The position numbers and the translations under genes are program-made. DNA of 64,000 bases from Aquamicrobium zhengzhouense (GTDB lineage: Bacteria; Pseudomonadota; Alphaproteobacteria; Rhizobiales; Rhizobiaceae). The stretch lies in assembly GCF_016124105.1 (NCBI RefSeq), contig NZ_JADGMQ010000010.1:1-64000 (forward strand), in the 5' to 3' direction. Positions 1 to 64,000 of this stretch are shown here, one piece after another (position 1 is the stretch's first letter; every line of letters begins with the position of its first letter). Below the pieces are notes generated by a model. It was not told the origin of the DNA. It saw only the letters and a program-made list of their open reading frames with translations, and did not search any database.

Positions 1-2
1 TG

Positions 3-113
3 ACGACGATCTTCAAAGGCGTCCTGCCATTCTGGTTCGCCATGGCCGTATCCCTGTTGCTGATCGTCATCTTCCCGCAGATCGCAACATTCATCCCACA
101 AGCAATGTTCTGA
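3..113 (+). CDS. TRAP transporter large permease (DctM-type), C-terminal end only
   Basis: The window opens inside a gene. The readable frame gives 36 residues and a stop, containing GVLPFW, a run of hydrophobic residues and FPQIATFIP. This is the usual last transmembrane helix and tail of the 12-13-helix DctM permease of TRAP transporters, which bring organic acids across the inner membrane using an ion gradient. The rest of the gene and its P and Q partners lie upstream of the window. It is not the same system as the TRAP operon at 9.4-12.2 kb, whose permease is complete. The family call rests on a short segment. Confidence 0.65.
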   Translation, partial: TTIFKGVLPFWFAMAVSLLLIVIFPQIATFIPQAMF

Positions 114-124
114 CGAACATCGGG

Positions 125-160
125 GCCGCGCGGAGCATCGTTTTCGCGCGGCTATTTCTC
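125..160 (+). terminator. Probable terminator after the TRAP permease
   Basis: An 8-bp perfect GC stem (GCCGCGCG at 125-132 pairing with CGCGCGGC at 145-152) is followed by a pyrimidine-rich tract (TATTTCTC). It sits 12 bases after the permease stop and before the convergent cupin gene. Confidence 0.55.
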
Positions 161-169
161 TCGCTCTAC

Positions 170-730
170 CTAACCTGACGGTTGAGAGTTGGGATCGTTG
201 CTTCCAAGATCAGGCAACATCCCGGTACCGGGGGTCGCATCGGGATTGTTTAGCGCAGGATCGTTCAGCGCCTGCAGCTTATGCCCATCCGCCTGGTCTG
301 CTTCCCTAGCACCGAAAACATGACTGACATGATCGAAGCTGTCCGCCGCGTAGGCAAACAGGAAGACGAGCTGCACTTCGTCGGTATTGGATATGCGGTG
401 AGCCGCGTTCCCGGGGATGAACACCACTTGGCCTGCCTGTAGCTGGCTAACCGTCCCGTCGACCTCACACTCGCCGCTGCCGGATAGCACTATGCAAGCC
501 TCAGCCTGTCGATGAGTGTGCGCCGGCAGGGAGTGTCCGGGCTCCAGAGACACCATCCCGAGGGTGAGTTCAGCTGAAGGCGTGCGTCCTCCCGACAGAA
601 GCAATTTGACACGTGCGGGAACGTCCTCCCGCCAGTCTTCCCACTGCACTTTTGCTGGATCGATCAGCGTTGTCACGATTTTGATCTCCTGTTCGTGCGT
701 GACAACCCGCATCTCGTGTGACCGTTCCAT
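170..730 (-). CDS. Cupin-domain protein
   Basis: A small single-domain cupin. The two cupin motifs are clear: PAHTHRQAEA (metal-binding His-X-His and Glu), then GQVVFIPGNAAHRI (third His). Cupins of this kind act as metal-dependent dioxygenases, isomerases or ligand-binding proteins, and nothing here fixes the substrate. Start: ATG at 730 has GAGG five bases upstream. A GTG at 676 with AGGAG nine bases upstream would give a protein beginning MTTLIDPAKV, which fits the usual start of the domain at least as well. The C-terminal 45 residues are low-complexity (Asn, Asp, Pro, Gly). The gene stands alone, convergent with the TRAP gene. Confidence 0.75.
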   Translation of the reverse strand: MERSHEMRVVTHEQEIKIVTTLIDPAKVQWEDWREDVPARVKLLLSGGRTPSAELTLGMVSLEPGHSLPAHTHRQAEACIVLSGSGECEVDGTVSQLQAGQVVFIPGNAAHRISNTDEVQLVFLFAYAADSFDHVSHVFGAREADQADGHKLQALNDPALNNPDATPGTGMLPDLGSNDPNSQPSG

Positions 731-845
731 CGCGGCCTCACCCACACGAACGTCGGAACCTTCGAGCCCGTCATCTTGTTAGCCGCAAGCCCCGCAGCTC
801 TGGCCTGCTCAGGCATCAAAAGATCCGCCAGATCTGGAGAAGACG

Positions 846-1154
846 ATGAGCCCGCGTGACCCGAATGAGCTGATACCTGACCCAAACCCCGAGGATATTG
901 ATCTCGATCCCGATCTGCCGGATCCGAATTTTGAGGGACCAGAACTGGAAGAGCCGGATTGGGACGATCTGGAAGGAGCCGAGATTACCCCCGACAGCGT
1001 TCCGGAGAATGGCGACTTCCGGTACGAGGAGGACGAGGACGCCATCGAGCCGTTAGGCGAAGATGACGACAATCCCTATCAGAACAGCGATGAAGCGCTT
1101 CCCGACGATGATGAGGAAGCTGCAATCAAGCGCGATCTGAGCGCGCCGGACTGA
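846..1154 (+). CDS. Highly acidic hypothetical protein
   Basis: A 102-residue protein in which 40 residues are Asp or Glu and only about four are Arg or Lys. It is rich in DPD and PNP-like motifs with no hydrophobic core, so it is probably intrinsically disordered and cytoplasmic. A GGAG lies six bases before the ATG. I do not recognise a family. Strongly acidic small proteins can be metal or basic-protein binders, but there is no direct evidence for either here. It could be monocistronic. Confidence 0.6.
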   Translation: MSPRDPNELIPDPNPEDIDLDPDLPDPNFEGPELEEPDWDDLEGAEITPDSVPENGDFRYEEDEDAIEPLGEDDDNPYQNSDEALPDDDEEAAIKRDLSAPD

Positions 1155-1205
1155 GAACGAGGTGCCGAATAGCCCCCCAAGCCCGGCACTCACTCCATCG
1201 ATCGC

Positions 1206-1331
1206 CTATTCGCTTTGGATCGTCGTGTCCTCCGGAACAGCCTCCGGGCTTTCTGGCTGCAGGTTCATAACCACTCCAAGAACGACCACAGCCGCCAGGA
1301 GCACGAGGAGCATCAAGCCTTTTTTGTTCAT
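1206..1331 (-). CDS. 41-residue single-pass membrane protein
   Basis: A short gene. The protein starts MNKKGLMLLVLLAAVVVLG, giving a charged N-terminus and one transmembrane helix (residues about 5-22), followed by a short acidic tail ending QSE. GGAGA lies five bases upstream of the ATG, which is strong support for translation. The layout (Lys-rich start, one helix, short Pro/Glu-rich periplasmic tail) resembles small inner-membrane proteins common in Hyphomicrobiales. No function is known to me. No homologous partner gene is adjacent. Confidence 0.6.
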   Translation of the reverse strand: MNKKGLMLLVLLAAVVVLGVVMNLQPESPEAVPEDTTIQSE

Positions 1332-1475
1332 GCAGTCTCCAATGTAAAACCTTTCGCCTCCTACGGTCCCGGCATTCCGCCGTCACGGTACACTAACCTC
1401 CGGTCAAGACCGTTGTTCCGGAACAATGCCTGCACCATGTCGTTGGAACGAGCGGCGGTAGCGAAAGGATAGGGC

Positions 1476-1871
1476 ATGTTGAGACTGATCACGGCAACGA
1501 TTTTGGCGACCACACTGGCCTATCCGGTCGTGGCACAAACCGACACGCAAAGCGGCGATCCTCTGACGACGGAAAAGACCGGCCGAGTTGGCGTCAGCGG
1601 CGTTGGCAGCGATACTGGAAGCTTGCCCCCCGATTGGGATGGAGAGATCGGGGACGCACTTTTCAGCGACACAGGGACCGGCACGCTGCGACCGGAAACC
1701 GAGTTCCGCGCGAACTTCTCAGGCCTGTCAGCAGAGCAGCAAGCCGCCGTGCGCTTTCACTGCAATGCCGGTGGCAGTCCTTCGACCAGCCAAGCAGAAG
1801 GCCAGGAAAGCGCGCCAGAAGTCACGCAAGGCCCGCTTATTCGGCTATGCGAATGGGTGGGCAGCATTTAG
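1476..1871 (+). CDS. Secreted hypothetical protein
   Basis: A 131-residue protein with a Sec signal peptide (LITATILATTLAYPVVAQ, predicted cut after VVAQ), so it should be periplasmic. The mature part has a Gly/Ser/Thr/Asp-rich linker and a C-terminal block with LSAEQQAAVRFHC and a second Cys near the end (RLCEW), a possible disulfide pair. AAGGATAGGG precedes the ATG. I do not recognise a named family. Its last 27 bases overlap the convergent RND remnant, so the 3' end may have been altered by the rearrangement that begins here. Confidence 0.6.
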   Translation: MLRLITATILATTLAYPVVAQTDTQSGDPLTTEKTGRVGVSGVGSDTGSLPPDWDGEIGDALFSDTGTGTLRPETEFRANFSGLSAEQQAAVRFHCNAGGSPSTSQAEGQESAPEVTQGPLIRLCEWVGSI

Positions 1872-2287
1872 CTGAGCCGAGCGCAACTCGTCCGCTGAAC
1901 CCTCGCTGGGCTCCTTGATCCTGAACCAGGCGACGTAAAGGGCAGGCAGAAAGAACAAAGTGATCCGCGTGCCGGCCACGATGCCGCCCATCATCGCGTA
2001 AGCCATCGGTCCCCAGAACACGTCCCGTGAAATAGGGATCAGGGCTTCGATCTGGATTATCAGGATGAAGGAATTTCGGATGAGAATGCCGACGAGGGCG
2101 AGAATGCCGAGTATTGCCACGAAGCCGAGTGGCTTTTGGCTCAACAACATTGCAGCCACGACGCCAATGACGCCAAGCGGGGCTACAGATACGACGAGCA
2201 AGAGCTTCTGAAAGCTCTGCAGCTGAACCATCAAGATGGTCGCAGTTACGAACATCATCAGCGGAATGACGGCAAGGATTGTAGATA
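1845..2287 (-). pseudogene. Remnant of an RND efflux pump gene (C-terminal part)
   Basis: The minus strand encodes the back end of an AcrB/MdtB-like inner-membrane pump: TILAVIPLMMFVTATILMVQ, APLGVIGVV, LGILALVGILIRNS, then ALIPISRDVFWGPMAYAM and FLPALYVAWFRIKEP. About 800 N-terminal residues are missing. Roughly 30 residues are also missing inside the remnant: FILIIQIEA runs straight into LIPISRDVF, where intact family members have a loop with an RFRPI-like segment. The fragment stops exactly where an IS end begins (2288). It cannot encode a working pump. Confidence 0.75.
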
Positions 2288-2730
2288 TGTCGGGACTCGC
2301 GGGACATCTCCAATAAGCTCCCAATTCTGGGACGAAGGAGGTGTTCATGAGCAAGGTTCGACGCGAGATCACACGCAAGCTTCGTATTCTTCAACATGCT
2401 GAAGAGACCGGTGACGTTTCGAAGACCTGTCGATATTTTGGCGTCGGCCGCAGCAGCTTCTACCGGTGGCAAACAGCCTACCGAAAGCATGGTGATGCCG
2501 GTCTGGTGAATCGGCCGCCGATTCCGAAGTGGCATGCCAATCGGACGCCGGTCGAAATCGAGGAGAAGGTCCTTCATCTTCGCAGCAAGCACCACCTCGG
2601 CCCAATGCGGATCGTCTGGTATCTGGCGCGCTACCACGGCATCAAGATATCAGACGCAACTGTCTCCCGGATGCTCAAGCGCAATGGCGTCAACCGCCTT
2701 CCGCGAGGTACCCGCCTGCGGAAGGTGCAC
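2288..2730 (+). mobile_element. Truncated insertion sequence, IS481-like
   Basis: A left end begins TGTCGGGACTCGCGGGAC at 2288, directly abutting the RND remnant. It is followed by the first ~127 codons of a transposase with an N-terminal helix-turn-helix (TCRYFGVGRSSFYRWQTAYR) and the segment HHLGPMRIVWYLARYHGI typical of IS481/IS3-like transposases. The catalytic DDE core and the right end are missing. The transposase frame changes to Crp/Fnr sequence at about 2729, so the element was cut by a deletion. The left-end assignment comes from position and the TGT terminus, not from a matching right repeat. Confidence 0.65.
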
Positions 2731-3180
2731 ATGGGGCGGCCGGGTGGTTGGACCGGAGAGGGGTGCTTCCTGACGCGGCGGCCCCGGCGTCTGGGGCTCC
2801 ATTGCATCCTCGACACCTGGCTTTTTCACGTCCCGCTGAACGTTCTGGACGAGATGGCCGCGAAAGACCCCAACGTCATTCGGTACATCAGCCAGATCCT
2901 GCTGCTCAATTCCGACATGCTGGTGCATGTCGTGCATGACCTGCAGATACCTCAGGCCGAGCGGCGCATCGCAGCCATCCTTTGGCGCACCGCATTTCAC
3001 GGCAATCAGGCGGTACCTCTTTCCCAGGAAGAAATTGGCGCGATGTCGAACACCTCGCGAAAGCAGGTGAACGCGGCTCTCAGAAAATTCGCCGAACTCG
3101 GCTGGTTAACCGCCAGCTATCGTCAGGTGACCGTCGAAAATGCAGCGGCGTTGAACGCGTTCGCGAAAGAGGAGGATTAG
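2347..3180 (+). CDS. Chimeric ORF: transposase N-terminus fused to Crp/Fnr C-terminus
   Basis: One open frame of 277 codons joins two unrelated pieces. Residues 1 to about 127 are the DNA-binding half of an IS481-type transposase. From MGRPGGWTGEGCFLTRRPRR onward it is a Crp/Fnr regulator: the second half of the cNMP-like sensor barrel, the long dimer helix (about HVVHDLQIPQAERRIAAIL) and a complete HTH_Crp domain (SQEEIGAMSNTSRKQVNAAL). About the first 70-80 residues of the sensor domain are lost. AAGGAGG lies five bases before the ATG, so it could be translated. It may be an expressed fusion with two DNA-binding domains, or a dead relic. Confidence 0.6.
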   Translation: MSKVRREITRKLRILQHAEETGDVSKTCRYFGVGRSSFYRWQTAYRKHGDAGLVNRPPIPKWHANRTPVEIEEKVLHLRSKHHLGPMRIVWYLARYHGIKISDATVSRMLKRNGVNRLPRGTRLRKVHMGRPGGWTGEGCFLTRRPRRLGLHCILDTWLFHVPLNVLDEMAAKDPNVIRYISQILLLNSDMLVHVVHDLQIPQAERRIAAILWRTAFHGNQAVPLSQEEIGAMSNTSRKQVNAALRKFAELGWLTASYRQVTVENAAALNAFAKEED

Positions 3181-3317
3181 CCTCGGATACACTTAGGTCC
3201 CGTAGCTGGACCTTCGACGATCGCCTACGCCTTCTGAGTGCTGGACAAGGATCGAAAAGTGAGGCCATGATTGGCAAGCTTCTCGATAATAATGAACCAG
3301 AACAGAGGGAACACCTG

Positions 3318-4907
3318 ATGAGAAAGATGGCGACGCTTCTTGCAGCCAGCGCAATGTTCGCGCTGGCTTTTGCTCCCGCCAAGGCAGATACCCCGCCAGA
3401 TACACTAGTAATGGCGTGGCAATTTGACGACATCATCTCCCTTGACCCTGCTGAGGTGTTCGAATTCTCGGCCGCCGAGATCATGGGCAACACCTACGAG
3501 CGGCTGTTCGGCTACGATCTGAAGAACGTCTCCGACCTGTTCGGCGTGGTGGCGGAAACATGGGAGGTCTCCGAGGATGGCAAGACCCTCACATTCAAGA
3601 TCCGCGAGGGGACGAAATTCGCGTCTGGTAACGACCTGACCGCCGAGGATGTCGTCTTTTCGCTGCATCGCGCCGTCAAGCTCGACAAGTCACCGGCTTT
3701 CATCCTCACCCAGTTTGGCTTCACCACGGAGAATGTGGAGGAGAAAATCGTCCAGACGGGCGATTATGAATTCACCTTCGAGATGGACCAGGCCTACGCG
3801 CCAACCTTCGTGCTGTACTGCCTGACTTCAACGGTCGCATCGGTCGTCGACAAGAATCTCGTCCTCGAAAACGAAGCAGATGGAGATCTGGGCTATGAAT
3901 GGCTGAAGCGCAATTACGCCGGTTCTGGACCGTTTGCGCTGCGCCAATGGAGGCCGAATGAAGCTGTCGTCCTGGAGCGAAACGACAATTTCTCAGGTGA
4001 CAAGGCCCCGCTGACGCGCGTGATCTACCAGCATGTGCCCGAGAGCTCGACACAGCGACTGATGCTCGAACGAGGCGACATCGACATTGCGCGAAACCTT
4101 GGACCGGAGGAGATCGCCTCGCTGAAGTCTGCCGAAGGGATCAAGATCGAGACCGGCGACAAAGGCGGCATTTACTATCTCGGCCTAAACCAGAAGAACG
4201 AAACGCTGGCTATCCCGCAGGTTCGGCAAGCCCTGAAATATCTCATCGACTATGAGGCGATTGCCGACACGATCATGGCCGGACAGGTGCAAGTCCACCA
4301 GGCATTCCTTCCCAAAGGGTTCCTTGGTGCCGTTGAAGACACACCCTTCCAGCTTGATGTAGAAAAAGCGAAGGAACTGCTTGCAGAAGCAGGATTGGCT
4401 GATGGTTTTTCAGTCACCATGGACACCCGCAACACACCGGATATCACCGGTATGGGTGAAGCAATTCAGCAGACTTTTGCGCAAGGCGGGGTGAAACTGG
4501 AGCTGATCCCCGGCGACGGCGCTCAGACCCTGACCAAAAATCGCGCCCGCGAGCATGACATCTATATCGGCCGCTGGGGCCCGGACTATCAGGACCCGAA
4601 TACAAACGCTGATGCGTTCGCTGCCAACCCGGACAATTCGGACGATGCTTCAGCCAAGCCGCTCGCCTGGCGCAACGCCTGGGACATTCCGGAACTGACG
4701 GAGAAGGTACGCGCCGCAGTATTGGAGACCGACGGCGAAAAGCGCGCGGCGCTGTATGAGGAGATGCAGCGTGAGGTAATGGAGACGGGGCCCTTCGTCA
4801 TCATGTTCCAGGAAATCGAAGTCGCCGCGATGCGCGACAACGTCGACGGTTTCATCATCGGCCCATCCTTTGACGCCAACCAGTACGGCGCAGCGACAAA
4901 GAACTGA
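3318..4907 (+). CDS. ABC transporter substrate-binding protein, peptide/opine type (SBP family 5)
   Basis: A 529-residue periplasmic binding protein. It has a Sec signal peptide (MRKMATLLAASAMFALAFAPAKA) and then the SBP_bac_5 fold: TWEVSEDGKTLTFKIREGTKFASG near residue 80, YNLTAEDV-like and HVPESSTQRLMLERGDIDIA segments, and DIYIGRWGPDYQDPN. The family captures oligopeptides, opines, glutathione or nickel. The ligand cannot be read from sequence. Start: AGAGGGA lies eight bases before the ATG at 3318. The open frame runs further upstream into the Crp fragment but would disrupt the signal peptide. First gene of a five-gene import operon (3318-8605). Confidence 0.88.
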   Translation: MRKMATLLAASAMFALAFAPAKADTPPDTLVMAWQFDDIISLDPAEVFEFSAAEIMGNTYERLFGYDLKNVSDLFGVVAETWEVSEDGKTLTFKIREGTKFASGNDLTAEDVVFSLHRAVKLDKSPAFILTQFGFTTENVEEKIVQTGDYEFTFEMDQAYAPTFVLYCLTSTVASVVDKNLVLENEADGDLGYEWLKRNYAGSGPFALRQWRPNEAVVLERNDNFSGDKAPLTRVIYQHVPESSTQRLMLERGDIDIARNLGPEEIASLKSAEGIKIETGDKGGIYYLGLNQKNETLAIPQVRQALKYLIDYEAIADTIMAGQVQVHQAFLPKGFLGAVEDTPFQLDVEKAKELLAEAGLADGFSVTMDTRNTPDITGMGEAIQQTFAQGGVKLELIPGDGAQTLTKNRAREHDIYIGRWGPDYQDPNTNADAFAANPDNSDDASAKPLAWRNAWDIPELTEKVRAAVLETDGEKRAALYEEMQREVMETGPFVIMFQEIEVAAMRDNVDGFIIGPSFDANQYGAATKN

Positions 4908-4916
4908 TCCCGGCTG

Positions 4917-5978
4917 ATGACCGACGCCACCAATGATATTGCCTCAGGAGAGCGTTCGCGCGCGCTCCTGAGTTTCACATTGGCTACCGGCCGTTTTCTA
5001 CTCATGCTGGCGGTGACCATCTTCGGCCTGCTTGCAGTCACCTTTTTCATCGGCCGCATCGTTCCGGTCGATCCTGTTCTAGCTGTCGTTGGGGATCGTG
5101 CGCCCGCTCATGTCTACGCTCGCGTCCGCGAAGAGATGGGCTTGGACCTTCCACTTTGGCATCAATTCGCGATCTATATCGGCAACGTCTTTCGCGCCGA
5201 TTTTGGCAACTCGATCCTGACATCGCGCCCGGTTGTCGAAGACGTTATTCGTTATTTTCCCGCTACAATGGAACTTGCGACGCTTGGAACGTTCCTTGGC
5301 ACGCTCTTCGGGGTCCCGCTTGGGGTCGCCGCTGCAGTCAAGCGCGGCAAGTTCATCGATCACGTCGTGCGCGTCATTGGGCTTGTCGGTTATTCAGCAC
5401 CAATCTTCTGGCTTGGCCTGCTTGGCCTGCTGGTTTTCTATTCCAAGCTCGGCTGGGTTGCGGGCCCCGGGCGCCTCGACGTCACATATGAGTACATGCT
5501 GACGCCGGTAACCGGGATGGTCCTCGTCGATTCTGCGTTGGCCGGTGATTGGGCAGTGTTTCGCAATGCCGTCTCCCACATCGCACTGCCCTCGGCGCTG
5601 CTCGGCTATTACTCTCTCGCCTATATCAGCCGCATGACCCGGTCGTTCATGCTGAACGAGTTGTCGCAGGAATACATCACCACGGCCCGCGTAAAAGGAC
5701 TTTCGGAGACGCGGATCATATGGTTTCACGCGCTTCGAAATGCAGCGGTGCCGCTTATCACCGTCATAGCCCTCTCCTATGCGCATCTTCTCGAAGGTTC
5801 GGTTCTGACCGAAACTGTCTTCGCCTGGCCGGGACTTGGCCGCTACATCACCAATTCGCTGCAAAATGCTGACATGAACGCTGTGCTTGGCGGAACACTG
5901 GTGATCGGACTCGTTTTCGTTGCCGTGAACACGTTCTCCGATCTGTTGTATCGGCTGTTCGATCCGAGGACGCGCTGA
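4917..5978 (+). CDS. ABC transporter permease, DppB-like
   Basis: A 353-residue inner-membrane permease with about six transmembrane helices (first at ~28-50). The coupling (EAA) loop appears as SQEYITTARVKGLSETRIIWFHALRNA and the tail ends YRLFDPRTR, both typical of the DppB/OppB family. It forms the channel with the next gene. It begins nine bases after the binding-protein stop and is separated from the second permease by one base, so the genes are almost certainly cotranscribed. An N-terminal extension of about 25 residues precedes helix 1. Some relatives start directly with the helix. Confidence 0.87.
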   Translation: MTDATNDIASGERSRALLSFTLATGRFLLMLAVTIFGLLAVTFFIGRIVPVDPVLAVVGDRAPAHVYARVREEMGLDLPLWHQFAIYIGNVFRADFGNSILTSRPVVEDVIRYFPATMELATLGTFLGTLFGVPLGVAAAVKRGKFIDHVVRVIGLVGYSAPIFWLGLLGLLVFYSKLGWVAGPGRLDVTYEYMLTPVTGMVLVDSALAGDWAVFRNAVSHIALPSALLGYYSLAYISRMTRSFMLNELSQEYITTARVKGLSETRIIWFHALRNAAVPLITVIALSYAHLLEGSVLTETVFAWPGLGRYITNSLQNADMNAVLGGTLVIGLVFVAVNTFSDLLYRLFDPRTR

Positions 5979-5979
5979 G

Positions 5980-6912
5980 ATGGGTAACCTCGCGACATCA
6001 TCCCGGCGAGGCAGACTGCGGAAATGGCTCACCACAAACGAGCCGATCTCGCGTGGGCAAGCGCGTCTTGGCAGTGCATATCGCTCATGGCTCGCATTTT
6101 CGCGCAATCCGCTCGCAATGCTCGGCCTGATCATCGTCCTCGCGCTGATCATCATTGCAATCTTTGCGGATCAAATAGCCACGCCCTCCCCGGTCGTCGG
6201 AGGAGATCTGCGCACCGAACGCTTGCAGCCTCCAGGTGAAAACCATTGGCTCGGGACGGACAATCAGGCGCGAGATATCTTCTCAAGGCTCGTGCACGGA
6301 TCGCGATTAACCCTCATGGTCGTGATGCTCGTAACGGTCATAGCCATGCCCATCGGGCTGCTTATCGGCACCGTCGCAGGGTATATGGGGGGCTGGGTAG
6401 ACGCGGTCCTGATGCGGATCACTGACATCTTCCTCGCCTTTCCCCGCCTGATCCTCGCGCTTGCTTTCGTCGCGGCACTCGGTCCGGGCATCGTCAATGC
6501 GGTGATCGCCATAGCGATAACATCGTGGCCGCCCTATGCGCGTATTGCCCGAGCAGAGACGCTGACGATCCGCAACAGCGATTTTGTACTGGCGGTCAGG
6601 CTGCAAGGCGCTTCACCGTTCCGGATCATCACCCGCCACATCGTGCCGCTTTGTATCCCCTCGGTGATCATCCGGGTCACCCTCGACATGGCCGGCATCA
6701 TTCTGACCGCCGCCGGGCTTGGTTTCCTCGGCCTTGGTGCTCAGCCACCGACGCCGGAATGGGGCGCGATGATCGCCGCCGGCCGCCAGTTCATCATCGA
6801 CTATTGGTGGGTCGCGACCATGCCCGGAATTGCGATCTTCGTTGTCTCGCTCGGCTTCAACTTGCTTGGAGATGGCCTTCGCGATGTTCTGGACCCCAAG
6901 GCCGAAAAATGA
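5980..6912 (+). CDS. ABC transporter permease, DppC-like
   Basis: A 310-residue inner-membrane permease, the partner of the DppB-like protein. It has the family's extracytoplasmic motif (HWLGTDNQARDIFSRLVHGSR near residues 88-108), followed by five helices and an EAA loop (VLAVRLQGASPFRIITRHIVP). The end GFNLLGDGLRDVLDPK is diagnostic of the DppC/OppC family. The stop overlaps the start of the next gene as ATGA (6909-6912), implying translational coupling. Confidence 0.88.
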   Translation: MGNLATSSRRGRLRKWLTTNEPISRGQARLGSAYRSWLAFSRNPLAMLGLIIVLALIIIAIFADQIATPSPVVGGDLRTERLQPPGENHWLGTDNQARDIFSRLVHGSRLTLMVVMLVTVIAMPIGLLIGTVAGYMGGWVDAVLMRITDIFLAFPRLILALAFVAALGPGIVNAVIAIAITSWPPYARIARAETLTIRNSDFVLAVRLQGASPFRIITRHIVPLCIPSVIIRVTLDMAGIILTAAGLGFLGLGAQPPTPEWGAMIAAGRQFIIDYWWVATMPGIAIFVVSLGFNLLGDGLRDVLDPKAEK

Positions 6913-7748
6913 CCCAAAGATCCCTCCTTGAGGTCGAAGATCTGAGAGTGCGCTTCCATCTGCGTACCGGCCTGGTTGAAGCCGTGCGCGGCGTGTCCTT
7001 CAAGGTGGGCAAGGAAAGACTCGGGATCGTGGGAGAGTCCGGGTCCGGGAAGTCGCAGACCGCACGGGCATTGTTGGGGCTCACGCCACCGCCTGGGGAA
7101 GTTCTGGCCAATCGCCTGACCTTCGATGGCATTGACCTTCTTGCCGCCTCGCGCCGAACCCTCAGGGCACTTCGGGGCGGGCGCATGGCGATGGTGATGC
7201 AAGACCCCAAATATTCGCTGAACCCGGTCATGACCCTCGGCGCGCAAATGGTGGAGACCTATCTGGCCCACACGCGAGCCGGAATACGCGAGGCGAAGGA
7301 GAAGGCACTCGCCATGCTCGAGGCCGTGCGGCTCAGAGATCCCGAGCGAGTGTTTTCGCTTTATCCGCATGAGGCCTCCGGCGGGATGGGTCAACGGGCG
7401 ATGATCGCAATGATGCTGATCACTGATCCGGATTTCCTGATCGCGGACGAGCCGACCTCGGCGCTGGACGTAACCGTCCAACAGGAGGTTCTGCGCATCC
7501 TCGATGCACTCGTTGATGAACGTGGGATGGGATTGATCTTCATCAGCCACGATCTGCGGTTGGTCTCATCGTTCTGCGACCGGGTTCTGGTGATGTATGG
7601 TGGCAAGGTGATGGAAGAGCTGGCCACCGGGAACCTGTCTGACGCGCAGCATCCCTACACGCGCGGCTTGATGAACTGCCTGCCTGCGATCAGCGGTTCG
7701 GCGCATCCGTTGCCAACCCTGGAGCGCGATCCGGAGTGGGCACGGTGA
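6909..7748 (+). CDS. ABC transporter ATP-binding protein, DppD-like
   Basis: A 279-residue ATPase that powers the peptide-type importer. Walker A is GESGSGKSQTA (about residue 39), the signature is ASGGMGQRAMIAMML, Walker B is FLIADEPTSALD and the switch His is in FISHDLRLV. Signature ASGGM instead of LSGGQ is common in DppD. The C-terminus has the short oligopeptide-transport tail (HPYTRGLMNCLP). The ATG overlaps the previous stop. The frame is open further upstream inside dppC, but that start would add a long unrelated leader, so 6909 is chosen. Confidence 0.88.
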   Translation: MTQRSLLEVEDLRVRFHLRTGLVEAVRGVSFKVGKERLGIVGESGSGKSQTARALLGLTPPPGEVLANRLTFDGIDLLAASRRTLRALRGGRMAMVMQDPKYSLNPVMTLGAQMVETYLAHTRAGIREAKEKALAMLEAVRLRDPERVFSLYPHEASGGMGQRAMIAMMLITDPDFLIADEPTSALDVTVQQEVLRILDALVDERGMGLIFISHDLRLVSSFCDRVLVMYGGKVMEELATGNLSDAQHPYTRGLMNCLPAISGSAHPLPTLERDPEWAR

Positions 7749-8605
7749 TGATTGACATCAAAGATCTGTCTATCGTGTTCGGTAGTGGCCGCCTGAGGGT
7801 AGAAGCCGTTAAGGGGCTCGATTTTCATGTGGAGGAGGGCGAAGCATTCGGCCTCGTCGGCGAGTCCGGTTCGGGCAAATCGACCGTATTGCGGGCCATT
7901 TGCGGCTTGGCTCCCATTGCACGGGGCTCCATATCCATTAATGGCAATAAGGTAACCGAACCCAGGGGCCGCCAGTTCTATTCTACGGTCCAGATGGTTT
8001 TCCAGGATCCTTACGGCTCACTTCACCCTCGCCAGACGATCGACCGGATACTGTCTGAACCGCTGTCGATTCACGGACAACGCGACCAGGACCTTCGCAT
8101 CGTTGCGGCCTTGGAGGAGGTCGGGCTCGGTCCTGCTTATCGCTTTCGGTATCCGCATCAGCTTTCTGGCGGACAACGCCAGCGCGTAGCAATTGCACGG
8201 GCTCTGATTTTGAACCCGAAGATCGTTCTGCTTGATGAGCCGACGTCAGCCCTCGATGCTTCCGTGCAGGCGGAAATTCTCAATCTTCTTGAACGGCTAC
8301 GGACAGAGCGCGGCCTCACCTATATTCTCGTCAGCCACGATCTCGCGGTCGTCACACATCTTTGCCGGCGCCTCCTCGTGATGCGGAATGGCGAAATGGC
8401 GGAATTGACCGACTCGTCCACCCTTCGTCGGGGCCAGCCTGCTTCCGCATATACACGCGAACTCATCCGCGCCACGCAAGGATTTGCAAGGGCGAAAGCC
8501 CTTTCAGCTGTACCACGGCGGATCTGCGGAAAAGCCGCGGACCCACTGAATTCGGCGGAACATATGCATTCCGGTGGAAAGAATACTCGACCCAGATCCC
8601 CTTAG
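7745..8605 (+). CDS. ABC transporter ATP-binding protein, DppF-like
   Basis: The second ATPase of the importer. Walker A is GESGSGKST, followed by QDPYGSLHPRQTIDRI (a DppF hallmark), signature LSGGQRQRVAIARAL, Walker B VLLDEPTSALD and VSHDLAVV. Start: GGAG at 7733-7736 is eight bases before GTG at 7745, and ATG at 7748 is the alternative. Both overlap the previous stop. The C-terminal ~45 residues after ELIRA do not contain the usual zinc-binding Cys cluster of DppF tails and look poorly conserved. Confidence 0.85.
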   Translation: MMIDIKDLSIVFGSGRLRVEAVKGLDFHVEEGEAFGLVGESGSGKSTVLRAICGLAPIARGSISINGNKVTEPRGRQFYSTVQMVFQDPYGSLHPRQTIDRILSEPLSIHGQRDQDLRIVAALEEVGLGPAYRFRYPHQLSGGQRQRVAIARALILNPKIVLLDEPTSALDASVQAEILNLLERLRTERGLTYILVSHDLAVVTHLCRRLLVMRNGEMAELTDSSTLRRGQPASAYTRELIRATQGFARAKALSAVPRRICGKAADPLNSAEHMHSGGKNTRPRSP

Positions 8606-8655
8606 TTGACTAGTATGGAAGTATGGCTGTAAGGAGGTTTTAGGGAGAGGCACGA

Positions 8656-9351
8656 ATGCTCGATTTAAAACAACAAGACTGGACGGTGGACCAAAGCGCC
8701 TCCTTGACGCCGCAGCTCTATCGAATCCTGCGTGAGCGCATCATTAGCGCGGACCTGATGCCCGGAAGCAGAATCTCGGAGGCGGAGATCGCTTCCAGCT
8801 ACTCGCTGAGCCGCCAGCCGGTTCGGGAGGCATTCATTAAACTTGCGGAAGATGGCCTTCTTGAAGTGCGCCCGCAGCGCGGCACTTATGTGCGCAAGAT
8901 TTCAGCAGCGGCCGTCACAGACGTACGGTTCGTGCGCGAGGCTATTGAGGCCGACATTGTGCGCCTTGTCGCTGAGCAGGCTGACAGCGCTCTGGTGAAG
9001 GAACTCCAGGCCCAGATTCGTGAACAGCAAGAATTGCCGGAGACTGAAGCTAGCCGGTTCATGACGCTCGACGAGCGCTTTCACCGCACCCTCGCTGAAG
9101 CAGCGGGCAAAGCGTATGCGTGGAAGGTCATCGAGCAGGTCAAAGGCCAGATGGACCGTGTCCGTTACCTGAGCGCACTACAGTTTCCGAAGCGCGACCT
9201 CGTCGCGCAACACACCGAGATCGTCAAGGCTATTGCAGAGCATGACCCTGACGGTGCCGCCACTGCCATGAGAGCACATCTACGCAAGATCCTTACGGAT
9301 CTGCCGGCCATGGCAGTCGCGCGTCCAGACTTCTTTGAAACTGCAACCTGA
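8656..9351 (+). CDS. GntR-family transcriptional regulator (FadR subgroup)
   Basis: A 231-residue regulator. The winged helix is residues ~18-85 (LYRILRERIISADLMPG, SLSRQPVREAFIKL, GLLEVRPQRGTYVRKIS). It is followed by an all-helical FCD ligand domain with metal-site residues in DERFHRTLAEAAG and the terminal His-rich helices. FadR-type GntR proteins sense organic and sugar acids and usually repress a neighbouring operon, so the TRAP/idnD genes just downstream are the likely target. TAAGGAGG is upstream of the start. A tandem AGTATGG repeat (8612-8618 and 8620-8626) beside a TTGACT box is a possible self-regulatory site, a weak inference. Confidence 0.87.
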   Translation: MLDLKQQDWTVDQSASLTPQLYRILRERIISADLMPGSRISEAEIASSYSLSRQPVREAFIKLAEDGLLEVRPQRGTYVRKISAAAVTDVRFVREAIEADIVRLVAEQADSALVKELQAQIREQQELPETEASRFMTLDERFHRTLAEAAGKAYAWKVIEQVKGQMDRVRYLSALQFPKRDLVAQHTEIVKAIAEHDPDGAATAMRAHLRKILTDLPAMAVARPDFFETAT

Positions 9352-9379
9352 AACTCGTTTTGACTGGGAGGTCATTGAA

Positions 9380-10354
9380 ATGCAATTCCGGAAACTGACG
9401 ACAGCCTTCTTGGCAGGTATCACCGGTGCCATGCTCGCCACCTCGGCGATGGCGCAGGAGCTGACGCTTAAGCTTGGTCACCTCGCAAATGAGCAGAACT
9501 CGTGGCACAAGGCTTCCCTCAAATTCGGTGAGGAGCTCTCCGCGCTGACGGACGGTCGAATTGCCGTAGAGGTTTTCCCGAACGACTCTCTCGGGCGCGA
9601 GATTGACCTGATTAACGGCATGCAGCTGGGCACGGTCGAGATGACCATTACCGGCGAAAGCCTTCAGAACTGGGCGCCAATGGCGGCTTTGCTGGCAATC
9701 CCTTACGGCTATACGTCGCTTGAGGAGATGGATGCCGTTGCCCGCGGCGAAATCGGGAAGCAGATTGAAGAACAGATCATTGAGACCGCCCGGGTCCGCC
9801 CGATTGCGTATTTCGCTCGCGGCCCGCGCAACCTGACCACCAACAAGGCTATCACCACCCCTGCTGAACTCGAGCGCATGCGTATGCGCGTACCGAACGT
9901 TCCGCTCTTCGTTGACGTCTGGACCGCACTTGGCGCGCTCCCGACACCTATGGCGTTTTCGGAGGTCTTCACCTCGCTGCAGAACGGCACCATTGCTGGC
10001 CAGGAAAACCCGCTTGCCTTGATTCAGTCGGCCTCGTTCAACGAGGTACAATCGCACGTGAACCTGACCGAGCACGTCCGCTCATGGATCTACCTGACGA
10101 TTTCCGAGCTGGTCTGGGCGCAGCTTTCGGAAGAAGACAAGGGACACGTTCTCGAAGCTGCCAAGCGCGCTCAGGCTTACGAGCGTGAGCTGTTCCTCCA
10201 GGACGAGCAGGCCATCCGCGCAGACCTTGAAGCGAAGGGCATGACCTTCGTTGAAGTCGACCAGCAGGCCTTCGCGGATGCATCACGAGATGCAGTCATC
10301 AAGAATGTCGATGAGAGCATCCGTCCAATCGTCGAAGATCTCTTCAAGCGCTAA
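9380..10354 (+). CDS. TRAP transporter substrate-binding protein (DctP family)
   Basis: A 324-residue periplasmic receptor with a signal peptide ending AMLATSAMAQ. DctP features are visible: LKLGHLANEQNSWHKASLKF at the mature N-terminus, FPNDSLGREIDLINGMQLGT, and the ligand-carboxylate Arg region MRMRVPNVPLFVDVWTALGA near residue 175. GGGAGG sits eight bases before the ATG at 9380. It works with the two membrane subunits below. Neighbours (GntR, idnD-like dehydrogenase) suggest a sugar-acid ligand, which is inference. Confidence 0.88.
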   Translation: MQFRKLTTAFLAGITGAMLATSAMAQELTLKLGHLANEQNSWHKASLKFGEELSALTDGRIAVEVFPNDSLGREIDLINGMQLGTVEMTITGESLQNWAPMAALLAIPYGYTSLEEMDAVARGEIGKQIEEQIIETARVRPIAYFARGPRNLTTNKAITTPAELERMRMRVPNVPLFVDVWTALGALPTPMAFSEVFTSLQNGTIAGQENPLALIQSASFNEVQSHVNLTEHVRSWIYLTISELVWAQLSEEDKGHVLEAAKRAQAYERELFLQDEQAIRADLEAKGMTFVEVDQQAFADASRDAVIKNVDESIRPIVEDLFKR

Positions 10355-10368
10355 TCGCATGTCGCTCC

Positions 10369-10395
10369 AACGGCGCGGAATTGCTCCGCGCCGTT
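10369..10395 (+). terminator. Intra-operon hairpin between TRAP P and Q genes
   Basis: A perfect 11-bp stem, AACGGCGCGGA (10369-10379) with TCCGCGCCGTT (10385-10395), and a five-base loop. No U-run follows. The position, between the abundant binding-protein gene and the permease genes, suggests a partial terminator or a 3'-end stabiliser that raises binding-protein expression over permease. Confidence 0.55.
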
Positions 10396-10415
10396 GCGCA
10401 AGAAAGGAACGGCCA

Positions 10416-10922
10416 ATGCGATATCTGGCACTATTAACCCGTATCATTGACGGAACCAGCAGAACTGCACTCGGACTAATTTTCTTAGCCCTGATCGCTG
10501 TCGTCAGCCTGCAAATATTTACCCGCACTTTCGGTCTTTATTCGCCGGTCTGGACCGAGGAGCTGTCACGCTACCTGCTGCTTTACATGACCGCCTTTGG
10601 CATTGGCCTTTCCTTTGTGACGGGTGAACTCGTCAACGTAGACATGCTGCAGGAAGCCGTGCCGGCGCGAGTTGCCTGGTGGATGCGTCTCTTCGCAGCA
10701 GTAGCTACCGCTGGCATGTGCATCGCAATGATCTACCCGTCCTGGCTCTTCACCTCGATCGGTGCGTTCCAACGTTCACCAAGCCTACGCTGGACGATGG
10801 ATTACCTCCACGCCAGCATGCTGATCTTGTCTGTTCTCCTGCTCATTTTCGCAGTGGCTCGCGTGGTCGGCATGCTGGTCGGCATTGATGACGGCCACCC
10901 GCAGCGTCCCGAGGAAATCTGA
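10416..10922 (+). CDS. TRAP transporter small permease (DctQ family)
   Basis: A 168-residue protein with four transmembrane helices: about residues 17-35, 48-70, 85-110 and 125-148. The DctQ hallmark PVWTEELSRYLLLYMTAFGI lies at the second helix. It pairs with DctM and couples substrate release to sodium or proton flow. GAAAGGAAC precedes the ATG. The large permease starts two bases after its stop. Confidence 0.87.
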   Translation: MRYLALLTRIIDGTSRTALGLIFLALIAVVSLQIFTRTFGLYSPVWTEELSRYLLLYMTAFGIGLSFVTGELVNVDMLQEAVPARVAWWMRLFAAVATAGMCIAMIYPSWLFTSIGAFQRSPSLRWTMDYLHASMLILSVLLLIFAVARVVGMLVGIDDGHPQRPEEI

Positions 10923-10924
10923 TT

Positions 10925-12205
10925 ATGGACATTCTTGTTCTGCTGGCGACGTTCTTGGGGACGCTGGCGCTGGGCGTGCCTGTAGCGATCTGCCTTGGCC
11001 TCTCCTCGCTCGCTTACATCATCTTCGCCGGTCTTCCTGTCGTCATCATTCCTCAGCGCATGTACGCGGGTATGGACGTCTTCGTCCTCCTGTGCATCCC
11101 CGGCTTCATCCTCGCCGGCAATCTGATGAACTATGGTGGGGTGACCGAGCGCATCATCCGTCTGGCCAATGCTCTGGTGGGCTGGATGCGCGGCGGCCTT
11201 GCCATGGCAAACGTTGCCGATTCCATGATGTTTGGCGGCGTCTCCGGAACTGCAGTCGCTGACGTCGCGGCCACCGGCGGCGTAATGATCCCGGGCATGA
11301 AGAAATCCGGCTATCCCGCCGATTTTGCCGCCGCTATTACCGCTGCCTCCTCGACCGTCGGCCCGATGCTCCCCCCAAGCGTCCCGATGATCGTCGTAGG
11401 CGCGCTCTCGGGCATTTCCGTTGGTCAGCTTTTCCTGGCCGGCGCAGTTCCAGGCATCCTGATGGGCGTTGCCATGGGCATCACCTGCTACGTCATCTCC
11501 GTTCGCCGCAATTACCCGCGCCAGCCATGGCAGGGTTTAGGTGAACTAGCACGCGCATCGGCTTCGGCCTCGTGGGCGCTTGCGATGATCGGCCTGATCA
11601 TCGGCGGCTTGATCACCGGCGTTGCCACACCTACCGAAACCGCGATCGTGGCGAGCATTTACGCGTTTCTCGTCGGCACCTTGGTCTACCGCGAGTTGCC
11701 ACTGCGCGCTGTGCCGAAGATCCTGATCGATAGCGCAATTTCCTCGGCAGGCATTCTCGCTCTGGTCGGTTTCGCTAACGTCTTCGGTTCAATCCTCGCC
11801 GCAGAGCGTATTCCCCAGATGCTGGTGACCGCTGTTCTCTCGATCACGGAGAACAAGTATGTCGTGATCCTCCTGATCAACATCCTGCTGCTCTTTGTGG
11901 GCATGTTCATGGAGACAATTGCAGCCCTCATCATTCTGTTCGTCCCGCTGCTGTCACTCGCCACCAGCGTTGGGATTGACCCTCTGCACTTCGCAACCTT
12001 TGCGGTTCTGAACCTGATGATTGGCCTGACAACACCTCCGGTTGGCGTCTGCCTGTTCGTTGCTTGCAACATTGCCCGCCTGCCATTGCTCCCGGTGATC
12101 AAGGCAATCGTACCGTTCCTGCTCTCGAACTTCATCGTGCTGCTACTCGTATCGTACTACCCGCCATTCGCGACGTGGCTGCCCACGACGGTGCTGGCAC
12201 CGTGA
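10925..12205 (+). CDS. TRAP transporter large permease (DctM family)
   Basis: A 426-residue, complete transport subunit with about 12 helices. Family motifs include VLLCIPGFILAGNLMNYGGVT, SGTAVADVAATGGVMIPGMK and ASSTVGPMLPPSVPMI (reentrant-loop substrate region). The end carries IGLTTPPVGVCLFVACNIA. It is the membrane core of the 9.4-12.2 kb TRAP system. The downstream dehydrogenase follows after eight bases, so transport and oxidation of the substrate are probably coexpressed. Confidence 0.9.
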   Translation: MDILVLLATFLGTLALGVPVAICLGLSSLAYIIFAGLPVVIIPQRMYAGMDVFVLLCIPGFILAGNLMNYGGVTERIIRLANALVGWMRGGLAMANVADSMMFGGVSGTAVADVAATGGVMIPGMKKSGYPADFAAAITAASSTVGPMLPPSVPMIVVGALSGISVGQLFLAGAVPGILMGVAMGITCYVISVRRNYPRQPWQGLGELARASASASWALAMIGLIIGGLITGVATPTETAIVASIYAFLVGTLVYRELPLRAVPKILIDSAISSAGILALVGFANVFGSILAAERIPQMLVTAVLSITENKYVVILLINILLLFVGMFMETIAALIILFVPLLSLATSVGIDPLHFATFAVLNLMIGLTTPPVGVCLFVACNIARLPLLPVIKAIVPFLLSNFIVLLLVSYYPPFATWLPTTVLAP

Positions 12206-12213
12206 GGATTATT

Positions 12214-13260
12214 ATGAAGACACGCGTTTGTAGACTGCACGCCAAGGGCGACATCCGCATCGAGGAGATCGATGTCGCCGCGCCTGGCGAAGGCGAAGTA
12301 CTGATCACTATGGGAGCAGGCGGCATTTGCGGCTCCGACCTCCACTATTATCAGGATGGTGGCTTTGGTCCCATCCGGGTGAAGGAGCCGATCATACTCG
12401 GCCACGAGGTCGCCGGAACCATCCGCGCTGTAGGCTCGGGCGTAGTTGGCCTGGCTGAGGGCGATCGGGTTGCAGTCAATCCAAGCCGTCCCTGCAATGA
12501 GTGCAGCTACTGCCGGGAAGGCTTGCGCCAGCACTGCCTAAGCATGCGCTTCTTTGGCTCTGCGCTTCGCTTTCCGCACGAACAAGGCGGCTTCCGCGAC
12601 TACCTCGTTGCCCAGTCGTTCCAGTGTGAGAAGGTCGGGTCGCAGACCAGCCTTGCCGAAGCGGCCGTTGCCGAACCACTTGCAGTGTGTCTGCACGCGC
12701 GAAATCGCTATGGCGACGTCGCTGGCAAGCGGGTCCTCGTCACCGGTGCAGGCCCGATCGGCGCACTGATGACTGCTGCGTGCGCGCAGGCCGCCGCGAG
12801 CGAAATCGTCGTCACCGATCTGCAGGACGCTGCGCTTGCGACGGTGTCGAAGATGGGGGCCACCGCCACAGTGAACGTTGCAAGAGACGCCGACAAGCTT
12901 GCTCCTTACCAGGCAGACAAGGGCTACTTCGACGTGGTCTTCGAGTGTTCGGCAGCAGCCCCGGCAATCCGCACATCTATCGAGTGTGTGCGCCCTCAAG
13001 GCACGATCGTCCAATTGGGCGTGGCAGGCGATCTGCCCATCCCGGTGAACATGCTGGTGGGCAAGGAAGTCAACTTGGTTGGCTCTCATCGCTTTGACGC
13101 GGAATTTGCAGAGGCGGTGAGGCTGATCGACAGCCGTGCCATTGATGTTACTCCCATCATCTCGGCGAGTTATCCGCTCGAAGAAGCACATGCCGCTTTC
13201 GAGATCGCGGGAGATCGCAGCCGCGCGGTCAAGGTTCAGCTCACTTTCGCTGAATCCTGA
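12214..13260 (+). CDS. Zinc-dependent sugar-acid dehydrogenase, L-idonate 5-dehydrogenase-like
   Basis: A 348-residue medium-chain dehydrogenase. The catalytic zinc site is visible as GICGSDLHYY and LGHEVAG, the structural zinc site as four Cys in CNECSYCREGLRQHC, and the NAD(P) fold as VLVTGAGPIGAL. Sequence style (HYYQDGGFGPIRVKEPIILGHE) matches L-idonate 5-dehydrogenase (IdnD), which interconverts L-idonate and 5-keto-D-gluconate. Related sorbitol or threonine dehydrogenases are the alternatives. A TRAP importer for an aldonate plus this enzyme would make sense, but no 5-ketogluconate reductase or kinase is adjacent, so the rest of the route must be elsewhere. Confidence 0.8.
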   Translation: MKTRVCRLHAKGDIRIEEIDVAAPGEGEVLITMGAGGICGSDLHYYQDGGFGPIRVKEPIILGHEVAGTIRAVGSGVVGLAEGDRVAVNPSRPCNECSYCREGLRQHCLSMRFFGSALRFPHEQGGFRDYLVAQSFQCEKVGSQTSLAEAAVAEPLAVCLHARNRYGDVAGKRVLVTGAGPIGALMTAACAQAAASEIVVTDLQDAALATVSKMGATATVNVARDADKLAPYQADKGYFDVVFECSAAAPAIRTSIECVRPQGTIVQLGVAGDLPIPVNMLVGKEVNLVGSHRFDAEFAEAVRLIDSRAIDVTPIISASYPLEEAHAAFEIAGDRSRAVKVQLTFAES

Positions 13261-13280
13261 AAATGACCATCAAGCACATC

Positions 13281-13306
13281 AATCAGGCGGCGATTGCCGC
13301 CTGATT
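13281..13306 (+). terminator. Bidirectional hairpin between idnD-like gene and lrp
   Basis: A perfect 11-bp stem, AATCAGGCGGC (13281-13291) with GCCGCCTGATT (13296-13306), and a four-base GATT loop. It lies between two convergent genes and has A/T-rich flanks in either direction, so it probably serves both. Confidence 0.6.
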
Positions 13307-13323
13307 GGTTACTCCGACTGCAA

Positions 13324-13800
13324 TTATCTGGCGATCGGCAACAGTTCAGCGCGCTTTACCTGACCAAGCGCGAAGCTCGTTTCAATGGATGCGATGTTGT
13401 CGAGGCGCGTGAGTTTGTCCTTGATGAAGCGCTCGTAGGCCTCCAGATCCGCGGCAACGACACGCATCAGATAATCTCGCTGTCCCGTCATCAAATAGCA
13501 GTCCAGAACCTCCGGCCAGCGTGAGACCGCGTCTTCAAAGCGGTCCAGATCCTCTTCTCGCTGTCTCTCCAATTTGATCGAAGCGAAGGCACTGATCGGC
13601 AGCCCGACCTTCTTCTGGTCGATGATCGCTGCATAACCTTTGATGATGCCAGCCTGCTCCATCAGCCGCACCCGACGTGCGCAGGGGGAGGGAGAAAGGC
13701 CCACCTTTTCGGCAAGCTCGCCAATCGAGATCTTGCCATCCTCCTGAAGAGAACGAATAATTTTACGGTCGATAGCGTCCAGTTTCGGCATTGGCTGCAA
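13324..13800 (-). CDS. Lrp/AsnC-family transcriptional regulator
   Basis: A 158-residue feast/famine regulator. The N-terminal HTH (residues ~8-55) contains DRKIIRSLQEDGKISIGELA and GLSPSPCARRVRLMEQAGII. The C-terminal RAM ligand domain has VLDCYLMTGQRDYLMRVVA. Lrp proteins bind amino acids and usually control a divergent neighbour. The divergent gene here is an AceE-like E1, the same arrangement as mdeR-mdeB in Pseudomonas putida. The 122-base space between them holds AT-rich half-sites (CTTG/CAAG) that could be its operator, though I cannot define one firmly. Confidence 0.85.
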   Translation of the reverse strand: MQPMPKLDAIDRKIIRSLQEDGKISIGELAEKVGLSPSPCARRVRLMEQAGIIKGYAAIIDQKKVGLPISAFASIKLERQREEDLDRFEDAVSRWPEVLDCYLMTGQRDYLMRVVAADLEAYERFIKDKLTRLDNIASIETSFALGQVKRAELLPIAR

Positions 13801-13922
13801 TCATCATTCTTGAGCAATATCTTGGTCAATCAAGCTAAACTGCAGTCCACTTTCTAGCAAGATTGATCTGTTTCACCTCCTGAACAGGAGTAGCATCTCC
13901 CAAGGTAATGGGGAGCGAGTTG

Positions 13923-16310
13923 ATGACCGATCTGAAGATGCTGTCGGAGCTGGAGCGCAAGGTCCTTTGGCTATCGACGTGGATGATTCACAATGCCAAC
14001 CATGTTCGCGACAATGGCGACGGCTTGAAGGTGGGCGGCCACCAGGCTTCATCAGCGTCACTCGCAACCATCATAACCGCGCTGTACTTCCACGCTTTGC
14101 GCCCGGAAGACCGCGTCGCCGTAAAGCCGCATGCAAGCCCGATATTCCATTCGATCCAATACCTTCTGGGGAACCAGGATCGAGCGCGGATGGAGAACTT
14201 TCGCGGCTATAAGGGTGTGCAGTCATACCCTTCACGAACAAAAGACATCGACGACGTCGACTTTTCCACGGGTTCTGTGGGGCTGGGCGTCGCGCAGACT
14301 TTGTTCTCCTCCTTGGTGCAGGATTACGTTCAGGCCAAAGGCTGGAAACCCGGCATGCCTGAAGGAAAGATGGTTGCTCTCGTCGGCGATGCCGAGATGG
14401 ACGAAGGCAACATCTTCGAGGCCCTTCTGGAAGGATGGAAGCATGGTCTTCGCAACACCTGGTGGGTGGTAGACTACAACCGCCAGAGCCTTGACGCTGT
14501 GGTGCGGGAGGGTCTTTGGGCGCGTTTTGAAGCGATTTTCCGCAATTTCGGCTGGGACGTTGTGGTACTGAAGCACGGAAAGTTGCAGCAAGCCGCATTT
14601 GCAGAACCGGGTGGCGAAAAGCTGCGCGACTGGATCGACGCTTGCCCCAATCAACTCTACTCGGCGCTCACCTTCCAGGGGGGCGCTGCATGGCGCAAGC
14701 GCTTGATGGACGAGATCGGCGATCAAGGAGACGTCACCCGCCTTATTGAAGCCCGAAGTGATGACGAACTCGCGGCGCTGATGGGCAATTTGGGCGGACA
14801 TGATTTACCGACCTTGATTGAAGCCTTCGAAGCAGCGCGCGAGCACGACCGACCCGTCTGCTTTATCGCCTACACTGTCAAAGGATTCGGTCTGCCGCTT
14901 GCCGGCCACAAGGACAATCACGCCGGTCTGATGACGCCAAAACAGGTTGAGGCACTGCGCCAGTCCATGAATGTGCGTGTCGGGCACGAATGGGAAAAGT
15001 TCGAGGGACTGCATGTGCCGGAAGAGCAGGTTACATCGTTCCTGCAAAAGGTACCTTTCGCTGCCAAGGGCAGACGCAGGTTCACCGCAGCGGAAGTAGC
15101 CGTTCCCGCCAAGCTCGAGTTCAGCGCACAGCCTGCCATGTCTACCCAGCAAGGTTTCGGCTTTGTGATGCATGAGATTTCAAAAGGCGACAGCGAACTT
15201 GCTGAACGGATCGTCACAACGTCTCCCGACGTCACGGTTTCGACCAATCTCGGGGCGTGGGTAAACCGGCGCGGACTATTCTCCAAGGAGACCATGGCCG
15301 ACCTGTTCAAGGCAGAGCGGATCCCCTCGACCTATAATTGGTCGTTCTCCCCGAAGGGCCAGCACATGGAACTTGGCATCGCCGAGATGAATTTGTTCAT
15401 CATGCTGTCTGCCCTGGGGCTGTCGCACTCGATCTTCGGCGAGCGGCTGCTGCCGGTGGGCACGCTGTATGATCCATTCATCGAACGCGGTCTCGATGCG
15501 CTCAACTATGCCTGCTACCAGGACGCGCGCTTCATGATCGTCGCGACGCCGTCGGGCGTTACGCTCGCACCGGAAGGCGGAGCGCATCAATCTATCGCGA
15601 CACCGCTGATTGGCATGGCTCAGGATGGCCTCGCCAGCTTTGAACCTGCGTTTGTCGATGAGCTTGCGGTCATGATGCGCTGGGCGTTCGAATACATGCA
15701 GCGCTCCGGAGAGGCCGATCCTGACGAATTGACCTGGCTTCGCGACGCAACAGGCGGCTCTGTTTATCTTCGCCTGTCCACCCGCTCGGTTGAACAAATC
15801 AACCGGGAAATGACGCCAGAATTGGAGCGCGACATCATCAATGGTGGCTACTGGCTGAGAAAACCGGGCCCGAACGCTCAGCTTGTTGTCGCATATACGG
15901 GCGCTTTAGCCCCTGAGGCTATCGAAGCGATTGGCCTCATGGGCGAGGACCGACGCGATATCGGTCTGCTCGCAATTACATCAGCCGACCGCCTCAACGC
16001 AGGCTGGACCGCGGCACAACGCGCTCGCGAGGGTGAGCTCGTCCACGCTACCAGCCATGTGGAACGGTTGCTCGCGGATGTGCCGTCTCATTGCGGCCTC
16101 GTCACCGTGATTGACGGACACCCCGCGACGCTTGGGTGGCTGGGCTCGGTACACGGCCACCGGACCCGTTCTCTGGGCGTCGAGCATTTCGGTCAGACCG
16201 GATCGATTGCAGATCTCTACCGCCACTACGGAATCGATGCACAAGGTATCGTACGAGCGGCTGCAGCGCTCACCCCGGGCCGACCCATCCGCAATCTGCG
16301 AGCGGTTTGA
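13923..16310 (+). CDS. Homodimeric 2-oxoacid dehydrogenase E1 / AceE-like transketolase-family enzyme
   Basis: A 795-residue TPP enzyme with both halves fused, as in AceE. The TPP/Mg motif is GDAEMDEGNIFEALLEGW (about residue 155) with VVDYNRQSLD following. The pyrimidine-domain Glu lies in MELGIAEMNLF (about residue 483). Compared with AceE (~890 residues) it lacks most of the E2-binding N-terminus, starting at SELERKVLWLSTWMIHNANH. Known relatives include MdeB, associated with 2-oxobutyrate formed from methionine. A 2-oxoacid substrate is therefore likely, but no E2/E3 or methionine gamma-lyase is adjacent. Start: GGGGAG seven bases before ATG at 13923. An ATG at 13908 overlaps that site. 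Confidence 0.8.
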   Translation: MTDLKMLSELERKVLWLSTWMIHNANHVRDNGDGLKVGGHQASSASLATIITALYFHALRPEDRVAVKPHASPIFHSIQYLLGNQDRARMENFRGYKGVQSYPSRTKDIDDVDFSTGSVGLGVAQTLFSSLVQDYVQAKGWKPGMPEGKMVALVGDAEMDEGNIFEALLEGWKHGLRNTWWVVDYNRQSLDAVVREGLWARFEAIFRNFGWDVVVLKHGKLQQAAFAEPGGEKLRDWIDACPNQLYSALTFQGGAAWRKRLMDEIGDQGDVTRLIEARSDDELAALMGNLGGHDLPTLIEAFEAAREHDRPVCFIAYTVKGFGLPLAGHKDNHAGLMTPKQVEALRQSMNVRVGHEWEKFEGLHVPEEQVTSFLQKVPFAAKGRRRFTAAEVAVPAKLEFSAQPAMSTQQGFGFVMHEISKGDSELAERIVTTSPDVTVSTNLGAWVNRRGLFSKETMADLFKAERIPSTYNWSFSPKGQHMELGIAEMNLFIMLSALGLSHSIFGERLLPVGTLYDPFIERGLDALNYACYQDARFMIVATPSGVTLAPEGGAHQSIATPLIGMAQDGLASFEPAFVDELAVMMRWAFEYMQRSGEADPDELTWLRDATGGSVYLRLSTRSVEQINREMTPELERDIINGGYWLRKPGPNAQLVVAYTGALAPEAIEAIGLMGEDRRDIGLLAITSADRLNAGWTAAQRAREGELVHATSHVERLLADVPSHCGLVTVIDGHPATLGWLGSVHGHRTRSLGVEHFGQTGSIADLYRHYGIDAQGIVRAAAALTPGRPIRNLRAV

Positions 16311-16326
16311 CCATCCGATTGCCAGC

Positions 16327-16360
16327 TTAGATCAGAGGGTGCTCGCTCCCTCTGATCTAA
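16327..16360 (+). terminator. Strong hairpin between convergent E1 gene and ridA
   Basis: A perfect 13-bp stem, TTAGATCAGAGGG (16327-16339) with CCCTCTGATCTAA (16348-16360), and an eight-base loop. It separates two convergent transcripts and has A-rich/T-rich flanks, so termination in both directions is plausible. Confidence 0.7.
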
Positions 16361-16376
16361 GAAATACCGACCGTTG

Positions 16377-16784
16377 TCAGACCCGGCTGCGAGCCGCGAG
16401 AATTTCAACCTCGACCTTGAACTCTTCCCTCGTAAATCCGGAAACGATCATCAAGGTGGAAGCCGGTGCTGGCTGCGGAAACAGGCGGTCGCGAACATCC
16501 ATATATGGACGCATGTAAGCGCGGTCAGTCACATACGCATTGATGCGCACGACATCAGCGAAGCTCATTCCTGCAGCCTCCAGAATGGCCTTCGCATTCG
16601 CAAAGCAGAGTTCCGCTTGGGCAGCCGCATCCTCCGGAACATGAGCCTCAGGGCCGATCCCGAGCTGTCCCGAGCAAAACAGCATGTCCGTTCCTGCCTG
16701 CACGACGACTCCGTGGCTGTAGGCCGCAAATGGAGCAGGCATGGTCGAGGGAACGAGGTGTTCGAGTTGTTTCACATCAGTCAT
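16377..16784 (-). CDS. RidA/YjgF-family imine/enamine deaminase
   Basis: A 135-residue single-domain RidA protein: YSHGVVVQAGTDMLFCSGQLG and RINAYVTDRAYMRPYMDVRD, with the substrate-binding Arg in the latter. RidA hydrolyses reactive 2-aminoacrylate-type imines or enamines. It lies 21 bases after the otnI gene on the same strand, so it is the last gene of the acid-sugar operon. Its role there is not obvious. It could equally serve the neighbouring 2-oxoacid (MdeB-like) chemistry if read independently. Confidence 0.82.
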   Translation of the reverse strand: MTDVKQLEHLVPSTMPAPFAAYSHGVVVQAGTDMLFCSGQLGIGPEAHVPEDAAAQAELCFANAKAILEAAGMSFADVVRINAYVTDRAYMRPYMDVRDRLFPQPAPASTLMIVSGFTREEFKVEVEILAARSRV

Positions 16785-16805
16785 GAGATTATCCGATAGT
16801 CGGGG

Positions 16806-17579
16806 TCAGGCAGGTTTGAAGTTGCTGAGCCAGCCAAGGCCCGCAGCCGTCCCGTTACGCGGCTTGTATTCAGCACCGAAGTAGCCATTCCAGCCCGCTT
16901 TCTGCAATTCCGGAAGGAGGGAGCCGAAGTCGATCTCGCCGCTGTCAGGCTCTCCGCGATCCGGCACGGCTGCAAACTGGACGTGACCGACATTCTGTCT
17001 GTGGCGTACGAATTCCGCCATCGGATCGCGGCCAATCCTGCCGACATGGTAGCAGTCGAACATGATCTTGATGTTCTCGCGTCCTGCCTCGGCGATGATT
17101 GCGGATGCCAGGTCGTTATCGAGGAGAAAATAGTCCGGAGCATCGAACGGGTTCAGCGGCTCGATCAAGATTGTAATCCCATGTGGAGCCGCGTTGTCTG
17201 CTGCGTAGCGCAGGTTCTCGATGAACGTGTCTCGCGCTTGCGGATCGGCGGTCTTGCCGGCCATGACATGTATCGCGCCTGCGCCAATCTTCACCGCATA
17301 GGCCAAGGCATCGTCAATCGCTGCACGGGCATCTGCCTCGCGACCGGGCAATGCAGAAAGGCCGAACTCGCCCGCCGCAAGGTCGCCGCGGGAGGTGTTG
17401 AGACCAAGCACGGGAAGTCCGCTTTCATCGAGCGCAGCCTTCACCGCTGCCGGGTCGACCTCATAAGGCCAGTGCAGCTCGACTGCCTTGAACCCGGCCG
17501 CCTTCGCCTCGCGGACGGCGCCCGGAAGGGAGTGCTCCGTAAACAGGAAACCCAGATTGGCTGAAAAATCGATTGGCAA
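16806..17579 (-). CDS. otnI: 2-oxo-tetronate isomerase (hydroxypyruvate isomerase family)
   Basis: A 257-residue TIM-barrel isomerase (AP_endonuc_2 fold): FSANLGFLFTEHSLPGAVRE at the start, then ILIEPLNPFDAPDYFLLD and IMFDCYHVGR, with metal and acid residues Glu, Asp and His in those segments. Relatives were annotated as hydroxypyruvate isomerases (Hyi). In the DUF1537-kinase pathways the enzyme converts 2-oxo-tetronate to 3-oxo-tetronate. Its place next to otnC, otnK, ltnD and denD makes that role the best reading. Four bases separate it from otnC. Confidence 0.85.
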   Translation of the reverse strand: MPIDFSANLGFLFTEHSLPGAVREAKAAGFKAVELHWPYEVDPAAVKAALDESGLPVLGLNTSRGDLAAGEFGLSALPGREADARAAIDDALAYAVKIGAGAIHVMAGKTADPQARDTFIENLRYAADNAAPHGITILIEPLNPFDAPDYFLLDNDLASAIIAEAGRENIKIMFDCYHVGRIGRDPMAEFVRHRQNVGHVQFAAVPDRGEPDSGEIDFGSLLPELQKAGWNGYFGAEYKPRNGTAAGLGWLSNFKPA

Positions 17580-17582
17580 GGG

Positions 17583-18233
17583 TCAGTCCCATTCTACATT
17601 GAAGTGGTCAACGACATCGCGAACTTGCTCAGGCGTCAGGAGGCGAGGGCTCATGCCGCGGGTGAGCAGTGCCAAGCGCGCCGTCTCCTCAAGCTCCTCC
17701 ATCGAATAGACCGCAGCCTCCAGATCCTTTGCGGCTACAACAGGCCCGTGATTGGCCAGAAGAACCGCACTGCGCTTGCCGGCCAAGCCGCGAATAGCTT
17801 CGCCGATCGCCGCATCGCCTGGTCGAAAGTACGGCAGCAATTTCACCTTGCCGAGCCGCATGATCGAGTATGGTGTCAACGGTGGCAGGACATTGTCCGG
17901 GTCGGTGTCCGGCAGCATCGAGAGCGCTACGGAATGGCAGGAATGGAGGTGAACGATCGCTCCCGTCTTCGCGCCCCGAGTTTCATAGAACGCCGAGTGG
18001 AGCGGCATCTCCTTCGTCGGCGCATCACCCCCTATGTGGTTCCCCTTCTCATCGAAAAGGGACAGGCGGGCTGGATCGAGCGCCCCTAGAGAAGAGCCAG
18101 TGGGCGTGACAAGCAGCCTACCGTCTGAAAGGCGCGTCGAAATGTTGCCTGATGCTCCCCCCGTAAGACCGCGCTCGAAGATCGACCGCGCCATCGAGCA
18201 GATCTGCTCGCGAAGGATGGTTTCTTCGCTCAT
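17583..18233 (-). CDS. otnC: 3-oxo-tetronate 4-phosphate decarboxylase (class II aldolase family)
   Basis: A 216-residue class II aldolase/adducin-type protein. GLTGGASGNISTRL is the phosphate-binding N-terminal loop. The zinc ligands are in HLHSCHSVALS and LLANHGPVVA. In this pathway it decarboxylates 3-oxo-tetronate 4-phosphate to dihydroxyacetone phosphate. It overlaps otnK by four bases (18230-18233), showing tight coupling. Without context an L-fuculose-phosphate aldolase would be the alternative name. Confidence 0.86.
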   Translation of the reverse strand: MSEETILREQICSMARSIFERGLTGGASGNISTRLSDGRLLVTPTGSSLGALDPARLSLFDEKGNHIGGDAPTKEMPLHSAFYETRGAKTGAIVHLHSCHSVALSMLPDTDPDNVLPPLTPYSIMRLGKVKLLPYFRPGDAAIGEAIRGLAGKRSAVLLANHGPVVAAKDLEAAVYSMEELEETARLALLTRGMSPRLLTPEQVRDVVDHFNVEWD

Positions 18234-19486
18234 CTTCCATTCGCCATTGTTCTGAGGGCCCTGACGAAGAAGTCCTCAGTTCCGAAATTGCCGGACTTCA
18301 ACGTAAGTGCAAAGTTCTCTCCGGCCAGCCTTAGCGCAGGCACTCCCGGAGCGATCTCCGGGCCAACATCCATCGCTGTGCAGCCGAGGCCCTTCACCAC
18401 AGCGCCGGATGTTTCGCCACCGGCGGAGACGAGACGGGTAATGCCGATTTCCCTAGCTGCCGCGGCAATCTGGGCAAAAAAATCCTCGATCTTTTCAGCT
18501 ATGACTTCGGTGCCATATTTTGCCTGAGCATCCCGGACCTTGTCGGGATTTGCGGAGGAGTAGACCAAAGGCTCCTTGCCCAGATGTTCCTTGATCCAGG
18601 AAATCGCGAGGTCCGCAGTCATCTCCCCGGACATCAGCGCATCGGCCTCAATCTCAAGCGCGGGGTGATCAATTCGGTAGACGCCCACCTGGCCGCGGGT
18701 CGCGTTTGAGCAGGAGCCAGAAAGGATGAGACCCGGTCCCTCTGTTGGCTCGAAATTGACGCGACGATGTCCAATCAACCCCTTGCGACGGAAGTTTTCC
18801 GGCAAGCCGAGGGCAATGCCGGAACCCCCGGTAACGAGGGGTTGGTCGGCAACCGCTTCGCCGATGGCGTAAAGATCGTCATCGCTCAACGCGTCTACCA
18901 CGATAAAGCGGTGACCGTGCTCTTCCTCGCGTGCAAGCGCCTGCCAGATCACACAGCCGCCGCCGCGAACGTCCGAAAATCCTACATGGCCAACAGACGC
19001 ACTTGTCTGCCTTTGCAGCCAGCGCCGGATGTCCGGGTCGGTCATCGGCGTCAGCGGATGGGATTCCATGCCCGATTCATTGAGCAGCCGGTCATTCACG
19101 AAGAGATGCCCCTGATAGAGGCTTCGGCCTGCACCGGGAAACGCCGGACAGAACACGACGCGGCGCGCGCTCAGCGCGTCCGCCAGAGCCAACGCGACCG
19201 GGCCGATATTGCCCTGCGGCGTTGAATCGAATGTCGAGCAGTACTTGAACAGGAACTGCATGCAGCCCTGCTGCTGAAGCCAGCGCATTGCATCCAAGGA
19301 TTGCGCGACAGCCTCCTCAACAGGAAGGCTCCGCGTCTTGAGCGCTACAACCGCTGCTTCGACACCTTCCTCGGCACGCCCGGTCGGCACGCCGCTGTAA
19401 AGCGTCGTCGCCATGCCACCTTTGACCAGCGTGTTGGCCAGATCTGAAGAACCGGTGAAGTCATCGCCGATACAGCCCAGCAGCAT
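18230..19486 (-). CDS. otnK: 3-oxo-tetronate kinase (four-carbon acid sugar kinase, DUF1537)
   Basis: A 418-residue kinase with the two-domain DUF1537 architecture. The N-terminal substrate domain starts MLLGCIGDDFTGSSDLANTL. The C-terminal nucleotide domain contains LILSGSCSNATRGQV and RLVSAGGETSGAVVKGLGC. The family was reassigned as acid-sugar kinases. OtnK phosphorylates 3-oxo-tetronate at C4. It lies directly after ltnD and overlaps otnC. Confidence 0.9.
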   Translation of the reverse strand: MLLGCIGDDFTGSSDLANTLVKGGMATTLYSGVPTGRAEEGVEAAVVALKTRSLPVEEAVAQSLDAMRWLQQQGCMQFLFKYCSTFDSTPQGNIGPVALALADALSARRVVFCPAFPGAGRSLYQGHLFVNDRLLNESGMESHPLTPMTDPDIRRWLQRQTSASVGHVGFSDVRGGGCVIWQALAREEEHGHRFIVVDALSDDDLYAIGEAVADQPLVTGGSGIALGLPENFRRKGLIGHRRVNFEPTEGPGLILSGSCSNATRGQVGVYRIDHPALEIEADALMSGEMTADLAISWIKEHLGKEPLVYSSANPDKVRDAQAKYGTEVIAEKIEDFFAQIAAAAREIGITRLVSAGGETSGAVVKGLGCTAMDVGPEIAPGVPALRLAGENFALTLKSGNFGTEDFFVRALRTMANGR

Positions 19487-20398
19487 TTACTCTCCCCCGT
19501 TTGTCGGCGACGGAAGTTCAAGACCGGCCTGATCGCGATAGAGCTTGACCACAGCGACATCCCCCTCTCTTCCGAGCCCCTTTTCCGACGCGTCCCTGAA
19601 CCGGGCGAGCGCTGTTTTGGCGACAGGCAGCTCCAACGAAGATGCTGACGCAGCGGAAGTTACTATCCCGAGATCCTTAACAAAGATATCGACAGCCGAA
19701 TGTGGCCTGTAATCGCCTGCCGCGATGTAAGGTCCCCGGTTCTCAAACATCCATGAAGAGCCGGCACAACGCGGGATGACCTGCATGATCTGCTCGGCAT
19801 CAACGCCCTGAGAAAGGCCGAACGCAAATGCTTCCGCAGTGGCAGCGATGTGAACTCCTGCGAGGAGCTGATTGACGCTTTTCATCGCGGATCCCGGTCC
19901 CGCCTTGTCCCCAAGGCGAAATACCGTTTCGGCCATTGCTTCTAGTGCCGGCTGCGCTTTGGTGAAGGCCTCGGGCTTGCCAGAAGCCATGATCGAGAGT
20001 TTTCCTTGGGCCGCTCGTGCAGAACCGCCGGAGATCGGGGCATCAAGATACATGAGACCGAGAGCCTCGGCCCGCGCCTCAAAATCAACAGCCTGCTGAG
20101 CCGAAATGGTCGCGCAAGAGATGATCACCGCGCCCGGCTTCAATTTCGAGGCGAGGCCCTCGGTTCCAAAAATCGCTTCCTCGGTTTGGGCGGCATTGAC
20201 GACGACGATGATCGCCCCAGCAGCCGTTACGGCCGCAGCGTCGATATCGAGACTGCGCCCGCTTTCCTGACGAAAGCGAGATCGCGTCTCGGCGTTCAGA
20301 TCGAAGCCGTCAACTTCTATGCCTGCACGAAGCAACGATTGGCCCATTCCGTAGCCCATCGCGCCGAGTCCCATGAGAACAAAGCTGTTCTCCATCAT
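19487..20398 (-). CDS. ltnD: L-threonate dehydrogenase (beta-hydroxyacid dehydrogenase family)
   Basis: A 303-residue NAD-dependent dehydrogenase. The Rossmann motif is GLGAMGYGMGQSLLRAG, the substrate loop is DAPISGGSARAAQGKLSIMA and the catalytic Lys is in GSAMKSVNQLLAGVH. Sequence and neighbours match LtnD, which oxidises L-threonate to 2-oxo-L-threonate. Close paralogues act on 3-hydroxyisobutyrate or tartronate semialdehyde. Its stop abuts the kinase start and its own start touches the denD stop (20398). Confidence 0.86.
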   Translation of the reverse strand: MMENSFVLMGLGAMGYGMGQSLLRAGIEVDGFDLNAETRSRFRQESGRSLDIDAAAVTAAGAIIVVVNAAQTEEAIFGTEGLASKLKPGAVIISCATISAQQAVDFEARAEALGLMYLDAPISGGSARAAQGKLSIMASGKPEAFTKAQPALEAMAETVFRLGDKAGPGSAMKSVNQLLAGVHIAATAEAFAFGLSQGVDAEQIMQVIPRCAGSSWMFENRGPYIAAGDYRPHSAVDIFVKDLGIVTSAASASSLELPVAKTALARFRDASEKGLGREGDVAVVKLYRDQAGLELPSPTNGGE

Positions 20399-21387
20399 CA
20401 GCCCCCAATCTTTGGCGCGTAATCTTCCAGATACGCCTCTATGATGGCCTCAAAAGACGAATCCGCCTCGAAGCCAAGATCAAGCGCGCGTTTGGCATCA
20501 AAAGCCTGCGGCCAGGTCGAGATAATCGCCTCGATCGCCGGATCGGGCTGGTGATTGATCAAAGCTACCGCCTCATCCCCGGCGATTTTGCGCAATGCCT
20601 CGATCTCATCAGACACTGTGGCAGAGACGCCCGGCATCGTCATGTTCCGACGCTCGCCTATGAGGCTCGTATCGACCATTGCGGCATGTACCATGAATCC
20701 GATGGCTGCCCGCGGGCTCGCGAACCAATGGCGCACTGACGTGTCGACGGGAAGCACCGCCGCCTGTCCGGCTAGCGGCTCGCGCAATATGCTGGAGAAG
20801 AAGCCGGATGCCGCCGCGTTGGGCTTGCCCGGACGAATGCAGATCGTCGGGAGACGGATGCCGATTCCGTCAAAGAACCCCTTGCGACTGTAATCTGCCA
20901 GCAGCAACTCGCCGATAGCCTTTTGGGTGCCGTAGCTGGAACGGGGCGTGATGATGAAGTCATCGCTGATCACCTCTGGCAGCGGGGATCCGAAAACCGC
21001 CAGCGAAGACGTGAAAACGATGCGCGGAAAATATCCATCTTTCTCATGCGCGGCCCGTACCGCCTCGAAGAGGTAGCGGGTGCCGTCAAGATTGATGCTG
21101 TAGCCCTTGTCGAAGTCGCGTTCCGCCTCTCCAGACACGATGGCCGCGAGGTGGAAAATCACATCAGGCCGCGCTTCGATGAGAGCAACCGCGGCCGCGG
21201 GATCGGCGATGTCTGTCGCCCCCGTGGCGATCTCGACGTCGCCACCCTCAAGCTTCTTCGGCTCGATGATGTCGAATAACGACAGCTTGGCGATCTTCCG
21301 CGTTCCGACTTTGCCCTCGCGTATCAGCCTCTTCGCCAGACCGTCGCCGAGCATCCCCGCTGCACCAATGATGAGGCAGTGCACCAT
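20398..21387 (-). CDS. denD: D-erythronate dehydrogenase (NAD-dependent epimerase/SDR family)
   Basis: A 329-residue extended SDR. The cofactor motif is LIIGAAGMLGDGLAKRL and the active-site Tyr/Lys pair is in SSYGTQKAIGELLL. FTSSLAVFGSPLPEVISDD and RLPTICIRPGKPNAAASGFF are characteristic of DenD. It oxidises D-erythronate to 2-oxo-D-erythronate, which OtnI, OtnK and OtnC take to dihydroxyacetone phosphate. Having denD and ltnD together lets one lower pathway serve two acids. It lies 26 bases after the flavoprotein gene. Confidence 0.88.
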   Translation of the reverse strand: MVHCLIIGAAGMLGDGLAKRLIREGKVGTRKIAKLSLFDIIEPKKLEGGDVEIATGATDIADPAAAVALIEARPDVIFHLAAIVSGEAERDFDKGYSINLDGTRYLFEAVRAAHEKDGYFPRIVFTSSLAVFGSPLPEVISDDFIITPRSSYGTQKAIGELLLADYSRKGFFDGIGIRLPTICIRPGKPNAAASGFFSSILREPLAGQAAVLPVDTSVRHWFASPRAAIGFMVHAAMVDTSLIGERRNMTMPGVSATVSDEIEALRKIAGDEAVALINHQPDPAIEAIISTWPQAFDAKRALDLGFEADSSFEAIIEAYLEDYAPKIGG

Positions 21388-21413
21388 ATCGTTCCTCCGA
21401 ATTCCCCCCAGAT

Positions 21414-22643
21414 CTAGCGGGCACGTCCGCCAGACAATTCCTTCATACGCTGCGGCCCAGCGGCAATGTCCGCTTCCGTCGGGCTGACGCCCGCAGCGAG
21501 CAGCCGTCGGGCGACCATGTGATCTGCCGGTTTGTTGACCGAGTCGACCGCAATCAGTTCGTCACCACGGAAGTGGTAGACGGAAAAGGCACTATCCTCA
21601 GGCGAGCCGCTGACGAGCGCGCGATCTGCGTCAAAGCACAGGCCGGCCGTCTGGAGCTTCATGTCACCCTGATCCGACCAGAACCATGCCACCTCGTCAT
21701 AAGCTGTCTCACGTCCGACGAGCACACGCGCCAGGTGGCGCGCCTGATCGGTGGCGTTCTGGACCGATTCCAGCCTAACCCGTCGTTTTGCCTGCTTATG
21801 GTCATAGCTGACGCAGTCACCAATAGCCCAGATGCCGGCGGCAGATGACTGCAGGCTTTCATTAACGACGATGCCATTATCCAGCAAAAGCCCGGCGTCA
21901 CGAGCAAGTTCGACATTCGGGATAGCACCGATACCAAGCACCACAAGATCGGCAGCAATTGTGCGTCCGTCGGACGTTGTCACGGCACTCACACGCCCGT
22001 TTTCGCCCTCAAGGCCTGCAAGCTGCACATCTGTAAGGATGTCGATCCCTGCCTCACGGCTGCGCCGTTCAACATGTGCAGAGACGATCGGCGCAACCGA
22101 ACGGGCAAGAACCCTAGGCGCAGCTTCGATCAACGTGACCTTCTTGCCCAGGCCGACGAAGCTGTGGGCCATTTCCATGCCAATAAAGCCACCGCCGACA
22201 ATTGCGACGGAGTCGATCGAGTCGATCCTCTCGCGAATGCTCCTCGCGTCCATAATTGTACGGAGCGTTACGACGCCTTCCAGATCAACCCCGGGCAAAT
22301 CCGGGATCCGCGCCCGGGCCCCTGTTGCAAGTACCAGCTCGGAATAAGGCAAGACTTGGCCATCTGAGAGCTCAACCGTTTGAGCTGCAGCGTCAATCTT
22401 GATCGCCCGCACGCCGGAAACCAGCTCGACATTCGCATCCCGGTAAGCGTTTTCCGCCCGCAGTACCAATCCACCCGCGTCTGGCGACTTCAAATAGGAC
22501 TTTGACAACGGAGGGCGGTGATAGGGAAGATCCGGCTCGTCGCTGACCAGCACAATTTCCCCATCGTAGCCTTCCTGCCGGAGGCTGACGGAAAGCTGTG
22601 AGCCTCCATGTCCGGCGCCAACGATCACACTTCTTCTAGTCAT
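21414..22643 (-). CDS. FAD-dependent ferredoxin/rubredoxin-type reductase
   Basis: A 409-residue pyridine-nucleotide-disulfide oxidoreductase of the putidaredoxin/rhodocoxin reductase type. It has an FAD motif VIVGAGHGGSQLSVSLRQEG, an NAD motif VAIVGGGFIGMEMAHSFVGLG and WAIGDCVSYDH for FAD binding, plus the C-terminal reductase domain (VWFWSDQGDMKLQ-like region). Such enzymes pass electrons from NAD(P)H to a small ferredoxin serving a P450 or Rieske oxygenase, none of which is visible nearby. It leads the acid-sugar operon (26-base gap to denD), an unusual partner. It may serve an oxygenase elsewhere or the divergent N-heterocycle cluster. Confidence 0.83.
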   Translation of the reverse strand: MTRRSVIVGAGHGGSQLSVSLRQEGYDGEIVLVSDEPDLPYHRPPLSKSYLKSPDAGGLVLRAENAYRDANVELVSGVRAIKIDAAAQTVELSDGQVLPYSELVLATGARARIPDLPGVDLEGVVTLRTIMDARSIRERIDSIDSVAIVGGGFIGMEMAHSFVGLGKKVTLIEAAPRVLARSVAPIVSAHVERRSREAGIDILTDVQLAGLEGENGRVSAVTTSDGRTIAADLVVLGIGAIPNVELARDAGLLLDNGIVVNESLQSSAAGIWAIGDCVSYDHKQAKRRVRLESVQNATDQARHLARVLVGRETAYDEVAWFWSDQGDMKLQTAGLCFDADRALVSGSPEDSAFSVYHFRGDELIAVDSVNKPADHMVARRLLAAGVSPTEADIAAGPQRMKELSGGRAR

Positions 22644-22777
22644 GTCACCTCATCCGCGGGACGCACGCCACTACACGAGCGGCCCCCCAAGTTCTCCAGG
22701 CTTCGCCCTTGGATGACGGTTCTCCACCGCTCTCTAATCTTCGTTACATATCTCCCGCCAGATTTAAACAATTAGTT

Positions 22778-22793
22778 TGACCAATTGATCAGA
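22778..22793 (+). promoter_or_regulatory. RutR-like operator overlapping a possible promoter
   Basis: The sequence TTGACCA-AT-TGATCAG matches the E. coli RutR box TTGACCA-NN-TGGTCAA at 12 of 14 fixed positions. It lies about 150 bases upstream of the creatininase-family gene. The TTGACC can also serve as a -35 element, with AGTAAT at 22801-22806 (17-base spacing) as a weak -10. A RutR-type regulator is encoded at the end of the same cluster (29081). Repression by occlusion, relieved by a pyrimidine-like ligand, is the inferred mechanism. It also lies 135 bases from the divergent flavoprotein gene. Confidence 0.5.
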
Positions 22794-22941
22794 TCGTTTA
22801 GTAATTATCGGGGAGTTGCTAGCGACGGACGGGGAACCGGGGAGTCTCACTGGCAAATGGGGAACATCTTGCCGGCCATGGTGCCGGTTGCGACTGCTGT
22901 CGACCCGAACGCGTCGCATCGCATGACAAAGGGGAACGCAT

Positions 22942-23748
22942 TTGAAACGTTACTGGGCCGAGTATACGAGCGAGGAGTTTTCTCGTCTCGACCATGAGAA
23001 CATTGTAGCCGTCCTGCCGGTCGGCGCTATCGAGCAACATGGCCCCCATCTGCCCCTGAATGTCGATGCTGCAGTGGTCGACGGGATGACGAAAGAAATC
23101 GTCAAGCGCCTGCCAGACACCAGCAAGGTGCTCTTCCTGCCCACGCAGCCAGTGGGCAAAAGCAATGAGCACAGTCGCTATCCCGGTACGCTCACCTTCT
23201 CAGCTCAGACCCTGATCTCGATGTGGTGCGAGCTCGGCGCCTGCGTCGCGGCGTCCGGCGTGCGAAAACTGGTCCTGTTCAACGGACATGGCGGCCACAT
23301 CTCGACGATGGATATCGTCGCTCGCGAGCTGCGCGTGCGACACGACATGCTGGTTTTCTCCGTCAACTGGTTCGGCTTTGGAATGCCGGAGGGCGTTTAT
23401 TCGGCCCATGAGGACAAGCACGGCATTCACGCCGGCGACATGGAAACCTCGGTCATGCTCGAGTTCCACCCTGACCTCGTGGACATGAGCAAGGCGCAGA
23501 ATTTTGCGACACTCACCGAGACATTCGAGAAAGAGTTCAAGCACATCAAGCTCGCCGGAGCGAAGCCGGGCTGGCAGATGCATGACATGAACCCTTATGG
23601 CGCCGCTGGCAATGCGCTCGCCGCCACCGCCGAGAAAGGTCGCAAGACCATCGATTTTGCAGCTGATCGGCTGGTGGAAGTCCTGGAGGAAATCCAGCGC
23701 GCTCCGCTGTCCTGGCTCGACAATACACCAGCTTGGAAGGTGAAGTGA
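22942..23748 (+). CDS. Creatininase-family hydrolase
   Basis: A 268-residue creatinine amidohydrolase-fold protein. Metal-binding motifs are present: LPVGAIEQHGPHLPLNVDAA (Glu, His, Asp), LFNGHGGH and HAGDMETSVMLEF. The family cleaves cyclic amides (creatinine) and related C-N bonds, for example in pterin or pyrimidine intermediates. The substrate is unknown here. Start is TTG with GGGGAA five bases upstream. No ATG fits. Its stop overlaps the ATPase start (ATGA type), so it is the first gene of the 22.9-29 kb operon. Confidence 0.85.
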   Translation: MKRYWAEYTSEEFSRLDHENIVAVLPVGAIEQHGPHLPLNVDAAVVDGMTKEIVKRLPDTSKVLFLPTQPVGKSNEHSRYPGTLTFSAQTLISMWCELGACVAASGVRKLVLFNGHGGHISTMDIVARELRVRHDMLVFSVNWFGFGMPEGVYSAHEDKHGIHAGDMETSVMLEFHPDLVDMSKAQNFATLTETFEKEFKHIKLAGAKPGWQMHDMNPYGAAGNALAATAEKGRKTIDFAADRLVEVLEEIQRAPLSWLDNTPAWKVK

Positions 23749-24554
23749 TGACGCAAGCGAACGCCACGGCCACTTCCCGCCCGCTGATCGAAATCCAAAA
23801 CGTCTATAAACAGTACAATACCGGCGTTATCGCAGTCAGCGACATGTCGCTTGACATTAAGGACGGGCAGTTCGTCTCTTTCCTCGGACCATCGGGCTGC
23901 GGCAAGAGCACCGCGCTACGCATGATTGCCGGCCTTGCGGAAGTCTCGGCCGGCAAGATCCTCGTAAACGGACACGAGCCCGGCAATGCTGCGGGCCCGC
24001 AGGATATCGGCTTTGTCTTCCAGGAGCCGACACTGATGCCCTGGGCCACAGTGTTCGACAATGTCTACCTGCCGCTGCGTCTTGGCGGCATTTCACGCAA
24101 GGATGCGGCTCCGCGCGTGGAAGAGGTTCTGTCGCAAGTCGGCCTGTCCAAATTCGCCGACGCCTATCCTCGCGAACTCTCTGGCGGCATGAAGATGCGT
24201 GTTTCGATCGCCCGCGCCGTCGTCACCAAGCCGCGCCTTCTTCTCATGGACGAGCCGTTTGCCGCTCTCGATGAGATGACCCGCTTCAAACTGAACAACG
24301 ACGTCCTGCGCCTGTGGCAGGAGAATGGGCTGACCGTCATCTTCGTTACCCACTCGGTATACGAGTCGGTCTACCTGTCGAACCGTGTCGTCGTCATGGC
24401 TGCACGACCGGGGCGTGTCGTCGCCGACATCGCGATCCCCGGCACTTATCCGCGGGCGGAAAATTTCCGCACCACACCTGAGTATAACGACAGCTGCAAG
24501 ATGGTGGCGGACGCGCTCAACGCGACGCTCGGCAGCGACGACATCGATCACTGA
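23748..24554 (+). CDS. ABC transporter ATP-binding protein (NitT/TauT family)
   Basis: A 268-residue ATPase. Walker A is GPSGCGKST (about residue 50), the Q-loop is FVFQEPTLMPWATVFDN, the signature is LSGGMKMRVSIARAV, Walker B is LLLMDEPFAALDE and the switch His is in VTHSVYES. This is the standard SsuB/TauB/ThiZ pattern. It energises the permease that follows. Start ATG 23748 overlaps the previous stop. An upstream in-frame ATG at 23733 would lie inside the hydrolase gene. Confidence 0.88.
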   Translation: MTQANATATSRPLIEIQNVYKQYNTGVIAVSDMSLDIKDGQFVSFLGPSGCGKSTALRMIAGLAEVSAGKILVNGHEPGNAAGPQDIGFVFQEPTLMPWATVFDNVYLPLRLGGISRKDAAPRVEEVLSQVGLSKFADAYPRELSGGMKMRVSIARAVVTKPRLLLMDEPFAALDEMTRFKLNNDVLRLWQENGLTVIFVTHSVYESVYLSNRVVVMAARPGRVVADIAIPGTYPRAENFRTTPEYNDSCKMVADALNATLGSDDIDH

Positions 24555-24565
24555 GGGCCGCGAAC

Positions 24566-25399
24566 ATGACCACCCAGACACCGATCCTCAACTCATCGCA
24601 GAACCGCCGGGCGCGCATCGAAAAGCGCAAGGCTGTTATCATGCCGACCCTGGCAATCGTCTTGGCGCTGCTCGTATGGGAAGCACTCGTCCGTTATTAC
24701 GAAGTGCCACATTATCTCATTCCCGCTCCGTCACTGATCGCTCAAACGCTGATCAAGGATGGTCCGTCGCTGCTGAACTCAATGATGTTCACAGTGAAGC
24801 TGACGCTGATCTCGCTGGCGCTTGCCATTATCGGCGGGGTGCTGATCGGCATGGTGTTCGCGCTTTCGCGCACCATCGAGATGAGCTTCTTCCCGTTTGC
24901 GGTCATCTTGCAGGTCACGCCGGTCGTCGCGATTGCGCCGCTGATCCTCATCTACGTCCATGACACATTTTCCGCGTTGCTGATCTGCGCCTGGATCGTC
25001 GCCTTCTTCCCGATTCTGTCCAACACGGTGATCGGTCTTCGCAGTGCCGATCACAATTTGCGCGACCTTTTCAAGCTCTACCGGGCGACCCCGTTGCAGC
25101 GCCTGCGCTTCCTGCTGGCACCTAGCGCATTGCCGTACTTCATGGCGGCCCTGAAAGTCGCCGGTGGCCTCGCTCTGATCGGAGCGGTGGTTGCCGAGTT
25201 CGTCGCCGGTACCGCTGGCCAGAACACCGGCCTTGCCTCGCGCATTCTGGAATCCAGCTTCCGCAACGAGATTCCGCGCATGTTCGCCGCGCTACTTCTC
25301 GTATCCGCACTGGGCATCGTCATCTTCCTTGTCACCAGCTGGCTGTCGCGTCGTGTCCTCGGACATTGGCACGAGAGCGAGATCCGCCGGGAATCGTGA
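24566..25399 (+). CDS. ABC transporter permease (NitT/TauT family)
   Basis: A 277-residue inner-membrane permease with about six helices and the BPD_transp_1 core. The entry motif YYEVPHYLIPAPSLIAQTL is typical of TauC/SsuC/ThiX. The coupling loop appears as LFKLYRATPLQRLRFLLAPSA. It forms the channel for the NMT1-type binding protein at 28021. It is followed by an amidohydrolase whose GTG start overlaps its stop (25396-25399). Confidence 0.88.
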   Translation: MTTQTPILNSSQNRRARIEKRKAVIMPTLAIVLALLVWEALVRYYEVPHYLIPAPSLIAQTLIKDGPSLLNSMMFTVKLTLISLALAIIGGVLIGMVFALSRTIEMSFFPFAVILQVTPVVAIAPLILIYVHDTFSALLICAWIVAFFPILSNTVIGLRSADHNLRDLFKLYRATPLQRLRFLLAPSALPYFMAALKVAGGLALIGAVVAEFVAGTAGQNTGLASRILESSFRNEIPRMFAALLLVSALGIVIFLVTSWLSRRVLGHWHESEIRRES

Positions 25400-26625
25400 T
25401 CGTGCAGCAAGAGGGCGCAACAACCACTTTCATCGGCGTAACGATCGCAGGTCTTGCAGGAACGCATGATCTGACCGTCGAACGCGGCAAGATCGTCGCG
25501 CTCGCGCCCTCTCGACAAGCGGGTGGTGGTTTCATCACCCCGCTTCTGGCCGACTGTCATGTCCATCTCGACAAAACCTACACGATCGAACGCATACGCA
25601 GGTCCGGTCCGGCGAAGGTCGATTGTCTGTTCGACGCAATTGACCTGATGGAAATGGACCGGCCCAATTGGGATGGATCCGATATCCGTGAACGTGCCTC
25701 GCGTGCCCTCGCAACCGCCTATGAAGCCGGCGTTGGTGTCATGCGCACGCATATCGACTGGACGACACCTGAGGTCCCCACCGCTTGGCACGTCCTCAAC
25801 GACTTGAAGGCTGAGTGGAAGGGACGGATCCACATCGAGACCGCCGCGCTCGTGCGCGGCGATATCGTTCTGGCAGCAGGCGAGGGGATAGCAAGGCGAG
25901 TTGCACAAGACGGAGGCGTCTTCGGTGCATTCTTCTACCGCAATCCGGATATCGTGGATGCTGTCGAGGCTATGTTCAGCCTTGCTTCCCGCCACGATCT
26001 GAAGCTCGACTTCCATGTCGATGAAGGTTTAGAGGCCGAAGCCGACGGCTTTTCATTGATCGTTGACGCAACCAAGCGACACAAGATGGCCGGACGGGTG
26101 CTTTGCGGGCACGCCTGCTCCTTGTCTCTGCGCGATGATGACGAGCTTGAACGTATCCTAAGCGCAGCGGCAGAGGCGGGTGCGGCTCTCGTCTCCTTGC
26201 CGACCAGCAATCTTTATCTCCAAGACCGCATCGGCGGGCGTTCGCCACGCCGCCGCGGCCTTGCGCCAGTCAAAGAAGCCCGCGCTGCGGGAATGGACGT
26301 GATGCTCGCGTCGGACAACGTCGGAGATGCCTTCTATCCCTGGGGCGACTATGATCCGCTTTCGATCCTTCGCCTTGCAGCTCCCGTTGCCCATGTCGAT
26401 CCAGACACCTGGATCGATGCAATTACCACGCTGCCTATGAAAATTTGCGGTGGCGATGATGGCGCTTTCCTAAGGGTTGGAGGCGCTGCCGATTTCATCT
26501 GGCACGAAGCCGAGGACGCCCACGATCTGACGATGAAGCCGCAGGCGCGGCGCGTTGTGTTTCGCGACGGGCGCAGCTCAGGTGATGCCACAACCAATGG
26601 AGACAAGCATGAACGTGGCAACTAA
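25396..26625 (+). CDS. Amidohydrolase, cytosine-deaminase-like
   Basis: A 409-residue metal-dependent hydrolase. Metal ligands are seen in ADCHVHLDKT (His-X-His), DFHVDEGLE, LCGHACSL and MLASDNVGDAFYPWG (Asp), the CodA pattern. CodA-type enzymes deaminate cytosine, isoguanine, creatinine or related rings, so it may remove an amino group from the imported ring. Start GTG at 25396 overlaps the permease stop. The last 17 bases overlap the next gene's start. The operon position, between a transporter and an FAD oxidase, points to a catabolic role. Confidence 0.83.
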   Translation: MIVQQEGATTTFIGVTIAGLAGTHDLTVERGKIVALAPSRQAGGGFITPLLADCHVHLDKTYTIERIRRSGPAKVDCLFDAIDLMEMDRPNWDGSDIRERASRALATAYEAGVGVMRTHIDWTTPEVPTAWHVLNDLKAEWKGRIHIETAALVRGDIVLAAGEGIARRVAQDGGVFGAFFYRNPDIVDAVEAMFSLASRHDLKLDFHVDEGLEAEADGFSLIVDATKRHKMAGRVLCGHACSLSLRDDDELERILSAAAEAGAALVSLPTSNLYLQDRIGGRSPRRRGLAPVKEARAAGMDVMLASDNVGDAFYPWGDYDPLSILRLAAPVAHVDPDTWIDAITTLPMKICGGDDGAFLRVGGAADFIWHEAEDAHDLTMKPQARRVVFRDGRSSGDATTNGDKHERGN

Positions 26626-27991
26626 GCCTGCTCGCGCGTATGACTGGGACGCTTTCCGGGCGGCGATCGAGGGCATCCGCATCTATGACGATCCCAAGGC
26701 CGTTGAGCTGCGTTCGCGCGACTATTACTGGTACAGCCCGATCCTGACGGACGACATTGGTCACTGCAAAGGTGACCTCATCGTGATTCCTGCCGATCAG
26801 GAGGAAGTTGGCCGCGTTGCAGCTGCGGCTGCGCGCCTTCGGATTCCGATCACGCTGCGTGGCGGCGGCACAGGCAATTACGGCCAGTGCATCCCTCTCG
26901 AAGGGGGTATCGTTCTCGACATGACCAAGCTCGACAAGGTCATCTCGATCGAGAAAGGCCGCGTGCGTGTCGAAGCTGGTGCCCGCATTTCGCGCCTTGA
27001 TGACGCTGTTCGGGAAACCGGGCAGGAACTGATGATGTATCCGTCCACCCGCCGGATCGCGACGATCGGCGGTTTTCTCTCGGGCGGCTCCGGCGGCATT
27101 GGCTCGCTTCGCCACGGCATGCTGCGAGATGACGGAAATGTCTTCTCGGTGAAGGTCATGACCGTCGAGGAGGAGCCGAGGATCATTGAGCTCCACGGCA
27201 ATGACATCCAGAAGGTGCAGCACGCCTACGGAACCAACGGCATCATCCTCGAGATCGAGCTCGGCCTGACGGACGCGACGGACTGGATCCACACTGCCGC
27301 CCTCTTCCCGGACTACGACGCGACGCTGCGCTTCTGCCTCAAGGCGATGGAAGACAAGCTGGACTGCTATCTTCTGACGACCGTCGATCGCCGCTTTGCA
27401 CGCTTCTACACGAAATTCGGTGATCTATTCCCGTCGGACCGGGACGCGGTGTTTGCAATGATTGCGCCGCAGGAACGCGAGCGCTTTGCAGCCCTCGCTG
27501 CAGAGTTCGGCGGTACGATCTCGTTCTCCATGACCTTGGACGAACTCCATCAGGCAGGGCTTCAGCCTGCCTATGAATGCGGCTGGAACCACACGACGCT
27601 GACAGCCCTTAAGGCTGAAGAAGGATGGACGTACCTTCAGGTCGAATATCCGCGTCCTTTTGATCCCGAAATCGTGCGCGCCCAGATGCAGCGTTACGGT
27701 GACGAGCAGTACATGCACCACGAAATGGCGCGTCTACAAGGCGAACAGCAAATCTTCGGTCTCCCTCTCGTGCGGTACAAGAACCGCGCGGAGATGTACC
27801 GTGTCATACGTGAAATTGAAGAGCTTGATGGTTGCACCATTTACGATCCGCACGCCTACACCATTGAAGATGGCGGCATGAAGCAGATCGACACGGTGCA
27901 GATCGACTTCAAGCGACAGGCAGATCCTTTCGGACTTCTCAATCCAGGGAAGACGCGAGGCTGGACGGCTGACATGGCCTCCACAGGTTGA
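26609..27991 (+). CDS. FAD-linked oxidoreductase (VAO/GlcD superfamily)
   Basis: A 460-residue flavoprotein. The PP-loop FAD site is in ITLRGGGTGNYGQCIPLEGG (about residue 80) and the second FAD segment in IATIGGFLSGGSGGIGSLRHG. The C-terminus ends DPFGLLNPGKTRGW, typical of the VAO-type FAD_binding_4 family. Family members oxidise hydroxy acids, alcohols or aromatic side chains. No covalent-flavin His is obvious to me. GGAGA precedes the ATG at 26609, and the start overlaps the amidohydrolase. Substrate unknown. It is probably the oxidative step of the pathway. Confidence 0.8.
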   Translation: MNVATKPARAYDWDAFRAAIEGIRIYDDPKAVELRSRDYYWYSPILTDDIGHCKGDLIVIPADQEEVGRVAAAAARLRIPITLRGGGTGNYGQCIPLEGGIVLDMTKLDKVISIEKGRVRVEAGARISRLDDAVRETGQELMMYPSTRRIATIGGFLSGGSGGIGSLRHGMLRDDGNVFSVKVMTVEEEPRIIELHGNDIQKVQHAYGTNGIILEIELGLTDATDWIHTAALFPDYDATLRFCLKAMEDKLDCYLLTTVDRRFARFYTKFGDLFPSDRDAVFAMIAPQERERFAALAAEFGGTISFSMTLDELHQAGLQPAYECGWNHTTLTALKAEEGWTYLQVEYPRPFDPEIVRAQMQRYGDEQYMHHEMARLQGEQQIFGLPLVRYKNRAEMYRVIREIEELDGCTIYDPHAYTIEDGGMKQIDTVQIDFKRQADPFGLLNPGKTRGWTADMASTG

Positions 27992-28020
27992 ACTGGGCTA
28001 TCTACGGGAGACAAATTCTA

Positions 28021-29031
28021 ATGAAGACTGTATTCAAGGCGGCGCTTGCTGCCGCATCGATGATCGTGTCGGCGCAGGTCGCCTACGCGCTCGACAAGGT
28101 GACCGTCGGCACCAACTGGCTGGCTCAGGCTGGCCACGGCGGCTTCTATCAGGCGCTGGCGGACGGCACCTATGAGAAACACGGCCTGGACGTGACCATC
28201 GATATGGGTGGCCCGCAGGTCAACAACCGCCCGATGCTGGCGGCTGGGCGCCTCGACTTCCTGCTCACAGGCAACCTCTTGCTGACGTTCAACAACGTCG
28301 CCAACGACGTTCCGACCACGGTGGTTGCAGCGTTCTACCAGAAGGATCCGCAGGTCCTGATGGCGCATGAAGGTGCATACAAAGATTTTCAGGACCTGAC
28401 GAACGCACCGGCAATCCTGCTCGCCAAGGACGGTCAGTTCTCTTACTGGCTCTGGCTGGTCAAGGAGTTCGGTTTCCGCGACGAACAGATCCGCCCATAT
28501 GGCTATAGCCTCGCCCAGTTCCTGAGCGACGAGAAGATGGTTCAGCAGGCATACGCCACTGCGGAGCCGCTTTATGCAGCCAAGGAAGGCGCGAAGCCGG
28601 TCAGCTACCTGCTTGCTGATTATGGCTACAACACCTATGCGAACACCGTAGAAACGCGCACTGAACTGATCGAGAAAAACCCGGATCTCGTCCAGCGCTT
28701 TGTCGATGCGACCATCATCGGTTGGTACAACTTCCTCTATGGTGACCGCAGCGCTGCATACGAACTCATCCTTAAGGACAACCCGGACATGAAGGCCGAG
28801 ACCCTCGATGCAGAGCTCGCGCGCATCATGGAGCTGGACCTGATCGACAGCGGTGAAGCGGCTGAGAACGGTATTGGCGCAATCTCGATGGAGCGCGTGA
28901 AGGATTTCTACGACCTGGCCGTCGCTTCGGGCATCGTGGAGAAAGCCGATCTTGACCTGTCCAAGGTTGCCACCGACCAGTTCGTCAACAAGGGCGTTGG
29001 CATTGACGTCAAGAAGCAGTTGAAGCCATAA
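28021..29031 (+). CDS. ABC transporter substrate-binding protein, NMT1/ThiY-like
   Basis: A 336-residue periplasmic binding protein with a signal peptide (MKTVFKAALAAASMIVSAQVAYA). Family motifs are VTVGTNWLAQAGHGGFYQAL and VTIDMGGPQVNNRPMLAAG. Proteins with this opening are common beside pyrimidine (dihydropyrimidinase/RutR) genes in alphaproteobacteria, and the fold is shared with hydroxymethylpyrimidine-binding ThiY. A pyrimidine-like ligand is therefore inferred. The permease and ATPase are two genes upstream. A terminator follows. Confidence 0.83.
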   Translation: MKTVFKAALAAASMIVSAQVAYALDKVTVGTNWLAQAGHGGFYQALADGTYEKHGLDVTIDMGGPQVNNRPMLAAGRLDFLLTGNLLLTFNNVANDVPTTVVAAFYQKDPQVLMAHEGAYKDFQDLTNAPAILLAKDGQFSYWLWLVKEFGFRDEQIRPYGYSLAQFLSDEKMVQQAYATAEPLYAAKEGAKPVSYLLADYGYNTYANTVETRTELIEKNPDLVQRFVDATIIGWYNFLYGDRSAAYELILKDNPDMKAETLDAELARIMELDLIDSGEAAENGIGAISMERVKDFYDLAVASGIVEKADLDLSKVATDQFVNKGVGIDVKKQLKP

Positions 29032-29040
29032 CGGAAGAAA

Positions 29041-29075
29041 CGGAGCGGCACCTTCAAGGTCCGCTCCGCCTTTTT
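29041..29075 (+). terminator. Rho-independent terminator after the NMT1-type operon
   Basis: A stem GGAGCGG(C)ACC / GGTCCGCTCC with a TTCAA loop is followed by five T. It sits between the binding-protein stop and the regulator's ATG (29081), so the regulator may be transcribed by read-through or from its own promoter. Confidence 0.75.
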
Positions 29076-29080
29076 GGGCT

Positions 29081-29740
29081 ATGAGCAAGGTTCTGAGCGA
29101 AGATAATAACGACCCCGAACTCAGCGCACGCGACAAGATTGTCGAGCGCCGAAAAGCTATACTTGCTGCTATTCATGAAGCGGCTATCGAAGAATTTGCC
29201 ACCCGCGGCGTTGAGGGCACATCAACCCAGTCAATCGCGCGACGTGCTGGTCTGACAAAACCGCAACTCCATTACTACATCGCCTCCAAGGAAGACCTTT
29301 ACGAGGACATTCTCGTGCAGATCCTTGAGGAATGGCGCGAGTTGTTCATCGATGCCACCACCGGTGAAGGCCCTGGCGAGATCATTCGTGCCTATATCCG
29401 CAAGAAGCTCGAGTTCAGCCGTTCCAAGCCGAAGGCTTCTCGGGTCTTCACCAATGAAATCGCACGCGGCGCTCCCGTTTTGGGCAAGCACTGGGCGCCC
29501 CATGTTGATGCTACCCGCTCGGGCGTCGCACTGATCCAGTCCTGGGTCGATGAAGGCAAGATTCGCCCGATCGACCCGCTCCTGTTCCATATGCATATGT
29601 GGGCAGTGACGCAGCACTACGCGGACTTCGACGCTCAGGTGCGCCGCATGATGGGCATCGAAGAAGGCCAGGAGATCGACTTTGATCGGGTCGAAAAAGA
29701 GGTGACAAGCCTCTTCCTTCGCAGTTGCGGACTGGAATAG
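29081..29740 (+). CDS. TetR-family regulator, RutR-like
   Basis: A 219-residue repressor. The HTH is residues ~30-75 (AAIEEFATRGVEGTSTQSIA, GLTKPQLHYYIASKEDLYEDIL). The C-terminal part matches the RutR/YcdC ligand domain: ASRVFTNEIARGAPVLGKHW and FHMHMWAVTQHYADFDAQV. RutR binds uracil or thymine and represses pyrimidine-use genes. A RutR-like box sits upstream of the operon's first gene. The cofactor here may be another pyrimidine-like ring. The start codon lies six bases after the terminator's T-run with no clear ribosome site, so the exact start is uncertain. Confidence 0.83.
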   Translation: MSKVLSEDNNDPELSARDKIVERRKAILAAIHEAAIEEFATRGVEGTSTQSIARRAGLTKPQLHYYIASKEDLYEDILVQILEEWRELFIDATTGEGPGEIIRAYIRKKLEFSRSKPKASRVFTNEIARGAPVLGKHWAPHVDATRSGVALIQSWVDEGKIRPIDPLLFHMHMWAVTQHYADFDAQVRRMMGIEEGQEIDFDRVEKEVTSLFLRSCGLE

Positions 29741-30186
29741 TCCGACCGTCCACTGCGCGTTCTTGACGAAAGCCTGCCGCTGGGTGAGCCGCACAAGGTC
29801 ACCCCGTAGAACAATTTTTGTTTACCTTTTGCCTCGTTTGTAGGATTTTCGTTCCGCTTCAGCCTCGAAATATGGTTGCTGGGAACTCATCTTTTCTCCC
29901 GACCTCGTGCATATTGGCGCTGTTCTTGGATAGGATTTTTGCTGTGCCGATTTTCAACGACCTTATGCCACGGGCTGTCGCAACGCACCGCCTTTGCGCG
30001 CTCATGTGTATGCGTTGAACTGATCGTACAATTTCGATACCGCATGGCCCCGCGGTGTCGAAACCGGCAGGACGCGGCAGAACTTGCGTCCAAACCCTAT
30101 TCAGGAACGGCTTCCCTCGCACAGGTTCGAGCCGAATTGTAAGCATAGCCCGACGTCAACGGGCGTTGCGCAGATGGAAGATGGAA
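29741..30186 (+). other. Intergenic region, no gene seen
   Basis: The 446 bases between the RutR-like gene and metN contain only short reading frames of atypical composition. I looked for a SAM riboswitch because metNIQ follows and could not recognise the SAM-II or SAM-I core. The sequence is more AT-rich in its first third. A promoter for metN must lie here, but I could not place it. Confidence 0.4.
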
Positions 30187-31296
30187 ATGCTCAACACAGT
30201 GCAGACGAATTCACCGCCACAGTCGGCGTTGGCAGATAGTGATAGTGTGCCCGATATTGTCAGACTCGAAGGTGTCGGGAAGGTTTTCCCCGCAACCCGC
30301 AAGAGTTCTGCCGTCACCGCACTTTCTTCGATCGACCTTTCCGCACCGAAAGGCTCCATCACCGCCATCATCGGGCGATCCGGCGCCGGCAAGTCGACGC
30401 TTATCCGCCTGGTAAATGGGTTGGAACGACCAAGCTCTGGCCGGGTTCTCGTAGATGGCGAAGACATTGCGCAACTGCCTGAAGACCGTCTGCGCCACAT
30501 CCGCCGCTCTATCGGCATGATCTTTCAGCACTTTAATCTTCTGTCCTCGCGAACCGTCTTCGACAACATTGCCCTACCGCTGGAAATTGGCGGCATGGCG
30601 AGGAAGGAGATCGCCGAACGCGTGACGCCTCTGCTGGAGCTTGTTGGCCTCGCTGACAAGCGTGATCGCTACCCGGCCGAATTGTCGGGCGGACAAAAGC
30701 AGCGCGTGGGCATTGCAAGAGCCCTTGCAACGCGCCCGAAACTCCTGCTTTCCGACGAGGCAACCTCCGCTCTCGACCCGGAAACGACCCAGTCCGTTCT
30801 GGAGCTTTTGAAGCGCATCAACAGCGAACTTGGCCTGACGATCCTTCTCATCACCCACGAGATGGAAGTCGTGAAGTCGATCGCCGACAACGTCGCGGTG
30901 ATTGACGGCGGCAAGATTGTGGAGCGCGGCTCGACCTTCGATGTCTTCACACATCCGCAGCATCACACGACAAAGGTCCTGTTGTCAGGCGTGCCAGGCA
31001 TGCAGCTCCCTGCCTATGCGCAAGCGCACCTTTCGCAAGAACGCAGGGAAGGGGCAGAGGTTGTGCTCCGCATCGTTTTTTCCGGACCACACGCGACCGA
31101 TCCGGTATTGTCGCGGCTCACCGGCGAGCTGGGCGTGAGCCTCAACATCCTTGGCGGCGCGGTGGACGAAATCGCGGGCAAGCCATTTGGCACTCTTTTC
31201 GTTTCCTTCCTTGCCGACGAAGCTCGTCTCGAACGCGTCCGTTCAACTCTTGCCGGCCTTAACCTGACCACGGAGGTGCTTGGATATGTCGCCTGA
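30187..31296 (+). CDS. metN: Methionine ABC transporter ATP-binding protein
   Basis: A 369-residue ATPase of the MUT family. Walker A is [13 protein letters not shown], the Q-loop is [17 protein letters not shown], the signature is [15 protein letters not shown] and Walker B is [14 protein letters not shown]. The C-terminal NIL domain (about 285-365: [39 protein letters not shown]) binds methionine and shuts the transporter when the cell is replete. Start: GGAAG is six bases before ATG 30187. An ATG two codons earlier overlaps that site. It is followed by overlapping metI. Confidence 0.9.
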
Positions 31297-31951
31297 GATC
31301 GCCTGGCTTATCGTTCGCGCCACCATTCAGACGCTGCATATGGTGGCGGTCGCCGCGGTCATCGGCTCCATCATAGGCGTCCCTCTCGGGGTCTTCCTCG
31401 CGACCAGCGAGAAAGGCGAGCTCTTTGAAGCACCGATCACCAACAAGGTGCTGGGTGCAATCGTCAACGCTGCGCGCTCGACGCCGTTCATCATCCTCGT
31501 TGTGGCCATTATTCCGTTCACCCGACTTGTCGCGGGCACATCAATTGGCACCACCGCCGCGATCGTGCCTCTGACAATCGCCACCATCCCGTTCGTCGCC
31601 CGCCTTGTCGAAGCATCGATCCGCGAGGTCGACCCCGGCCTGATCGAGACCGCTCGTTCGATGGGCGCGACACCGATGCAAATCGTACTGAAAGTTCTTC
31701 TCGCGGAGGCTCGTCCGGGCATCACGCTCGCCCTGACCCTCACCATCGTCAGCCTCATCGGCTACTCGGCGATGGTTGGTGCGGTTGGCGGCGGCGGCCT
31801 TGGCGATCTTGGCATCCGCTATGGCTATCAGCGTTTCATGCCGGAGGTGATGCTTGCCGTTGTCGTCGTGCTGATCGTCCTCGTCCAGATCGTCCAATCC
31901 ATCGGCGACGGCCTTGCCCGCCGCTTCGACAAGCGCCAGCGTTCGCGCTAG
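31286..31951 (+). CDS. metI: Methionine ABC transporter permease
   Basis: A 221-residue permease with five helices. The family segment is [19 protein letters not shown] and the coupling loop is [20 protein letters not shown], followed by [25 protein letters not shown] lies nine bases before ATG 31286, inside the metN end (11-base overlap). It forms the channel with MetN and MetQ for L- and D-methionine uptake. Confidence 0.92.
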
Positions 31952-31996
31952 CTGCCATCCAAAATACTGCTCACTTCACTCACATGGAGCTATTAC

Positions 31997-32779
31997 ATGC
32001 TTAGCAAGATCACCATCGCTGCCGGCCTCGCGCTGGCCCTTCTGACAGGCACTGCTTCGGCTGAATCCATCAAGATTGGCGTGACCCCGGGGCCGCACGC
32101 CCAGATCATGGAAAAGGTGAAAGAGATCGCAGCCCGGGACGGCCTGGAAATCGAGATCCTCGAATTCTCCGACTATGTCATGCCGAACCAGGCGCTGAAC
32201 GATGGTGACCTCGACGCCAACTCGTTCCAGCACGAGCCCTATCTCATCAACCAGGTAAAGGATCGCGGCTTTGCGATCGAAAAGGTCGCCTTCACCGTGA
32301 ACTTCCCGATGGGCGTCTACTCCAAGAAGTACAAGAGCTTCGAAGAACTGCCGGACGGTGCAACCATCGCGGTCCCGAACGACCCCACCAATGGCGGCCG
32401 TGCACTCCTCGTGTTTGCCAATGAGGGCCACATCAAGGTCAATGAGGAGAAGGGTCTGGCCATCGGACCGGCTGACATCACCGAGAACCCCAAGAACTTC
32501 AATTTCATCGAGCTCGACGCTGCCCAGCTGCCGCGTTCGCTGGATGACACCGACGCTTCTGCCGTTAACACCAACTACGCGATCCCGGCGGGTCTGAACC
32601 CTGCAAACGACGCGATCCTGAAGGAAGGCGGAGACGCTCCATACGCGAACCTGATCGCCGTCCGAGGCGAAGACAAGGACAAGGAGTGGGTCAAGCAGCT
32701 GGTCAACGCCTACCACAATGACGAGGTTAAGGCGTTCATCGATGAGACCTTCCAGGGCTCGATCCTCGCTGCCTGGTAA
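31997..32779 (+). CDS. metQ: Methionine-binding periplasmic protein
   Basis: A 260-residue NlpA-family binding protein: SIKIGVTPGPHAQIMEKVKE at the mature N-terminus, then LNDGDLDANSFQHEPYL and AVNTNYAIPAGLNP, all characteristic of MetQ. The signal peptide ends GTASA with no lipobox Cys, so it is a free periplasmic protein rather than the lipoprotein seen in enterobacteria. It completes metNIQ and is followed by a strong terminator. Confidence 0.92.
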   Translation: MLSKITIAAGLALALLTGTASAESIKIGVTPGPHAQIMEKVKEIAARDGLEIEILEFSDYVMPNQALNDGDLDANSFQHEPYLINQVKDRGFAIEKVAFTVNFPMGVYSKKYKSFEELPDGATIAVPNDPTNGGRALLVFANEGHIKVNEEKGLAIGPADITENPKNFNFIELDAAQLPRSLDDTDASAVNTNYAIPAGLNPANDAILKEGGDAPYANLIAVRGEDKDKEWVKQLVNAYHNDEVKAFIDETFQGSILAAW

Positions 32780-32834
32780 GTTAAAGCCGCTCTTGTAGGG
32801 GGTGACCCCTGTGGAAACGGCCCTCAGAAACTGG

Positions 32835-32864
32835 AAAAGCCGGCGGGAAACTGCCGGCTTTTTT
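32835..32864 (+). terminator. Rho-independent terminator of metNIQ
   Basis: A 10-bp stem, AAAAGCCGGC with GCCGGCTTTT, around an eight-base loop, ending in a run of six T. A textbook intrinsic terminator 55 bases after metQ. Confidence 0.88.
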
Positions 32865-32908
32865 AGTTGCGCTGAGCCTCGAGAAGGCACGGCACTACTT
32901 TCTGAAGG

Positions 32909-32939
32909 GGAAGCCCGCCCTGAGGCAGCGCGGGCTTCC
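32909..32939 (-). terminator. Probable terminator of groESL
   Basis: A perfect 10-bp stem (GGAAGCCCGC with GCGGGCTTCC) lies 13 bases beyond the groEL stop on the minus strand, followed there by CCCCTTC rather than a long U-run. The position fits termination of groEL convergent with metQ. Confidence 0.6.
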
Positions 32940-32952
32940 GTTAGCAATGGGC

Positions 32953-34578
<1,626 letters not shown>

Positions 34579-34624
34579 TCACTCCTCAATAGGCAGCGTG
34601 GCTTGTTGGTGTTGGATGAAGCCG

Positions 34625-34939
34625 TCAGGCGGCCGTCTTCGCTTCGCTCTGGGCTTCAATCACGCCCATTATGTCGCTTTCCTTCATGATCAGGAAGTCT
34701 TCCCCATCGAGCCGGATCTCAGTGCCCGACCACTTGCCGAACAGGATGCGATCACCCGCCTTGACGTCGAGTTCGATCAGCTTGCCATTTTCATCGCGGC
34801 GGCCAGCACCGACAGCAATGACTTCGCCCTCGCTTGGCTTTTCTTTGGCAGTGTCCGGGATGATGATGCCACCAGCCGTCTTTTCCTCGGCTTCAAGGCG
34901 ACGCACGAGAATTCGATCGTGCAATGGACGGAACGTCAT
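34625..34939 (-). CDS. groES: Co-chaperonin GroES (10 kDa)
   Basis: A 104-residue Gro[22 protein letters not shown], the mobile loop around [19 protein letters not shown], and [24 protein letters not shown]. It caps the GroEL ring. GAGGAGAA precedes the ATG at 34939. Longer open frame upstream (to 35113) is not coding by comparison with the family's fixed start. Heat-shock-type promoter and operator candidates lie 97-170 bases upstream. Confidence 0.96.
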
Positions 34940-35035
34940 ATCGTTCTCCTCAAGGACAAACAATTGTTGAGAGGTTCCACCGCTCCGGCCGGATGTCCGG
35001 AACGGGGCGCGGCCCTTCAGGCACCGCGCTATCGA

Positions 35036-35063
35036 GCTAGGGGTCTCGAAACGCTCTTTCAAG
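35036..35063 (-). promoter_or_regulatory. RpoH (sigma-32)-like promoter of groESL
   Basis: On the minus strand CTTGAAA (35057-35063) is followed after 13 bases by CCCCTAGC (35036-35043). The -35 matches the heat-shock consensus CTTGAAA fully and the -10 matches CCCCATNT in part. It lies about 97 bases upstream of groES. Confidence 0.5.
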
Positions 35064-35081
35064 AGGCTCGGCACAAATTTT

Positions 35082-35112
35082 TGGCACTCACACTCACGCG
35101 CTGCTAGTGCCA
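35082..35112 (-). promoter_or_regulatory. Degenerate CIRCE-like element upstream of groES
   Basis: Read on the minus strand, TGGCACTA-N9-GAGTGTGA matches the HrcA operator TTAGCACTC-N9-GAGTGCTAA at about 12 of 18 positions with the right spacing. The same stretch also forms a wider inverted repeat TGGCACT/AGTGCCA. It sits upstream of the RpoH-like promoter, not over it, which weakens the case for repression by HrcA. Confidence 0.3.
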
Positions 35113-35207
35113 TGTTTTTGAACGATAAATTTAGCTCATTCGACTTGAAAATGCAGGTACTTGAGGCATGATCTGAACACGCAGATGACGCTTCATGGAG
35201 GTATCAT

Positions 35208-35486
35208 ATGCCCAATCAGGTCAGCCACGAATTTCGCAAACAGCTGGATGGTTACGGACTGACGACTGCAGAGATCCATTACCACATGCCGGATCATCCA
35301 AGTTTGCTGCAGCTATATGTCTGGCAGGAATATGATCTGGCACCCCATTTTCCAGAGCTGCGGGGTTTCCTGGGATTCTGGACCAAAAATCTCGAGGGTG
35401 CCCTCCACTCCGTACGCGTCGCGCATCATCAATTGATCAAGCCCTCGGAGTGGAAAGCCGTCGAGGGCATTTTCACCTTGCATTAG
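35208..35486 (+). CDS. usg: Usg-like protein
   Basis: A 92-residue protein of the Usg family (PF06233), first noticed as an accessory open frame linked to tryptophan genes in alphaproteobacteria. Conserved block: YGLTTAEIHYHMPDHPSLLQ, YVWQEYDLAPHFPEL and GALHSVRVAH. Function is unknown. Here it stands alone after groESL with GGAGG-like sequence before the ATG, with no trp gene in sight. Confidence 0.85.
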   Translation: MPNQVSHEFRKQLDGYGLTTAEIHYHMPDHPSLLQLYVWQEYDLAPHFPELRGFLGFWTKNLEGALHSVRVAHHQLIKPSEWKAVEGIFTLH

Positions 35487-35614
35487 CGCCAGCGCTAAAG
35501 CGGAGATCGTGCCCACCCTTCAAAATCCTGGTGCAATAAAGCCCGACCAACGCGCCGAACATTTCGCGCCATTGCCGGTTGTGGAGGTAGCGCATACGGC
35601 GATGAAGGCAGGAC

Positions 35615-35896
35615 ATGACACGCGAAGGCATCCCCACCGGCAATCCGGCTGGCAACGACAAGCAGCGTGATCCTTGGGAAAAGCGTCATAAGAACGATGG
35701 AAGGGGGCCTCTGGCTGAAAATCCTACCGGAGTTCCGGACCGTGACGCCGCTCTGCCTGAGGGCACCGCGGGCGAGGCAGCTCCCTTAACCGGCGACGGA
35801 TTCCAGGTCCGCACCGAAACAGTGCATCCCAGTTTCCCCGATCAGGCCCCAGCGGAGCAAGAGAGTACTGATGCTCCGGCAGGCTCAAAAAAATGA
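35615..35896 (+). CDS. Small hydrophilic hypothetical protein
   Basis: A 93-residue polar protein rich in Gly, Pro, Asp, Glu and Lys (for example NPAGNDKQRDPWEKRHKNDG), probably disordered. GGCAGGAC is close to the ATG. It lies directly upstream of a membrane-protein gene on the same strand, suggesting one transcript 35615-37936. I do not recognise a family. The coding call rests on the ribosome site and spacing. Confidence 0.5.
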   Translation: MTREGIPTGNPAGNDKQRDPWEKRHKNDGRGPLAENPTGVPDRDAALPEGTAGEAAPLTGDGFQVRTETVHPSFPDQAPAEQESTDAPAGSKK

Positions 35897-35912
35897 ATGT
35901 CGGAGGCTCCCA

Positions 35913-36389
35913 ATGAGCCGGGTCGTCTACGGCGCGATCGCCGGACTTTGCGCCACAATGGCAATGACCGCGACGATGCGCGCACTGCACTCGACGCTGC
36001 ATCATCAGGATCGCTATCCACTGCCTCCGCGTGAAATCACGGAAACTTTGCTGCCCGTTTCGCAGCGATCCGCTGCCCTCGCCACCATCATCTCGCACTT
36101 TGCTTATGGGGCGGCGGCAGGAGCAATATTTGGTGCTTTGCCGCGCAGCACATCGGGACTTGTGTTCGGCCCTTCTGTCTGGCTGGCAAGCTATCTTGGC
36201 TGGATCCCGGGTGCCGCGATCCTGAAGCCTGCAACCCAGCACCCGCATCAGCGAAACGCGCTGATGATGGCGGCGCATCTAGTGTGGGGCGGCTGCCTCG
36301 CCTGGGGGATAAGAGAACTCGAGGCCTCCGCTGCATCAGCCTTCTCTTCCGGCCCATTGAAGGATCGACAGGAAGGACGTCTGCAATGA
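35913..36389 (+). CDS. Small membrane protein, DUF1440/DUF6789-like
   Basis: A 158-residue integral membrane protein with about four helices: VVYGAIAGLCATMAMTATMR at the start, SHFAYGAAAGAIFGALP and LVFGPSVWLASYLGWIPGAA, with HPHQRNALMMAAHLVWGG near the end. It resembles the YagU-type DUF1440/DUF6789 family of unknown function. CGGAGG is six bases before the ATG. Its stop overlaps the next start (ATGA), linking it to the Rieske oxidoreductase. Confidence 0.65.
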   Translation: MSRVVYGAIAGLCATMAMTATMRALHSTLHHQDRYPLPPREITETLLPVSQRSAALATIISHFAYGAAAGAIFGALPRSTSGLVFGPSVWLASYLGWIPGAAILKPATQHPHQRNALMMAAHLVWGGCLAWGIRELEASAASAFSSGPLKDRQEGRLQ

Positions 36390-37936
36390 GTATCGAGTTC
36401 CCATCTTTCAGCAATGTTTTCTGGCTCGATGCGGCTCAGCCTCTACACGCGTATCCTGCTCTCGACGGCCCTCTTTCCGTGGATGTAGCGATAATAGGGG
36501 GCGGCATGGCGGGTCTGCACTGCGCTTGGTACTTGCGTAACCGAGGGCTGAGGGTCGCACTGTTCGAAGGCTCCAGGATCGGCACCCAGGCAACCGGGCG
36601 GTCAACGGCCAAGATCACCTCACAGCATGGCCTTAGCTACCAGACAATCACACAGAAATTTGGTGCGGATCACGCGGCTCTCCATGCGCATCACAATCAA
36701 ATGGCTGTCCAGCATATACGCCAGATCGCCCAGTCAATCGGGCCGGCAGCGGCGCATGAGGTGCGCGATGCCTACGTCTATGCGACCACCGACGAGGAGG
36801 TCGAACAGCTGGAACGCGAGGCGGCGGCTGCGAGACAGGCGGGCATCAAGGCCGAGATCGTTGATCAGGTGCCTTTGCCATTAAAGGCGTTGGGAGCACT
36901 CCGATTTCCGGCCCAAGGGCAATTCGATCCTTTTGGATATCTTCAGGGATTGGCCGACCTCATAAGCGAAAAGATCCAGATCTTTGAGGAAAGTCGGGTG
37001 ACCTCCATCGACTACGGCCAGCCGTGTGTCTTGACGATAAATGGGCAGGAGGTGAGGGCAGCGCATGTGGTCGTCACGACCCAACAGCCGATCATCTCCC
37101 AAGGGCACTTCTTCGCCAAGGCCTTCCCCTTCGCACATGTCGTGGCGGCGGCCCCTATGCCCGCCCGACTGGATATCAATGGCATGTTCATCAATATCTC
37201 CGAGCCAAGGCGCTCACTTCGTACCACTCGCTTTGAGGACGAACGATACCTGATCGTATCAGGTGCTGAGTTTCGACCGGGAGAACCAGACGAACTTTAT
37301 GAGGCGATCGACGATCTGAGGAGGCTTCTCAAGGATAGCTTTGGGATCCGTGAACCCACCCATCTTTGGACCAACGAGGATTTCCGACCAATGGACGGCG
37401 CTGCGTTTATCGGTGCCGCGGACAGCAATCATCCGCGTCTGCTGATCGCGACAGGGTTTGCCGCGTGGGGTATCACTCAGGGAGCGGTAGCCGGAGACAT
37501 CCTCGCCAGTTGCGTCCTGGGTGAAGAGCATCCCGCCCTGCCTCTGTACGATGCAACCCGCCATAAGCCGATTGCGGGCGGAGCGCAGTTCGTCAAGGAA
37601 AACGTGAAGGCGGGAATTCATCTCTTGGGCGACCGCATACTAGGTCGAAAGACTGTTGATCTGACCGCCATAGGACCTGGCGAGGGCGCGGTCGTCGCGC
37701 ATGGTGGTGAAAAGCTTGCGGTGAGGCGCGATCCTTCCGGTGAGGTTGTGGCACTGAGTGCGATCTGCACGCATATGGGCTGCGTCGTTGATTGGAACGC
37801 GGTAGATCGCACTTGGGATTGTCCCTGTCACGGATCACGCTTCGATCAGGCTGGAGATGTGCTGACCGGTCCGGCCCGGGAGCCACTACAGCCACGGACC
37901 GTCCACATCGAGGTAACCGACGACGTCTCGGACTAG
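36386..37936 (+). CDS. FAD-dependent oxidoreductase with C-terminal Rieske domain
   Basis: A 516-residue two-domain enzyme. Residues 1 to ~390 are a DAO-type flavoprotein (GlpD/solA fold): VDVAIIGGGMAGLHCAWYL and SRIGTQATGRSTAKITSQHG. Residues ~420-516 are a Rieske [2Fe-2S] domain with both ligand pairs, CTHMGCVVDW and CPCHGSRFD. Such fusions are widespread, often called 'FAD-dependent oxidoreductase, Rieske' and found in stress islands. The electron donor or acceptor and the substrate are not known. Coupled to the DUF1440-like membrane protein by a four-base overlap. Confidence 0.85.
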   Translation: MSIEFPSFSNVFWLDAAQPLHAYPALDGPLSVDVAIIGGGMAGLHCAWYLRNRGLRVALFEGSRIGTQATGRSTAKITSQHGLSYQTITQKFGADHAALHAHHNQMAVQHIRQIAQSIGPAAAHEVRDAYVYATTDEEVEQLEREAAAARQAGIKAEIVDQVPLPLKALGALRFPAQGQFDPFGYLQGLADLISEKIQIFEESRVTSIDYGQPCVLTINGQEVRAAHVVVTTQQPIISQGHFFAKAFPFAHVVAAAPMPARLDINGMFINISEPRRSLRTTRFEDERYLIVSGAEFRPGEPDELYEAIDDLRRLLKDSFGIREPTHLWTNEDFRPMDGAAFIGAADSNHPRLLIATGFAAWGITQGAVAGDILASCVLGEEHPALPLYDATRHKPIAGGAQFVKENVKAGIHLLGDRILGRKTVDLTAIGPGEGAVVAHGGEKLAVRRDPSGEVVALSAICTHMGCVVDWNAVDRTWDCPCHGSRFDQAGDVLTGPAREPLQPRTVHIEVTDDVSD

Positions 37937-38076
37937 AGATCCTCGATTGAAAGTGAGCCGGCCAGTAAGGGGAGGGCAGCTCGCGACCCTGCCGCGTAGT
38001 CACTTGTTCCCGGTCCATCACCAAGGGGAAGGAATAGGAAATAGCATCTGAGCGCAGTTCGACTTATGGCTGGCTG

Positions 38077-38799
38077 ATGATCGGTTTCGCTCTCGGCGGT
38101 TTCTTTGACGGGATCCTCCTTCACCAGATCCTGCAATGGCATCACCTTTTGTCAGGGCTCGACGATCCGGCTGCGTCCGATCTCCGGTTTCAGATACTGA
38201 TGGACGGGCTATTCCACCTTTTGATGTATCTCCTTGCCCTGCTCGGCATCCTGCTTGTGCTGCGGCGCAGACAGAACGGGCTTCGACCCGATGGCTGGCA
38301 GATATTCAGGCTCTCCCTTCTCGGCTTCAGCACCTGGCACATCACAGATGCAGTTCTGTCATACTGGTTGCTCGGCATTCACCGGATCCGCATGGACAGC
38401 GCCCAGCCAATTGTCTGGGATGTCGCGTGGCTCATCATGTTCGGGATCCTCCCGCTCCTTATCGCTCTACGCCTGCCTCGGCTCGGCGGCCCGGCATCTT
38501 TCGCGCCTTCCATTCTCGTCACAGCCTTGGCAACCGGTTTGATGGCAGGCTTTGGCCCTGCCCTTTCCAACCCCAACGAGACGATTGTGGTCTTCCGCGG
38601 AAGCATTTCCGAGGAAGCCAAGATGAGGGCGGTTCTTCGCGCTGGTGCCGATCTACGCTGGAGTGATCCCAGCGGCAGCATCTGGGGCGTCAGCGGCATC
38701 TCCTTTGCAAGCATTCTCAATCTTTATCTCGATGGTGCCGCGCTCGTCAGCACAACGCCGATGGTTGCCGGTTGCCTTCGCTGGACCCAAAAAAGCTAG
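38077..38799 (+). CDS. DUF2243 membrane protein
   Basis: A 240-residue membrane protein. The DUF2243 motif GFALGGFFDGILLHQILQWHH opens the protein, with FHLLMYLLALLGILLVLRR and TWHITDAVLSYWLLGIHRI after it, and four or more helices. His-rich pairs (LLHQ..QWHH) suggest metal or heme ligation, but this is unproven. The ATG at 38077 has no good ribosome site and an in-frame stop lies 14 codons upstream, so the true start could be a non-ATG codon slightly upstream. The C-terminus is soluble. Confidence 0.72.
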   Translation: MIGFALGGFFDGILLHQILQWHHLLSGLDDPAASDLRFQILMDGLFHLLMYLLALLGILLVLRRRQNGLRPDGWQIFRLSLLGFSTWHITDAVLSYWLLGIHRIRMDSAQPIVWDVAWLIMFGILPLLIALRLPRLGGPASFAPSILVTALATGLMAGFGPALSNPNETIVVFRGSISEEAKMRAVLRAGADLRWSDPSGSIWGVSGISFASILNLYLDGAALVSTTPMVAGCLRWTQKS

Positions 38800-38902
38800 G
38801 CGCGTGCTCCACCGCTAGTTTCGCTGGCACCTCTTGCTACCCGTCGAAGATGATGGTCTTAGAGCTCTACAAGATCAGCTGACCAGCCGGGGATATCCGC
38901 CG

Positions 38903-39979
38903 ATGAGCGTTTCCGCCCTTTTTGACAGTTCCGCGCCAACGCCTCAGCCGCAAGAACTTACCATCCGCCGGCCTGACGACTGGCACGTCCATGTGCGCGA
39001 CGGCGAAATGATGAAGGCTGTACTGCCGTTCACCGTCGCTCAGTTTGCACGCGGCATCATCATGCCGAACCTGACGCCGCCGGTCACAACTGTTGCCGCT
39101 GCGATCGCCTATCGCGAACGCATTCTGGCAGCGCTCCCTGAAGGGGCGGACTTCACCCCGTTGATGACGTGCTACCTTACCGACAACACCGATCCGGACG
39201 AGATTGAGCGTGGCTACCGCGACGGCGTCTGGCTTGCTGCCAAGCTCTATCCGGCAGGCGCAACCACCAACGCGCATTTCGGCGTCACGGATATTGCAGC
39301 TTTGGCACCTGTGCTGGAGCGAATGGAGCAGATCGGGATGGCCGTCCTGGTACATGGCGAGGCAGTCGATCCGGATGTTGACATTTTTGACCGCGAAGCC
39401 GTCTTCATGGAGCAGAGCCTGCTCCCGCTCCTCAAGCGCCATCCCGGCCTCAAAGTCGTCATCGAGCACGCAACAACTGCGGAGACCCTCGATATTGTTC
39501 GCGAGCACAGCTCGCGTGCGGCCTGCACAATCACCGCGCATCACCTGGTCATCAACCGCACCTCCATCTTCCAGGGTGGCCTTCGTCCGCACCTTTACTG
39601 CCTTCCTGTCGCCAAGCGCGAACGGCACAGAATTGCACTGCGCAAAGCTGCCACATCGGGCGAAAGTTGCTTCATGCTTGGCACGGACACAGCGCCGCAT
39701 CCGCGCGCGAGCAAGCAAGCCGAATGCTGCTCAGCCGGTATTTTCAGCGGTGCCACCGCGTTGCAGACTTACGTCCAGGTGTTCGATGAGGAAGGCGCGC
39801 TCGACAAGTTCGAAGCCTTCGCCTCACTGAATGGCCCCCGCTTCCATGGCATCGTTCCTAATGAGGGAACCATCACCCTAGTTAAGAAGCCATCTATGGC
39901 GCTGGCTTCGGTAGCGGTAGATGGCGAGGATGTTGTGGTGTTCCAAGGCGGGCAAATGCTTCCCTGGTCGATCGCCTAA
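38903..39979 (+). CDS. pyrC: Dihydroorotase
   Basis: A 358-residue class II (PyrC) dihydroorotase of de novo pyrimidine synthesis, closing carbamoyl-aspartate to dihydroorotate. Zinc-site residues are DDWHVHVRDG (His-X-His), LAAKLYPAGATTN (carboxylated Lys), VLVHGEAVD, VIEHATT and the catalytic Asp in LGTDTAPHPR. The C-terminal ERIEL-type tail is replaced by a beta-strand segment, normal for the family. It is monocistronic here. In Hyphomicrobiales a type I dihydroorotase usually exists elsewhere, so this may be a second copy. Confidence 0.92.
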   Translation: MSVSALFDSSAPTPQPQELTIRRPDDWHVHVRDGEMMKAVLPFTVAQFARGIIMPNLTPPVTTVAAAIAYRERILAALPEGADFTPLMTCYLTDNTDPDEIERGYRDGVWLAAKLYPAGATTNAHFGVTDIAALAPVLERMEQIGMAVLVHGEAVDPDVDIFDREAVFMEQSLLPLLKRHPGLKVVIEHATTAETLDIVREHSSRAACTITAHHLVINRTSIFQGGLRPHLYCLPVAKRERHRIALRKAATSGESCFMLGTDTAPHPRASKQAECCSAGIFSGATALQTYVQVFDEEGALDKFEAFASLNGPRFHGIVPNEGTITLVKKPSMALASVAVDGEDVVVFQGGQMLPWSIA

Positions 39980-40127
39980 ACCAGTTCGACACTGTATTTT
40001 TCGGCTAACCGACAGTTCAAAGTTGTCTTGAGAGCAATAAACGGAAAAATCACGCAGCGTAATTGAATAAACACTTAACTTATCTATGGCCCTATCCGTG
40101 AGCAGGAACACTCAAGGGGGGGTTGCC

Positions 40128-42203
40128 TTGATCCGCGTATTTTCCTGCCTGGCCGATGAACACGATCATTCGTTTGTTCTGGTAGCTGCATTGGTCTGTC
40201 TCGCCGGCTCGGCGATCACCCTGCAGCTCTACGACCGGGCAAGGCGTCGCGATACCGATCGCGTCATTTGGACTATTTTGTCAGGTATCGCAGGTGGGAC
40301 TGCTATTTGGAGCACGCACTTCGTCGGCATGCTCGGTTTCAACCCGCCCGTGGATCATGCATATGAGCCCGTACTTACGCTCACCTCTTTGGCAGCCGCA
40401 ATCCTCTTTACAATCTCTGGGCTCCACATCGCGATCTCGTCCACCAACGCTCCTGGCTTCGCAATCGGCGGTGCGCTTATTGGGGTCGGCATCTGCGTCA
40501 TGCATTTCCTCGGCATGGCCGGGCTGACAGTCGCGGGCACAATTGAGTACGATCCCGTGCTGGTGCTGCTTTCTCTCTGCTTTGCTGTGGGGTTCAGTTC
40601 CCTTGCCCTCGTCAAAACAACCTATGCCCGCAATGAACGTGGCAAATGGATCGGCTTTGGAGCGCTGGTCCTTGCAATCTGCACGATGCATTTCACAGCC
40701 ATGGGTTCGGCCACGTTTCTCCCTGGGCCGGATACTGCGCTGGTAGCGCACTCCGTATCGAGCGAGTTGCTGGCCATCACCGTCGTCGCCGCAATCTCGG
40801 TCGCTACTGGAATTGCGATCTACGTGCTGGATGTGCGCTCTCACCAGGATATGGTCGAGACATATCGGCATGCGTCACTTCACGATCCGCTAACCGGCCT
40901 GCCAAATCGTGGGCATCTGGCAACATTGCTCCCCGAAGTTCTGCACGCGGCCGAGCGGGCGCGGGAACGTGTCGGCCTGCTTGTGCTCGACCTGGACCGC
41001 TTCAAGCAGATCAATGATGTCCACGGACACCTTACCGGCGACGAGATGCTGCGGCATGTATCTGCGTCGATGATGCAGGCGCTTGAGCCAAACGAACTCC
41101 TCGCACGCCTCGGCGGCGACGAGTTCGTGACAATCCGATCCGGCAATCCGACGAACCAAGAGCTGAACGAACTCGCGGCTCGTTTAAGTCGTTCGGTCTC
41201 AACGCCGCTTCCGCACACGCGCCATCATTTGTCGGTCGGTGCCAGCATCGGCATCGCGATTTTTCCCGACCACGCACAAAGAGCGGAGGAACTTCTCGCC
41301 GCCGCCGACCTTGCGATGTACCGCTCGAAGGCGATGCGAGGTCGCGATCCGATGCTCTATGATCCGTTACTCGACGAGGCGAACCGCGAAAAATCCTGCC
41401 TGGGTTTCGAGTTGCAACGGGCGCTCGCTCGCGATGAATTCGACCTGTATTACCAGCCGCTTGTCGACACCGCGACGCGTAATGTGATCGCTTTGGAGGC
41501 ACTGCTACGGTGGCGCCACCCGACCCGCGGCTTGTTGCAGCCTGGACAGTTTCTCCCAGTCGCCGAAAGGCACGGCCTGATGCTGGAAATCGGCAATTGG
41601 GCTCTCCAACGAGCTTGCGCTGATGCTGTAAAATGGCCGGCTGACCTGAGAGTGTCCGTCAATATCGCTGCAGCGCAGATCCTGGGGCAGGATCTGCCAA
41701 CTATCGTCTCCACCACCCTTGAGCGAACTGGTCTTCCTGCTGACCGGCTTGAGATAGAGATCACCGAGGACTGCATCACCGGAGATCCGGTTCGAGCGCT
41801 GGAGGTGGTCCGTCGTTTGAAAGCTCAAGGCACAACGATCGCCATGGACGATTACGGAACAGGGTATTCGTCGCTCGCGAATTTGCGGATTTTTCCCTTC
41901 GACAAATTGAAGATCGACCGCGCGTTTGTGATGGATGTCACCGAAAATCACATCTCCAGCGCCATCGTGAAGTCGACGGTCGCACTTGCGCGGGACCTTG
42001 GTATTCAGGTGACTGCAGAGGGCGTCGAACGCGAAGAGCATTTTCTCTTTCTGCAGTCCATTGGATGCACCAGTGCGCAGGGATATCTGTTCGGAAAGCC
42101 TGCACAGCTCAGCAGCCTGGATGTGATTCAGCGAGAGACGGCGGCTGGGGCCAATCCTGTTGCAGCCCGGCGCGGCATCCTGGCATTTGCTAAGGCTCGC
42201 TAA
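40128..42203 (+). CDS. MHYT-GGDEF-EAL membrane c-di-GMP enzyme
   Basis: A 691-residue protein. An N-terminal seven-helix MHYT sensor (residues ~1-235) has repeats THFVGM, MHFLGM and MHFTAM, proposed to bind copper and sense diatomic gas. A GGDEF domain follows (LARLGGDEFV, about residue 330), then an EAL domain (IALEALLRWRHP; ITED; MDDYGTGYSSL; TAEGVE). The key catalytic residues of both domains are present, so it could make and break c-di-GMP. Start: TTG 40128 with AGGGGGG seven bases upstream gives MIRVFSCL, the family's usual opening. An earlier ATG (40086) would add 14 odd residues. Confidence 0.9.
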   Translation: MIRVFSCLADEHDHSFVLVAALVCLAGSAITLQLYDRARRRDTDRVIWTILSGIAGGTAIWSTHFVGMLGFNPPVDHAYEPVLTLTSLAAAILFTISGLHIAISSTNAPGFAIGGALIGVGICVMHFLGMAGLTVAGTIEYDPVLVLLSLCFAVGFSSLALVKTTYARNERGKWIGFGALVLAICTMHFTAMGSATFLPGPDTALVAHSVSSELLAITVVAAISVATGIAIYVLDVRSHQDMVETYRHASLHDPLTGLPNRGHLATLLPEVLHAAERARERVGLLVLDLDRFKQINDVHGHLTGDEMLRHVSASMMQALEPNELLARLGGDEFVTIRSGNPTNQELNELAARLSRSVSTPLPHTRHHLSVGASIGIAIFPDHAQRAEELLAAADLAMYRSKAMRGRDPMLYDPLLDEANREKSCLGFELQRALARDEFDLYYQPLVDTATRNVIALEALLRWRHPTRGLLQPGQFLPVAERHGLMLEIGNWALQRACADAVKWPADLRVSVNIAAAQILGQDLPTIVSTTLERTGLPADRLEIEITEDCITGDPVRALEVVRRLKAQGTTIAMDDYGTGYSSLANLRIFPFDKLKIDRAFVMDVTENHISSAIVKSTVALARDLGIQVTAEGVEREEHFLFLQSIGCTSAQGYLFGKPAQLSSLDVIQRETAAGANPVAARRGILAFAKAR

Positions 42204-42234
42204 TCCTCACAGCTTGATCGGGAGCATACGAATA

Positions 42235-42254
42235 AGCCGGCGTTTCCGCCGGCT
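42235..42254 (+). terminator. Hairpin between convergent GGDEF/EAL and gloA genes
   Basis: A perfect 8-bp stem AGCCGGCG / CGCCGGCT with a TTTC tetraloop. It sits between two convergent stops and could terminate both. No strong U-run on either side. Confidence 0.5.
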
Positions 42255-42279
42255 CTCCAACACGTGGTCGTCACACCAC

Positions 42280-42720
42280 CTACCAGGTGCCAACATTCTC
42301 CATCGAGACCCACGGCTCGGCTGGCTCGAGTGATCCACCGCGATGCAGCAGTTCAATGGAAATCCCGTCAGGTGACTTGATAAAAGCCATTCGACCATCA
42401 CGGGGAGGGCGGTTGATGGTGACGCCTCGATCCATCAGCATCTGGCAATACTCGTAGATATTCTCGACCTCGTAGGCGAGGTGACCGAAGTTCCTGCCTC
42501 CGGTATATTCCTCGGGATCCCAATTGTAGGTGAGTTCAACAGTCGGCGCTCCGCCAGAACGCGTAGCTTCGACATCATCCGGCGCAGCAAGGAAGACAAG
42601 GGTGAACCGCCCCGCCTCGTGATCCATGCGTCGCACTTCGACCAGGCCCATGATGTCGCGGTAGAACTCGAGCGACTTGTCGAGATCGGTGACGCGCACC
42701 ATCGTGTGTAAATATTTCAT
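42280..42720 (-). CDS. gloA: Lactoylglutathione lyase (glyoxalase I)
   Basis: A 146-residue metal-dependent lyase that detoxifies methylglyoxal with glutathione. The four metal ligands are visible: His in [12 protein letters not shown], Glu in [12 protein letters not shown], His in NFGHLAYEV and Glu in [21 protein letters not shown] and [13 protein letters not shown] are characteristic. The start [10 protein letters not shown] at 42720 is the family start. The longer open frame upstream is not coding. Confidence 0.92.
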
Positions 42721-42931
42721 CGTGAGAACCCTTCCACGTAAAGCCACTTGAAGGCTGTCCTCACCAGAATATAAGTCGCAACACCTAAGAACCAGCCTGG
42801 GATATCAATGTCCTGTGGCTTAACGCGCGATGGAGAACGGCTGGAACGAAAGCATTAACCAGACCCGCGTTATTCCGCCTCTCGGCTACCTCCAATCACA
42901 GGAAAGTCAGTGCCGCGCCCTCACGAATCCG

Positions 42932-42960
42932 TTGACAATATTGCGGTGCACACTTATCAA
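42932..42960 (+). promoter_or_regulatory. Promoter of the tetR-RND operon
   Basis: A perfect -35 (TTGACA, 42932-42937) is followed after 17 bases by TATCAA (42955-42960), 30 bases before the TetR ATG. The last two bases of the -10 fall inside the palindrome at 42959. Confidence 0.6.
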
Positions 42961-42974
42961 CCAACCGGTTGGTT
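42959..42974 (+). promoter_or_regulatory. 16-bp perfect palindrome, likely TetR operator
   Basis: AACCAACCGGTTGGTT reads the same on both strands and covers the start-site region immediately after the -10 of the operon promoter. Size and placement match a TetR-family operator, so the regulator just downstream probably represses itself and the pump by blocking RNA polymerase. Confidence 0.65.
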
Positions 42975-42989
42975 ACTATTGGAAACAGC

Positions 42990-43586
42990 ATGTCACGCCC
43001 CAGAACGATCGACCAAAGTCAAATACTTGACGCCGCGGAGGCGGTGGTCGCCAGGGATGGTGCGGCGCGCCTGACCCTTGATGCCGTTGCTATAGCGGCC
43101 GGTATCAGCAAGGCGAGCGTGATCTACGACTACAAATCCAAACAGGCTCTGATCCGGGCGGTGATTGAACGCCGCGTTTCTGAAGAGCAGGAAAAGCTGC
43201 GCCTTGCAACGGAGAAGCTTGGTACAGGAACCGATGTACACCTTCGCGCGCGGATTAACGTCATCAGCGACAATGCGAGAGATTTGCCGGAGGCAGTGGC
43301 CTTCAATCTTCTTTCGGCGATGGCGCAGGATGCGGATCTGCGCAGCCTCATGAATGATACCTACCGCGCCGAGCTGGAGGCGATCCTCGAGAGTTCGACC
43401 AACAAGCGCGCGGCAATTGTCGCTTTTCTTGCACTTGAAGGAGTACGGTGTCTGGAAGTTCTCGGCTTCGTCCGTTGGCCGGACGACAAACGTGCCGAGA
43501 TCATGCGCGATATTGAGGGTCTGATTTCAGAGAAAATTCCTGTCAGACCGCCGAGGGACCTGTCTCCCGTCCCCGTCAAAAACTGA
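42990..43586 (+). CDS. TetR-family repressor of an RND efflux pump
   Basis: A 198-residue regulator. HTH residues ~8-52 contain SQILDAAEAVVARDGAARLT and AAGISKASVIYDYKSKQALI. The C-terminal ligand domain has little conservation. It opens an operon with membrane-fusion and pump genes (52-base and 6-base gaps), the standard arrangement for drug-responsive control. A perfect palindrome overlaps its promoter. ATG 42990 (GGAAACAGC upstream) is chosen over 42969, which lies inside the operator. Confidence 0.88.
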   Translation: MSRPRTIDQSQILDAAEAVVARDGAARLTLDAVAIAAGISKASVIYDYKSKQALIRAVIERRVSEEQEKLRLATEKLGTGTDVHLRARINVISDNARDLPEAVAFNLLSAMAQDADLRSLMNDTYRAELEAILESSTNKRAAIVAFLALEGVRCLEVLGFVRWPDDKRAEIMRDIEGLISEKIPVRPPRDLSPVPVKN

Positions 43587-43638
43587 CATTCCGCTTCAAA
43601 CCATTTCCATTTTTCATACGCCAACCAGGTCCGAATCC

Positions 43639-44823
43639 ATGAAGGCTTTTTCACGTCCAGTCCAACTGGCAGGTTCGCTGTTGTTACTTTTGTCGGTCGC
43701 AGCCTGCGGTGAATCCGAGGGCAGTTCGGCAGCAGCTCCCGCCATGCCGCCAGCTGCGGTCAGCTTTGTCGAAGCGAAGCCGGAACCGATTGCAGTAACG
43801 AACGAGCTTCCGGGCCGTGTCGCTCCCGTGCGCATCGCCGAAGTCCGACCACGAGTGTCGGGGATAATCACAGAGCGCGTGTTCGAACAGGGCAGCATGG
43901 TCTCGGAGGGCGACGTGCTTTACCGCATCGATCCCGAACCGTTCCGCGTTCAGGTCGAAAGCGCCAAGGCGACGCTTCTGCGTGCCGAGGCCTCCCAGCT
44001 CCTTGCCAAACAGCAGGCTGATCGTCAGCAGGAGCTGCGTGAGCGCAAAATTGCGAGCGACCAGCAGCGAGACAGCGCAGTGGCGATGCTGGCGCAGGCC
44101 AACGCCGATGTAGCCGCCGCCAAGGCCGGCCTTGACGCCGCACAGCTCAACCTCGAATACGCTGAGGTGAAAGCGCCGATCGCGGGCCGAATTGGCAGGG
44201 CAATGGTCACCGAAGGTGCCTTGGTCAGCAGCAGCGTGAGCCTGGCTACCGTTCAGCAGATCGATCCGGTTTACATCGATTTCACCCAGTCATCCTCCGA
44301 CCTCATGCGTCTGCGCCAGGCGCTGGAAGCTGGAGTTCTCAACAGCCCAGCTCCCGGTGAAGCCAAAGTGAAGATCCTGATGGACGACGGCAGCGCTTAC
44401 GAGCATCCGGGGACGTTGCTGTTCTCCGAAGCCACGGTCGACCCAACCACCGGGCAGATTACGCTGCGTGCCGAGGTTCCTAACCCTGACGGCCATCTTC
44501 TGCCCGGCCTATACGTTCGCATCCTCATCGAACAGGGAGTTGAAAACGCTGCCATCGCAGTACCTCAGCAGGCAATTCAGCGCGACGCCGGCGGCAACTC
44601 TTTCGTTTACGTCGTCAATGGTGAGAACATTCCTGAGGTGCGGCAGATCCGAACGGGCCGCAACATCGGCGACCGTGCGGTGATCGATCACGGAATCGCT
44701 GAAGGCGACAAGGTTGTCGTGGAAGGCTTCCAGAAGATGCGTCCCGGCGCGCCGGTTGCCCCGCAGGAGTGGAACGCGACGCCCCAAACCTCAGCTACGG
44801 CTGAAGACGCCAACGAGGGATAA
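43639..44823 (+). CDS. RND efflux periplasmic adaptor lipoprotein (AcrA/MexA-like)
   Basis: A 394-residue membrane-fusion protein. The signal peptide ends in a lipobox, LLLSVAACGE, so Cys would be lipidated and anchored to the inner membrane. Core segments are the LPGRVAPVRIAEVRPRVSGI beta-barrel entry, the alpha-hairpin (about 100-160) and the lipoyl half ITERVFEQGSMVSEGDVLYR. It links the RND pump to an outer-membrane channel. No TolC-type gene follows, so the channel must be encoded elsewhere. Confidence 0.92.
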   Translation: MKAFSRPVQLAGSLLLLLSVAACGESEGSSAAAPAMPPAAVSFVEAKPEPIAVTNELPGRVAPVRIAEVRPRVSGIITERVFEQGSMVSEGDVLYRIDPEPFRVQVESAKATLLRAEASQLLAKQQADRQQELRERKIASDQQRDSAVAMLAQANADVAAAKAGLDAAQLNLEYAEVKAPIAGRIGRAMVTEGALVSSSVSLATVQQIDPVYIDFTQSSSDLMRLRQALEAGVLNSPAPGEAKVKILMDDGSAYEHPGTLLFSEATVDPTTGQITLRAEVPNPDGHLLPGLYVRILIEQGVENAAIAVPQQAIQRDAGGNSFVYVVNGENIPEVRQIRTGRNIGDRAVIDHGIAEGDKVVVEGFQKMRPGAPVAPQEWNATPQTSATAEDANEG

Positions 44824-44829
44824 GCCCAG

Positions 44830-47800
44830 ATGGCACAATTTTTTATTGGCCGACCCATCTTCGCATGGGTCGTCGCAATCTTCATCATGCTCGGCGGTAT
44901 CATCGCGATCCCGATGCTGCCGGTCGCGCAATATCCCAACGTCGCGCCGCCACAGATCAGCGTCTACGCGACATATCCGGGTGCCTCTCCTGAGGAAATC
45001 TATCAGAGCGTCACCCGCCTGATCGAAGACGAGCTCAACAGCGTCAACGACCTGATCTATTTCGAATCGACCTCGGACTCGTCTGGTCTCGTCAATATTA
45101 CCTCGACCTTCGAGCCCGGGACCGATCCGAGCCAGGCTTCGGTGGACGTGCAGAACGCGATCAAGCGCGTCGAGCCTCGCCTGCCGGAAATCGTTCTGAA
45201 TCAGGGCGTTTATGTTCAGGAAGCCGGTGCCGGTTTCTTGATGATGGTCGGTCTCATTTCCAGCGATGGCTCGGTCGACCAGATCGGACTTGGCGACTAT
45301 CTCAACCGCAACGTTGCGGGTGAGCTGCGCCGTATCGAGGGCGTCGGCCGTGCGCAGGTATTCGCTTCGCAGCGAGCCATGCGTATCTGGATCGACCCCG
45401 ACAAGATGGTCGGCCTGAACCTGACCACTGATGATGTCATCGGAGCGATCCGCCAGCAGAACGCGCAGGTGGCAGCAGGCCGCATCGGCGCGCAGCCTAA
45501 CCCGATCGACCAGCAGACCACGGCAACCGTTCTGGTACGGGGTCAGCTATCGTCGCCTGAAGAGTTCGGGCGCATCATTCTGCGCGCAAACCCCGACGGC
45601 TCCACCGTCCGCCTTTCGGACGTTGCCAAACTCGAAGTTGGTGCGGAGACCTACAATTTCGGCACCCGCATCAATGGCAAGCCGGCAGCCGGTATCGGCA
45701 TTCAGCTATCGCCGACTGCGAACGCCATGGCGACCTCGGAAGCCGTGCGCGCCAAGATGGCAGAGCTTGAGCCGTATTTCCCGGCAGGCGTCGAATACGT
45801 CATTCCATATGACACCTCGCCGTTCGTAAAGGTGTCGATCGAAAAGGTGATCGTGACGCTGATCGAGGCGATCATCCTTGTGTTCGCGGTGATGTTCCTG
45901 TTCTTGCAGAACTTCCGCTACACGATCATCCCGACGCTTGTTGTGCCAGTCGCACTGCTCGGCACCTGTGCGGCAATGCTCATCACCGGCTTCTCGATCA
46001 ACGTTCTGACGATGTTCGCGATGGTTCTGGCCATCGGCATCCTCGTCGACGACGCCATCGTCGTTGTCGAGAACGTCGAGCGCATCATGGCGGAGGAAGG
46101 CCTTCCTCCGCGGGAAGCCACCCGCAAGGCTATGACGCAGATCTCCGGCGCCATCATCGGCATCACGATGGTGTTGACGGCGGTGTTTGTGCCGATGGCG
46201 TTCTTCCCCGGTGCGGTTGGTGTTATCTACCAGCAGTTCAGCCTGACCATGGTCGTCTCGATCATGTTCTCCGGCTTCCTCGCGCTGTCTCTGACCCCTG
46301 CACTGTGCGCCACCTTCCTCAAGCCGCTGAAGGCCGGTCACCACGAAAAGCGTGGTTTCTTCGGCTGGTTCAACCGCGTATTCGATCGCACCACCCGTCG
46401 CTATGAGGGTATGACCCGCTTCGTCTCGAACCGCGCCGGCCGCTTCATGGTCATCTACGGTGCGTTGCTGGTTGGTATGGGCTGGCTGTTCCTGCAGCTG
46501 CCATCATCGTTCTTGCCGAACGAGGACCAGGGCTTCGTCATTGTTGATATTCAGGCCCCGGCGGAAGCGAGCAGCAACCGTACCCGTAATGTCATCGACC
46601 AGATCGAAGCGATGACCAACAATGAGGACGCGATCACCAACAGCGCGTTCATCAACGGCTTCTCGTTCTCGGGTGCTGGTGAAAATGCGGGCCTCGCCTT
46701 CCTCACCTTCTCCGATTGGGAAGAGCGCGACGACAATAATTCCGCGACCGCTATCGCAAACCGTCTGAACGGGCAGCTCTTCCAGTTGAAGGACGCGATG
46801 TCATTTGCGCTGTCGCCTCCGCCGATTCAGGGTCTCGGTACATCAGACGGTTTTGCGTTCCGTCTGCAGGACCGTGCCGGGCTCGGACAAGAAGCCTTGT
46901 CGGCAGCAGCCGGTCAGCTGATGGCTCTTGCCAATGAAAGCCCGATAGTCGGTGGCCTGCGCATCGAAGGCATGCCCGACATGGCGCAGATCAACCTGAT
47001 CATCGACCGTGAAAAGGCGAATGCGTTCGGCGTGTCCTTCGCCTCGATCAACTCGACGATCTCGGCGGCAATCGGCTCCAGCTATGTCAACGACTTCCCG
47101 AATCTGGGACGCATGCAGCGGGTGACCATCCAGGCGTTGCAGGACAAGCGAATGCAGACTGAGGATCTGCTGAACCTCAACGTTCGCAACGTCCACGGCG
47201 GGATGGTGCCGATTTCCACCTTCGCCAAGATCGATTGGCGCAAGGGCCCAGCGCAGGTCGTCGGCTACAATGGCTATCCGTCGATCCGCATCAGTGGCTC
47301 GGCAGCTCCCGGCTACTCTTCGGGTGCAGCGATCGCTGAGATGGAACGTCTCGTAGAGCAACTGCCAAACGGCTTTGGCTATGAGTGGACCGGACAGTCA
47401 CTGCAGGAAATCCAGTCGGGCTCGCAAGCACCTCTGCTGGTTGGCCTGACAATCATCGTCATCTTCCTGCTGCTGGCAGCCCTCTACGAAAGCTGGGCGA
47501 TCCCGCTGTCGGTGATGCTGGTGGTGCCGCTCGGCGTGATCGGCTCGGTGATCGCCGTCACCTGGGCGGGAATGCCGAACGACGTCTACTTCAAGGTCGG
47601 CCTGATCACCATTATCGGCCTTTCGGCAAAGAACGCGATCCTGATCATCGAGTTCGCCAAGGATCTATACGAGGACGGCATGCCTCTGCTCGACGCGACC
47701 GTTGAGGCCGCCAAGCTGCGCTTCCGCCCGATCCTGATGACCTCGCTTGCGTTCACTCTCGGCGTCGTTCCGCTTGCGATTGCCAGCGGCGCCAGTGCCG

Positions 47801-47973
47801 CCAGCCAGAACGCCATCGGCACCGCCGTGCTGGGTGGCATGATTTCCGCCACGGTACTCGCCGTGTTCTTCGTTCCGGTGTTCTTCGTCTTCGTGATGAA
47901 GCTCTTCGGAAAAAAGCCGCGCTCCGGCCTTGAGAAGCCCTCAGCCGACAACAGCTTGGCTGCTGCCGAGTAA
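44830..47973 (+). CDS. RND efflux pump (AcrB/MexB-like, HAE1 family)
   Basis: A 1047-residue full-length inner-membrane pump. It starts MAQFFIGRPIFAWVVAI. The proton-relay Asp pair is in AIGILVDDAIVVVENVERIM, helix 10 holds the matching Lys (IGLSAKNAILIIEFA), and the C-terminal RFRPILMTSLAFTLGVVPLA motif is intact, unlike the remnant at 1.8 kb. Exports drugs, bile-like and other amphiphiles using the proton gradient. Six bases after the adaptor gene and followed by a terminator. Confidence 0.96.
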   Translation: MAQFFIGRPIFAWVVAIFIMLGGIIAIPMLPVAQYPNVAPPQISVYATYPGASPEEIYQSVTRLIEDELNSVNDLIYFESTSDSSGLVNITSTFEPGTDPSQASVDVQNAIKRVEPRLPEIVLNQGVYVQEAGAGFLMMVGLISSDGSVDQIGLGDYLNRNVAGELRRIEGVGRAQVFASQRAMRIWIDPDKMVGLNLTTDDVIGAIRQQNAQVAAGRIGAQPNPIDQQTTATVLVRGQLSSPEEFGRIILRANPDGSTVRLSDVAKLEVGAETYNFGTRINGKPAAGIGIQLSPTANAMATSEAVRAKMAELEPYFPAGVEYVIPYDTSPFVKVSIEKVIVTLIEAIILVFAVMFLFLQNFRYTIIPTLVVPVALLGTCAAMLITGFSINVLTMFAMVLAIGILVDDAIVVVENVERIMAEEGLPPREATRKAMTQISGAIIGITMVLTAVFVPMAFFPGAVGVIYQQFSLTMVVSIMFSGFLALSLTPALCATFLKPLKAGHHEKRGFFGWFNRVFDRTTRRYEGMTRFVSNRAGRFMVIYGALLVGMGWLFLQLPSSFLPNEDQGFVIVDIQAPAEASSNRTRNVIDQIEAMTNNEDAITNSAFINGFSFSGAGENAGLAFLTFSDWEERDDNNSATAIANRLNGQLFQLKDAMSFALSPPPIQGLGTSDGFAFRLQDRAGLGQEALSAAAGQLMALANESPIVGGLRIEGMPDMAQINLIIDREKANAFGVSFASINSTISAAIGSSYVNDFPNLGRMQRVTIQALQDKRMQTEDLLNLNVRNVHGGMVPISTFAKIDWRKGPAQVVGYNGYPSIRISGSAAPGYSSGAAIAEMERLVEQLPNGFGYEWTGQSLQEIQSGSQAPLLVGLTIIVIFLLLAALYESWAIPLSVMLVVPLGVIGSVIAVTWAGMPNDVYFKVGLITIIGLSAKNAILIIEFAKDLYEDGMPLLDATVEAAKLRFRPILMTSLAFTLGVVPLAIASGASAASQNAIGTAVLGGMISATVLAVFFVPVFFVFVMKLFGKKPRSGLEKPSADNSLAAAE

Positions 47974-47995
47974 CGATGGGTGGTTAAACACTTCG

Positions 47996-48034
47996 ATCGC
48001 CGCGGGACATGACGTTCCGCGGCGATTTCTGTTT
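47996..48034 (+). terminator. Terminator of the tetR-RND operon
   Basis: A perfect 10-bp stem ATCGCCGCGG / CCGCGGCGAT with an 11-base loop, followed by TTCTGTTT. It lies 22 bases after the pump stop. Confidence 0.75.
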
Positions 48035-48135
48035 GTGCCATCCAACTGCTTCCAAGTCCTGGGCACCGAACATTAGATTGAGGTATCAACCGGCTCAACG
48101 CGACGCTAACACTGGAGCGTTGCAGGGGAGGTGCC

Positions 48136-49329
48136 TTGGTCTACGATTTCATCATCATCGGCGGTGGTATCGTCGGTCTCGCGACAGCAATAGCTCTCCA
48201 GAGCGAGGCGCCAGGCGCGAAGCTGTTGTTGCTGGAAAAAGAAACCGACTTCGCCCGTCACCAGACCGGCCACAATAGCGGCGTGATTCATGCGGGGATC
48301 TATTACCAGCCCGGATCGCTGAAGGCGAAGCTATGCAAGGAAGGCGCGGAGGCGACGAAGCAATTTTGCCGAGACCACCACATACCCTTCGAGACATGCG
48401 GCAAGCTTCTCGTCGCTACAAATGAGGCGGAAGTCTACCGGATGGAGGCGCTGGAAGAGCGCGCCGTCCAGAACGGCATCCAATTCTCCCGCTTGTCCAA
48501 GGCTGAACTTCGGAAGGTCGAACCCGCCATAGCTGGTCTTGGCGCATTGCATGTCCCAGCGACCGGCATCGTCGACTACGCGCAAATTTGCCGCGCCATG
48601 GCGATCAAAATCCGTGAACAAGGCGGCGATATACGCCTCGGCACCGCGGTCACCGCCATTTCCGAAACCGCAACACAAGTGAGCGTGGTCACTCCGGAAG
48701 AGAGGATTACCGCACGGAAGCTGATAAGCTGTGCCGGCCTGCAATCCGACCGCGTCCTTCGTATGGCAGGACTTCGTCCGGATTTCCGTATCGTCCCTTT
48801 CCGCGGTGAATACTTCACACTGCGACCCAGCAAGGCGAACATCGTCCGCCACTTGATCTATCCCATCCCGGACCCGGACCTCCCGTTCCTTGGGATTCAC
48901 CTGACCCGCATGATTGACGGCTCAATCACGGTCGGCCCCAATGCGGTCCTGGGATTTGCACGCGAAGGCTACGAAAAGGGAAGCGTGAATTTTCAGGATG
49001 TAGCTGACTTCGCAAGATTTTCCGGCTTCTGGAAGATGGCGAAGAGCCATATCCGCTCAGGCATCATCGAAATGCGCAACTCGCTGTCGCGCAGGCACTA
49101 TCTTGAAGAATGCCGAAAATATTGCCCCGAACTTACCCTTGCTGACCTGGGCACACCGGGAGCAGGCATAAGAGCGCAGGCGGTGATGGAAGATGGCAGC
49201 CTTGTCCATGACTTCCTGTTTCGCCAGAGCGACCACTGCCTACATGTCTGCAACGCGCCATCTCCAGCGGCCACATCATCGATCCCGATTGGCAAGATGA
49301 TCGTGGAGCGCCTGCTCAATACAGCTTGA
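48136..49329 (+). CDS. lhgO: L-2-hydroxyglutarate oxidase/dehydrogenase
   Basis: A 397-residue DAO-fold flavoenzyme. It has the FAD motif DFIIIGGGIVGLATAIAL and the LhgO-specific GHNSGVIHAGIYYQPGSLKA, KLCKEG and NAPSPAATSSIPIG near the end. It oxidises L-2-hydroxyglutarate to 2-oxoglutarate at the inner membrane, passing electrons to quinone or oxygen. Start is TTG with GGGGAGG a few bases upstream. No ATG fits. It precedes an aminotransferase, which could feed 2-oxoglutarate or lysine-type degradation, though the spacing does not prove an operon. Confidence 0.9.
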   Translation: MVYDFIIIGGGIVGLATAIALQSEAPGAKLLLLEKETDFARHQTGHNSGVIHAGIYYQPGSLKAKLCKEGAEATKQFCRDHHIPFETCGKLLVATNEAEVYRMEALEERAVQNGIQFSRLSKAELRKVEPAIAGLGALHVPATGIVDYAQICRAMAIKIREQGGDIRLGTAVTAISETATQVSVVTPEERITARKLISCAGLQSDRVLRMAGLRPDFRIVPFRGEYFTLRPSKANIVRHLIYPIPDPDLPFLGIHLTRMIDGSITVGPNAVLGFAREGYEKGSVNFQDVADFARFSGFWKMAKSHIRSGIIEMRNSLSRRHYLEECRKYCPELTLADLGTPGAGIRAQAVMEDGSLVHDFLFRQSDHCLHVCNAPSPAATSSIPIGKMIVERLLNTA

Positions 49330-49417
49330 TCATCATGGTCATTGATCCCGTTTTACAGGACGTGAAGTTCGTCCTACACACATCTGAGCAGCATTGCCTG
49401 AAAGGACTTTGTGACCC

Positions 49418-50788
49418 ATGTCGACCACTCCGAACTCTCCCGAAGCCCGCGACGTCGCCTATCATCTGCATGCCTACACCAATGCCAAGAAGCATGAAGA
49501 AGTCGGCCCGCTCCTGATCGACCGGGGCGAGGGGGTCTATGTCTACGACAACCACGGCAAGCGCTATCTGGAAGCCATGTCGGGACTGTGGAGCGTCGGG
49601 CTGGGCTTTTCGGAGAAGCGGCTCGTCGAGGCCGCAACCCGCCAGATGGAGCGGCTGCCCTACTACCACACCTTTACCCACAAGGGGCACAACCCCGTTG
49701 CCGACCTGGCCGAGAAGCTGGTCACGATGGCACCGGTGCCGATGAGTAAGGCGTTCTTCACCAATTCCGGCTCTGAGGCAATCGACACCGCCCTCAAGAT
49801 GATCTGGTATCGTTCGAACGCGCTCGGCAAACCAGAAAAGAAGAAAATCATCGTCCGCAACCGCGCCTATCACGGCGTGACCATCGCTGCTGCCGCGCTC
49901 ACCAGCCTTCCCGCCAACCACAATTCATTCGATCTGATCGTTCCGGACGTTATTCGCCTGACGGCACCGCACTTCTATCGTGAAGGAAAGCCGGGTGAGA
50001 CAGAGGAACAATTTGCAACGCGCCTTGCCGAAGAACTCGACGCAGCAATTCAGGCGGCGGGTCCCGACACAGTCGCGGCCATGTTCGCCGAGCCTTTGCA
50101 GGGTGCGGGCGGTGTGATCGTTCCGCCAGCCACTTATTGGGAAAAGATCCAGGCGGTTCTCGCCAAATACGACATCCTGCTCGTGGCTGACGAGGTCATT
50201 TGCGGATTTGGCCGCACTGGCAGCATGTTCGGATGCGAAACGTTCAACCTCAAACCGGACATGATGGCGCTGTCGAAGCAGATCTCATCATCCTATATCC
50301 CGGCGTCAGCGCTGCTCATCAATAAGCGCGTCTATGGGCCAATCCGCGAGCGGTCCGGCGAGATCGGCACGTTCGGCCACGGTTTCACCGCAGGCGGTCA
50401 TCCGGTCGCCTCTGCGGTGTCGCTCGAGACCATCCGCATCATCGAGGAGGATGGTCTCGTTGAGCGGGCAGGCGAGGTCGGCGCTAAACTGCAGGCCGGT
50501 CTGCGTTCGCTGGCGGATCATCCGCTCGTTGGCGAAGTGCGTGGCATGGCGCTGATCGCAGCGATCGAGCTTGTCACCGACAAAGAAGCCAAGACTGCCC
50601 TTCCAACGCCAGGCCAGCTGGGGGCGATGGTGAATGCTAATTTGCAGGAAGCAGGCATCATCAGCCGCGCGATGGTAGATGCACTGGCCTTCTGCCCTCC
50701 TCTCATCATCACTGAGGCTCAAGTCGAAGAACTCGTTGCCGGTGTCCGTGCTGCTCTCGACAAGACCTACAAGGAGCTCGGAGCTTAG
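49418..50788 (+). CDS. Class III (omega) aminotransferase
   Basis: A 456-residue PLP enzyme. FFTNSGSEAIDTALKM binds the phosphate, VADEVICGFGRTGSMFGCE holds the cofactor Asp and Lys287 (MALSKQISSSYIP) is the Schiff-base lysine. PAHGVT-like loop RNRAYHGVTIAAAALT is present. Family members transfer amino groups from beta-alanine, taurine, putrescine or GABA to pyruvate or 2-oxoglutarate. The specificity is not readable. It may feed the lhgO product pool, as in lysine/5-aminovalerate breakdown, which is inference. Confidence 0.87.
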   Translation: MSTTPNSPEARDVAYHLHAYTNAKKHEEVGPLLIDRGEGVYVYDNHGKRYLEAMSGLWSVGLGFSEKRLVEAATRQMERLPYYHTFTHKGHNPVADLAEKLVTMAPVPMSKAFFTNSGSEAIDTALKMIWYRSNALGKPEKKKIIVRNRAYHGVTIAAAALTSLPANHNSFDLIVPDVIRLTAPHFYREGKPGETEEQFATRLAEELDAAIQAAGPDTVAAMFAEPLQGAGGVIVPPATYWEKIQAVLAKYDILLVADEVICGFGRTGSMFGCETFNLKPDMMALSKQISSSYIPASALLINKRVYGPIRERSGEIGTFGHGFTAGGHPVASAVSLETIRIIEEDGLVERAGEVGAKLQAGLRSLADHPLVGEVRGMALIAAIELVTDKEAKTALPTPGQLGAMVNANLQEAGIISRAMVDALAFCPPLIITEAQVEELVAGVRAALDKTYKELGA

Positions 50789-50804
50789 AGGACAGCGATT
50801 TTAG

Positions 50805-51470
50805 CTAGACAGGGGGAGGGGGCGGCTCGACCTTCTCCTCTCCTCGCTTCATCTCGCGAGCCGGGTTTCCGACCAGGACCATCTCGTTTCCAAAGCTTTT
50901 GGTCACGTTGGCACCCATGCCGACGAGGCTGCGCGGCCCGATCGTGACGTTGTTCTTGATCGTGCTGCCGCTGCCGACATAGCAACTGGCGCCAATATGG
51001 ACGTGACCGGCGATAATTACACCGGCGCCAATTATCGAGTAATCTTCAACAACGCTGTCATGATGGATGACCGTATTAGGCAAAATCAGAACATGATTGC
51101 CGATACGAGCGTTTGACGGGATCACGACCCCAGGCAACACAACCACTCCGTTCCCAAGCACAGCTTGCCGGGAAACATAGGCACGCGGATGCAGGATCGT
51201 TGAAAATCGCCCGGTAGCGATACCAAAACCATCTATGATTTGCTGGCGCTTTGCGAAACTTTTCTCAGATCCGATCAACGCCACAGCTTGGGCCTGCGGG
51301 AACTTCGCCAGCGCCGTGCGCGACAAGATCGGGATACCTTCTATCGATTGTCCCTGCCGCGTTTCATCATCATCGATGAACCCGACAACCTCATGCTCGG
51401 CCTGCAGCGCATCGAGTGCATCAAGTGCATTGCCGCTTGCTCCGAGGACGACAAGCTGAGTTTGAGACAC
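50805..51470 (-). CDS. NeuD/PglD-like sugar O-acyltransferase (left-handed beta-helix)
   Basis: A 221-residue protein. An N-terminal Rossmann-like PglD domain (VVLGASGNALDALDALQAEH, VVGFIDDDETRQGQSIEGIP) is followed by hexapeptide repeats from about residue 95 (LGNGVVVLPGVVIPSNARIG, IGAGVIIAGHVHIGASCYVG). The catalytic His lies in TVIHHDSVVEDY. The family acetylates amino sugars or sugar-linked amines in polysaccharide and glycan modification. No polysaccharide locus surrounds it. It ends in a run of five Pro (EPPPPPV). Confidence 0.83.
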   Translation of the reverse strand: MSQTQLVVLGASGNALDALDALQAEHEVVGFIDDDETRQGQSIEGIPILSRTALAKFPQAQAVALIGSEKSFAKRQQIIDGFGIATGRFSTILHPRAYVSRQAVLGNGVVVLPGVVIPSNARIGNHVLILPNTVIHHDSVVEDYSIIGAGVIIAGHVHIGASCYVGSGSTIKNNVTIGPRSLVGMGANVTKSFGNEMVLVGNPAREMKRGEEKVEPPPPPV

Positions 51471-51701
51471 ATCATTCTCCGGCGATCAGGGCCCTTGAGA
51501 GGGTGAACGTGACATATGCGGCGCCCTCCGCTCAAGCCGTCCAATAGTCGGTAGCGCGCATCCACCCAACTCAACAATGGTCGCGTAATACGCATTATGG
51601 AACAGACCAGTCGGGCGGTTCGCGTATGTGACCCGGCAGATAATTTGGAAGTCAAATCGGGAACATAGCTAGCATCAACATGTTCGGGAGGTCCGGTCGG
51701 C

Positions 51702-53258
51702 TTGGCCGAGCGGCAAAAAAAGCTTTCGTTACAGGCGAGGTACCGCGTGTTACAGCAGGTCAGAGGCGCTCATCGATACATCGGCTCTAGCAGTTCGAAC
51801 GCAAAGCGTGCTGTTCAGCACCTCGACCCTGCAGAGGTTCCCCCTAAACTACTTTTCGTAACCTCGGAGATGACGGACTTCGTCAAGGTCGGCGGTCTTG
51901 GCGATGTGTCGTCTGCGCTGCCACGAGCGCTCCGCCAAACCAACGATATCCGCATCCTCATACCCGGCTACCGTCAAGTCACGGGCGGCCGCGAGATTGC
52001 GCTGGTGGCTGAGCTAGCTCCGTTCGCCGGCTTGCCCGCCTGCAGCCTCGGTCGCATCGACATGGCGGATGGGCTGGTTATCTACGTCCTGGTTTGCCCC
52101 GACCTCTTTGATCGGGAAGGCACGCCCTACGCCGACAAAAATGGCTCCGATTGGGTCGATAACGACGTCCGTTTTGCACGTCTCAGCTTTGCGGCGGCCG
52201 AAATCGCGTCGGGCGTACCGGACCTCGGATGGAAGCCGGATTTGCTCCATCTTAACGACTGGCCCGCATCCCTTGCCCCGGCCTATCTGTCCTGGCGGGG
52301 TCTTGACGTGCCGACCGTTCTCACCGTTCACAATCTGGCTTACCAGGGCTTGTTTCCACGCGAACGTTTGCCTGTGCTCGGCGTGCCGGATTCCTCCTTT
52401 CAGATGGAAGGGGTGGAGTTTCACGGTAATCTCTCTTTCCTGAAGAGCGGTCTATACTACGCCTCGCATGTCACCACGGTCAGCCAAACATATGCGCGTG
52501 AGATCACTACGCCCGAATTTGGCTGTGGCCTTGAAGGTCTCTTGCAGACGAGGGCACGACAACACGCACTCACTGGCATTTTAAACGGAGTCGATGAAAG
52601 CTGGGACGCAAGTCGCGATCCGGTTTTGCCAGCGTCCTTTACGAGCACCAATCTCAAAGGGCGCAGCATCAACGCTGCCCAAGCTCGCGAGGCATTCGGC
52701 CTGGGTGTTTCTCGTGGCCCACTCTTCGCAATCATATCGCGATTGGTGCACCAGAAAGGTATCGACCTGGCCATTCGTGCCGCTGAAGATTTTGTGCAAA
52801 AGGGCGGCCAGCTCGCCGTCACTGGTCAGGGTGATCCTTCGCTCGAGAACGCGATGCTGGACCTCGCCAAACGCAATCCTGGGAAGGTGGGCGTGAAAAT
52901 TGGCTTTAACGAAGCGGAAGCCCGGTGTCTTTTCGCCGGCAGTGATTTCCTGCTCATGCCTTCACGCTTTGAGCCATGTGGCCTCTCTCAAATGTACGCG
53001 CAGCGCTATGGCTCCCTTCCCGTTGCCTACCGAACCGGCGGGTTGGCGGACACAATCGAGGATGGCGAAACCGGCTTCCTCTATTCTGAAATGAACCTGT
53101 CCGCACTGATGAACGCCGTTTCACGGGCCCTTGGTGCCTTTGCGTCGCGCTCGATGCTTTTACGCATGCGCCGAAAGGCGATGTCCCGTCCGCACAACTG
53201 GCTACACTCGTCGCGCCGATACAACCATGTCTACGAGGTTCTACTCGGGGTTCGCTGA
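51702..53258 (+). CDS. glgA: Glycogen synthase
   Basis: A 518-residue GT5 enzyme making alpha-1,4-glucan from ADP-glucose. The nucleotide loop is KVGGLGDVSSALPRAL (about residue 62) instead of the usual KTGGLADV, and the GT-B active site is MPSRFEPCGLSQMYAQRYGS with the key Glu. About 45 extra residues precede the normal start (KLLFVTSEM). Start is TTG with GGGAGG nine bases upstream. No glgB, glgC or glgP is near, so it is a stand-alone copy, perhaps for trehalose/osmotic or oligo-glucan metabolism. Confidence 0.87.
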   Translation: MAERQKKLSLQARYRVLQQVRGAHRYIGSSSSNAKRAVQHLDPAEVPPKLLFVTSEMTDFVKVGGLGDVSSALPRALRQTNDIRILIPGYRQVTGGREIALVAELAPFAGLPACSLGRIDMADGLVIYVLVCPDLFDREGTPYADKNGSDWVDNDVRFARLSFAAAEIASGVPDLGWKPDLLHLNDWPASLAPAYLSWRGLDVPTVLTVHNLAYQGLFPRERLPVLGVPDSSFQMEGVEFHGNLSFLKSGLYYASHVTTVSQTYAREITTPEFGCGLEGLLQTRARQHALTGILNGVDESWDASRDPVLPASFTSTNLKGRSINAAQAREAFGLGVSRGPLFAIISRLVHQKGIDLAIRAAEDFVQKGGQLAVTGQGDPSLENAMLDLAKRNPGKVGVKIGFNEAEARCLFAGSDFLLMPSRFEPCGLSQMYAQRYGSLPVAYRTGGLADTIEDGETGFLYSEMNLSALMNAVSRALGAFASRSMLLRMRRKAMSRPHNWLHSSRRYNHVYEVLLGVR

Positions 53259-53356
53259 CGGAACAAAGGAGGGAAAGGGCTGTTCGCAAGGAACAATTTC
53301 CGCGAACAGCGAAATGACGAGAACGTTCAGGAACCGGAACGCCACTAATACCCCCT

Positions 53357-53392
53357 AGAACGGGCGGCTCGGACGCCGCCGTTCTCTTGTTC
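53357..53392 (+). terminator. Terminator of glgA
   Basis: A stem AGAACGGGCGGC / GCCGCCGTTCT with a TCGGAC loop and one bulged G, followed by CTTGTT. A second 8-bp hairpin (CTGTTCGC/GCGAACAG, 53280-53309) lies just upstream. Confidence 0.65.
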
Positions 53393-53400
53393 CCCGATCC

Positions 53401-53703
53401 CTAGGATTTTGCGGGCTTCTTTTTCCGTGACAACTGCTTTTCCACCGTAGCGCGGCTTCCCTCCGCCGGATCTTGCGAGTGTTCAGACTGCACGTCCTCC
53501 TCGCCTGCGGGCTGCTGCCCCACTGTGAGGCCGATCGCCTCTGTCACCACTTCTCCCAATCCGACAGCGTCTTCGTCCTCCACCTCGATTTCCCGACGAG
53601 CCTGGTCCCAGTTCTCGTCTTCCTGCCCTTCGCGCCGCCCTCCCCTCTCCCAGATCTCGTGCGCGCGGATACGGATACGTTTTTCACGATCAATGTCTGT
53701 CAT
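53401..53703 (-). CDS. DUF2934-domain protein
   Basis: A 100-residue protein opening with the DUF2934 motif, RIRIRAHEIWERGGRREGQE then DENWDQARREI, followed by a long acidic, Glu-rich tail and a Lys-rich end. DUF2934 proteins are small, common in Hyphomicrobiales and often induced by stress, of unknown function. GAGG is four bases before the ATG at 53703. It ends next to the glgA terminator, convergent. Confidence 0.8.
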   Translation of the reverse strand: MTDIDREKRIRIRAHEIWERGGRREGQEDENWDQARREIEVEDEDAVGLGEVVTEAIGLTVGQQPAGEEDVQSEHSQDPAEGSRATVEKQLSRKKKPAKS

Positions 53704-53855
53704 GTGCCTCATCCTGGTCCCGAAACATGCCAAACCCGCTTCGCGCGGAATTGTTCTTGCCATCCAGCATAGCCGGCATGGAACAATGACCTTGAGAAGC
53801 TGTTCTCTAGATCCGGACACCCGGAAAGCATTTTCTTGCGAGAAGGAAAACAATA

Positions 53856-54359
53856 ATGGCCAAGGAAAAGACCCTTGAAGATCTGTTTCACGACACCTTG
53901 AAGGACATCTATTACGCGGAACGGAAAATCCTGAAGACGCTGCCAAAGATGAAACGTGCGGCCCAGTCTGATGAATTGAAGGCCGCTTTTGAGAAGCATC
54001 GTGAGGAGACCGATGGCCAGATCGAGCGCCTGCAGCAGGTTTTTGAGCTTCTGGGCAAGCCAGCCCGCGGAAAGACCTGCGATGCAATCGAAGGCATCGT
54101 GGCTGAAGGCGAAGAAATTATGGACGAGTACAAGGGCACGGCTGCTCTTGATGCGGGCTTAATCTCTTCCGCCCAGGCCGTGGAACATTATGAGATCACT
54201 CGTTATGGCACGCTGCGTCGATGGGCCGAAGAACTTGGTATGAAAGACGCGGCCAAGCTTCTTGAAGAGACCCTCAACGAAGAAAGCAAAACCGACAGCG
54301 ATCTTTCTGCACTCGCAGACGCTTCCGCGAACAAGCGGGCCAAGTCCAAGGCTGCCTGA
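53856..54359 (+). CDS. DUF892 (YciE/YciF-like) ferritin-like stress protein
   Basis: A 167-residue helical protein. YYAERKILKTLPKMKRAAQS with LKAAFEKHREETDGQIERL and LISSAQAVEHYEITRYGTLR supply Glu and His residues in the spacing of the YciE/YciF di-iron ferritin-like fold. Family members respond to general, osmotic or stationary-phase stress. AGAAGGAAA precedes the ATG. The C-terminus is Lys-rich (NKRAKSKAA). Confidence 0.88.
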   Translation: MAKEKTLEDLFHDTLKDIYYAERKILKTLPKMKRAAQSDELKAAFEKHREETDGQIERLQQVFELLGKPARGKTCDAIEGIVAEGEEIMDEYKGTAALDAGLISSAQAVEHYEITRYGTLRRWAEELGMKDAAKLLEETLNEESKTDSDLSALADASANKRAKSKAA

Positions 54360-54369
54360 GCGGCAACGA

Positions 54370-54393
54370 GGCGCGGCAGAGCCGCGCCTTCTT
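54370..54393 (+). terminator. Terminator of the DUF892 gene
   Basis: An 8-bp stem GGCGCGGC / GCCGCGCC with an AGA loop and TTCTT after it, 11 bases beyond the stop. Confidence 0.7.
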
Positions 54394-54576
54394 ACCCTCC
54401 ATCGCGGCCCGACTAAACCGTCTGCGGTATGTTTACTTCAAAACCATGTGGTGTAGACCCGCCACACCAGCGTAAAATTGCCGGATTTTCCGGTGTTTGC
54501 TGGTGGGGTACTTGAACCGCGAGCGATTCGCTGGAATATCGAATGTTGGGGTGGCCGTACGACAGTGGGGCAGGAA

Positions 54577-54792
54577 ATGCCGAAACTGAATAATTCAGGC
54601 ATCCGCGAAAACCAGGCTACAGGCGACAATTGCAGCCCGGGCAAAAGCGAATTTGAACTACTTCTGCGCGAAATCGAGAAGGAGCCGATCCCTGAGCGGC
54701 TTCTTGATCTTGCAATGCAGCTTCAGCGCGCGCTGGTTGCGCAACGACAGTCCGAATCAGAAGACAAGAAACCCGACCAGCATCCGCAGTAA
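54577..54792 (+). CDS. NepR-like small protein (tentative anti-sigma factor)
   Basis: A 71-residue protein with one clear block, FELLLREIEKEPIPERLLDL, ending in a helix (LAMQLQRALVAQ). The EPIPERLLDL segment resembles the conserved EPxPDRFxxLL helix of NepR, the anti-sigma factor of the alphaproteobacterial general stress system, but no EcfG sigma or PhyR gene is adjacent. GGCAGGAA is just before the ATG. A longer frame upstream is probably not coding. An uncharacterised rhizobial small-protein family is the other possibility. Confidence 0.5.
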   Translation: MPKLNNSGIRENQATGDNCSPGKSEFELLLREIEKEPIPERLLDLAMQLQRALVAQRQSESEDKKPDQHPQ

Positions 54793-55390
54793 ATCCGGAC
54801 ACCGAGCGCCGTTGGTCGCCATGTGCTCCTCAGATCAATTGAGCAGCGGACGCGTAGTATTCTTGTAAGGTTACCTGATGGGAAGAACCCCCTCTTCCAC
54901 ACCAGGTGAGACGCCTTCGAAACTCCGCTTACGGCTTCTCAGTCAGCGTGTTTTCAATCGCAGCGATATTTAGTTCAAGCTGCGCCACACGCTGTAACGT
55001 GCTGTTTGCGGGTAGATCTCCGTTTTTTGCGGCCGAGAGCAAAAGCGATCGCTGCTCACTTTTCAGCCGATCGGATAGGTCCCTCAGCAAGGAGTTTTCG
55101 TCATGTTCTGTCGTTTCAAGCCCAATTAATGCCCATTTACCCCAAATCAGTAAGGCTCTCTATAGACATATTTTCGTCTCGTTCAAACGCCTCTGTATTG
55201 CTTGCAAAGGAGAATGTAGGCCTTTCGATTTGATGGAGATCATAATTAGAATCATGCTAGCGGTAAACATACAGCTTGATATTCAGCGCCGTAGATCCTT
55301 CACTTTTCGTATCTATCTATAGAGAAACCGGAGACTTTACTTGCCAACATCGGGCGCAACCTCATGAATCAGGAACACGAGGGCCAAGAA
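54793..55390 (+). other. AT-rich intergenic region upstream of mucR
   Basis: The 598 bases between the NepR-like gene and mucR have only one weak coding candidate (minus strand, 54929-55090). From about 55130 to 55330 the sequence is clearly more AT-rich than its surroundings, with many TpA steps such as TTATAG, CATAATTAG and TATCTATCTATAG. MucR proteins bind such AT-rich sites and repress their own genes, so autoregulation is a reasonable inference. Confidence 0.45.
54929..55090 (-). CDS. Small helical ORF, possibly decayed
   Basis: The minus strand carries a coherent run ending RVAQLELNIAAIENTLTEKP. It starts no later than TTG at 55090 and the frame stays open upstream to a stop near 55160. 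It reads like a small helical protein family in Hyphomicrobiales (LxRIAxLELNIAAIE-type). There is no ATG or GTG and no clear ribosome site, and in an adjacent frame an ATG after GGGG runs into a stop. The gene may be frameshifted or use an unusual start. Confidence 0.35.
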   Translation of the reverse strand: MLRDLSDRLKSEQRSLLLSAAKNGDLPANSTLQRVAQLELNIAAIENTLTEKP

Positions 55391-55864
55391 ATGAAAGACA
55401 CCGACAACATCCTGCTCAGCAAGGCCGAAGAAGTGACGCTAACCGCGAATATCGTCTCGGCATATGTAGCAAATAATCCGGTTCCAGCGCAAAATCTCGG
55501 GAGCTTGATCGAGGCTGTCCACGAATCGCTGAAGCGGCTGGGGCAGGAGGCTCCTCTCGTCGAGGAGCAGCAGGCACGCCCGGCCGTGAACCCGAAGCGC
55601 TCTGTCCAGAGGGACTATCTCGTCTGCCTCGAAGACGGAAAGAAGTTCAAGTCGCTCAAGCGTCACCTGATGTCACATCATGGCCTGACGCCGCAGCAAT
55701 ATCGCGAGAAATGGAACTTGCCCGCAGACTATCCGATGGTCGCTCCCGATTATTCGGCGCAGCGCTCGGACCTGGCGCGCAAGGTGGGACTTGGGAAACG
55801 AGCCGGCGAGGAGCCGGAGCCGGTCAAGCCCAAGCGTGGCCGTCCCAAGAAATCGTCCACCTGA
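55391..55864 (+). CDS. mucR: Ros/MucR-family zinc-finger regulator
   Basis: A 157-residue H-NS-like gene silencer. The N-terminal half (LTANIVSAYVANNPVPAQNL) is the oligomerisation domain and the C-terminal half the DNA-binding finger (CLEDGKKFKSLKRHLMSHHG then LTPQQYREKWNLPADYPMVA). The finger has Cys-x2-Asp where Ros has Cys-x2-Cys, so zinc would be bound by Cys, Asp and two His, or not at all. Variants with Asp are known in Mesorhizobium. An AT-hook-like tail (KPKRGRPKKSST) is present. MucR controls exopolysaccharide, motility and symbiosis or virulence. GAGGG is seven bases before ATG 55391. Confidence 0.9.
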   Translation: MKDTDNILLSKAEEVTLTANIVSAYVANNPVPAQNLGSLIEAVHESLKRLGQEAPLVEEQQARPAVNPKRSVQRDYLVCLEDGKKFKSLKRHLMSHHGLTPQQYREKWNLPADYPMVAPDYSAQRSDLARKVGLGKRAGEEPEPVKPKRGRPKKSST

Positions 55865-55913
55865 CCGCGCTGGCAGCACTCGCATTCCTCAGCATCGCTG
55901 CAGGGCAGCAGCG

Positions 55914-56396
55914 CTACGCAATCTGGATAATCTCTAGCTCGTGCTGCCCAGCACGAGCCACGTCTCCCACTCCCTTGCCGAGCAGCGCCAAAGCCACCGG
56001 CGAACCGTGCGAGAGAGTGCCTTGAGCCGGGTCTGCCTCGTCTTCCCCAACGATCTGGAAAGTCTGTACGCGACCGTCATCTCGCTCGAACGTCACCGTA
56101 TGTCCGAAGGAAACAATTTCGTTTGAGGCTGGCAGCGGGATCAATTGCGCCGTGCGAACTCGTTCGGCGAAATATTGCGCGTCCCTGTAGGGCACCGCCG
56201 ACATGCGCCGGCGCTCATTGACGTCCTCGACGCGGTTTGCCTCTTCCAGTAGTTCCTGCGCGCGAGCAAGCTCACCCTGCAGCATCTTCAGCCCCTTCTC
56301 GGTTACGAGATTTGGGCGACCGGAAATTGGCCTTGGAGGCAAAATGGTCTCCGACGCAGCTTCCGCACTTTCTTCCTTCACAAATGCAACGCTCAC
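55914..56396 (-). CDS. GreA/GreB-family transcript-cleavage-type protein
   Basis: A 160-residue protein. The N-terminal half is a shortened helical coiled coil (LVTEKGLKMLQGELARAQEL, EDVNERRRMSAVPYRDAQYF) and the C-terminal half is the Gre/FKBP-like domain (VSFGHTVTFERDDGRVQTFQ, IVGEDEADPAQGTLSHGSPV, ALALLGKGVGD). Gre factors rescue stalled RNA polymerase through acidic tip residues, here not clearly conserved, so it may act as an Rnk- or Gfh-like inhibitor. Start: GTG 56396 with AAAGGAG six bases upstream. A longer upstream frame lacks a ribosome site. Confidence 0.75.
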   Translation of the reverse strand: MSVAFVKEESAEAASETILPPRPISGRPNLVTEKGLKMLQGELARAQELLEEANRVEDVNERRRMSAVPYRDAQYFAERVRTAQLIPLPASNEIVSFGHTVTFERDDGRVQTFQIVGEDEADPAQGTLSHGSPVALALLGKGVGDVARAGQHELEIIQIA

Positions 56397-56495
56397 ATCG
56401 ATTCTCCTTTCGCATTCAACGCCAGCGAAGAAACGCTGAACGCATCTGATCAAAGGACCACATAGGACGAGCGCGCAATGTTTTTCAAATCCGGT

Positions 56496-56903
56496 TCATT
56501 TTCGCCGCTTCAGAAAACCCGCTGCGCCGTCCTCGGATATGCCAATTGCGGTGAGCCGGTCCTCGCTGAAATCATCTCCGTTGATCGGACAAACGGTTGA
56601 GAACCCGCTGACCAGCACATCCGCCGTCCCGAGATAATCCACGACGTCCTTACGCTCCAGCGAGGGGCTGGCAGCACAGGCAAATCTACCGTTTGAAATG
56701 AACGCCACAAGGCGCACCGCTTGCTTTGTATCAGTTGCAGCGCTCCAGCCGATCAGTCGCAATGCACCGGCGTCCAATGCAATGTGCTCGACATAACCGA
56801 ACGAGGCATTCGCGACCCTATGTGCTTCACCGGACGCTGAAACCAGCATCTTGCCGTCGTCCTCCAACCGGAAGCTCTCGGCCTCAACCTCCACAGGAAG
56901 CAT
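56496..56903 (-). CDS. Hypothetical protein, probably a gene remnant
   Basis: Encodes residues such as AESFRLEDDGKMLVSASGEA and ASFGYVEHIALDAGALRLIG. I do not recognise the family. The coherent frame extends 15 codons upstream of the ATG at 56903 to ATT 56948 (EAYLLADEAGQGVVM), where AGGAGG lies 11 bases upstream, so either ATT is a rare start or the original beginning is lost. An in-frame TAG lies just before that. Upstream is a fragment of another gene, so this whole stretch is probably decaying. Confidence 0.45.
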   Translation of the reverse strand: MLPVEVEAESFRLEDDGKMLVSASGEAHRVANASFGYVEHIALDAGALRLIGWSAATDTKQAVRLVAFISNGRFACAASPSLERKDVVDYLGTADVLVSGFSTVCPINGDDFSEDRLTAIGISEDGAAGFLKRRK

Positions 56904-56992
56904 GACGACTCCCTGGCCGGCCTCGTCAGCGAGAAGATAGGCTTCAATCTTGTTGCCGCCCTCCTAGAAAATCTCCGGCGGCAACAGCATGC

Positions 56993-57250
56993 TCACGTAC
57001 GGGGAGCCAGCCTTTGCAGGTCGAGGTGATGCAAGGCGGCCGCCTTCAACTCGGAGAATGACCACTCGTAGGGGTACGAGATGAACGGAACACGTTCATG
57101 CTCAATGAGGTAGGCGGCACCGGGGAACGCGTAAGGCCACTCGGCACGGGGAACTTCACGGCTGTTCACAATTCTGCCTTGTGAAGTAAATTCTTCAATA
57201 ACACCCGAGTCGCGGACCACTTCATAAGCGTCACGCGCGACTTCATTCAC
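56993..57250 (-). pseudogene. Fragment of a NoeA-like class I SAM methyltransferase
   Basis: Residues YEVVRDSGVIEEFTSQGRIV, WPYAFPGAAYLIEHERVPF and SYPYEWSFSELKAAALHHLD match the N-terminal region of the NoeA/nodulation-type methyltransferase family (usually 400+ residues). The frame stops after LQRLAPRT, and the same reading continues upstream past the nominal start (to about 57280) through TAT ACA ATA GGC, broken by a stop and a T7 run. The SAM-binding core is missing. Not functional. Confidence 0.55.
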
Positions 57251-57402
57251 CGTTCTGAAGATCCGCGAGCCTATTGTATAAACACTTCCTGATCAAAAAA
57301 ATTTGGACCGGGGTAACATTCCGCAGTTCGCCGGCGAACCTGAAAAACAGTGAATGACTGTTTCGTCGTTGTGGCTGCGGTCCCGTTGAAGAAAATACAC
57401 GA

Positions 57403-57434
57403 AACCCGGGAGCCGCTTTCGCTGCCCCCGGGTT
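57403..57434 (-). terminator. Terminator of the TauABC-type operon
   Basis: An 8-bp stem AACCCGGG / CCCGGGTT with a 16-base loop, 32 bases beyond the permease stop on the minus strand. The flanks include ACGAAA/TTCGCT rather than a strong U-run. Confidence 0.55.
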
Positions 57435-57465
57435 CGCTACTTCGTCGATAAGGTTTGTCTAGGCC

Positions 57466-58263
57466 TCAGCCACGCCAGCTGAGGAAGCGCTTTTCGATCA
57501 GGCCAATGATCCAATTCGTGATCAGGCCCATCACCGACAAAATGGTCACGCCGGCAAAAAGGCGCTCAAGATCATAAAGCGACCCGGCTTCAAGGATGTA
57601 AGAACCCACGCCATATTCTGCACCTAGCATTTCGGCAGCGACCAGCAGGATGATGGCGATGGAGATTGAGACACGCAATCCGGACAGTATTGCAGGGAAA
57701 GCTCCCGGCAATACGATCTTGCGTACGATCGACCACCAGGAAAGACCAAAGCTTTGCCCCATACGGATCAGGCTGCGATCAACGTTATCGACAGCGCCAT
57801 AGGTTGCCACGACGGTTGGCGTGAACGTGCCAAAGGCGATCAGCGCATATTTGGAGGCTTCATCAATGCCGAACCAGATCACAAACAACGGCAGAAGCGC
57901 GATCTTCGGCACCGGGAAAAGGGCAGCAACCAGCGGCACCAGGCCGGCCCGTACAAAGCTGAACAGCCCGATCAACACGCCCAGCGAGACGCCTGCGAGG
58001 ATCCCCAGCAGGCCACCGACAAACAGCCGCTCCAGAGAGGGAAAAAGGTGCTTCCAAAGAAGGCCTGTCGTGTAGAGATTGCCGAAAGTCTCCAGAACCG
58101 CCGACGGACGGGGTAGCGTGAGAGAAGAGATGACGCCACTGCGCGTGCCCAACTCCGCCAGCGCAATCAGCACGACGAAAACGATCAGTCCTATTCCGCG
58201 AACATGTTTCGGCTCAAAGCCGCGCCCACGGAACTCGACAGGACGAACTACCGCATCAGACAT
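57466..58263 (-). CDS. ABC transporter permease (TauC/SsuC-like)
   Basis: A 265-residue inner-membrane permease with about six helices: ELGTRSGVISSLTLPRPSAV at the entry, LFPVPKIALLPLFVIWFGID and the coupling loop LIRMGQSFGLSWWSIVRKIV, ending ILSVMGLITNWIIGLIEKRF. Partner of the ATPase that precedes it (8-base overlap). Part of a minus-strand operon whose substrate may be a sulfonate-like or other anionic compound, given the TauABC family. Confidence 0.86.
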   Translation of the reverse strand: MSDAVVRPVEFRGRGFEPKHVRGIGLIVFVVLIALAELGTRSGVISSLTLPRPSAVLETFGNLYTTGLLWKHLFPSLERLFVGGLLGILAGVSLGVLIGLFSFVRAGLVPLVAALFPVPKIALLPLFVIWFGIDEASKYALIAFGTFTPTVVATYGAVDNVDRSLIRMGQSFGLSWWSIVRKIVLPGAFPAILSGLRVSISIAIILLVAAEMLGAEYGVGSYILEAGSLYDLERLFAGVTILSVMGLITNWIIGLIEKRFLSWRG

Positions 58264-59023
58264 CCACCAACTCCTGATCTGCTGCTGCCGCCTCTTCGTG
58301 CATCAGGTCCCAGAGCAGTTTTTGCTTGGCGGCAAGTTCCGGATTGGCGAGATCGCGCTCGGACAGCGGAATATCGATATCGACGATTTCGCGGATGCGG
58401 CCCGGGCGGCGCGACAAAACCACGATGCGATGCCCAAGGCGTACGGCTTCGGCAAGGTTGTGGGTGACGTAGACGGCAGTAAATGGCTGGCGCTCCCACA
58501 GCGTCACCAAGTCGTCCATCAACAGCTCGCGCGTTTGGCTATCGAGCGCCGAAAGAGGCTCGTCCATCAACAGCACTGCCGGGCGCACCGCCAGGGCTCG
58601 GGCAATGGCAACACGCTGCTTCATGCCGCCAGACAGCTGCTTTGGAAGTGCACGCCGGAAATCAGACAGGCGGGTACGCGCCAACACGTCCGAGATGATC
58701 GCCTCACGCTCGGCCCCGGAGAGCCTGTGCTCTTCAAGCGGCAGCGAGATGTTGCCCTCCACCGTACGCCACGGCAGCAGCGCAAAATGCTGGAACACGT
58801 AGGTGAGCGGGTTGAGTGAATCCGCGGGCGGCTCCCCTACCTGCACGATCGCCCCCTTGGCCGGCTGCTCGAGCCCGCCGAGAAAGCGCAGCAACGTGGA
58901 CTTCCCGCAGCCGGAAGGCCCGATGACGCAGACAATTTGTCCCTGAGGGATATCAAGTGAGATGTCATGCAACACTTCGAACGATCCGTAAGTGTGGCTG
59001 ACGTTTTCGATCCGCAAATCCAT
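58256..59023 (-). CDS. ABC transporter ATP-binding protein (TauB/SsuB-like)
   Basis: A 255-residue ATPase. Walker A is GPSGCGKSTLLRFLGG, the Q-loop is TYVFQHFALLPWRTVEGN, the signature is LSGGMKQRVAIARAL, Walker B is VLLMDEPLSALDS and the His is in YVTHNLAEAVRLG. It energises the permease with which it overlaps. The binding protein gene lies 58 bases upstream. Confidence 0.88.
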   Translation of the reverse strand: MDLRIENVSHTYGSFEVLHDISLDIPQGQIVCVIGPSGCGKSTLLRFLGGLEQPAKGAIVQVGEPPADSLNPLTYVFQHFALLPWRTVEGNISLPLEEHRLSGAEREAIISDVLARTRLSDFRRALPKQLSGGMKQRVAIARALAVRPAVLLMDEPLSALDSQTRELLMDDLVTLWERQPFTAVYVTHNLAEAVRLGHRIVVLSRRPGRIREIVDIDIPLSERDLANPELAAKQKLLWDLMHEEAAAADQELVDV

Positions 59024-59081
59024 GCAGGTCTCCAGCGGAGGCCGATCTACGGCCTCCGATTACCAGTTTCAGTGAACGAGA

Positions 59082-60107
59082 TCAGATGACGTCGACGTAA
59101 GAGGTGTCGAACAGCATCTCAGGGGTGATGTTGCCCTTGACCATTCCTTCAGCCTTGAACCAATCAAGCTGTTCGGTGACCGAGTTCAGCGAGAGGGCCA
59201 GGTTGCTGTTGATCCGCATCGAACCTTCAACGAGATTGTTCTTCGCCTGCTCGAACGGGAGGTCGGACTCGACATATTTGTGGCAGATCTTGGCGATTGC
59301 ATCGACCTCATCCGCATCAGCGGTCCGGTCGACGAAAGCCTTGTTGTAGTCTTCGACGGCGCGGGCATAAGCCTTGATGAAGGCCTGTGTCTTCTCACGT
59401 TCATTGGCAGCGTTGTTGGTCGAGGTAAAGACCGTCGTGACCTGATAGTCGGGCGCGTAGTCTGAAACCAGACCGATCTGCTTCGCGGCATTCTCCGCAA
59501 TCATCTTCTTGCTGATTGATGGCTGGATAGCCCACGAGTCGATCTGGTTGGAAGACAATGCGCCAACAATCGCGCCGACCTTCTGCAGCGGACGCAGGGA
59601 GATGTCGGAGAGCGAAATGTTGTTTGCCTGCGCAATCTTGTGCGCCATGAAGTGGAAGGATGAGCCCGTCGTGGTAATGCCGAACGTCTTGCCTGCCAGT
59701 TCCTTCGGATGGGTGAGACCTGCCTCATATGCCTTGTTAGAGGCAAGGATGATGGCGCCCACCAGTCCCTTTTCTTCGGTCAGCGCACCGCCAATGACCT
59801 TGACGGCTTCCTTCTCAGCCAAGCTGATCAGGCCACCGCTCATTGCAGTGATGCCAAAGTCCGCATCGCCCGAAGCAATCGCGACGGCCATCGGCTGGGC
59901 AGCTTCGAAGTACTTCAGCTCAACGTCAAGGCCAGCTTCCTTGTAGTAGCCACGCTCAAAAGCGATGAAGCTCGGCGCATGGCTGGCGAGGCGCATGACG
60001 CCGACATTGACCTTCGTGTTTGCACGCGCGGGCAGACCAAAACCAACCAAAGCGGAGGTCGCACCGAGGCCCAGCAGCGTCTGACGGCGGTTAAGGGTAA
60101 ATTTCAT
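59082..60107 (-). CDS. ABC transporter substrate-binding protein (TauA/NMT1-like)
   Basis: A 341-residue periplasmic receptor. The N-terminus MKFTLNRRQTLLGLGATSAL contains a twin-arginine motif (NRRQTLLG), so export through Tat is likely, unlike the Sec-type receptor at 28 kb. Family segments are MRLASHAPSFIAFERGYYKE, AGLDVELKYFEAAQPMAVAI and SGDADFGITAMSGGLISLAE. Lies between the NIPSNAP protein and the ATPase. Confidence 0.85.
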   Translation of the reverse strand: MKFTLNRRQTLLGLGATSALVGFGLPARANTKVNVGVMRLASHAPSFIAFERGYYKEAGLDVELKYFEAAQPMAVAIASGDADFGITAMSGGLISLAEKEAVKVIGGALTEEKGLVGAIILASNKAYEAGLTHPKELAGKTFGITTTGSSFHFMAHKIAQANNISLSDISLRPLQKVGAIVGALSSNQIDSWAIQPSISKKMIAENAAKQIGLVSDYAPDYQVTTVFTSTNNAANEREKTQAFIKAYARAVEDYNKAFVDRTADADEVDAIAKICHKYVESDLPFEQAKNNLVEGSMRINSNLALSLNSVTEQLDWFKAEGMVKGNITPEMLFDTSYVDVI

Positions 60108-60225
60108 CTAAGTAATCTCCTTCCCAAGAGCGGATATGGACGTCATCTTATCGGGGGGTGGTCGCCTCCTAGCACGATTATCAAGCAATCTAGAAGACTT
60201 CGTCGTCGCACCCCATAGGCTGACT

Positions 60226-60546
60226 TTACGTCAGCGGTGAAAAGTCTGTCGGCTTCAGGACAGATGACTTTAGGTCAACCACCGCGTCGAGTTCCTTGTT
60301 CTTGGCGCTGAACGCGGCCCAGCGCGGGTCAGCTGCCATCTTTGCGCGTCGGGCGGCGCGATCATCGAGGCTTTCATAAGCCCAGATGTGAACGACCTGG
60401 TTCACTTCTCCGAACTCGGTCGTGAAGAAACCGACCAGATTGCCCAGGATCTCCTTTTGCACCGGAAGCGCCTCGGCTTTGTAGAGAGCCAGCCAGTCGC
60501 CCATCTTCAAGGGGCGCAGTGTATAGGTGCGCATTTCGTAAATCAT
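60226..60546 (-). CDS. NIPSNAP-family protein
   Basis: A 106-residue ferredoxin-like protein: MIYEMRTYTLRPLKMGDWLA, VGFFTTEFGEVNQVVHIWAY, ESLDDRAARRAKMAADPRWA. NIPSNAP proteins occur beside enzymes for aromatic, alkyl or fatty-acid breakdown. The activity is unclear. It is followed by the flavoprotein gene with an 11-base gap, so it belongs to the catabolic operon. Confidence 0.85.
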   Translation of the reverse strand: MIYEMRTYTLRPLKMGDWLALYKAEALPVQKEILGNLVGFFTTEFGEVNQVVHIWAYESLDDRAARRAKMAADPRWAAFSAKNKELDAVVDLKSSVLKPTDFSPLT

Positions 60547-60557
60547 CGCATTTCCTC

Positions 60558-62249
60558 TCAGTTGCGAGTGGTCTTCTTCGCTGCGTCGAGCGCCGCGAGA
60601 TATCCGAAAGTGAGTGCCGGCCCCAGCGTGATCCCGGGCCCGGGATATGTGCCGTTCATCATGGAGTTCATATCGTTGCCGACCGCGTAAAGCCCAGCAA
60701 TCGGCACGTTCTCGCCATCAAGAACCCGCGCGCTCGCATCCGTCCTCAGCCCACGCGCAGACCCCAGATCGCCGGTAAAGATTCTGATCGCGTAGAAGGG
60801 CCCCTTTTCCAGCGGCGCGAGGCAGGCATTCGGCTTATGGTCCGGGTCACCCATGGAAACGTTGTATGACGTCCCACCACGGTTGAACTCCGGATCGGTC
60901 CCCTTGACGGCACTGGCATTGAAATTCTCGACCGTTGCGCTCAGTGCGTCGGCGTCGACCCCGATTTTCGCGGCTAGTCCCGAGACGGTGTCTGCTTCAA
61001 CGAGATAACCAGATTGGATCAACTCCAAATTGGACACCGGAGCCGGACGCGCTAGGCCCATGCCGTAAGCACTGAGTGCGGTTTGATCGCAAATCAGGAA
61101 GCAGGGAGAATTCGCGGCCTGGTTGGCCTGCATCGCCATGACGAAGCGGTGGTAAGAATCCGCCTCGTTTACGAACCGCCGTCCAAGTTTGTTGACAGCG
61201 ATAATGCCCGGTTTCGCACGATCTGTGACAAGATGAGGAAACAACTCCTCCCGGCCGTCAGCGTGGACGCGTACCGAAACGGGCGCCCAGTAAAAATTCG
61301 AAACCAGGTCATCGCCAACAACGCCACCGACCACGCTGGCAAGCTCGATGCCGTCGCCGACATTGCCGGCAGGGGACATGGAGCGATGGGACCTGTCCGT
61401 GTGATCCCGCCATCTTTCAGCGCCTGAAGAGGCACCGAAGCCGCCCGTCGCAAGGACAACGCCGCAGGTGGAGCGAATTTCCTGCCCATCCTCAAGGACG
61501 ACACCACAAATTGCGCCATTCTCTTCAATCAGGCGGGCCGTTCGTATTTTCGTTTTGAGCTCAACGCCGAGGTCGAAGGCGGAGCGAACCAGGCGCGCGA
61601 CCAGCGCGTTACCCACCACAAGGCGCGTGCCCCTGTCATAAGACAGACGATCCTTGGCATAGCGTGCGATCAGTTTCATGCAGTGCATGAAAGAGGCCAG
61701 GGACCGGCGCATGTTCAGGAAATGCTGAACATCGACGCGATTGACCATCATACCGCCAAATAGCAGCATGCCCTCCGGTGGCTTGCGCAATTCCCGAAAC
61801 CGTTCGCCGAGATTACTGCCGTCATATTCGAGAACCTCAAGCGCGCGTCCACCATCGGACGAACCCGCAATCTCCATATGATAATCCGGCGAGAAAGGCC
61901 GTACCTTGAACTTAAGCTCGGTGCTCTTCTCCAGGAAAGCGAGCGCCTCAGGCCCACGCTCAAGAAAGGCATCGACGAGTTCCGTGTTTGCGCCATCGCC
62001 GATGATGTTGCGAAGGTAAGTTCGTGCCGTAGTCGTTGCGGAATCCAGTCCGGCTGCAACCGCCTGCTCGTTACCTGGGACCCAGATTGTCCCGCCCGAG
62101 ATCGCCGAAGCCCCGCCAAAATGGGCTTCCTTCTCAAGCATCAGAACGCGAAGACCTTTATGTGCAGCCGTTACTGCAGCTGCAAGGCCACCCGCACCGC
62201 TTCCCAGCACGATCAAATCGTAGCTACGCGCCGTTTCAATGCCGCTCAT
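60558..62249 (-). CDS. FAD-dependent dehydrogenase, KstD-like
   Basis: A 563-residue flavoprotein of the fumarate reductase/3-ketosteroid-delta1-dehydrogenase family. The FAD site is DLIVLGSGAGGLAAAVTAAH, and the C-terminal signature is TYPGPGITLGPALTFGYLAA with AVGNDMNSMMNG. Known members dehydrogenate cyclic ketones (steroids, 4-ketocyclohexanecarboxylate). No heme-binding or Sec segment is seen, so it is cytoplasmic. The cyclic-ketone role is inferred. It is followed by NIPSNAP and preceded by another flavoprotein. Confidence 0.82.
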   Translation of the reverse strand: MSGIETARSYDLIVLGSGAGGLAAAVTAAHKGLRVLMLEKEAHFGGASAISGGTIWVPGNEQAVAAGLDSATTTARTYLRNIIGDGANTELVDAFLERGPEALAFLEKSTELKFKVRPFSPDYHMEIAGSSDGGRALEVLEYDGSNLGERFRELRKPPEGMLLFGGMMVNRVDVQHFLNMRRSLASFMHCMKLIARYAKDRLSYDRGTRLVVGNALVARLVRSAFDLGVELKTKIRTARLIEENGAICGVVLEDGQEIRSTCGVVLATGGFGASSGAERWRDHTDRSHRSMSPAGNVGDGIELASVVGGVVGDDLVSNFYWAPVSVRVHADGREELFPHLVTDRAKPGIIAVNKLGRRFVNEADSYHRFVMAMQANQAANSPCFLICDQTALSAYGMGLARPAPVSNLELIQSGYLVEADTVSGLAAKIGVDADALSATVENFNASAVKGTDPEFNRGGTSYNVSMGDPDHKPNACLAPLEKGPFYAIRIFTGDLGSARGLRTDASARVLDGENVPIAGLYAVGNDMNSMMNGTYPGPGITLGPALTFGYLAALDAAKKTTRN

Positions 62250-62273
62250 ATTTGCTCCCCCAAAGGCTCCTCG

Positions 62274-63533
62274 TCAGATGAGAGCGCCCTGCTCTTTTAG
62301 CCGTGCCTGCAAGGTCGCGACATCCAACCCGCCATCGGCTTCCAACGCAGCTGAAATGCCTGCGGCATGGCCAGTGGCAAACGCGGTGCCCATTACTCGG
62401 ACCGAGCCATAGGCCTTCGCATCCGCGCCAATCACACGCCCTGCGAGGCGCAAGTTTTCGATTTCGGCTGCTTCAATTGCCCCGGCCCGGATATCGAAGA
62501 AGCCCTCGCCACCGACCTCAACGAAGCGCGCGCGCCCTGGCGCTTCATGCACTTCCATCGGCCAGCTTCCGCGAGCAATGCCGTCAGCATGACGAAGGCC
62601 TTCCACGACGTCCCGTTCTGTAACGTCAGCGCGTGAGAATGGGCGCCGGGTCTCTCGGATACCGATCTGCGGACCGCTCGAGGCAAGATAAGCCTTCTCG
62701 AAGCCGGGATGACGACGCAGAACTTCCAGGTTCGTCCAGGCCAGTTCTCGCGCCTCGAACTCGGCATTCGTCAAGCTTTCGCTGGTGACGCCATCGGTCT
62801 CAAGGTCGATCGCCATCCACCACGTCTCGCCTGAGATGGGCAGTGTAACCAGAACGCCGCCATCGGCCCGAAGGATCGGAAGGCGCGCGGTCTTGTTGTG
62901 CTCTGCAATCAGCTCGGCCATCAGCTTGCGATCGAAGATCGTACCGTCTTTGACGCCACCAATGCGGATTGGCATTGATGCTGCCTGGACCGCAGACGGC
63001 GATCCGCCCGGCTGGCTGAGCGGGACGCCCGCCAGCGTCGCCAGCGTTGCCTCGCCGCTTGCATCCACAAACGCACCCGCTTCGACCGTGACGATCCCGG
63101 AATGATCAACAATATCGACGCTGCGGATCCGACCATCCGATACGTTCGCGCCGATCAGACGGGAATGCAGACGAACTTCCACATTGTTCTTGCGCGCGAG
63201 CCGGTCAAAGCCAAGCTTTGTGGCTTCCGGGTCAAGCATCACCACCCAGTATCCGCTCTTTGAGACGATGGGTGCGGTGTCCGCCCCGATCGCCGCCAAT
63301 TCCTCGAGCAGCGCCTTTCCTACGCCAAAGACGGTCTGCCGCTGCTCCTGGCCACGCGCATAAAATCCGCAGTAGGCCAGGACGAGCGAGTTGGTCGCCG
63401 CCCCGCCCATGAAACCGTAACGTTCGACCAGAAGCGTGCGCGCTCCCGAACGAGCCGCACCTACCGCTGCAGCGATACCGCCTGCCCCTGCACCGGCAAC
63501 AACCACATCGTAAGTCTCGGTTTTTCTGCTCAT
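62274..63533 (-). CDS. FAD-dependent oxidoreductase (FAD_oxidored/PF12831 type)
   Basis: A 419-residue flavoprotein. YDVVVAGAGAGGIAAAVGAA binds FAD and LVERYGFMGGAATNSLVLAY follows. AGAFVDASGEATLATLAGVP and RETRRPFSRADVTERDVVEG are family-specific, ending in RVMGTAFATGHAAGISAALE. Family members are found in oxidations of unusual acids and sugars, with no fixed substrate. Start MSRKTETYD at 63533 is preferred. A TTG at 63545 is in frame. Confidence 0.8.
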   Translation of the reverse strand: MSRKTETYDVVVAGAGAGGIAAAVGAARSGARTLLVERYGFMGGAATNSLVLAYCGFYARGQEQRQTVFGVGKALLEELAAIGADTAPIVSKSGYWVVMLDPEATKLGFDRLARKNNVEVRLHSRLIGANVSDGRIRSVDIVDHSGIVTVEAGAFVDASGEATLATLAGVPLSQPGGSPSAVQAASMPIRIGGVKDGTIFDRKLMAELIAEHNKTARLPILRADGGVLVTLPISGETWWMAIDLETDGVTSESLTNAEFEARELAWTNLEVLRRHPGFEKAYLASSGPQIGIRETRRPFSRADVTERDVVEGLRHADGIARGSWPMEVHEAPGRARFVEVGGEGFFDIRAGAIEAAEIENLRLAGRVIGADAKAYGSVRVMGTAFATGHAAGISAALEADGGLDVATLQARLKEQGALI

Positions 63534-63562
63534 CAACCTATCCAAATCTACATTCCGGCGCG

Positions 63563-64000
63563 CTAGAGCACACCCATATGCCTGCCCAGCAGGCCAAGCT
63601 GCGCGCGCGCCATCTCGGGTCCGGTCTGGATCTTCAGACCACGTGCCTTCGCGGCTTCGAGGAACGGTGTCATCTCCGGAGACGTGACCACGTCGGTCAC
63701 CAAAGCCGTATCCTTGAGCGCCTCTATATGAAGCCGGCCAATCGGAAGTGGGTCGCTCGCCTTCATGCCAAGCGGCGTGGCATTGGCGACCAGGTCATAA
63801 TTACCTATGTCGCCGCAGACGGTTGAGATGTTGGCACCAGGGAAGTCCTCGCGGAGACGCGCGGCCAACTGTTCGCCGCGGGCAACGTCAATCTCGGAGA
63901 TCGCAAGCTCTGCAACTCCTGCCTCACAGAGCGAATAAGCGATTGCGCTTCCCGCTCCGCCGCTACCGACGAGAAGCGCCTTCTTGCCGGCCGGTTCAAA
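63563..64000 (-). CDS. Shikimate/quinate dehydrogenase-like protein (truncated by window edge)
   Basis: The window ends inside this gene. The 145 residues seen are the NAD(P)-binding C-terminal domain: GKKALLVGSGGAGSAIAYSL (glycine-rich loop), DLVANATPLGMKASDPLP (the NxTPLGM motif) and VTDVVTSPEMTPFLEAAKAR, ending GPEMARAQLGLLGRHMGVL. The AroE family reduces 3-dehydroshikimate or oxidises shikimate and quinate. Paralogues act on related cyclic polyols. The N-terminal substrate domain is off the window. Its cluster of two flavoproteins suggests alicyclic acid catabolism rather than aromatic synthesis. Confidence 0.82.
   Translation of the reverse strand, partial: FEPAGKKALLVGSGGAGSAIAYSLCEAGVAELAISEIDVARGEQLAARLREDFPGANISTVCGDIGNYDLVANATPLGMKASDPLPIGRLHIEALKDTALVTDVVTSPEMTPFLEAAKARGLKIQTGPEMARAQLGLLGRHMGVL

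Follow-up and report, generated by a model that had tools for sequence, protein, structure and literature searches.

A divergent operon pair of Aquamicrobium zhengzhouense with a proposed role in pterin/folate-type catabolism

The window, a 64,000-nucleotide stretch of Aquamicrobium zhengzhouense DNA, contains two divergent operons which, judged by homology, probably serve pterin/folate-type catabolism. The pterin ring system occurs in folate (vitamin B9), and some pterins bear a sugar-like side chain. A pterin is a pyrimidine with a fused pyrazine; the "pyrimidine-like ring" suggested by the first-pass annotation was therefore close. Folate and pterin breakdown in soil and in the sea is poorly understood.

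Organization of the operon pair and its regulator

The rightward operon is a single run of seven genes on the + strand. It starts with a creatininase-family amidohydrolase (22942..23748, TTG start, PF02633), followed by an ABC importer ATPase of the taurine/nitrate type (23748..24554) and its permease (24566..25399), both assigned by profile matches and homologues at related loci. Next are a cog0402-type amidohydrolase, the proposed pterin deaminase (25402..26625, GTG start at 25402), and a FAD_binding_4 flavoprotein of VAO fold, assigned to the 6v42 family of flavin oxygenases by phmmer and Foldseek (26609..27991). An NMT1/THI5-type periplasmic binding protein (28021..29031; PF09084, 5.4e-19), which has only weak relatives in the PDB, and a TetR regulator, a RutR paralogue (29081..29740), complete the run. 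Profile matches of all seven genes agree with the gene set and order annotated earlier. The junctions are, in order, a 1-nt overlap, an 11-nt gap, a 2-nt gap, a 17-nt overlap, a 29-nt gap, and a 49-nt gap. This spacing is operon-like, as had been claimed; the four-base overlaps that were part of the same claim do not occur in the rightward operon.

The unit had been taken to start at 22778, but it reaches further left and includes the divergent operon, which runs from 22643 down to 16377 on the - strand. Its first gene encodes a ferredoxin reductase of the HcaD/AndAa type (21414..22643, profile matches), a proposed electron donor. One close-packed run of tetronate genes follows: D-erythronate dehydrogenase (20398..21387; NF043036, 389.6 bits, cut-off 325), L-threonate dehydrogenase (19487..20398; NF043037, 388.6 bits, cut-off 350), 3-oxo-tetronate kinase (18230..19486; NF043035, 548.2 bits, cut-off 350), 3-oxo-tetronate 4-phosphate decarboxylase (17583..18233; NF043034, 301.9 bits, cut-off 250), and a protein of the 2-oxo-tetronate isomerase/hydroxypyruvate isomerase family (16806..17579; NF043033, 264.8 bits, under the cut-off of 325). 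The last gene encodes a RidA-family protein (16377..16784; PF01042, 6.9e-23), which is 56% identical to the cassette RidA of locus L034. The module thus resembles the known tetronate pathway, with four of the five enzymes above the curated equivalog cut-offs and the isomerase below; it differs in lying between the ferredoxin reductase and RidA, in an operon that diverges from the pterin cassette at a shared putative operator.

The putative RutR-type operator, TTGACCAATTGATCAG (22777..22792), lies between the two operons. It matches TTGACCANNTGGTCAA, which we take to be the RutR consensus, at 12 of 14 positions, and it is the only zero-mismatch match to TTGACCANTTGRTCAR in the whole 4.07-Mb genome. 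Similar sites precede the orthologous operon in other species. Among the matches listed, a site agreeing at 10 or more of 14 positions precedes the creatininase-family gene in 30 of 35 loci that have a TetR homologue and in 5 of 35 that lack one (Fisher value 1.9e-9, kinship ignored). The RutR box reported earlier is hence real as to its 12 matches, and it is conserved ahead of orthologous operons. A promoter scan found no sigma-70-like site. The regulator is a TetR protein with a YcdC/RutR-type C-terminus, and it misses the curated RutR cut-offs (TIGR03613, 161.9 versus 368 bits; NF011584, 130.3 versus 230 bits). Conserved synteny and the conserved site support the earlier view of a co-conserved catabolic unit that includes a RutR-family regulator. 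If the TetR protein acts as a repressor at 22777-22792, a pterin-derived ligand would free both operons.

The RutR-like C-terminal domain, the RutR-type operator, and the RidA-family protein recall the Rut pathway; unlike that system, the genome has no RutA match, and the window regulator scores far under the RutR cut-offs. Nearer to RutR, at 241 bits yet still short of the TIGR03613 cut-off, is a second such regulator, encoded at a separate locus on contig C1 together with PreA and its glutamate-synthase-like partner, dihydropyrimidinase, and a hydantoinase/carbamoylase-family amidase. This operon is apparently a complete reductive pyrimidine pathway. It shares with the window a RutR-like regulator with RutR-type sites (two in the C1 operon, with two mismatches each), but it is a distinct locus with PreA, dihydropyrimidinase, and the amidase. 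Since a search of the whole genome gave no RutA match, and PreA and dihydropyrimidinase are absent among the proteins of the window operon, the unit can be assigned neither to the Rut pathway nor to reductive pyrimidine degradation, as first proposed. The accompanying statement that dihydropyrimidinase, pyd, and rut genes are missing holds for the locus and, for RutA, for the genome; it fails for the genome as regards PreA and dihydropyrimidinase.

The flavoprotein, the amidohydrolase, and the substrate

The flavoprotein is homologous to PDB 6v42 over its full length (Foldseek TM 0.90, 42% identity; pLDDT of the predicted model 91.5). A phmmer search against the PDB gave an E-value of 1.3e-117 for 6v42 and 1.1e-15 for the next chain, so that 6v42 is the top match by both fold and sequence. 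Its PDB title, "flavin oxygenase ... involved in folate catabolism", is the depositor's. The assigned substrate class of this homologue differs from pyrimidines and speaks against a pyrimidine substrate. In locus L095, a LysR-regulated version of the cassette, the flavoprotein matches 6v42 at 678 bits, which links the 6v42 type to the cassette. The window resembles the 6v42/6v43 flavin oxygenase system in this full-length homologue, co-located with creatininase-family, NMT1 ABC importer, and cog0402 deaminase genes. The L095 cassette has a LysR regulator and an NAD(P)H oxidoreductase, whereas the window has a TetR/RutR-type regulator, a ferredoxin reductase, and the tetronate module. That the folate role of 6v42 is a depositor's title counts against the pterin reading, and no publication on 6v42 was found among the open-access PMC matches listed.

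The nearest folds of the amidohydrolase are CodA, the Klebsiella 5-methylcytosine deaminase, and AtzC. Alignment with CodA, in which H61, H63, H214, E217, H246, and D313 are presumably the metal and catalytic residues, showed that the cog0402 metal and catalytic residues are retained: H53, H55, H205, H237, and D305 are kept in 46/46 aligned relatives, and E208 in 44/46. The residues that we take to form the cytosine pocket of CodA, Q156 and D314, are replaced by R152, a position that varies within the family, and by N306, which is Asn in 46/46 aligned relatives. The structural comparison proposed earlier therefore places a cytosine deaminase among the nearest folds, but with the cytosine-pocket positions altered. 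The amidohydrolase scores 317.3 bits against the cytosine deaminase model NF005759 (PRK07583), under the cut-off of 403. The NCBIfam "cytosine deaminase" cut-off is, however, exceeded by L091, a cassette relative at a greater distance (558 versus 403 bits), which counts against pterins. The creatininase-family protein matches PF02633 (245.8 bits, 5.1e-73) and misses TIGR04448 (96.6 bits, cut-off 235).

A pyrimidine, hydantoin, or creatinine-type operon, as originally favoured, is quite unlikely. The RutR-family regulator with its site, the cytosine deaminase folds, the creatininase Pfam membership, and the distant relative above the cytosine deaminase cut-off would all fit it. However, it is left unsupported by the 6v42 homology, the altered CodA-pocket positions, the window proteins falling below the curated creatininase, cytosine deaminase, and RutR cut-offs, and the pyrimidine operon elsewhere, which has a RutR-like protein of its own together with two RutR-type sites.

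The pterin reading also draws on Variovorax. The published pterin deaminase of Variovorax sp. F1 has 399 aa, and in V. paradoxus its counterparts are followed by an endoribonuclease gene (PMC9513972). The cassette amidohydrolase of V. paradoxus (locus L073) has 398 aa and overlaps by 4 nt with a downstream RidA gene (endoribonuclease L-PSP family). Three Variovorax genomes encode 3-4 amidohydrolase paralogues each, and a RidA match adjoins the cassette copy alone. In length and gene order, the Variovorax cassette amidohydrolase thus agrees with the F1 enzyme. The Variovorax cassette copies are 40-42% identical to the window amidohydrolase, a member of the same family, which is proposed, with family-level support, as a pterin deaminase. 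The F1 enzyme and Arad3529 (Agrobacterium radiobacter K84) are comparable in being cog0402-type proteins of about 400 aa, with RidA downstream in Variovorax.

Conservation of the cassette

The locus set comprised the best 80 of at least 584 confirmed matches, 5 plasmid loci, and the window (86 in total), and is therefore not an unbiased sample. The neighbourhood tally used 70 well-flanked loci, with 16/86 omitted for short flanks. Gene presence was re-scored by tblastn because the gene calls of GC-rich loci held antisense artefacts; the LysR count of the tally takes in weak homologues. Among the matches listed, a creatininase-family homologue lies near the flavoprotein in 62/70 loci, and the full core (creatininase-family gene, three ABC genes, and deaminase) in 51/70, so that the genes do travel together. 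RidA was found in 56/70 of these listed loci and one or more of four possible electron donors in 60/70; the absences (14/70 and 10/70, respectively) count against the pterin proposal. Across Proteobacteria, the cassette is met repeatedly, with creatininase-family protein, NMT1 importer, deaminase, flavin oxygenase, RidA, and a candidate electron donor. None of the titles and abstract openings among the open-access PMC matches listed describes this operon.

Rhizobiaceae and several loci of Rhodobacterales also have the ferredoxin reductase next to the cassette, in divergent orientation. No P450 or Rieske partner for it was found among ten neighbour proteins (L041, L048, L050, L051, L062, L082, and L085). 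The cassette-linked ferredoxin of Nitratireductor is absent from the window cluster, and its homologue (68%) lies elsewhere beside folP/folB/folK, which counts against the pterin proposal. A Rieske-type homologue is present in six relatives. Such an oxygenase, or an additional deaminase akin to 8-oxoguanine deaminase, occurs in some relatives, so the cassette may suit several rings. The same chemistry on a different bicyclic or purine-like N-heterocycle would accommodate this variation, as well as the identity to 6v42 of no more than 42%; nevertheless, no specific alternative ring is indicated, and the deaminase and flavoprotein evidence points to pterins, which makes such a substrate rather improbable.

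The tetronate module and the proposed pterin route

In the proposed pterin route, the NMT1-type importer would take up pterins, and the amidohydrolase would remove the 2-amino group to give a lumazine, for which there is family-level support. The 6v42-type flavin oxygenase, its family taken from the PDB title, might then attack a presumed bond of the pyrazine ring with electrons fed by the ferredoxin reductase, the putative donor. The creatininase-family hydrolase could cleave an amide or lactam left by the ring oxidation, and RidA may clear imines or enamines. The acid released would comprise C6 and the three-carbon side chain, giving D-erythronate from neopterin and L-threonate from monapterin, and the tetronate module would convert it to dihydroxyacetone phosphate; the stereochemistry fits. 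This side-chain route has an even chance at best. If a unified route is true, the presence of both sugar-acid dehydrogenases would follow from the differing stereochemistry of the natural pterins, which form two series. Such a mineralization of neopterin and monapterin, combining a pterin-sensing RutR paralogue, a divergent operon pair, deamination, pyrazine opening, an amidase, and tetronate exit to dihydroxyacetone phosphate, is put forward tentatively, at somewhat below even chance.

Pterin/folate catabolism with the tetronate module as a mere neighbour, the side chain going elsewhere, is a serious possibility, though it too falls short of evens. Gene pairs for D-erythronate and L-threonate form a sugar-acid pathway of an ordinary kind. 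Ascorbate is known to give rise to L-threonate according to the accessible text of PMC12540250, and plant ascorbate products could be the substrates. Among the matches listed, at least two of the five tetronate genes are near the cassette in 12/70 loci; most relatives lack the module within reach. The Ochrobactrum, Paracoccus, and Rhizobium orthologues lack nearby tetronate genes and Nitratireductor has two of the five, which counts against a linked role. In five other cassette-bearing genomes, a kinase homologue is outside or far from the locus in three and absent in two. Five stretches scanned ahead of the Variovorax tetronate genes held no RutR-type site with at least 11 matches. On the other hand, the window run is close-packed between two cassette genes, and module and cassette are neighbours in two clades that stand apart in the tree. 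The Variovorax tetronate genes lie in a run with 4-nt overlaps together with the deaminase and RidA. The 3-oxo-tetronate kinase is the sole match in the window genome; in five Variovorax genomes the cassette-linked kinase is the sole close homologue, and no other exceeds 27% identity.

The pterin assignment bears on records of other bacteria: it suggests that "cytosine deaminase" and "creatininase family" genes beside NMT1-type importers and this flavoprotein in Rhizobium and Rhodobacterales concern pterins. The accessible text of the 2022 Variovorax F1 paper covers deamination and glutamate release, not the operon, ring opening, or the regulator, and leaves further degradation of the product open (PMC9513972). 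F1 itself accumulates deaminopteroate and its cell extract degrades little of it; ring opening was therefore not seen in F1, which counts against the pterin proposal. The question of further degradation becomes directly testable with this widespread cassette, which offers a flavoenzyme proposed to attack the ring, a candidate step for amide cleavage, a regulator that has a defined site, and a predicted exit for the carbon.

Creatinine, hydroxyectoine, homarine, mycosporines, fava pyrimidines, and fructosazines were weighed as substrates, with a few literature searches at most, and set aside, since none suited the enzymes and the sugar-acid genes together. Two further genes are possibly linked to the unit. 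Homologues of an Lrp/AsnC regulator (13324..13800, - strand) adjoin the same cassette at other loci, and those of a PDH-E1/transketolase-like enzyme (13908..16310, + strand), with 66-67% identity, lie near the cassette in L034, L035, L052, and L058.

Gene organization of the two divergent operons

The rightward operon encodes a creatininase-family protein (22942-23748, TTG start), an ABC ATPase (23748-24554), an ABC permease (24566-25399), an amidohydrolase (25402-26625, GTG start), a flavoprotein (26609-27991), an NMT1 binding protein (28021-29031), and a TetR protein with a YcdC/RutR-type C-terminus (29081-29740). Neighbouring genes overlap by 1 nt and 17 nt at two junctions and are separated by 2, 11, 29, and 49 nt at the others; the four-base overlaps described in the first-pass annotation are absent. 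That annotation recognized this gene set, and drew the unit too small, as a second, divergent operon also belongs to it. The second set is closely packed, starts at the common intergenic region, reads in the opposite direction, and ends at 16377. Its first gene encodes a ferredoxin reductase (21414-22643), followed by D-erythronate dehydrogenase, L-threonate dehydrogenase, 3-oxo-tetronate kinase, 3-oxo-tetronate 4-phosphate decarboxylase, an isomerase, and a RidA protein. The gaps are at most 30 nt, the last being 21 nt. Four of the five sugar-acid enzymes passed their curated equivalog cut-offs; the isomerase scored below its own.

A MetN/MetI/MetQ-type methionine ABC importer lies directly 3' of the TetR gene (30172-32779). 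The stretch 13324-16310 holds an Lrp/AsnC gene and a gene for a PDH-E1/transketolase-like enzyme of 800 aa, and homologues of the latter (66-67%) occur near the cassette in four other loci (L034, L035, L052, and L058).

Conservation and regulation of the cassette

The system is real and co-conserved. A scan of one genome per species gave at least 584 confirmed relatives; the top 80 of these, five plasmid loci, and the window made up a set of 86 loci. The 70 loci with more than 6 kb before and more than 4 kb after the flavoprotein were tallied; a neighbour was counted when tblastn covered at least half of the query within 12 kb. In this best-80-based set, the creatininase-family protein and the amidohydrolase were each found in 62 of 70 loci, all three ABC genes in 60, and all of these together in 51. 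RidA was present in 56 and absent in 14. Of four candidate electron donors, one or more occurred in 60 loci and none in 10: an NAD(P)H oxidoreductase alone in 31, a ferredoxin reductase alone in 10, a PDR/VanB-type reductase alone in 8, and combinations or a ferredoxin alone in 11. In 33 of 37 loci of the same set, no more than 3 kb separates the NAD(P)H oxidoreductase from the flavoprotein. Such swappable reductases would be sensible if the flavoprotein needs external electrons. Rearranged, more distant cassettes on Pantoea (L119), Agrobacterium (L120), and Comamonadaceae (L121) plasmids contain RidA, the creatininase-family protein, the importer, and the flavoprotein, with different partners; the Klebsiella pneumoniae locus L118, whose gene table is incomplete, shows RidA, the importer, and the flavoprotein.

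The regulators vary, with TetR in 33 of the 70 loci and LysR in 14, the LysR count including weak homologues. A candidate RutR-type site, TTGACCAATTGATCAG, is located at 22777-22792. With sites called at 10 or more of 14 positions in the 300 bp preceding the creatininase-family gene, one was found in 30/35 loci with a TetR homologue versus 5/35 without one (best-80 set, uncorrected for kinship); three of these five (L047, L071, and L078) come from short pieces of contig. Among 2000 random 400-bp pieces of the window, a score of 10 was reached in 338 and a score of 12 in 11, where about 12 pieces are expected to hold the 22777-22792 site itself. The site is the sole zero-mismatch match to TTGACCANTTGRTCAR genome-wide; with up to two mismatches, the whole genome gave 27 matches versus 12 for the reversed control. 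Matches at C1:20513 and C1:25546 on another contig, with two mismatches each, are found at a reductive pyrimidine operon, just ahead of its first gene and next to the gene for its regulator. This operon encodes PreA, dihydropyrimidinase, a hydantoinase/carbamoylase-family amidase, and a RutR-like protein (241 bits); RutA had no match anywhere in the genome searched. As the pyrimidine operon has its own RutR-like protein and RutR-type sites, sequence comparison indicates that the genome holds two such regulators: one for pyrimidines and, at the window cassette, a paralogue that has diverged further.

A phage-type integrase gene (L041:14129-15316) lies 3' of the Frigidibacter cassette, whose flavoprotein is 81% identical to that of the window; recent transfer of this cassette is possible. 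A second amidohydrolase adjoins the cassette in L088 (L088:13656-15092), with clustered relatives in L098 and L114. The L088 protein passes NF009059, is related to 8-oxoguanine deaminase, and is possibly a deaminase for another ring. Rieske-type oxygenase genes, recognized from their motif and a weak match to the family, occur near the cassette of more distant relatives (L085, L091, L102, L104, L108, and L116). The Nitratireductor cassette ferredoxin has its closest match in the window's genome (68%) at L134:7905-8303 (G000:C1:478907-479224), and that gene adjoins folP, folB, and folK.

The flavoprotein, the amidohydrolase, and the ring

A pterin is the best reading of the ring, and the window system probably catabolises a pterin/folate-type compound. 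The closest solved relative of the flavoprotein by sequence search is 6v42 (E 1.3e-117; next chain 1.1e-15). A Foldseek comparison of its predicted model (pLDDT 91.5) with 6v42 gave a TM of 0.90 and 42% identity. The entry is entitled 'Crystal structure of the flavin oxygenase with cofactor bound involved in folate catabolism'; no paper behind it was found in the literature searched, and the folate-catabolism role is that of the entry title. The flavoproteins of a LysR-regulated cassette (L095) and of Variovorax L073 matched 6v42 with 678 and 355 bits, respectively.

The nearest folds of the amidohydrolase model (pLDDT 93) are E. coli CodA, Klebsiella 5-methylcytosine deaminase, and AtzC. Alignment to CodA showed that the metal and catalytic residues are retained. 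Of the positions aligned to Q156 and D314 of CodA, the first is Arg in the window protein and variable across the family, and the second is Asn in 46/46 relatives. The window protein fails the cytosine deaminase model NF005759 (317.3, cut-off 403); L091, a more distant cassette relative, passes it (558). The first-pass annotation read the genes as a RutR-controlled catabolic unit for a pyrimidine-, hydantoin-, or creatinine-like ring; such a substrate is now considered quite unlikely.

The pterin reading is connected to an assayed enzyme through Variovorax. The pterin deaminase that You et al. (PMC9513972) cloned from Variovorax sp. F1 has 399 aa; for the cloning, a primer was sited in an endoribonuclease gene that is conserved downstream of the V. 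paradoxus counterparts. The cassette amidohydrolase of V. paradoxus L073 has 398 aa, and its gene overlaps by 4 nt the RidA gene (endoribonuclease L-PSP family) that lies downstream of it. Three or four amidohydrolase paralogues were found in each of the three Variovorax genomes examined, and among these a RidA match adjoins the cassette copy only. The L068 and L073 cassette deaminases share 75% identity, close to the 76.7% reported for the F1 and V. paradoxus S110 enzymes (PMC9513972). The link to the F1 enzyme is thus circumstantial, based on length, gene order, and identity level rather than direct alignment. In the same study, deaminopteroate accumulates in F1 and F1 extract degrades little of it (PMC9513972); both observations count against the link.

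The tetronate module and a possible route for a pterin side chain

In the proposed chemistry, the pyrazine ring of the deaminated pterin would open between C6 and C7, the N5 amide would be hydrolysed, and C6 would then exit as the side chain's carboxyl group. ArfB, a creatininase-family amidase acting on a 5-formylaminopyrimidine, is a chemical precedent for the N5 amide hydrolysis. Neopterin (1'S,2'R) would give (2R,3R)-2,3,4-trihydroxybutanoate, i.e. D-erythronate, and monapterin (1'S,2'S) would give the (2R,3S) form, L-threonate. These two predicted products correspond to the respective substrates of the two dehydrogenases in the window's module. Erythronate and threonate dehydrogenases also serve ordinary C4 sugar-acid pathways, so the fit is suggestive; conversion of the side chain to a tetronate is proposed tentatively.

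The module genes sit between the ferredoxin reductase and RidA in the window; in Ochrobactrum-type loci (L040, L043, and L053) these two genes directly adjoin. Frigidibacter L041, without the ferredoxin reductase, and Paenochrobactrum L045 show the window arrangement in part, and Nitratireductor has only the two dehydrogenases of the module. In Variovorax (L067, L070, and L073), the transcription order is (threonate dehydrogenase,) erythronate dehydrogenase, kinase, decarboxylase, isomerase, deaminase, and RidA; the deaminase gene overlaps both the isomerase gene and the RidA gene by 4 nt. At least two module genes occur in 13 of the 86 rows of the flavoprotein tree (best-80 set), in two separate clades. 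This distribution required 7 changes versus 12.4 when shuffled (0/500 shuffles as low), a low count to which near-copies contribute. The 3-oxo-tetronate kinase has one copy in the window's genome. Among five other cassette-bearing genomes, a kinase homologue was found outside the cassette's neighbours in three and none in two; in five Variovorax genomes, the cassette-linked kinase is the only close homologue.
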